A stretch of 22,698 nucleotides of DNA, taken from positions 1 through 22,698 of the IMG/VR virus record IMGVR_UViG_3300044730_000936; one strand, given 5' to 3'. This DNA is from a virus. Of the stretch, positions 1 through 22,698 are shown piece after piece. The position numbers were made by a program, and so were the translations under genes. Positions within the stretch are counted from its first letter, which is position 1. Each line of letters opens with the position of its first letter. The notes below the pieces were generated by a model that did not search any database, had not been told where the DNA came from, and saw only the letters and a program-made list of their open reading frames with translations.

Positions 1-298
1 CATTTAACGTGTCAACAGCAATTGCGCCATCAGGCAGTGAGGCTGAAGGAACACCATTTATCGCAGAAGTAATAAGTCCAGATGCCGCCTTGAATACATC
101 GTCTGTCGCAAGTACATTTGCAGAATCGCGATAGAGATTGGTGTCATACGAGCCAGTACCATCACTCCAAGACAAGCGACCGCCTGCCTCAAGTTTTACA
201 CGACCATAAACTTCGCCGTTTACAAATACGGTGAGCGCATCCGAACCAGCAGACGCCAACTGCTTGATGGTAATCGGTGTAATGAACTTTTGAGCCAC
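1..298 (-). CDS. Tail-fibre-like structural protein, 5' part only (runs off the window)
   Basis: This frame stays open from a GTG at 298 to the left edge, giving 99 residues of an incomplete protein. The start is chosen because GAGGT lies five bases upstream of the GTG and the encoded N terminus (MAQKFITPITIKQL) matches the opening of the next fibre-like protein upstream (MAQKFLTNID). The visible part contains an NGEVYGRV...GGRLSWSDGTG...DTNLYRDSANVL...DDVF pattern that I associate with phage tail-fibre and other virion surface proteins. It follows the 436-residue fibre-like gene after a 67-base gap. A role in a fibre or baseplate-attached adhesin is inferred. The C-terminal, receptor-specific part is not in the window. 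Confidence 0.75.
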   Translation of the reverse strand, partial: MAQKFITPITIKQLASAGSDALTVFVNGEVYGRVKLEAGGRLSWSDGTGSYDTNLYRDSANVLATDDVFKAASGLITSAINGVPSASLPDGAIAVDTLN

Positions 299-303
299 TT
301 GCG

Positions 304-308
304 ACCTC
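304..308 (-). promoter_or_regulatory. Ribosome binding site deciding a GTG start
   Basis: GAGGT on the minus strand lies five bases before the GTG at 298. It supports this unusual start for the truncated fibre-like gene, which has no in-frame ATG nearby. Confidence 0.55.
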
Positions 309-365
309 AATCGCTATTGCCGTTGATTCAACCAACCCCTCAAGGTTAGTTTATGTTATGGAAGT

Positions 366-1676
366 TCAGCCAGTTACCACAATCGTGTAGTCGTTGGCAG
401 AGATAGAACCAAGGAGCGTGACGGTTACGGTGTCCGCATTGTTGCGGGTAACATCACCAATAACTGTTGCACCAGTGGCGACCTCATAAATTTGCACAAT
501 GACGTCTAATGTATTGAAAAGATGTGTGACGGTAGTTGTCGAGGTGCCACCAGAATGCGCTGCACAACCTTGTTTTGCAACTCTTGCAAGAGTTGAGGTG
601 GAAGTGGTTGCAGTCCCCGAAGATGTCTTTACACCAAGATTCGTGCGCGCATCTGCCGCGGTTGAAGCATTAGTACCACCATGCTCAATACCAACGTCTG
701 TTGCCGTCCATGTGCCAGTGGTAATTGTTCCAAGGGTCGTGATGCTTGACTGACCCACATAAGTTGAGGCAATGTCAACCGCATCACCAGTAATCGCAGT
801 TCTGTCGGCAACAACATTGACATTGATTTGGTTGCCAACCTGCGAAAGACCGTCGCCAGCAGTGAATGAACCAGCGCCAGAGAATTGAGTCCACGCGATT
901 GCCGTTGAGCCAACAGTGATTGTTCCATTCGTGGAGACAACAAATCCCTTATCAGCGTTAGCGGTACCCTCCTCAACGAAAACAAATGTTCCAGGAGTTA
1001 CCTCGCCAGTATCGGCAGTTCCGTTGGCATCAGACGACCTTACTGGTGCGCCGCTCTCCTGGACAACGTAAATGCCGTTGTCTACATGCGCTACGCCAGC
1101 ACCACCTTGGTCCTTGACCAAGATTCTGTTTCCAGCAACAAGCGTTACTCCATCAAGAAGGTCTCCCGCTTCCAAACCTGATGAAAGAGTTACTGCTGTT
1201 GTAGTTGCAGCACGGACAGATTGCTTAACGTCAAGACCTTGGCGCGCCGCATCAACATAACCCTTAGTCGCAATATGTGCTGCATCTGTTGGTGTGGCAA
1301 CTTTGGCATTGCCGTTTGCGTCGCGCTTGACAAGTTTGCTTGCGGTTGCATCAGCAGTCGCATCATTAAGCATGTTCCAGAACGTGCTGGACAAAAGACC
1401 TGCGCTGTCAGTATCGGCAAGATTGAGGGTGAGAGTAATTGTTCCGTTTGATTCGCTAATGCTGATTGCATCTGTGTAGGAACCACCAGCAATGACCCCA
1501 TGTAGCATCTTGCGCCATGCGGACCCCGAATAGACCTTAATGGTGTCTTCAGTTGAGTTGTAGATGAGGCGACCCTCGAAATTGCCAGTATTTGGGTCGG
1601 TGCCCACTTTCTCAAAAGTGGCATTAACCAGTTGGTTCTGGTTGAGGTCTATATTCGTGAGAAACTTTTGCGCCAT
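366..1676 (-). CDS. Tail fibre-like protein, 436 aa
   Basis: This is a modular fibre-type virion protein. Residues 1-60 form an N-terminal domain beginning MAQKFLTN, which probably attaches it to the baseplate. Around residue 133 the AAHIATKGYVDAARQGLDVK stretch matches a motif common in phage fibres, followed by a repeat-rich beta region (about 155-270) with LVAGNRILVKDQ. GIEHGGTNASTAADARTNLG at about 329-348 is the classic GGT..AR.NLG fibre-shaft motif. Residues about 375-436 form a small C-terminal tip domain (VTHLFNTLDVIVQIYEV...). The ATG at 1676 is preceded by AAGGAAG at a good distance. The gene sits nine bases after the 103-residue tip-like protein. Function as a receptor-binding or fibre-shaft component is inferred from motifs; the receptor cannot be predicted. 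Confidence 0.82.
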   Translation of the reverse strand: MAQKFLTNIDLNQNQLVNATFEKVGTDPNTGNFEGRLIYNSTEDTIKVYSGSAWRKMLHGVIAGGSYTDAISISESNGTITLTLNLADTDSAGLLSSTFWNMLNDATADATASKLVKRDANGNAKVATPTDAAHIATKGYVDAARQGLDVKQSVRAATTTAVTLSSGLEAGDLLDGVTLVAGNRILVKDQGGAGVAHVDNGIYVVQESGAPVRSSDANGTADTGEVTPGTFVFVEEGTANADKGFVVSTNGTITVGSTAIAWTQFSGAGSFTAGDGLSQVGNQINVNVVADRTAITGDAVDIASTYVGQSSITTLGTITTGTWTATDVGIEHGGTNASTAADARTNLGVKTSSGTATTSTSTLARVAKQGCAAHSGGTSTTTVTHLFNTLDVIVQIYEVATGATVIGDVTRNNADTVTVTLLGSISANDYTIVVTG

Positions 1677-1685
1677 GTTACTTCC

Positions 1686-1997
1686 TTACGTGAGATAGGC
1701 TTTGCCCGAAAACGCTGCCGAAAATGTCACTTGTACTTGCGAATCGCTTAAATATTGTACTTCACCAAAGACGTGTGTATCAGCAGAATCAACCACTGTA
1801 ACCGAGGGTCTACCCCCAAGGGTGTGTGTTATCAACCAAGTGGTGGATGCTTGCCCTTGGTTATGTATGTGGCGCTGTGTCAGGACCCTCTGACTGCCAA
1901 TCGTGGTCAGAGTTACTAGGTTTGGGGTTTCCTGGTTGACGTTTACGTCAATTCTTACGTCTTCAATGACTACTTGATTTGGAACCGTATTGCTCAT
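1686..1997 (-). CDS. Small virion tip/fibre-associated protein, 103 aa
   Basis: The C-terminal half reads HIHNQGQASTTWLITHTLGG, then RPSVTVVDSADTHVFGEV and VQVTFSAAFSGKAYLT. This is the H-x-Q...W-x-I-x-H-x-L-x-x-x-P-S-V pattern of a small beta domain found at the ends of phage fibre and adsorption proteins. Here it is almost the whole protein, after a 35-residue N-terminal strand-rich segment. The ATG overlaps the stop of the upstream 124-residue gene by four bases (ATGA), so translation is probably coupled. It may cap or decorate a fibre. The family is recognised by pattern only, and an exact structural role cannot be given. Confidence 0.75.
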   Translation of the reverse strand: MSNTVPNQVVIEDVRIDVNVNQETPNLVTLTTIGSQRVLTQRHIHNQGQASTTWLITHTLGGRPSVTVVDSADTHVFGEVQYLSDSQVQVTFSAAFSGKAYLT

Positions 1998-2368
1998 CTG
2001 GTGACCTCTTGAGACAACGTAAAGTTGCCTTGAAGAATTCTGTCTACGACTCCAGTATTTGAAATAATTTCCAAATCGTAAACACCAGAACTGGTCAGTG
2101 TGGCCGTATTTGCTGCGCTTATATAAATTTCGATTACACCAGAAGAACCACCGAGTGTTATACCGCCACCCCCTGTTGTTAAATTCAAAAGAACAGTGGA
2201 CGAGTCAATTGTTCTTCGCACCTGCATTCGCGCTGTATATCCAGTTAGGTTCCACGGAAGGTAGGTCGGGTCACTCGGTGGTGAGAGTGGGTCTGGGTAG
2301 TTCAGGGTTATGGTTCTAGTAAATGTCGAGCCCTGTTGACAAGTAATGTTGTAAATACCAGCAAGCAT
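1994..2368 (-). CDS. Beta-rich virion-associated protein, 124 aa
   Basis: The protein begins MLAGIYNITCQQGSTF and contains PWNLTGYTARMQVR, TTGGGGITLGG, IEIYISAANT, then SGVYDLEIIS and RILQGNFTLSQEVTR. This is a familiar small phage beta-sandwich protein encoded next to fibre and lysis genes, resembling the N-terminal domain of baseplate upper proteins (BppU-like). No catalytic motif is visible. The ATG at 2368 is preceded by AGGAG nine bases upstream. It lies downstream of the holin and overlaps the next gene by four bases. A structural or assembly role near the fibres is inferred. Confidence 0.72.
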   Translation of the reverse strand: MLAGIYNITCQQGSTFTRTITLNYPDPLSPPSDPTYLPWNLTGYTARMQVRRTIDSSTVLLNLTTGGGGITLGGSSGVIEIYISAANTATLTSSGVYDLEIISNTGVVDRILQGNFTLSQEVTR

Positions 2369-2392
2369 TGACGCGCGCTCCTAACTACTGCG

Positions 2393-2409
2393 TCTAATTG
2401 TAGATTAGA
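2393..2409 (-). other. Short hairpin after the holin gene
   Basis: A perfect 6-base stem (TCTAAT/ATTAGA) with a 5-base loop lies in the 65-base gap between the holin stop and the next start. No U-run follows on the minus strand, so it is not a classical terminator. It may slow transcription, influence RNA processing, or be chance. Confidence 0.35.
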
Positions 2410-2433
2410 GAGCGCAAATGCGCCAGCAGGAAC

Positions 2434-2649
2434 TTAGATAATACTGGCCGAGTTTTTGTTTTTGCCAACATTTTTTAGGCCCATGCTCATTGCAATAGAC
2501 AAGGCAACTGCAACCACACCCACCTTAAGGTTGTCGGTTGATACAAGGCCGTCAAAATCCGCACCAGTTGCAAGCCAGGCCCCAAGCCAGCCCTGCAGGA
2601 ACGTGCGTACGGCCCTTTCCAATACATCTTTGCTAAATGGGGATGACAT
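2434..2649 (-). CDS. Holin, r1t-like, 71 aa
   Basis: Holins form lesions in the cytoplasmic membrane to time lysis. The N terminus (FSKDVLERAVRTFLQGWLGA) and the following GLVSTDNLKVGVVAVALSIAMSM segment match the r1t-type holin pattern: an ERAxRTF motif in a first amphipathic/transmembrane helix, a short polar loop with an acidic residue, a second transmembrane helix, and a charged tail ending in K, N and S residues. Length fits the family. The ATG at 2649 has a strong AAGGAGG site upstream. It stands between baseplate and fibre genes with no endolysin on either side. r1t-type holins are common in phages of Gram-positive bacteria, one reason to suspect such a host. Confidence 0.85.
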   Translation of the reverse strand: MSSPFSKDVLERAVRTFLQGWLGAWLATGADFDGLVSTDNLKVGVVAVALSIAMSMGLKNVGKNKNSASII

Positions 2650-2680
2650 ACATCCTCCTTTGTTTATTCAATTTTACCAC

Positions 2681-3868
2681 TTATCCCAGTGGGGCAGTAT
2701 TGAGTTGTCCGTAAAGAGGGTCGTCAAGGATAAATGGCAAGTCATCGTATGCCTCATGATTAATAACAAAACCCATTGGCTTGGTCAATTCCAACATAGC
2801 AATAACTTCTGGCGAGGTGTCACCCTCAGAAGACACGCCAGGGGTTTCTGACAAAAGGGTGTAAACGTTTATTTGAAAGAAACTTCCGCCAGGTGAAACG
2901 TAGACAATTTTGTTTCCGCTGAGAACCTGCTTTGCACACTCCTTGATTGCCTCGAGCGTTCCAGCGTTTCTACCAAAATATGCATTTGCCAACTGCCAGG
3001 AAATTGACTCATCAACATTCAATATTGTTTCAGTCGAACTTGTTGACACAATGCTTTTATAAATTGGCGCTCCGTTAAATTGAGATAGCCAATTTACATA
3101 ATCTCCATCTACATGTTCTGGATTGATTAATTGGCTATATCTAAAATTTGCTGTTTGATTTCTTGGCGATACGTCTTCGTTCAAATATTCAAAATATTTT
3201 GTGTAAAGTTCAGAAGCCAATGAAGCATGATATGTTAAAACGTGAAACAACTTTGTAAATGGATAATTAGGGTAACTCTGTATTTTGTCTTTATCCCATA
3301 TAAATGTTGGTAAAAACTTTCTCATGTTGTAAACGAAAAAATTCTTTGCATGGCCAATTTCATTCATTAGCGTCGGAACCGACATGTACAAAACAAAGTT
3401 TTCATGATTTTGAATTGTTATTTCAACAGAAAATTCAATATCGTCTACCGATGTGTTGATGCTTCCTACATTGACAACAGGACTAAAAACCGCATTCCAT
3501 TGATTTGCAATGAGTGTTTGTGAGTAATTTAAGGACTCGGAAGTGGTTACATTTGTAAGTTCAACAATTGCTATTGATGGGGTTTGGGCAAATATCTGAC
3601 AATGAAATTGTGCTTTTCGATAATTTAAATCTTCATCTTCTGGAATTATTGAGTTGAGAGAAAAAGTTATATTTCCGCCAGTCGGTTGCAATTTTAAAGA
3701 ATACTGAAGTGGATGCACGTATTTTTCTGAAACAACAGATGCTGTTGCATTGCTTGCCGTCCACGAATGAACGTAAGTTTCTGGGGACAAAAATACGCCA
3801 GATGCATTTTTTGCCTGCAACGCATTTGCGTTGGATATAACATTTCGCGTCGGATTTAAAAGTTGCAT
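2681..3868 (-). CDS. Baseplate tail protein I-like (gpI) with N-terminal carbohydrate-binding-like domain, 395 aa
   Basis: Residues about 175-395 look like the gpI/P2 tail protein I family that follows gpJ in contractile-tail baseplates: aromatic helices (NMRKFLPTFIWDKD), then LFHVLTYHASLASELYTKYF and a later NAYFGRNAGTLEAIKECAKQ block. Residues about 25-170 are a strand-rich segment (YVHSWTASNATASVVSEKYV, YSLKLQPTGGNITFSL, then NQWNAVFSPV and FVLYMSVPTLMN) typical of carbohydrate-binding jelly-roll modules. The gene follows baseplate J by seven bases, matching the usual J-I order. It probably links baseplate wedge to fibres and may touch host glycans. The binding claim is inference from the fold-like pattern. 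Confidence 0.72.
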   Translation of the reverse strand: MQLLNPTRNVISNANALQAKNASGVFLSPETYVHSWTASNATASVVSEKYVHPLQYSLKLQPTGGNITFSLNSIIPEDEDLNYRKAQFHCQIFAQTPSIAIVELTNVTTSESLNYSQTLIANQWNAVFSPVVNVGSINTSVDDIEFSVEITIQNHENFVLYMSVPTLMNEIGHAKNFFVYNMRKFLPTFIWDKDKIQSYPNYPFTKLFHVLTYHASLASELYTKYFEYLNEDVSPRNQTANFRYSQLINPEHVDGDYVNWLSQFNGAPIYKSIVSTSSTETILNVDESISWQLANAYFGRNAGTLEAIKECAKQVLSGNKIVYVSPGGSFFQINVYTLLSETPGVSSEGDTSPEVIAMLELTKPMGFVINHEAYDDLPFILDDPLYGQLNTAPLG

Positions 3869-3875
3869 ATTGTGG

Positions 3876-5303
3876 TTATAAGGTCACCGAATTCATCGTC
3901 AAAGAAATTCTTTGTTCCGACAAACTCAACAAACTTCCCTTTTTCGCAAAAAGTATGTCATTTCCGCTAGTGTTGCCCCAGTTTGGCAGAATTACTTCCG
4001 CCGAACCACCAGACGAATAACTGCCGCTTGCCGATGCATTTTCGACAGTAAAAGATGTTGCAGTTCTCTGTGTTATCGCCCTAGTCGTTGAGTTGAGCCC
4101 AGATGGAGTTATGCCAGTAACAGTTACCAAGTCGCCAACAACAAAAGCGTTGTTTGCTGTGTATGTAACATTGTTTCCAGTTTTGAGCGCATTGGTTATT
4201 GATGCCACTTTTGATTTTGATAGAGTCAGTGAGTCGACGGACCTAACAAATGGGTGTGAAAGTATAAATTGCAAAACATTGTTGTACCTCAATCTGTCTT
4301 CATTGAGGTTCGAAGAAACTGGGGAGTGCAACTGTTGCAAATTCTGTTTCAGCGTTGCAGTTATTTCGGCAACGTCGTATTGAGAAAAATATGAAATTGT
4401 CGCCTCTATGTAAAAGTCCAATATATATGGATTGAGAATCCCAATTTCCAAGCCAGCAACAGAACGATTTTCAATGTCTGAAAGAATATTTGATTTCTCT
4501 TGTGTTGTCAAAAGTCTTTGTGGACCGTAAGCAAATACGGCAACTTTTCCAGCGTCGTCTGGGTCGCTGAGGTCGTGTGAGCCGTTTGGGTCGGTGAGGT
4601 CATACACGGCGCAACGTGTTACGAGAGATGGGTTTTCAACCAAAACATAGTTTTGCAATTGTGATGCCGTAACAAGTGCGGAGGACATGGTGGCGAGATT
4701 CGCCACCCCCCTTTGCAAAAATTGGTCAACTGATTCGGCATCCTGCCCTTGAACAAAATTTCCAGCCGAAACAGCAGAAAATACGTTTGGCATGTATGAA
4801 ACTATTGACAATGTTGAGGAATTTGGGACGGTTGGAATTGTTCCAAGAGATTGCGCTGTGCATCCAACTGTTCCAACTGGAAGTGGGTCGCCGAGGGTGT
4901 TTGATGCGATTGTCAGTAATTCGTCAGTTTCAAAAACATATTGAATTTCTAGTTCGTCATCAATAATCAAAAATGCAACAAGAGTTCCTGCTGGTATTGT
5001 CGCTCCGTCGTTGGAGTTTGCAGTAAAAGTAACGTCCATTGTCGCCCTTGTGCCATCGTTATAGGGGGTTCCCATCATTTTTATGGCACCCAAAAAAATC
5101 GCATCTGGTATTCGATTGATTGCCCCTATATTCAAAGCCGACATATAGGCAAATGCCTGAAACATTGCATCTTCAATTGTTCCAACGCGCAAATCAAATC
5201 CAGGGAAAACAGTGCGCGCAACTTCAATTGAGTCAAGGTAAACCTGGACAGGACTAATGTCCAGGGGGGTTAAATCAACGTACTCGCGAAAATCTGCAGA
5301 CAT
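3876..5303 (-). CDS. Baseplate J-like wedge protein (gp6/gpJ family), 475 aa
   Basis: The N terminus (MSADFREYVDLTPLD, then RTVFPGFDLRVGTIEDAMFQ), the ATIPAGTLVAF strand and the GQDAESVDQFLQRGVANLAT segment are characteristic of the gpJ/gp6 baseplate wedge family, which forms the inner ring of the baseplate in contractile tails. It sits between the gp25-like gene and the gpI-like gene, the order seen in P2- and T4-like systems. Residues about 366-438 are an inserted beta module (VTYTANNAF...VTVTGITPSGLN...SGGSAEV) that is not part of the core family and closely resembles one in the connector protein. Spacing to both neighbours is only a few bases, so it is within one operon. Confidence 0.85.
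   Translation of the reverse strand: MSADFREYVDLTPLDISPVQVYLDSIEVARTVFPGFDLRVGTIEDAMFQAFAYMSALNIGAINRIPDAIFLGAIKMMGTPYNDGTRATMDVTFTANSNDGATIPAGTLVAFLIIDDELEIQYVFETDELLTIASNTLGDPLPVGTVGCTAQSLGTIPTVPNSSTLSIVSYMPNVFSAVSAGNFVQGQDAESVDQFLQRGVANLATMSSALVTASQLQNYVLVENPSLVTRCAVYDLTDPNGSHDLSDPDDAGKVAVFAYGPQRLLTTQEKSNILSDIENRSVAGLEIGILNPYILDFYIEATISYFSQYDVAEITATLKQNLQQLHSPVSSNLNEDRLRYNNVLQFILSHPFVRSVDSLTLSKSKVASITNALKTGNNVTYTANNAFVVGDLVTVTGITPSGLNSTTRAITQRTATSFTVENASASGSYSSGGSAEVILPNWGNTSGNDILFAKKGSLLSLSEQRISLTMNSVTL
3990..4208 (-). repeat. Inserted GITPS-type beta domain, copy in baseplate J
   Basis: Encodes residues 366-438 of the J-like protein. It matches the connector copy along its length: KVASIT, YTANN, VGDLVTVTGITPSGLN, RTATSFTVENASASGSYSSG, GGSAEV. 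It is a protein-level repeat; no long DNA identity is evident by eye. Confidence 0.65.
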
Positions 5304-5308
5304 ATCTA

Positions 5309-5608
5309 CTACCTATTGTAAATGAACTGGACGTTTACCGAGCCAGAATCGTCGCTTATTGATGAATTGACAGCAACTATTGACACCTCTGGAATGAATT
5401 TATTTGCTGCGAGCATAAGTTGTTCTGGGGAAACAACTGAAAATGACGGGTCTGCAGTGCCAAAATCTGGGGTGAGCGGAAGGGTGAATGGCTCAGTCAA
5501 AATGCAAATGCTGATTATTTGCTTAATGTAATCATCGCTCCCTTCTCTCAATTTGACTATTTCTCTTGTGTCAGTTGAAAATGATACTGGAAATTTGAAT
5601 GCGTCCAT
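5309..5608 (-). CDS. gp25-like baseplate wedge protein, 99 aa
   Basis: Length, position and sequence fit the gpW/gp25 family, a small wedge protein with a lysozyme-like fold that anchors the first sheath ring to the baseplate. Recognisable parts are the FSTDTREIVKLREGSDDYIK start, the EPFTLPLTPDFGT segment with the P-x-x-P-x-F-G core, and a C-terminal pair of beta strands (EVSIVAVNSSISD, VNVQFIYNR). It lies between the short OB-fold protein and baseplate J, as in P2 (V-W-J). The ATG at 5608 lies seven bases after the upstream stop. The N-terminal part is compact compared with gp25. Confidence 0.8.
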   Translation of the reverse strand: MDAFKFPVSFSTDTREIVKLREGSDDYIKQIISICILTEPFTLPLTPDFGTADPSFSVVSPEQLMLAANKFIPEVSIVAVNSSISDDSGSVNVQFIYNR

Positions 5609-5615
5609 AAGTTAA

Positions 5616-5987
5616 TCATGCCTCCGTTTGCTTATATGCGTCAAGAGCGTTGCTGGGCAATTCCAACAAAGTTTCTATTTGGTCTATGAGGGCATTAAAT
5701 TTTGCCACAGTGACGTATTTGTCTTTTTTTTGATTAAATGCTCCAAGAACATAGATTTCTTGAGTTTGATTGTCTATGAATGTGCATAGAACTTTGTCAT
5801 TTGTTTTTAATGTGTTGGTCACTGTATTCCCAACGAAATTTACGTTATTGAATGTGCAATTCAATTGTTTGACAAACACAACTGGGAGTCCATTAACAAC
5901 AGATTTGACTTGCCCAACAAAAACACCAGAGCCATTAAATGGGTGGGATGATGCTTTTTGTCTGTTTATTTGATTGCTTGGTTTCAT
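5616..5987 (-). CDS. Baseplate spike/gpV-like OB-fold protein, 123 aa
   Basis: Residues about 17-90 have the OB-fold layout of the gpV/gp45-type central spike base: FNGSGVFVGQVKSVVNGLPV, then a strand region with NVNFVGNTV, KTNDKVLCTFIDNQTQEIYV and LGAF. A C-terminal helix follows (AKFNALIDQIETLLELPSNA). It is shorter than typical spike proteins because no triangular beta-helix needle is visible, so the needle may be separate or absent. The gene overlaps the hub gene by four bases (ATGA). Position between hub and gp25-like gene supports the assignment. It should sit on the tail axis below the hub. Family assignment is from pattern and order. Confidence 0.68.
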   Translation of the reverse strand: MKPSNQINRQKASSHPFNGSGVFVGQVKSVVNGLPVVFVKQLNCTFNNVNFVGNTVTNTLKTNDKVLCTFIDNQTQEIYVLGAFNQKKDKYVTVAKFNALIDQIETLLELPSNALDAYKQTEA

Positions 5988-7180
5988 GGCGCTTTGCTTT
6001 CAAAAGTTGACGTTCGTTGAACAGATATTAGGCCTTCCACTTCAGACCACGAAACAGAGCCAGGGTAAATTTTCCCAACTTCTATTTGCTTTATCTTTTT
6101 TTCTTGACGTGGCGGAGTGGCAAATTTTATGTTTACTGGACTTGGGCTTAATTCTTCAAAGTCAACACCAGTAATTAAAAAGTCGTCCGTAAACCATGGA
6201 ATTGAGCCAACATTGACGGTCATTCCTGGCCTTAGGCGAACGCCATTTGTTCTATCAACAATACACGAGCCATCACCCTCCATGGGGTCGTTTTCTGACT
6301 TGTGCATGCTTGGCAGCCCATGAAGAATAAATCTATTGTCTGCTTTTCCACTAACAATTCGTGGCGGATAATGAAGATAAGTCAATCGTCTAGTTATGTC
6401 ACTATATGTCTGATTTTTTGCATTGAATTTTTTATGTATATACGAATCGTGACCCCACGAATACATCAACCACTGCTGAGAACCAAAAAATAAAGTTCCA
6501 TCAGATTCAAAAATCACAAAAGGATTTTTGTTTTCATCTTTGGATTCTCCAGCAAGTTTTTCTAAAACGTTCCACAGCGAATCAGCGACATTGTCACCGT
6601 CTGCTTGTGTTATTTGCCTTGTTGCTGATGTCTTTTGAGCAACACATTTCAAGCCATATTTTTTTGCTGCATTCTGCACAAAATCAGTACCAGTACCTTT
6701 TACAACACCAGGGTTTCTGTCTCTTTTCATTTGCTGAATTGCTTTTGTGTAACACTGAACGCGAACAACTGGAGAATTTCCTTGGCTTTGCTCAATTGTC
6801 ACATCTGCTATTTCCATGAAATAACCCACATACGAATTCGATGCCCATGATGCGGCATTACTTACTAGGGTCTCTGCTCCTGGAGCGGAAAAAGTGTTAT
6901 GACTTCTATATATTATGGTTTGCCCAGGCTGAAAATAATTTTGAAGCGTTAATTGCAATCCTGGGTCAATTACAGAAAACGTAACTGCGGTCGCTGCTGA
7001 TATTGAGTAACTAACCGTTACGTCAATTATTTGTTCTGATAATTGTGTTAATTGAACTGGCTTTGTTTCAGATGACGGGTATACATAAACAATTGGCACA
7101 TCTCTGCCAGAACCACGCGGAACAACACTCAAAGAAAATGTTTCTCCATTTGTGGCGTAATCTACTTGCGGGTTGCTCAT
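5984..7180 (-). CDS. Baseplate hub protein (gpD/gp27/XkdQ-like), 398 aa
   Basis: Contractile-tail hubs form the ring that links tail tube to central spike. Here residues about 40-170 have the first tube-like barrel (QIIDVTVSYSISAATAVTFS, then DPGLQLTLQNYFQPGQTI, a late strand with VRVQCYTKA), residues about 170-260 hold a helical/insert segment with SLWNVLEKLAGE, and residues about 260-370 form a second barrel (SDITRRLTYLHYPPR, GVRLRPGMTVNVGS, FLITGVDFEELSP). This order matches XkdQ-like hubs. It follows the spoke protein by two bases and is coupled to the gpV-like gene. No peptidase or lysozyme motif is visible in it. Confidence 0.75.
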   Translation of the reverse strand: MSNPQVDYATNGETFSLSVVPRGSGRDVPIVYVYPSSETKPVQLTQLSEQIIDVTVSYSISAATAVTFSVIDPGLQLTLQNYFQPGQTIIYRSHNTFSAPGAETLVSNAASWASNSYVGYFMEIADVTIEQSQGNSPVVRVQCYTKAIQQMKRDRNPGVVKGTGTDFVQNAAKKYGLKCVAQKTSATRQITQADGDNVADSLWNVLEKLAGESKDENKNPFVIFESDGTLFFGSQQWLMYSWGHDSYIHKKFNAKNQTYSDITRRLTYLHYPPRIVSGKADNRFILHGLPSMHKSENDPMEGDGSCIVDRTNGVRLRPGMTVNVGSIPWFTDDFLITGVDFEELSPSPVNIKFATPPRQEKKIKQIEVGKIYPGSVSWSEVEGLISVQRTSTFESKAP

Positions 7181-7182
7181 GG

Positions 7183-8937
7183 TTAGTCGTTCTTATACTC
7201 AATTACTTTGTCTGGTTGGCTAACCAAGGAGTCTTCTGCAAGACCGACTTCTTCTTCTGTTTCGTCTGGGTCATCTTCTTTTGGAACATATGGTTTATGC
7301 CTGAGAACTGGCATGCCAATTATTTGTTGTTTTTCAATCGGTATTTCTTGGAGTGTTATTTGCGCTTGTGCCCTTGTTATATCCATATCGGAGTTTCTGC
7401 GCTGTGCATTTATGGACAAATCTTGAATAACAAATTGAATTCCTCTTGCATTTCCGCTTTCGTCATACCTGAATTGATTTGTCAGTAATTTATCCAAACC
7501 GTAAAACATTACTGGGAATGGCGTTTGTGCCATTTTTTGTAGTTTAGAAATTTGTTCAGTTACTGGCGTATCGAGACCCTCACCAGTTGACGCTCCTCTT
7601 CCACTTGAGGAACCTGGAGAAGTATTATTTGCTATGAGAAAAGAAAATGAAATTTGCAATAGTTTAAAACTTTTCCAATCGACAAAAGGAAACCCACCAG
7701 ACCTATCTATTGTCACCCATTCTCCACCAAATCCAGAATAGGAAATTTCACTTGGTGCAAAATCAAATGGATACTGTTCAATTACATTTGTTGGTGTTTC
7801 GCCAGAGGCATCAAAACTTTTTGGATAAACTTGATACATAACTGGCTGTCTTGCATTGAATCTAATATTTTGCGAACGTAAGGCATCAGAAATATCTCGG
7901 TCAGTAAGAAATATATTTCTGCTTCTTTGAACTGTTATGTTTTGCAATTTGCCAGGTTCATAGCCTTCTGGCCCGTACCACGGCTGACCGTTTGAAAGTC
8001 TCCCTCCCGCATTATTTCTTGTTCCACCGCCATTTCCACCACCACCACCACCACCACCACCAGTTGTAATAATTGACTGGCCACCATCCCTTAGTAAGTC
8101 GTGTATTGTCTTTCCGCCAACTGAACGTATTGCATTTATTTGAGCCCCAGTATAACCTCTTTGGTCGAGCGTTTTGAATATTGCGTTAGTATCCATTTGT
8201 TTGGCAAGTGTGTCCCAAAGCCCAATATAAGAAGTTGGGTAGAGCACTCCTTCATAGAAAAAGTTGCTTTTTTCTCCAGTGCAAAGTTCAATTAATGATT
8301 GTCCAACAAATTCTTGAGCAAATTGAAAATATCTTGGGAAGGCACTTTTCAAATCTCCCAATGTAAGTATTTCTTTTTGCAAAGTCTTGCCCTGAGAATC
8401 TCTTGTGTGGAAAAACAATTTTTTACTGAGAGCAACATCAGAATTTTCCCCAAATTGCCTTGCTGCTTCAAGATAGGTATTCCACGCACTCATTAATTCT
8501 TGAGCAGTCATGGCTGGGTTTGGTTGAGTCGATGTCGAAATTCCTATTCTTATCCCTTGTCCAGTTGATGTTCTTTGCCCGTCAACCACTCCCCTGTTGG
8601 TAAAAATTGGCCTTGCGCCTGTAGAAACTGACGTTGCTCTGTCAACCAAAAATTTTTCATCTCCACAAAGTTGTGATGGAAGAGATTCATTGTCTCCTCC
8701 AAAAATCATTTTTTCGCATCCTTTAAACACTTCCAAAAAATAAAATGAGTTGCCGATTCTTTTATATGCGCTGTCATGTTTGTGCCAAACAACAACTCCA
8801 GCACCAGAACTCCAACCATGTTTTTCCAATATTGACGCTCGAACATTTCTACACACAAAATCTGTTTCAAAATAATGAACGTTTTGTCCATCTTCTGTTC
8901 TATTCAGAACTCTTGGGGGCCTTAATCCAGTAGTCAT
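7183..8937 (-). CDS. Baseplate spoke/LysM-like protein with long N-terminal extension, 584 aa
   Basis: The C-terminal part (about residues 365-545) resembles baseplate proteins that precede the hub (XkdP/gp53-like): YPFDFAPSEISYSGFGGEWV, RSGGFPFVDWKSFKLLQISF and PFPVMFYGLDK, followed by a strand-rich end and an acidic tail (EDDPDETEEEVGLAEDS). Residues 1-290 are a separate region that I do not recognise, with several cysteines and aromatic residues (WHKHDSAYKRIGNSFYFLEV). The two are joined by ten consecutive glycines at 293-302 and further glycines to about 306. At 584 residues it is much longer than ordinary spoke proteins. It lies between the tape measure and hub genes, the usual place. 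Its role in joining hub to wedge is inferred; the N-terminal role is unknown. Confidence 0.68.
   Translation of the reverse strand: MTTGLRPPRVLNRTEDGQNVHYFETDFVCRNVRASILEKHGWSSGAGVVVWHKHDSAYKRIGNSFYFLEVFKGCEKMIFGGDNESLPSQLCGDEKFLVDRATSVSTGARPIFTNRGVVDGQRTSTGQGIRIGISTSTQPNPAMTAQELMSAWNTYLEAARQFGENSDVALSKKLFFHTRDSQGKTLQKEILTLGDLKSAFPRYFQFAQEFVGQSLIELCTGEKSNFFYEGVLYPTSYIGLWDTLAKQMDTNAIFKTLDQRGYTGAQINAIRSVGGKTIHDLLRDGGQSIITTGGGGGGGGGNGGGTRNNAGGRLSNGQPWYGPEGYEPGKLQNITVQRSRNIFLTDRDISDALRSQNIRFNARQPVMYQVYPKSFDASGETPTNVIEQYPFDFAPSEISYSGFGGEWVTIDRSGGFPFVDWKSFKLLQISFSFLIANNTSPGSSSGRGASTGEGLDTPVTEQISKLQKMAQTPFPVMFYGLDKLLTNQFRYDESGNARGIQFVIQDLSINAQRRNSDMDITRAQAQITLQEIPIEKQQIIGMPVLRHKPYVPKEDDPDETEEEVGLAEDSLVSQPDKVIEYKND
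8036..8062 (-). repeat. Nine-copy CCA (GGT) trinucleotide tract encoding polyglycine
   Basis: Nine uninterrupted CCA triplets on the plus strand read as GGT glycine codons in the spoke protein. Length changes would stay in frame, altering linker length rather than switching the gene off. Confidence 0.9.
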
Positions 8938-8938
8938 T

Positions 8939-11900
8939 TTAACTCCTGTTATTCATTTCGTACGCTGCCCGTTCCAGTTCCGCTTTAATTTTTGCTGCTG
9001 CCTCATTGATTCCTATGCCAGTGACGTTCATGTTGATAGTCATTTCGTTCTTTTTTCCAGAAGTTGCAGTCGGCGCCATTGCTGAGATGTTCTTTGACGC
9101 TGGCATAACCGTATCACCCATTGGCGCTATGCCAGGACCTGGCACTACGTGAAGGTGTCTATTTATTGAGCCACCATGAAACTCCGCAAATCCACCGTTT
9201 CTTTCCACAATTGTCTTGTACATTCCAAGTTGATTTCCGACTAGGTCGTACGCCCTTCCAGTCATGTGGTCGGAGTTAATTGAGCCAAGATTGTTTGTCC
9301 TATAAGAAGATGTAACGAATCTTCTCCCAGAAATCATCGAATCCATTGCGCCATGTCTTGCCATTGTTTGTTGCAACCTTGACGATGTTGTGTCACCAAT
9401 TCCCTTCCCGCGCGGAGTTGATGTATCAGCGCCAATTCCAGCGGCTTTGAAAACTTCAGTAAGCGCTTCTTTCGACCACCATTCTGGATTGTTCGACCCG
9501 TCGCCAAAGAATTTGCCCATATCTTCAGTCACTTTCAATTGGGCTTCAAGCAATATTGATTCTTTTTCTAAATTATCTGTTGCCATGGCAAAGGCTTTTT
9601 TGTTCCCACTTACCGAGTCAAGTTCGCCAGTTATTCCAAATGAAGATAGGAAGTCAAAAGCATTTGAATATCCAGCACTTTTATAATCGCCACTAGAAAG
9701 AATATTCATAAACCTTTCTTGGTCGCCAGTTCTCATGTTCGCGAACACATTCTTTGCCTGTGTCATTCCCTCTGGCGACTTAAACGCCAAATTACTTTGC
9801 GCAAGAACTGCGCCAAGTTGTGGCGCCATGACAGACAAAACGTCTTTTTCTGCACCAGTTAGGAACTGCGTTACTGCCTGCCCAGTCATTCCAGTGAAAA
9901 ATTTGTTGCCCAATCCTCCCAGGGGATTCTTTTTGCCAGTAAGTGGGTTTATTTCTTGAAAGGCAAGTCCACCAGAAGTTCCAATTTGGCGCTGCATCTC
10001 GAAATATGCTTTTGTCGCATCTCCGCCATACATGTTGGTCAATTGCTCAAGATATGTACCGAAGACTAATTTTGCATCTTCAGTTGTAACTTCTTTGCTT
10101 GAGCGACCTTGAAAATCTGTGTAGAAATTTTTAATTATGTCGTTTAAGATTTGTGGGGCTTGTTGCACTTTTATTGCTTTATTGAATGTTTCGTCAAGAC
10201 GTTTAGTGAGCAATTCTGATACTGCTTGGTCAATTTGTTCTGAAGTTTTTACAACTGTTGCGCCAAGTTTTATCAATTGCTCATTAAAATCTTCTGTGCT
10301 GCTTGCAAGATTGACGTTCATTGTTTGCGCCAACTCAACTGCCTGCATTGTGGTCATTCCAGTAATTCTCGAAATCATTTCAGCACGACTTTTAACTAAT
10401 TGCGAGGCGTCTTTGTACGCTGTTGAATATGCTTCTGATTTCTTTGCAAATTCCTCTAGGTACTTTTGTTGAAGTTTGTCGTTTACTGCTTCGTCTTTTT
10501 TGAGCCTGTCTATGCCCATAAAACTCTTTTTTTGTCTCTTGGTCAACATTTCGTAATCTGCATCGCTCATTGCGCCACTTGCATACAATTCGTTGATTGT
10601 TGCGCCACGTTCTTTTCTTCGACGCTTATCGTTTTTGCCAAAAGTAAATTTTTCAAGCAATTGTTGCCCTGCATAAGCAACGTTGCCAACACCAAAACCA
10701 ACACCGCCCATAATCGCCGCCCCAGGAGCGGACAATAATCCAGCACCAGAAAAAGCCCCAATTGTCGCTCCGATTCCTGTTGAAAGCCCCACGACGTCCA
10801 TGTACCCCATGCTGCTGCCACCAGGACCACCACCCTTGGCGCCTTTATTTGCTATTTCTGCAAATTTCTTGAATTTGTCACCTGCCTTTTCAAGAGATTG
10901 GGCCATCGTTGTGTCTTTTTGCCCGCTTCCACGAGCACCGCTCTCAAGCAAAGTTGCTTGAACCATTATTTCGCCAGTTGTCGCACTGAAGAAATTGTCA
11001 ATCATTTTTTTTGCTTGTTTTGTTGCTTGTCTCATTTCATACATTGGGGCAGCAATCGCTCCAGTAATTAGTCCTATGCCAGCGCCAATAACTGCTCCAG
11101 CCGCACCAAATTCACTGCCAATTGCTGCGCCAGCCCCAGCACCGCCAAGCATTGCAAGACCAGCATCGTCAGTATTAAGCGCGAAAGTGCCGCCAGCAAG
11201 ACCAAGACCCATCTTTGGACTAAACATTGCAGTTGTTGCGGCCAAAGAAAGGCCAGCAGCGACATCTGGGTTGTCTATTCTGTCGGAGAGGCCAGCAAGT
11301 CCCATCGAAAGCGCAAATCCACCCATGCCGCCAAATGGTTTTCTTCCAGCCCTTGCATCAGCGTCTGCTTTATTTTGATTTTGGACGCCGTAACCACCCA
11401 TTCTGGCGAGACCTCTTGAAAATCTAGAGAATTGATTTGGGTTTCCACGTGGGTTGCCCCTAGTTGAAACTGGAGTAATCCGTGGCGTTGTGCCAGTTGC
11501 AGTTGTGGTTGTCGGCGGACCAGGATATGGGCTGGTTGGTCCAGTTGGATATCCACCGCCAGAAACTCTTAGGCGAGAAGAAGAGCGAAGAGATGCGGAT
11601 GCTTTTCCTAATGCTTGGTTAAACGACATCAATCCCTTTGTCGCTCGAGTTGATGAGGTTCCCAAACCACCAACAGAACTAGCGACTGAACCAGATGACC
11701 TCAGTCCAAGTGCGGATGAGGCTGTCGTTGCAACTGCAGGCGCTGCTGTCGCTGCTGCTTTTCCTAGTCCAACTTTTCCAAGAAGACCTTTTACGCTGAG
11801 GGCCTTTGATGCGGTGCCACCAGTTTTTTGCCACCATTCTTTTGCCCTTGTTCCAAGAATTCCGCTATTGGCTAGTCCGCCTATAATTGCCCCACCGACT

Positions 11901-13678
11901 GCCCCCTTGGGGCCAGCGAGTTTCCCAACTTTGTAGCCCTCTGCAGCGCCCTTGATTCCGCCCATAATGCTTACGCTGTTTGCCTTAACGTTCATGCTGT
12001 TAGTATTGACTTCGCGTTGAACCAGCGTTCCTCGAGTTGTCTTTAAGGCTCTTGAAATACCGAACAGGGCCATCATTGCTCCTCGTTCGCCAAACATCCC
12101 ACCAAGAAAATCAAACATTCTTGTAAACTGTTCGACCAATCCGCCAATTGCCCTAACGATTCTGCTAATAAATGGCAAATTGTTTACGATTACACGTTCG
12201 AATACGCTCAGCATCTTTAACAGTTTTACGATTGTTTCACCAAGTGTTGCGCCAAATTCCTCAAACGCTGGCTTATTTCTTTGAACGTTTCTATTAAATT
12301 CTTCTGAACGACTCTTTACTGCATCCCATATCGGCCGCCATGCTTTTCCAAATGACGACTCAATCACTCTTGCTCCGTCAATTAACGGTCTTAGGCCTTC
12401 AGAAATTTCTTTCCAACCAGACTTAAAGTTGTCCCACCATTCGCCAAGTCTTCTGAACATTCCAACTGATGCTGGCAAATACTCTCTAATTAGTTTTAGG
12501 TAAAAAGCAGAAACTTTTTCAGTTGCACTCACCAATGCGTTAACAAAACCGCCTCGTTTTTCCCAGCCAGAAATCGCACCAGTAGTTTGTTTGAGTGTGC
12601 GTGTGAAAATTTCGTAAATTCTTTGCAGACCATATTTTGCTTCTGGTAAAAATTGTTGTCCGAAGTCGGCAAACTGAACCCTGATTAGATTAAAGTACTT
12701 CTTTAACTGACCAACAAGCGTGTTGTTTACTGCATCCATCTGGCCAGTTACGCCACCAAGTTGAGCAAGTGTTCCGTCTTGGATGGCTTTCAGGAACTCA
12801 TCTCGTGTGTCAATTCCCTTCTTCTTTGCTTCCTCCATGGCTTTTTCCATGGCTGGGCCCATTTCTTTGGCGGCAGCAGTAATTGCGCCAAATCCCTTTT
12901 TCTTGTCCTGAAGCACGGCAACTAGCCCTGCCGCTTTTGCCAGACCTTCTTCGAGTGGCTGTCCAGCAGAAGCAAAGTCCGAAAGACCCTTGAGCAATGT
13001 TTTGCTTTGCCCAGTAAATCCGATTCTTGTTTTTGCTATTTCTCCGTATGCCTTGTTAAGTGCTTCTGCTCCAGCGCCAGCAAGTTGTGTATCCGCATGA
13101 AGACTGCGCATGTGCACCTGCGCTTGTCGCAATCCACTACCAAATTCTTTGTTTCCTCTGCCAGCGTAAGCAAATTGAGCAGCCTGCTGTTCTCGCATTG
13201 CTGCAGCAACAAGACCTATCGCAACTGCTGCGCCAGCAGCGCCAGCAGCCAGCCCCTTGAGCGCCACCTGGTATGCCTTTACGAGGAATTTCCCAGCAAC
13301 GAAAAGCGCGTGCACGCCAACCAACGCAATGCTCATTGCGCCAAGAGACATTGTCGCCATTTTCAATCCACCAACCAAGAATTTTTGGAGCACTCCTCCA
13401 AGTGAGCGCATCGTTTTATGCACGCCAAACATCACTCGTTCTAGTTGAATTGACGACTTACCAGTGCTCTTCAGTGCGGCGTTAGTTGCCGTAGCCGCAG
13501 CGGCAAGTCTTAGGAGGTCCTTGCTTGTTCCCTTTGATGCCTTACCAAGAATCTTGACTTTCCCAGCAGATTTTAAAGCGTGGTCGCCAAGTTCGTCGAC
13601 TCTTTCGGTCGACCGCGTAGGACCCTCGTCTCGCGTGGTCCTTACGTTAAGAACTATGTTTCTTACTGCGTCACTCAT
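8939..13678 (-). CDS. Tail tape measure protein with C-terminal M15-type peptidase domain, 1579 aa
   Basis: This is the longest gene, directly after the tail-chaperone frames, which is the expected tape measure position. The protein fixes tail length and is thought to be ejected with DNA. Residues 1-75 are polar. Residues about 103-163 are strongly hydrophobic (LVGGLKMATMSLGAMSIALV onward). A long helical part follows. Residues about 640-745 are low-complexity, rich in Ala, Ser, Pro and Thr. Residues about 783-877 are glycine/alanine-rich, like membrane-inserting gly-zippers. Residues about 1435-1515 hold SDHMTGRAYD and RHLHV, the metal-site signatures of M15/VanY-type peptidases. A final helix (NEAAAKIKAELERAAYEM) ends it. 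AGGA precedes the ATG at 13678. Confidence 0.92.
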   Translation of the reverse strand: MSDAVRNIVLNVRTTRDEGPTRSTERVDELGDHALKSAGKVKILGKASKGTSKDLLRLAAAATATNAALKSTGKSSIQLERVMFGVHKTMRSLGGVLQKFLVGGLKMATMSLGAMSIALVGVHALFVAGKFLVKAYQVALKGLAAGAAGAAVAIGLVAAAMREQQAAQFAYAGRGNKEFGSGLRQAQVHMRSLHADTQLAGAGAEALNKAYGEIAKTRIGFTGQSKTLLKGLSDFASAGQPLEEGLAKAAGLVAVLQDKKKGFGAITAAAKEMGPAMEKAMEEAKKKGIDTRDEFLKAIQDGTLAQLGGVTGQMDAVNNTLVGQLKKYFNLIRVQFADFGQQFLPEAKYGLQRIYEIFTRTLKQTTGAISGWEKRGGFVNALVSATEKVSAFYLKLIREYLPASVGMFRRLGEWWDNFKSGWKEISEGLRPLIDGARVIESSFGKAWRPIWDAVKSRSEEFNRNVQRNKPAFEEFGATLGETIVKLLKMLSVFERVIVNNLPFISRIVRAIGGLVEQFTRMFDFLGGMFGERGAMMALFGISRALKTTRGTLVQREVNTNSMNVKANSVSIMGGIKGAAEGYKVGKLAGPKGAVGGAIIGGLANSGILGTRAKEWWQKTGGTASKALSVKGLLGKVGLGKAAATAAPAVATTASSALGLRSSGSVASSVGGLGTSSTRATKGLMSFNQALGKASASLRSSSRLRVSGGGYPTGPTSPYPGPPTTTTATGTTPRITPVSTRGNPRGNPNQFSRFSRGLARMGGYGVQNQNKADADARAGRKPFGGMGGFALSMGLAGLSDRIDNPDVAAGLSLAATTAMFSPKMGLGLAGGTFALNTDDAGLAMLGGAGAGAAIGSEFGAAGAVIGAGIGLITGAIAAPMYEMRQATKQAKKMIDNFFSATTGEIMVQATLLESGARGSGQKDTTMAQSLEKAGDKFKKFAEIANKGAKGGGPGGSSMGYMDVVGLSTGIGATIGAFSGAGLLSAPGAAIMGGVGFGVGNVAYAGQQLLEKFTFGKNDKRRRKERGATINELYASGAMSDADYEMLTKRQKKSFMGIDRLKKDEAVNDKLQQKYLEEFAKKSEAYSTAYKDASQLVKSRAEMISRITGMTTMQAVELAQTMNVNLASSTEDFNEQLIKLGATVVKTSEQIDQAVSELLTKRLDETFNKAIKVQQAPQILNDIIKNFYTDFQGRSSKEVTTEDAKLVFGTYLEQLTNMYGGDATKAYFEMQRQIGTSGGLAFQEINPLTGKKNPLGGLGNKFFTGMTGQAVTQFLTGAEKDVLSVMAPQLGAVLAQSNLAFKSPEGMTQAKNVFANMRTGDQERFMNILSSGDYKSAGYSNAFDFLSSFGITGELDSVSGNKKAFAMATDNLEKESILLEAQLKVTEDMGKFFGDGSNNPEWWSKEALTEVFKAAGIGADTSTPRGKGIGDTTSSRLQQTMARHGAMDSMISGRRFVTSSYRTNNLGSINSDHMTGRAYDLVGNQLGMYKTIVERNGGFAEFHGGSINRHLHVVPGPGIAPMGDTVMPASKNISAMAPTATSGKKNEMTINMNVTGIGINEAAAKIKAELERAAYEMNNRS
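9134..9376 (-). other. M15/VanY-like peptidase domain within the tape measure gene
   Basis: Encodes residues about 1435-1515. S-x-H-x-x-G-x-A-x-D is present as SDHMTGRAYD (His1471, Asp1478), and the second metal-binding His comes from RHLHV (His1510). A preceding TSSYRT matches the usual arginine-containing strand. All expected zinc ligands appear present, so a peptidoglycan peptide-bond hydrolase is the best reading. Confidence 0.72.
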
Positions 13679-13692
13679 TTGTCCTGGCCGAA

Positions 13693-13711
13693 ATTAAAGG
13701 GTTTCTTTAAT
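13693..13711 (-). other. Hairpin between tail chaperone and tape measure
   Basis: ATTAAAG and CTTTAAT form a perfect 7-base stem around a 5-base loop in the 53-base gap upstream of the tape measure start. There is no U-run. It could affect RNA stability or translation of the tape measure. Confidence 0.4.
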
Positions 13712-13731
13712 GACTCGGGCTGAGGGGAGTG

Positions 13732-13938
13732 CTACCGATTTTTTTCCAGTTCGCGCCGTTCTCGCTCGCGGTCTTGCTCTACCACTTTAGCACAGGCCAT
13801 GAGGATGACCCATTCAATGTCGGTACAGCGCATTAAATCAAGAGGATTTGTGCCCCACAATTCGCCAAGTCTTGCGGCGTTGACGATTAAGGAATCCTCG
13901 ACTAGTTCGTCGAAGATTCCTTCATAGGGTCCTCTGTG
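13732..13938 (-). CDS. Tail assembly chaperone, second frame (-1 frameshift extension)
   Basis: The -1 frame relative to the chaperone gene is open from 13938, just after a TGA, to a TAG at 13734-13732, giving up to 68 residues. Its sequence (YEGIFDELVEDSLIVNAARL, then LGELWGTNPLDLMRCTDIEW and a charged RERERRELEKNR tail) looks like the T part of gpG/gpGT-type chaperone pairs, where a ribosomal frameshift makes a longer minor product. It has no convincing start of its own and overlaps the end of the first frame by 37 bases. If the shift happens at CCC/T (13929-13926), the fusion would be about 234 residues. The fusion itself is inferred; the open, protein-like frame is seen. Confidence 0.82.
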   Translation of the reverse strand, partial: HRGPYEGIFDELVEDSLIVNAARLGELWGTNPLDLMRCTDIEWVILMACAKVVEQDRERERRELEKNR

Positions 13939-14435
13939 TCAACCGTGTCGGAATATCCAGCAGCCTCAAGAATCGCAACTGCCGCAGACTCAACATGCGG
14001 GTCAACACCAAAGAAAGCGCGTACACAGTCTGGCTGTGGGCGTGTCGTTTCTGTCATTTGAAGAATGAGGTCGGAGGCAAATGTCAGTTCATTTCCATCT
14101 GAATCACGAACCTCTTGGTCGTCGAACATGATTCCGCGAGTTGTGTGTCCAACCACGAGACATGCAAAACGAAGTGCATCCATGCCATTTTTGGTGTCTT
14201 CGCCAGCAGACTTGCGCCACGAACGAATCTGATTTTGAGAGATGTTCGGGCTAATAATCAGTTTGACGTTCGGCCGCTCTGGAACGTTAAGGTGAACGAC
14301 TGGTCGCTCTACCTTCCGCTTAACGGCAGCAGTCAATTGGTCAAGGAGGGTGAGTTCACCTTTCTTCTCGACCTTTTCCTGCTTTGGGGCCTTCTTTGAT
14401 TCTTCTGGACTTGTGTAAAGTTCGTTGTTGCTCAT
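13902..14435 (-). CDS. Tail assembly chaperone, first frame (gpG-like), 177 aa
   Basis: Position between tail tube and tape measure, plus a second overlapping frame, identifies a tail assembly chaperone that binds the tape measure protein and recruits tube subunits. The N terminus is charged and lysine/glutamate-rich (SPEESKKAPKQEKVEKKGEL), followed by a strand with RPVVHLNVPERPNVKLIISP, a helix with NQIRSWRKSAGEDTKNGMDA, and an acidic C terminus (YSDTVDTEDPMKESSTN). ATG at 14435 is preferred to an in-frame TTG two codons earlier. No clear ribosome binding site precedes either. It ends at TAG 13902 when no shift occurs. Family-level identification rests on gene order and architecture more than on a single motif. 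Confidence 0.8.
   Translation of the reverse strand: MSNNELYTSPEESKKAPKQEKVEKKGELTLLDQLTAAVKRKVERPVVHLNVPERPNVKLIISPNISQNQIRSWRKSAGEDTKNGMDALRFACLVVGHTTRGIMFDDQEVRDSDGNELTFASDLILQMTETTRPQPDCVRAFFGVDPHVESAAVAILEAAGYSDTVDTEDPMKESSTN
13926..13929 (-). other. Candidate -1 frameshift point (CCCT)
   Basis: The window for shifting runs only from 13938 to the stop at 13904-13902. No canonical X-XXY-YYZ heptamer is present in the zero frame. The best re-pairing is proline tRNA moving from CCT to the overlapping CCC, which joins TEDP to YEGIF. This is a tentative site. Confidence 0.4.
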
Positions 14436-14463
14436 GGGCAAAAACTAGCACACAACAATGAGT

Positions 14464-14498
14464 CCAGTTGTAAATTGTTTAGTTAATTTACTTGCTGG
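14464..14498 (-). other. Two-part hairpin at the tail tube/chaperone junction
   Basis: CCAG/CTGG and GTAAATT/AATTTAC pair as two stems (4 and 7 base pairs) separated by a small internal loop, with an 8-base apical loop. The tube stop codon lies in the stem. No U-run follows, so partial termination or an RNA-stability element is more likely than a strong terminator. Confidence 0.45.
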
Positions 14499-14961
14499 CA
14501 ACCGTCGACACCGAGAAGGTGAGGGCGAAGGTCGATGGCGCACCTGAAGACGAGTCTCCGTCTGGCTCGGTAAGACCTACAAGAAGGGCCTTCGAGTAGA
14601 TACGGTCCAGACCTGGCTTCTTGAGGTCGCAGTCATAGGTCTCTACGGTGATGTCGTAGTAGGCCTTACCAACGTATTCGCGCAACTTGGCAACTTTTGC
14701 CGCCAAACCCGTCGCTCCGTCAGATGCAACTCTGTCGTCGTCGTAGTGAGCCGTCAGCGTAATGTCGCCGATGTCAAACGGAGCGCACAAAACGGTTGGG
14801 GAAGCCTTGCCGCCCTCATAGATTTTCTCTACCGAGGCGGTAATTTCTCCACCCGACACCTGCGCAAACAAGAAAGTCTCAAACTTGGGCAGGTCCGTGA
14901 TTTGCTGCTCGCCGTGTGGCGCAACCTTTGCAAGAACTTGCCTCTGTGATACTTTTGCCAT
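14488..14961 (-). CDS. Tail tube protein, 157 aa
   Basis: The tube is the inner cylinder through which DNA passes. This gene immediately follows the sheath gene with a 17-base gap, the standard order, and its size fits contractile-tail tube subunits. The sequence is strand-rich: PKFETFLFAQVSGGEITASV, the acidic DIGDITLTAHYDDDR loop, the KAYYDITVETYDCDLKK strand pair and a final SGAPSTFALTFSVSTVASK. The ATG at 14961 has a strong GGAGG upstream, consistent with high expression. A hairpin covers its stop codon. Family assignment is mostly from order, size and beta pattern. Confidence 0.85.
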   Translation of the reverse strand: MAKVSQRQVLAKVAPHGEQQITDLPKFETFLFAQVSGGEITASVEKIYEGGKASPTVLCAPFDIGDITLTAHYDDDRVASDGATGLAAKVAKLREYVGKAYYDITVETYDCDLKKPGLDRIYSKALLVGLTEPDGDSSSGAPSTFALTFSVSTVASK

Positions 14962-14978
14962 GATTTATCCTCCGTGTA

Positions 14979-16457
14979 TTAGACGACCGACTTGGTCAGG
15001 TTCGACTTGATGATGTCGACTTCGATTCTGTCACCAACGCTCGACACTCTCAGGCCAACTCGCGCCTTGATGAGGCCGTCAGCCAACTGAGATGTTGGGT
15101 TAATGGAAGCATCGCACTTGACTGTGTAGCCAAAGTCGACTCTCTTGCCATTTGCGTCAAATGCCTCGAACAGCGCACCGCTGGCGCGAAGCGGCTCGAG
15201 AATTGCAAACAGTTTTGACTCAACTGCAGCAAACACAGTGTTGCGACCATCGATGACGCTGAAGATGAGGTCTTCAAGCGAACGGTTCGCATCTACGACG
15301 ACTTTGTTCACCACATCTTGCGAGGTGATGTAACGGAAGTTGGTCGTGTCTGGCGACACCGAACGTGCGCCGTACACGCGAATTGTGTTGTTGATGAGTC
15401 TGATTGCATTGACATATGCTTCGTCAAGGGCGTCTCCGTTTGACTTGTCGATGTCTGTTGCAACTCCGTTCACAAACGCGGCCACCGAGATGAGGCCAGC
15501 GCCTGGCTTGTGTGGACCAACTTGCGTATGGGCAACTGCTCTTTTTGCAGCAGCGTAACCCACTGGCGGAATCAAACGATTTACACCAGAAACGCTTGTT
15601 GGAACATACACCCATGGGTAGAAGTAAGCAACATGCTCGGCATTGCTATCCGCTGCAGCAAGAGTCTGGCCAGCAGTCTTTGCCTCGGCAATGGTGTCGT
15701 CAAACGCGCCATTGAGGAATGCGATTCTATTGTAGTTCTGTGCATGTGCGGCAAGGCCAGTTTGAACAGTCGTGTTTGACGACTCTGGGCACATCACAAC
15801 GCCAGTTCCGTAAGACTCAAGGAACAATCCAAGACCAGTGACGTAGTTTGCTGCCGTTACTGTTTCTTCGTTGTCGTCACCAGCGCTAAGCGCAGTGGCT
15901 GCTTGATTCTCTGGAAGTGGCGAGCCAGTTGCCTGGAGGTCAGTTGCAGTCACCAACTTCGAAGCGGATGCTGACGAGTTGATGCGACCAACAGCCTGTG
16001 CAACAGACGAGCAGTTGCCAGTGCTGTACAGCAACGTTCCTCCATCATAAATTTTGATGATGAACGTGCCAGTTGCAGTTCCTGGCTTTACTGTTTCAAT
16101 GGTGATGTCGCTGCTCCATGCACCAGGACCATTTGCGGTGATTGTCATCACGTTGTCGCCACCAACTCCGCCCTCGTTGAGGGTCAAAGAGCCAGTCGAG
16201 TTTCCAGAACCAGCAACGCGAGCGATGTAGGCTCTCGTGCCGCCTTCTTCAAAAAATGTTTCAACTGATGGATGCAGGTAGGAGTACGATGCATAACCAC
16301 CGTAGATTGCCTCGAAATCGGCGAGACTTGTCACCAACTTTGCTTCGTCAACTGGTCCTCGCGCGGCCTTACCGACGAAGAATGCCTGCGATGTCTCAAC
16401 TGCCGTTGCGGCACTTGGTCCAACTCTTACTGCTGTTTGTATGCTTACGCCTGGCAT
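14979..16457 (-). CDS. Contractile tail sheath protein, 492 aa
   Basis: The sheath contracts to drive the tube into the cell and defines this phage as myovirus-type. Characteristic parts are the N-terminal VGPSAATAVETSQAFFVGKA and GPVDEAKLVTSLADFEAIYG segment, with SVETFFEEGGTRAYIARVAG directly after; residues about 85-190 are a variable strand-rich insert. The conserved C-terminal domain contains NFRYITSQDVVNKVVVDANR, SLEDLIFSVIDGRNTVFAAV and ASINPTSQLADGLIKARVGL. The ATG at 16457 is preceded by GAGGAAGG. The length is typical. It sits between a small hypothetical gene and the tube gene. The coding sequence looks less AT-rich than the baseplate genes. Confidence 0.95.
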   Translation of the reverse strand: MPGVSIQTAVRVGPSAATAVETSQAFFVGKAARGPVDEAKLVTSLADFEAIYGGYASYSYLHPSVETFFEEGGTRAYIARVAGSGNSTGSLTLNEGGVGGDNVMTITANGPGAWSSDITIETVKPGTATGTFIIKIYDGGTLLYSTGNCSSVAQAVGRINSSASASKLVTATDLQATGSPLPENQAATALSAGDDNEETVTAANYVTGLGLFLESYGTGVVMCPESSNTTVQTGLAAHAQNYNRIAFLNGAFDDTIAEAKTAGQTLAAADSNAEHVAYFYPWVYVPTSVSGVNRLIPPVGYAAAKRAVAHTQVGPHKPGAGLISVAAFVNGVATDIDKSNGDALDEAYVNAIRLINNTIRVYGARSVSPDTTNFRYITSQDVVNKVVVDANRSLEDLIFSVIDGRNTVFAAVESKLFAILEPLRASGALFEAFDANGKRVDFGYTVKCDASINPTSQLADGLIKARVGLRVSSVGDRIEVDIIKSNLTKSVV

Positions 16458-16502
16458 GACACCTTCCTCGCTATTGAGAGATTACGCGTATTCAATTTGT
16501 TC

Positions 16503-16841
16503 CTATTGTACAGACTCTGCGTCTTCTGTAGATGCAACTGTCTGATGATTATCACCAATTGGCTCTTGTGCCTGTTCTGGTGATGGATTCGCCGCCTTGG
16601 CCTTTGGCTTTGACGACTGTTGTTTCGCAGCCTGATGAACGACGACGAGTTTTCCGTCGGCAATTCCAGCGCTGCAAATCTTGCAAGAACCGTCGACTGC
16701 TGCGACGGAGTTGTTGGGGAGAATTCTTCCCTCTTCATCCACTTCAAATGAGCCGCCAGAAACGTTTTTGACAACAATTGCTGGAGTGGCAATGGACGAG
16801 TATTCATCCTTGCTCTTCAAAATTTTAAATAAATGGGCCAT
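16503..16841 (-). CDS. Small pre-sheath protein of unknown function, 112 aa
   Basis: I do not recognise a catalytic or named family. Residues 1-70 are strand-rich and contain TPAIVVKNVSGGSFEVDEEG and ADGKLVVVHQAAK, resembling small beta proteins encoded just before sheath genes in some actinobacterial phages. Residues about 72-112 are a low-complexity, probably disordered tail rich in Lys, Pro, Gln and acidic residues. Two cysteines (C-x-x-C, at DGSCKICSAG) could bind metal, though this is speculative. AAGGAG precedes the ATG at 16841. Position suggests a tail or neck-assembly role, but no function is assigned. Confidence 0.7.
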   Translation of the reverse strand: MAHLFKILKSKDEYSSIATPAIVVKNVSGGSFEVDEEGRILPNNSVAAVDGSCKICSAGIADGKLVVVHQAAKQQSSKPKAKAANPSPEQAQEPIGDNHQTVASTEDAESVQ

Positions 16842-16890
16842 TTGAACCGTTCTCCTTGGTAAGGCGCTATAAATTGTACTTCATAAAGCG

Positions 16891-17526
16891 TCACTCAATC
16901 GTATGTGTTTCAGTCCATGTGCTTGAAGAAAGGTTCGCATCGGTTACACCTTGCTGGGAAACCGAAAGTTCTATTTCCTGAATTTCGCCAATGTCTTGAC
17001 GACTGACCACTTCATTGATTCCAAGGTCGTAGCCAATGTATGCGCCACACATCACTCTGTCACCTTTTAGCAAAGTTATTTCTGAAAATTCTTCTCTCAT
17101 GCTGTTTTCGTCAATCATTACCTGAAATGATTGCCTTGGGTCAACTGCCTGTAGGCACGGATAGTCAAGCAATGCAGAGCGAACAACTGCGGTAAGTCTG
17201 TCTCTTGCAATTGTTGCTTCCTCTGGCCCAATCGCCCTACACCAAACATACGTTCTCATCGCATAATTTACGCGATACAAGGGGTCTGGACCATCAAATC
17301 CCATTCTGTCAAAACGTGTCGTTGATATTGCAACCGTTATTATCGTTGGCCAAACATCAAGTGCCAATGGCTCGTAAGTAAAAAACTTTTCTGGAGTCGG
17401 CAACTCGGTACTTGAAATGTCCCAACCATTTCTATATCGGATAACTCTTTTTGGCAAATCATTTTGCAAATACGTTGAAACATAATCTTTTGCAAAATGT
17501 GGACCATGCATTAAATAATTTGGCAT
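16891..17526 (-). CDS. Probable neck/tail-terminator region protein, 211 aa
   Basis: An upstream in-frame start at 17547 is possible, but the ATG at 17526 (MPNYLMHGPHFAK) is preferred because GAGGGA lies about ten bases before it and it follows the previous stop by one base. The protein is mixed alpha/beta with RVNYAMRTYVWCRAIGPEEA, IARDRLTAVVRSALLDYP and a late DRVMCGAYIGYDLGINEV strand. In gene order (connector, gpS-like, this gene, pre-sheath gene, sheath) it occupies the place of the tail terminator or a second tail-completion protein. The RLTAVVRSALLD helix next to beta strands fits that fold class. This is a positional inference. Confidence 0.6.
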   Translation of the reverse strand: MPNYLMHGPHFAKDYVSTYLQNDLPKRVIRYRNGWDISSTELPTPEKFFTYEPLALDVWPTIITVAISTTRFDRMGFDGPDPLYRVNYAMRTYVWCRAIGPEEATIARDRLTAVVRSALLDYPCLQAVDPRQSFQVMIDENSMREEFSEITLLKGDRVMCGAYIGYDLGINEVVSRQDIGEIQEIELSVSQQGVTDANLSSSTWTETHTIE

Positions 17527-17527
17527 A

Positions 17528-17998
17528 TTACTCGTATCCCTCAACAATGTACTTCACAACTTCTTCTGCTGCCTCATCAACCCATCGTTCTGGAGCAAAC
17601 AGTATCGGACGTGCTGGCATTCTTTCCGTTCCGTACTGGTGGAATCTTGCTATTTTTCCAGTGAACTTAAATCTTGCGCCACGCATCATTCCTTCCAGTT
17701 TCGGACCTTGCGTGACTTGCCTGAACAATTCTCCAGTCTGCACGAGAATTGGAGCACCAGGAAAATTTTCAGTTTTCCAAGATGCGTATTCTGCATCAAG
17801 AGGCTTCCACCCACCAGATGGCAAACCCTGAGCAGTAAAATTTGAAATCATGTATGCCTTCAGACTTTGGTGAAGGCGTGGCCAAACTGGCCGCAAATCC
17901 TTCATTCTGGAGCGAACGTCTTTTAGATATTCGGCAGCATCTTCATCACCGTCGACGTCAATTTTTATTTCGACATTAAGTTCTGACGGTGTTGCCAT
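17528..17998 (-). CDS. Tail completion/virion morphogenesis protein (gpS/HK97 gp10-like), 156 aa
   Basis: The sequence has the family pattern of virion morphogenesis proteins: a helix with RPVWPRLHQSLKAYMISNFT, GLPSGGWKPLDAEYASWK, LVQTGELFRQV, then FHQYGTERMPARPILFAPER and a closing helix (DEAAEEVVKYIVEG). The W-x-x-L...L-x-x-T-G-x-L...H-x-x-G-x-x-x-x-P-x-R-P spacing is the most telling evidence. Such proteins act at the neck in joining tail to head. Its ATG shares a base with the connector's TAA (TAATG), so the two are probably translationally coupled. The next gene begins one base after its stop. Confidence 0.82.
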   Translation of the reverse strand: MATPSELNVEIKIDVDGDEDAAEYLKDVRSRMKDLRPVWPRLHQSLKAYMISNFTAQGLPSGGWKPLDAEYASWKTENFPGAPILVQTGELFRQVTQGPKLEGMMRGARFKFTGKIARFHQYGTERMPARPILFAPERWVDEAAEEVVKYIVEGYE

Positions 17999-18870
17999 TA
18001 GGCGATTCTTCTTCTGCTGTATTTCTTTATTTGTGCAAGTTCTGTTTCCAAAAACCCAGTTTGAGCCACGGCCACCCCTCTTGGATTTAGGTCCTTAACG
18101 CCAACAACATCATCGTGCATGTTTTGCATCTCGCGTGTAGCCGCACGCAAAATCATCAACTTAAACATTTTTATATTGTCTCCATCAAGTCCACCCCTAT
18201 AGGTGACCCTAATGATGTCGTTTGCAAATCCAGTGTATACATCTATTCCGTAACGACGAACTGTATAGTCGCTTCCATTCGCAGTTGCGGAGCCACCAGA
18301 AACATACGTTCCAGTTGCGCCAGAGGACGCAACAGAAAATGTGTTTGTGGCAACAGAGGTTATTACCTTTGCGTTCAGGTTGAGAGTTGATGGTGTTATT
18401 CCAGAAATCGTGACAGTCTGCCCAACGGTAAAACCATGGTTTGCGGCAGTGTATGTAGCCGTTCCGCTTGTTGCAGTCGCGGCAGTGATTGTCGCAATTC
18501 TTTTTACTGCCTCGCCGAGAACTTTATTCACCATTGTTGGTCCGTCGAGCACAACGCCAGAAACAGAAACAATCGGAGTGTTTCTTAGATAAATCGTGCT
18601 TGGCGGTGCAGCATATGTGATTATTCCATTGGGGTCAGAATCGCCAAGGCCCAAGCCTTGGTTGTAGAAATACGAACCCATTGGAACGTTTACGTGATTT
18701 GCCTCAAGGATGTGGGTTTCCCCAACGAATTCGGTCACCTCGACTGGTCTGCCAAGGTATGTTTCCATTTCGCTTTGTAAACCCTGAAGGATTATCTCGG
18801 CAGCGTCCTGCTGCCTCAGCGAAAGGCTAATATCCATGTATGTGGTGAGGTCGGCAAGTGTTACTATCAT
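17998..18870 (-). CDS. Head-tail connector/neck protein with inserted beta domain, 290 aa
   Basis: Residues 1-120 resemble head-tail connector (adaptor) proteins: helical N terminus (LADLTTYMDISLSLRQQDAA, LQSEMETYLGRPVEV), then strands around TIYLRNTPIVSVSGVVLDG. Residues about 200-290 return to the core with YGIDVYTGF, IIRVTYRGG and helices KMFKLMILRAATREMQNMHD and TELAQIKKYSRRRI. Between these, residues about 124-198 are an inserted module that closely matches one in the J-like baseplate protein. The ATG at 18870 has GGAGG eight bases upstream. It starts the virion gene block in this window; no capsid or portal gene lies just before it, which is unusual for phage gene order. Confidence 0.78.
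   Translation of the reverse strand: MIVTLADLTTYMDISLSLRQQDAAEIILQGLQSEMETYLGRPVEVTEFVGETHILEANHVNVPMGSYFYNQGLGLGDSDPNGIITYAAPPSTIYLRNTPIVSVSGVVLDGPTMVNKVLGEAVKRIATITAATATSGTATYTAANHGFTVGQTVTISGITPSTLNLNAKVITSVATNTFSVASSGATGTYVSGGSATANGSDYTVRRYGIDVYTGFANDIIRVTYRGGLDGDNIKMFKLMILRAATREMQNMHDDVVGVKDLNPRGVAVAQTGFLETELAQIKKYSRRRIA
18277..18501 (-). repeat. Inserted GITPS-type beta domain, copy in connector
   Basis: Encodes residues 124-198 of the connector: RIATIT, YTAANHGFTVGQTVTISGI, GITPSTLNLN, ATNTFSVASSGATGTYVSGG. It aligns over its length with the copy in baseplate J and looks like an independent exposed domain inserted between core strands. Confidence 0.65.
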
Positions 18871-18903
18871 TTAACCAACCTCCAAGTGCTGGAGAAAAAT
18901 AAT

Positions 18904-19041
18904 TCAGCCGCCTCGGCGACGAAGTCGACCGAGAATACCCCTGGCCAATTCCTGTGCTCTTTCTGCTGCTCGCGACAATCTTCTTCTAACTCCGCCAGCG
19001 CGACCTTCGTCCTCGTCGCCTCTTTGCTCAACAGTTGGCAT
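18904..19041 (-). CDS. Tiny arginine-rich ORF, 45 aa
   Basis: From the ATG at 19041 the peptide begins MPTVEQRGDEDEG and continues as a basic helix-like tail (VRRRLSRAAERAQELARGIL, ending GRLRRRGG), with about 12 arginines in 45 residues. The start is chosen over in-frame upstream starts because CAGGAG lies eight bases before it. I do not recognise it. The acidic start and basic end could suit a nucleic-acid-binding or assembly peptide. A competing frame with no good start covers the same bases and ends at 18867, so this call is moderate. It sits between the ParB-like/PAPS-reductase cassette and the connector gene. Confidence 0.5.
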   Translation of the reverse strand: MPTVEQRGDEDEGRAGGVRRRLSRAAERAQELARGILGRLRRRGG

Positions 19042-19049
19042 GGCTGATT

Positions 19050-19113
19050 CTCCTGATTCGTAAATTCCGCAACGCTTGATAACTCGCGGTACCACAAATT
19101 TTATCATCAGGAG
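19050..19113 (-). promoter_or_regulatory. Inverted repeat able to mask the ribosome binding site of the 45-aa ORF
   Basis: On the minus strand CTCCTGAT (19113-19106) is followed 48 bases later by its exact complement ATCAGGAG (19057-19050), which contains the AGGAG site. Pairing could hide the site. Eight base pairs with a 48-base loop is weak evidence. Confidence 0.3.
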
Positions 19114-19126
19114 GGTATTACTGGCG

Positions 19127-19678
19127 TTATCTATCCTTATTTGGTGGTCGTTCGGTTTCGAAAGTGTCAACAGTTCCTGCTGGGGCTTCAATTGGAACCC
19201 ACGCTCTAGAGTACTTGTGTTCAGAAATGTTGAGTTTTTTTATCAATGTTCCGTCGAGAAGAAGATGCAATTCGTCATATTTCATTGACAGCAACTTGTC
19301 CATGTCCTCTTCGGTGTATTTGTTGCTGTAGACAAGGTCCCTAACTATTTTTGCAAGTTTGTGAGCAACAAGATTTCCCCTACCCCTATTAAGGCGAATA
19401 TGCATCATTGCTGCTTCCAGGGAGTCGCAATCAACAAAAACGCACGGAATCGTTTTTATTTTTTTAGCAAAATGTTCGTTTTCCTTAACGAGCATCCACC
19501 TGTGGTAGCCATCAATAATCGAGTTGTCTTTCCTGCGTACAAGTATCGGGAAAATGAATCCAAACTCATTAAGCGAAGCAGAGAGAGTAAGCAAATCTGG
19601 CCGCAAAATATGGTTGCAGTGCCAGTCTCCTTTTTTGAGTTGGTCAACTTCAATATTTTCAATTTTCAAAGATGTCAT
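19127..19678 (-). CDS. ParB-like nuclease-fold protein, IbrB-like, 183 aa
   Basis: The N-terminal domain has the ParB/Srx-like pattern: an initial VDQLKKGDWHCNHI, LSASLNEFGFIFPILVRRKD, then SIIDGYHRWML at residues 53-63 in place of the ParB GxRR box, and IRLNRGRGN at residues 94-102. The C-terminal third has WVPIEAPAGTVDTFETERPP and ends NKDR. The DGYHRW motif and partnership with a PAPS-reductase-like gene match IbrB-type proteins, known as regulators and putative nucleic-acid-acting partners of IbrA. Its ATG overlaps the preceding stop by four bases. Whether it cleaves DNA, binds CTP/ATP, or regulates transcription cannot be decided from sequence. Confidence 0.8.
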   Translation of the reverse strand: MTSLKIENIEVDQLKKGDWHCNHILRPDLLTLSASLNEFGFIFPILVRRKDNSIIDGYHRWMLVKENEHFAKKIKTIPCVFVDCDSLEAAMMHIRLNRGRGNLVAHKLAKIVRDLVYSNKYTEEDMDKLLSMKYDELHLLLDGTLIKKLNISEHKYSRAWVPIEAPAGTVDTFETERPPNKDR

Positions 19679-20817
19679 GTTTCCTCGCTGTTTATTTCTG
19701 ATGCTTCAATTTCCCTAACTGAATGAACTCTAGTTTTTGGCCCAATTGGGCTTGCAGAAATGCTTATCGCTAAAGAATGCATGAAAAGTGAATTTATCAA
19801 CGAATAAATCGTGTATGACTTTGGGTCAGCAACGTGTTTGCGTCGATACTCAGCAACAAATGCTTTTGCTCTCTGTTTTTTTGACTGGCCAATCATGTAG
19901 TCCTCTATGAACTCTTTTGCGCCGTCAAAACCCATCTTTGCGTATTTCTCGATTACTGCCTCAAGATTAAAGACTGGCCAATATCTGTACTGTGCGTCTA
20001 TGTACGGGAAACACTCAACGAGCCTGTCGTAAAATTCTGGTTCAGTGGCAACTACGTCCCCAATTCTCCTAATTGCAACAGAATGCAGTGGTATGCCAAC
20101 TCGGGTATTGCTGCCAGTTATTGCCGCAGAATCGTAATACTCGCAGTAGCGCTCTCCATGCTCTTCAATGATGAATTTGAAAACATCGGCGGCTTGCCAG
20201 TCGTAGATGACTTTTGCAAATTTCATTGGCATGCCTTTTTTCCCCTTGTATGGGGTGACTATGTAGTTTTCGTTCAATTTCTGAACCAATGACCTATAGC
20301 GAATCATTGATTCATTTGCTCGAACACCAGTGACGAAGGCAACACTTCCGTTCTTGCCCTGCATTGTGTAGTAATCAATACTTTCGTTTACTTCTTTTTC
20401 GCTTGTTATTCCAAAATCTTTTGGCGTTATCGCAAACGGTGGAATTTCCCTGATTAAACGGCCTTCTTTTTGGCGCTTTTCACTCCACAAAACAACAGAC
20501 TGTCGTCTGCCCAAAACCCATATCTCCGAGCCAGAGGGAATGCAGTACCACTCCATGTCAACCCATGGTTGTTGCCTGATGTAGTTGACATAGTCAATAA
20601 CCATCGGACTGACCATTTCTTCATCGCGAAAAATGACCTTAACTGGCCCAAGCCCACGTTCCTCATGTACTTCTTTTGCCAAAAGCAAAACCGCAGTTGA
20701 GTCCTTTCCTCCAGAGAACTGAACGCAAACCGTGTCAAACGTGTCGTAGACGTGACGTATCCGCTGGCGCGCCGCTTCTACGCAATTGATATCAAGAAAT
20801 AGTCTCTGTCGTGTCAT
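19675..20817 (-). CDS. PAPS reductase-like PP-loop protein, IbrA/DUF3440-like, 380 aa
   Basis: Residues 33-41 hold the PP-loop FSGGKDSTA used to bind ATP-type substrates. FRDEE (63-67) and GVRANESMIRYRS (164-176) follow, as in PAPS-reductase-like proteins with an extended C terminus. The cysteines are at about 12, 31, 92, 225 and 269, and the C-terminal ECGxH motif of true sulfonucleotide reductases is absent, so sulfate reduction is unlikely. DUF3440/IbrA-type proteins and DndC share this fold. The gene lies between two ParB-like genes with four-base overlaps on both sides, so all three are probably made together. Likely chemistry is ATP pyrophosphate cleavage/adenylation of an unknown substrate; this is inferred. 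Confidence 0.82.
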   Translation of the reverse strand: MTRQRLFLDINCVEAARQRIRHVYDTFDTVCVQFSGGKDSTAVLLLAKEVHEERGLGPVKVIFRDEEMVSPMVIDYVNYIRQQPWVDMEWYCIPSGSEIWVLGRRQSVVLWSEKRQKEGRLIREIPPFAITPKDFGITSEKEVNESIDYYTMQGKNGSVAFVTGVRANESMIRYRSLVQKLNENYIVTPYKGKKGMPMKFAKVIYDWQAADVFKFIIEEHGERYCEYYDSAAITGSNTRVGIPLHSVAIRRIGDVVATEPEFYDRLVECFPYIDAQYRYWPVFNLEAVIEKYAKMGFDGAKEFIEDYMIGQSKKQRAKAFVAEYRRKHVADPKSYTIYSLINSLFMHSLAISISASPIGPKTRVHSVREIEASEINSEET

Positions 20818-21608
20818 GCGTCCGTGTGAGCCTCAATAAAGTTAATCAGCCGCTCTGCTGTCGTTGTGCCGTCAATTGATGGTTCATTGCGAAGCCATCT
20901 GACAAAGTCGTACCACTTGCGCTGCTGGTCGGCATCATCAAAAACGACTTGCACTGAAACTATTGCTTTTGGCGCAGCGCCAGGAACCGCAACAGATGAG
21001 CCTCGCAATGCGATTTCGGTGTGGTCCATACCCTTGGGGGCAATAAGTTTTGTTTCACCATCGTCGTCTTTGGAGACAAGAGCAGAAATTTGTTTTTCAA
21101 CTTCTTCCGATACTTCAATTGGCTTTGCAACTATCACTGGCGGAACATAGGATGTTTTTGTAATATCGTCGTTGGCTTTTATGACCGCACGCTCATCCAT
21201 TGCGGCCATCTCAAACTCATCCCAACCCAAGCCATTCCAAAGTTCGCTAAAATCGCTTGATACTTCTGTCAACATTTTTTGAAGAAGGTCATCGTCTGTG
21301 TAGCCCAATTCCATCGTTCTGTTGTCGGCGAGGGCATACGCAACGGCTTGTTTGTCATCTGCGTCAAGAAAAATGACCGCAATCTTGTCCCACCCAAGTT
21401 TTATTGCTGCCATCAATTGGTGATTGCCAGCAATAACCGTGCCACTGCCATCCATATTCTTTTTGGCAACTATCGGTTTGACTTGTCCAAATTCCTTATA
21501 CGAGGCAGCAATTGCGTCAACGTTCCCCTTTCTGGGGTTTCCTTCAAGAAAATCCAATTCATGAATTGGCCAAGCCATACTTTTTAGTGATGGATGAATA
21601 TTGTTCAT
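20814..21608 (-). CDS. ParB-like nuclease-domain protein, 264 aa
   Basis: Residues 10-115 form a ParB-like domain: NPRKGNVDAIAASYKEFGQV (24-43), KPIVAKK, TVIAGNHQLMAAIKLGWDK (57-75) and AVAYALADNRTMELGYTDDD (88-107). The IAGNH box replaces the GxRR of plasmid ParB and is typical of phage ParB/Srx-like proteins. The C-terminal half has no ParB helix-turn-helix that I can see and instead carries SVQVVFDDADQQRKWYDFVR, a segment like those in other phage proteins of this sort. It overlaps both neighbours by four bases. It is distinct from the shorter ParB-like protein downstream, so the cassette has two different members. Confidence 0.82.
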   Translation of the reverse strand: MNNIHPSLKSMAWPIHELDFLEGNPRKGNVDAIAASYKEFGQVKPIVAKKNMDGSGTVIAGNHQLMAAIKLGWDKIAVIFLDADDKQAVAYALADNRTMELGYTDDDLLQKMLTEVSSDFSELWNGLGWDEFEMAAMDERAVIKANDDITKTSYVPPVIVAKPIEVSEEVEKQISALVSKDDDGETKLIAPKGMDHTEIALRGSSVAVPGAAPKAIVSVQVVFDDADQQRKWYDFVRWLRNEPSIDGTTTAERLINFIEAHTDA

Positions 21609-21943
21609 ACCTGAACCCTCACGTTCGCGTTAAGTGTCCTGAGGGAATCCATTGACGTGCGCAAAGAAAGAAGTTTCTCCCTCTTTGCCTTAACCAATGC
21701 CTCAGCGATTTTGTAGTCGTAATCAAAATCAGCCATTTTGTAATCCGCCCATGCTTCTCGTTCTTTAATTGAGCCTTTTGCGGATAGATATTCTTTGGCC
21801 CAATTTGCCTTGTAGAGAGATTCTTTTTTGGCGGCGTCTTCTGCAAGTTTTTCGAATGCTTCAGTTTCCTCTTCCAATAAATCCATCATTCGCAGCAACT
21901 CCTGCTCAATCTCTACTTGGCTTATGGGAGCAGTTCTGACCAT
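21605..21943 (-). CDS. Small helical charged phage protein, 112 aa
   Basis: Start at 21943 is chosen because AAGGAG lies nine bases before the ATG; a longer in-frame start at 22021 would intrude far into the resolvase gene and adds residues that look non-coding. The protein is almost wholly helical and coiled-coil-like: EIEQELLRMMDLLEEETEAF, KLAEDAAKKESLYKANWAKE, DYDYKIAEALVKAKREKLLS and a conserved-looking LRTSMDSLRTLNANVRVQ end. It overlaps the resolvase stop by 22 bases and the ParB-like start by four (ATGA). I recognise the pattern from phage genes near resolvase or replication genes but cannot name a function. Confidence 0.72.
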   Translation of the reverse strand: MVRTAPISQVEIEQELLRMMDLLEEETEAFEKLAEDAAKKESLYKANWAKEYLSAKGSIKEREAWADYKMADFDYDYKIAEALVKAKREKLLSLRTSMDSLRTLNANVRVQV

Positions 21944-22500
21944 CTCGCGTTTCTCCTTAGTGCTTCGTACAGTGGTGTCCAATCTACCTTCTCCAGGGCA
22001 GACATTTGCTGGTCTGACCATTTATAGGGAGATTCTCCAATTTGCGCATAGGCCATATGTTCAAGAACCCAAGCGTCGCACTCGTCATCACCAAAAGACT
22101 CGACAAATTTTTCTGGAACAATTTCTTTTACCGCAGCCAACACCTCGTCTTTGCCAGCATTTCCATTGCCAGTGGCAAACTTGGCCCTGCACTTTGGTGG
22201 AACCTCAACCATTCGGAACCCTGCCTTATGTAAGCCGACTTTCACCGCTCCGCCCAATTCCCCTATTGAGTGGGCACGAGAAAACTTGGACCCAAATGAG
22301 TAGCCCTCCATAACTATTGCTACTGGCTGGACATCTTGTGCAAAATTTACCAATCGTTCAGATATTTCGACCAACCGCTCAGTGCCCCTTAGTTTTGACT
22401 GAATGGCGAATGTGTCCCCCAAAAAACTGACGCCAGTGGAGGTTAGCGAAAGGTCAATGCCCATCAACTTTGGTGGATTGACGGTTGCCGTGCTTGTCAC
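21922..22500 (-). CDS. RuvC-like Holliday junction resolvase, 192 aa
   Basis: The RNase H-fold resolvase signature is clear: LMGIDLSLTSTGVSF (first Asp), AIVMEGYSFGSKF (catalytic Glu), a GNGNAGKDEVLAAV segment with Lys, and GDDECDAWVLEHM (final Asp residues). Such phage enzymes resolve branched DNA before packaging or during recombination. A GTG at 22500 is preferred because it lies just after the HNH stop at 22511; the ATG at 22464 (MGIDLS) is also possible, and the TTG at 22560 would overlap the HNH gene. No strong ribosome binding site decides the choice. The C-terminal tail (WTPLYEALRRNARWSELL) overlaps the next gene. Confidence 0.85.
   Translation of the reverse strand: MTSTATVNPPKLMGIDLSLTSTGVSFLGDTFAIQSKLRGTERLVEISERLVNFAQDVQPVAIVMEGYSFGSKFSRAHSIGELGGAVKVGLHKAGFRMVEVPPKCRAKFATGNGNAGKDEVLAAVKEIVPEKFVESFGDDECDAWVLEHMAYAQIGESPYKWSDQQMSALEKVDWTPLYEALRRNARWSELLP
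21953..21958 (-). promoter_or_regulatory. Ribosome binding site deciding the start of the 112-aa helical protein
   Basis: AAGGAG lies nine bases before the ATG at 21943, inside the end of the resolvase gene. It favours this start over an upstream in-frame ATG at 22021. Confidence 0.6.
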
Positions 22501-22510
22501 GGCAAAGATA

Positions 22511-22698
22511 TTAGTCGCCCTGTCTATCTTCCCAGTGATGACGAGAAAGCCCAAGTTCAAAAGCCAGTTGAGGGTATCTACCTATTCTGTCATGGCATTT
22601 TCTGCACACTGCCAAAAGGTTTGATTCATCAAGTATTGAGCCACCCTGCGACCTTCGCACAAGTTCATGGATGTCCTGAGAGGGGTTTTGCTGGTATG
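22511..22698 (-). CDS. HNH endonuclease, C-terminal part (runs off the window)
   Basis: An open frame enters from the right edge and stops at TAA 22513-22511. The 61 visible residues contain DIHELVRRSQGG, then DESNLLAVCRKCHDRIGRYP, which is the HNH layout (His, Asn, then CxxC-H with metal-binding residues), followed by LGLSRHHWEDRQGD. The N-terminal region, which may hold the first CxxC, is outside the window. HNH proteins of this size are common in phages, either free-standing or working with the terminase during packaging. It lies directly upstream of the resolvase with a 10-base gap. Whether it acts in packaging or recombination is unknown. Confidence 0.85.
   Translation of the reverse strand, partial: YQQNPSQDIHELVRRSQGGSILDESNLLAVCRKCHDRIGRYPQLAFELGLSRHHWEDRQGD

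Follow-up and report, generated by a model that had tools for sequence, protein, structure and literature searches.

The tape measure protein of an uncultured contractile-tailed phage carries, close to its C terminus, a domain that is best described, from its sequence and predicted fold, as a divergent M15A-like member of the LAS zinc peptidases, and that is probably (we put this at about 0.8) a virion-borne peptidoglycan peptidase serving as the entry lysin. The predicted active site is invariant among the aligned relatives, the domain is retained in its clade with a fold family in common with known LAS proteins, and the baseplate hub encoded nearby has no recognisable hydrolase. The analysed DNA, referred to below as the window, comprises 22,698 bases and is the entire virus record IMGVR_UViG_3300044730_000936.

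Tail gene module and layout of the tape measure protein

Tail genes follow each other in the order sheath, tube, chaperone, tape measure, hub/baseplate (Table 1), which is that of the sheathed actinophages Cantare, Gray and Brent. Because the order matches these modules, the longest ORF was identified as the tape measure gene; its product matched no curated Pfam tape measure family, with Peptidase_M15_3 as the sole listed match at an E-value of 1 or less, and the annotated tape measures of Cantare, Gray and Brent are likewise without a Pfam tape measure family match. The closest isolates by sheath are phages of Brevibacterium, Gordonia and Arthrobacter, at identities of 38% or less. Compared by hhalign, the hub reached a probability of 99.7% with the hub family of actinophages (residues 17-288 of Gray gp52) and of 99.3% with Cantare gp26, and a domain scan returned no hydrolase match in it. 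Judged from the nearest tail modules alone, the host is probably actinobacterial.

By tblastn in a collection of 50,697 phage records, no close cultured relative was found for either the tape measure or the peptidase domain. Searches of cellular genomes gave two matches only, both on contigs within environmental MAGs of differing labels; these are probably phage contigs that were binned in, and they were left out of host assignment. In BFVD, there were two strong matches, both to proteins of uncultured phages, one of which (A0A6J5RBP0) is named 'Tape measure protein'. The family is already present in public databases, as far as we found without a described function.

Table 1. Features of the tail module and of the tape measure protein (positions of the window; residue numbers of the tape measure protein).
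Feature	Position	Strand	Basis
Tail sheath	14979..16457	-	PHROG 23 tail sheath, E 1.3e-40
Probable tail tube protein	14488..14961	-	position between sheath and chaperone, cf. Cantare, Gray
Probable tail assembly chaperone	13902..14441	-	position alone (cf. Cantare, Gray, Brent)
Tape measure protein, 1579 aa	8939..13678	-	longest ORF, between tube/chaperone positions and hub/baseplate genes
Hydrophobic segment, residues 101-162	13193..13378	-	hydropathy scan
Hydrophobic Gly/Ala-rich segment, residues 852-880	11039..11125	-	hydropathy scan
LAS/M15A-like peptidase domain, residues 1418-1523	9110..9427	-	conservation, M15_3 profile match, model and fold search
Arg1453, candidate transition-state residue (role inferred)	9320..9322	-	79/79; aligned to 1LBU R138
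His1471, predicted zinc ligand 1	9266..9268	-	invariant 79/79; aligned to 1LBU H154
Asp1478, predicted zinc ligand 2	9245..9247	-	invariant 79/79; aligned to 1LBU D161
Glu1499, candidate catalytic residue (role inferred)	9182..9184	-	79/79; aligned to 1LBU E183
Arg1507, replaces classical M15 acid 3 residues before last ligand	9158..9160	-	79/79; 1LBU has D194
His1508, first His of HxH, candidate catalytic residue (role inferred)	9155..9157	-	79/79; aligned to 1LBU H195
His1510, predicted zinc ligand 3, second His of HxH	9149..9151	-	invariant 79/79; aligned to 1LBU H197
Variable low-confidence linker, residues 1524-1545	9044..9109	-	low conservation, pLDDT under 50
C-terminal segment with predicted helix, residues 1546-1579	8942..9043	-	model
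Baseplate hub homologue without C-terminal hydrolase	5984..7180	-	hhalign to actinophage hubs
Baseplate protein (wedge)	5309..5608	-	PHROG 5026 baseplate protein, E 6.4e-9
Baseplate J-like protein	3876..5303	-	Pfam Baseplate_J, E 3.1e-10

Along the tape measure, the hydrophobic segments are followed by the peptidase domain, the variable linker and the C-terminal helix, which is predicted with moderate confidence to span residues 1557-1578 and includes the conserved Arg1578. By analogy with T5 pb2 (PMC10038345), residues 1546-1579 are likely to be a hub anchor.

Three further observations were made in the window. The gene directly after the tape measure (7183-8937, minus strand) encodes a 584-residue protein that had no Pfam match and no match to the compared actinophage hub-type proteins, and sits where the related actinophages have a small LysM protein. 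Pfam E1_FCCH was matched twice (E about 5e-5, below the cut-off), in residues 384-435 of the Baseplate_J protein and in residues 141-196 of a protein upstream of the sheath (17998-18870, minus strand); these two proteins otherwise differ, and the likeness of the two copies in sequence suggests a mobile domain. Within 19127-22560 (minus strand), a PAPS-reductase-like gene (19675-20817) is flanked by two genes for ParB N-terminal domains (19127-19678, below the cut-off, and 20814-21608), with a RuvC-like gene nearby (21922-22560).

Predicted active site, fold and family of the peptidase domain

The preliminary description had assigned the interval 9134-9376 to an M15/VanY-type peptidase domain. 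A plus-strand reading of this interval was rejected, as it is interrupted by stop codons; the coding strand is the minus strand, on which residues 1435-1515 span 9376-9134. Conservation was profiled over 66 complete relatives aligned with the tape measure of the record, and the 106 residues from 1418 onwards form the stretch of highest mean conservation in the protein (0.77, vs 0.43 for the rest). Scanning viral contigs with the domain as query yielded 153 confirmed stretches, the best 80 of which were kept; with the alignment as query, the scan yielded 369. Single residues were compared over 79 distinct aligned sequences.

The ligand pattern H-(x6)-D ... H is present, and its last histidine closes an HxH motif (His1508-Leu-His1510). 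The three putative metal ligands (His1471, Asp1478, His1510) occur at the residue numbers originally given for them, and no homologue among the 79 has a changed ligand. Further residues invariant in 79 of 79 sequences are Arg1460, Asp1470 and His1501. As judged from the alignment, His1508 and Glu1499 are the candidates for catalytic residues.

Of 46 homologues, 45 matched Peptidase_M15_3, the only family with consistent matches. The match is weak, with 17.4 bits for the domain of the record against PF08291 and 13.3 for the whole protein, below the cut-off of 23.2, a value that was passed in none of 14 related long contigs. The domain was not matched by any NCBIfam family, and in PHROGs there were only weak matches to an 'endolysin' family, for 29 of 63 members (best E 0.0032). 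When the family profile was compared with PDB sequences, the best match, at an E-value of 0.087, and the sole M15 enzyme found was 1LBU, the Zn D-Ala-D-Ala carboxypeptidase of Streptomyces albus (M15A). This alignment pairs the three predicted ligands of the tape measure with H154, D161 and H197, the zinc ligands of that structure, and three further residues with their 1LBU counterparts (Table 1).

Two AlphaFold models of the domain were built, from 46 and 63 sequences, the second with a core pLDDT of about 80-94 and a pTM of 0.70. They contain one helix, then strands (four in the core), then a second helix. In VIA-align searches, 1LBU was the top match for the first (Z 7.8, rmsd 3.7, 91 aligned) and the second model (Z 7.4, rmsd 3.5, 92 aligned), followed by Hedgehog domains and then by wall peptidases such as LysECD7, ChiX, VanY (5hnm, Z 5.1-5.8) and VldE (Z 4.8-5.5); Ply500 was also among the rows for the first model. 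Fold scores are middling (Z 7.4-7.8 with predicted models; best Foldseek E 0.012), but we assign the fold despite Z-scores under 8 because the top rows are uniformly LAS (all of the top 33 for the second model) and agree with the sequence match and with the ligands. The view that a zinc peptidase domain of the LAS/M15 kind lies inside the tape measure is thus borne out, with the predicted models pointing to a LAS zinc-peptidase architecture and 1LBU ranking first by both profile and fold.

The more specific label 'VanY-type' had to be given up. In the M15C endolysins, EndoT5 among them, the catalytic Asp (D130 in EndoT5) lies three residues before a ligand (H133; PMC10487532), and the corresponding VanX motif is E-x-x-H (PMC3927764). 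The Glu or Asp that VanY/VanX and the M15C enzymes (M15B-D) have at this position is absent from the tape measure domain, where an Arg stands in all 79 sequences. HxH is common in D-Ala-D-Ala metallopeptidases and occurs in 1LBU and MepA (PMC3927764). The domain has the HxH, Arg1453, Glu1499 and His1508 in common with 1LBU, though not its Asp194. It is extremely unlikely that the domain is a classical VanY-type (M15B) D,D-carboxypeptidase: the LAS fold and the H-D-H ligands are shared, but the acid is replaced by Arg next to an HxH, 1LBU outscores VanY by fold, no other M15 enzyme was recovered by sequence profile, and no VanY Pfam match was seen. We call the domain divergent M15A-like because the acid is absent, the HxH is present and 1LBU is the nearest known structure.

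Retention in the clade and position of the tail lysin

To avoid the bias of a domain-based search, relatives were also gathered via the sheath gene and via the hub gene. Similarity to the tape measure was found in 70 complete distinct frames, and 68 of these contain the domain. The two without it (439 and 337 residues) resemble N-terminal portions of tape measures interrupted by a frame break, so that the domain is present in all 68 complete distinct unsplit tape measures, including those found through sheath or hub. The split tape measures are those of L045/L137 (439 + 1001 residues) and L028/L112/L202 (337 + 1189 residues); the split may reflect an error in sequencing, a true interruption of the frame or another cause.

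Across 14 long contigs from the clade (47-172 kb), M15_3 was matched nowhere but in the tape measure domain, and Amidase_2, M23, NlpC/P60, CHAP and phage lysozyme were not found. A separate SLT protein is encoded in six of the 14 and a GH25 protein in one, at other loci, which makes a separate lysis enzyme likely in about half of these contigs; the tape measure domain is not the obvious endolysin. One sub-threshold GH19 match lies inside a 1634-residue frame of tape measure length. For the window, it had been noted that no other lytic domain is visible, and this holds for the ORFs scanned at the sensitivity of Pfam and PHROGs.

Some distant relatives have longer hubs, and no second hydrolase was found in the six that were scanned. 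One such hub, of 974 residues (L293:8929-11850), carries a carbohydrate-binding CBM_4_9 domain (E 9.7e-8), and in several other relatives the hubs are lengthened to 560-800 residues without a recognised domain.

Among related actinophages, the recognisable tail lysin differs in class and position. The Cantare tape measure contains an M23 peptidase (residues 1165-1262 of 1366, 66 bits), and its hub, 285 residues long and homologous to that of the record, is without a hydrolase; in LuckySocke, NlpC/P60 is found in the protein at the tape-measure position, and the hub again has no hydrolase. Gray and GMA6 carry NlpC/P60, and Brent, Bumble, Abba, DrYang and Bolt007 carry CHAP, at the hub C terminus, all with tape measures without a recognisable hydrolase. 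DalanDe has no hydrolase in tape measure or hub and a separate small gene annotated 'hydrolase'. A recognisable tail lysin is located in one place only, hub or tape measure, in ten out of ten phages that have one there, including the record, in a survey that was small, hand-picked and blind to divergent domains. A tape measure without a Pfam hydrolase is weak evidence in itself, because those of TM4 and T5, both with reported muralytic activity, also show none.

Proposed role and comparison with known systems

We infer zinc binding, catalysis and a peptidoglycan substrate for the domain; its use at entry is modelled on the layout and precedents of T5 and TM4, as are its place at the tail tip and its order of release. 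The domain would lie packed in the tail tube at its hub end, fixed there by the C-terminal helix, and would be the first part to leave the tube upon tail contraction and ejection of the tape measure. It could then cut peptide bonds of the peptidoglycan next to the tube tip, a local cut that would let the tube or the DNA reach the membrane. The preliminary description had already proposed local cutting of the wall during entry, which remains likely; its mention of cross-links was too specific, as the bonds cut by characterised LAS relatives include D-Ala-D-Ala, L-Ala-D-Glu and others.

For the entry-lysin reading speaks that the top neighbour in structure and sequence is a peptidoglycan carboxypeptidase and that ChiX, Ply500, LysECD7 and VldE were matched as well; the sub-threshold M15_3 score, the middling fold scores, the invariant Arg at the acid position and the many Hedgehog matches speak against it. 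The last two of these would fit a LAS domain with little or no catalytic activity, which would bind peptidoglycan or zinc and act in tail assembly or targeting, since the Hedgehog domains, frequent among the top fold matches, share the LAS fold without proven peptidase activity (PMC4102407). We consider such a domain unlikely, as the three ligands together with Arg1453, Glu1499, His1501 and His1508 are invariant in all 79 sequences, as for a selected active site, and the LAS enzymes 1LBU and VldE, which also have an HxH, are known to be active. Less likely still is a protease with phage or host proteins as substrates, for instance in self-processing of the tape measure during tail maturation: in lambda and T5, morphogenesis involves cleavage of the tape measure (PMC10038345), and the domain adjoins a flexible linker, but its nearest relatives are peptidoglycan peptidases, and syntenic phages carry M23 in the tape measure (Cantare) or NlpC/P60 in the protein that takes its position (LuckySocke), classes that commonly target peptidoglycan.

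Beyond the entry-lysin reading, we tentatively suggest, with somewhat less than even confidence, that the domain represents a tape-measure-specific LAS subfamily of an uncultured clade of contractile phages, with a rearranged site (HxH and Glu, and Arg in place of the acid), which replaces the hub lysin of related actinophages; the entry lysin, single in the tail, would have moved between hub and tape measure and changed its class several times.

A tail-located entry enzyme in the tape measure is a known phage strategy; here the enzyme is of a divergent type, and the phage group has no close cultured relatives. The finding is well supported and of an expected kind, and provides a likely entry enzyme for a group of uncultured phages with a tape measure that had no match among the phage records searched. 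Most worth following are the altered catalytic position, which makes the domain suited to studying which residue is the catalytic one in LAS peptidases, and the exchange between hub and tape measure, which offers a comparative test of why the tail lysins of contractile phages sit on one or the other.

Among enzymes, 1LBU is the closest match by profile and fold, sharing the H-D-H ligand order, the HxH and the counterparts of Arg138 and Glu183; it differs as a stand-alone enzyme with Asp194 where the tape measure has Arg1507, and the overall similarity is weak. Among tape measures, that of TM4 contains a peptidoglycan-hydrolysing motif (motif 3), which aids the infection of stationary cells and is not essential (PMC1796659). 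VldE, a LAS L,D-endopeptidase of the MT3 type, has the LAS fold and carries D372 at the third position before its last ligand, ahead of its HxH (PMC11667670). The likeness to TM4 consists in a hydrolysing motif within the tape measure and in the match of VldE to the domain model, whereas the tail of TM4 is non-contractile and VldE retains the Asp; hhalign of the domain alignment against TM4 gp17, with a single sequence on one side, gave nothing in the MT3 region.

The closest worked example is T5 pb2, in which the metallopeptidase motif is preceded by a hydrophobic stretch and followed by a C-terminal helix, bound in the hub as a trimer; on opening, the C-terminal fragment of pb2 leaves first and would digest peptidoglycan (PMC10038345). 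Compared by layout alone, the two tape measures share the order of hydrophobic stretch, muralytic metallopeptidase and short C-terminal helix, hub-bound in pb2, while pb2 differs in that its motif is short and, per record annotation, M14-like, in its proteolytic split after Arg1127 and in the Gram-negative host; Pfam detected no LAS domain in pb2, only TMP_N, TMP_C and a weak unrelated match. Gray and Brent share the tail module, the homologous hub and a tail-borne peptidoglycan hydrolase with the phage described here, and differ in carrying it, as NlpC/P60 or CHAP, on the hub C terminus. Cantare, also a sheathed actinophage, has in common the tail gene order, a LAS-group peptidase near the C terminus of the tape measure and a short hub without hydrolase; its peptidase is of the M23 class, vs the M15-like domain here.
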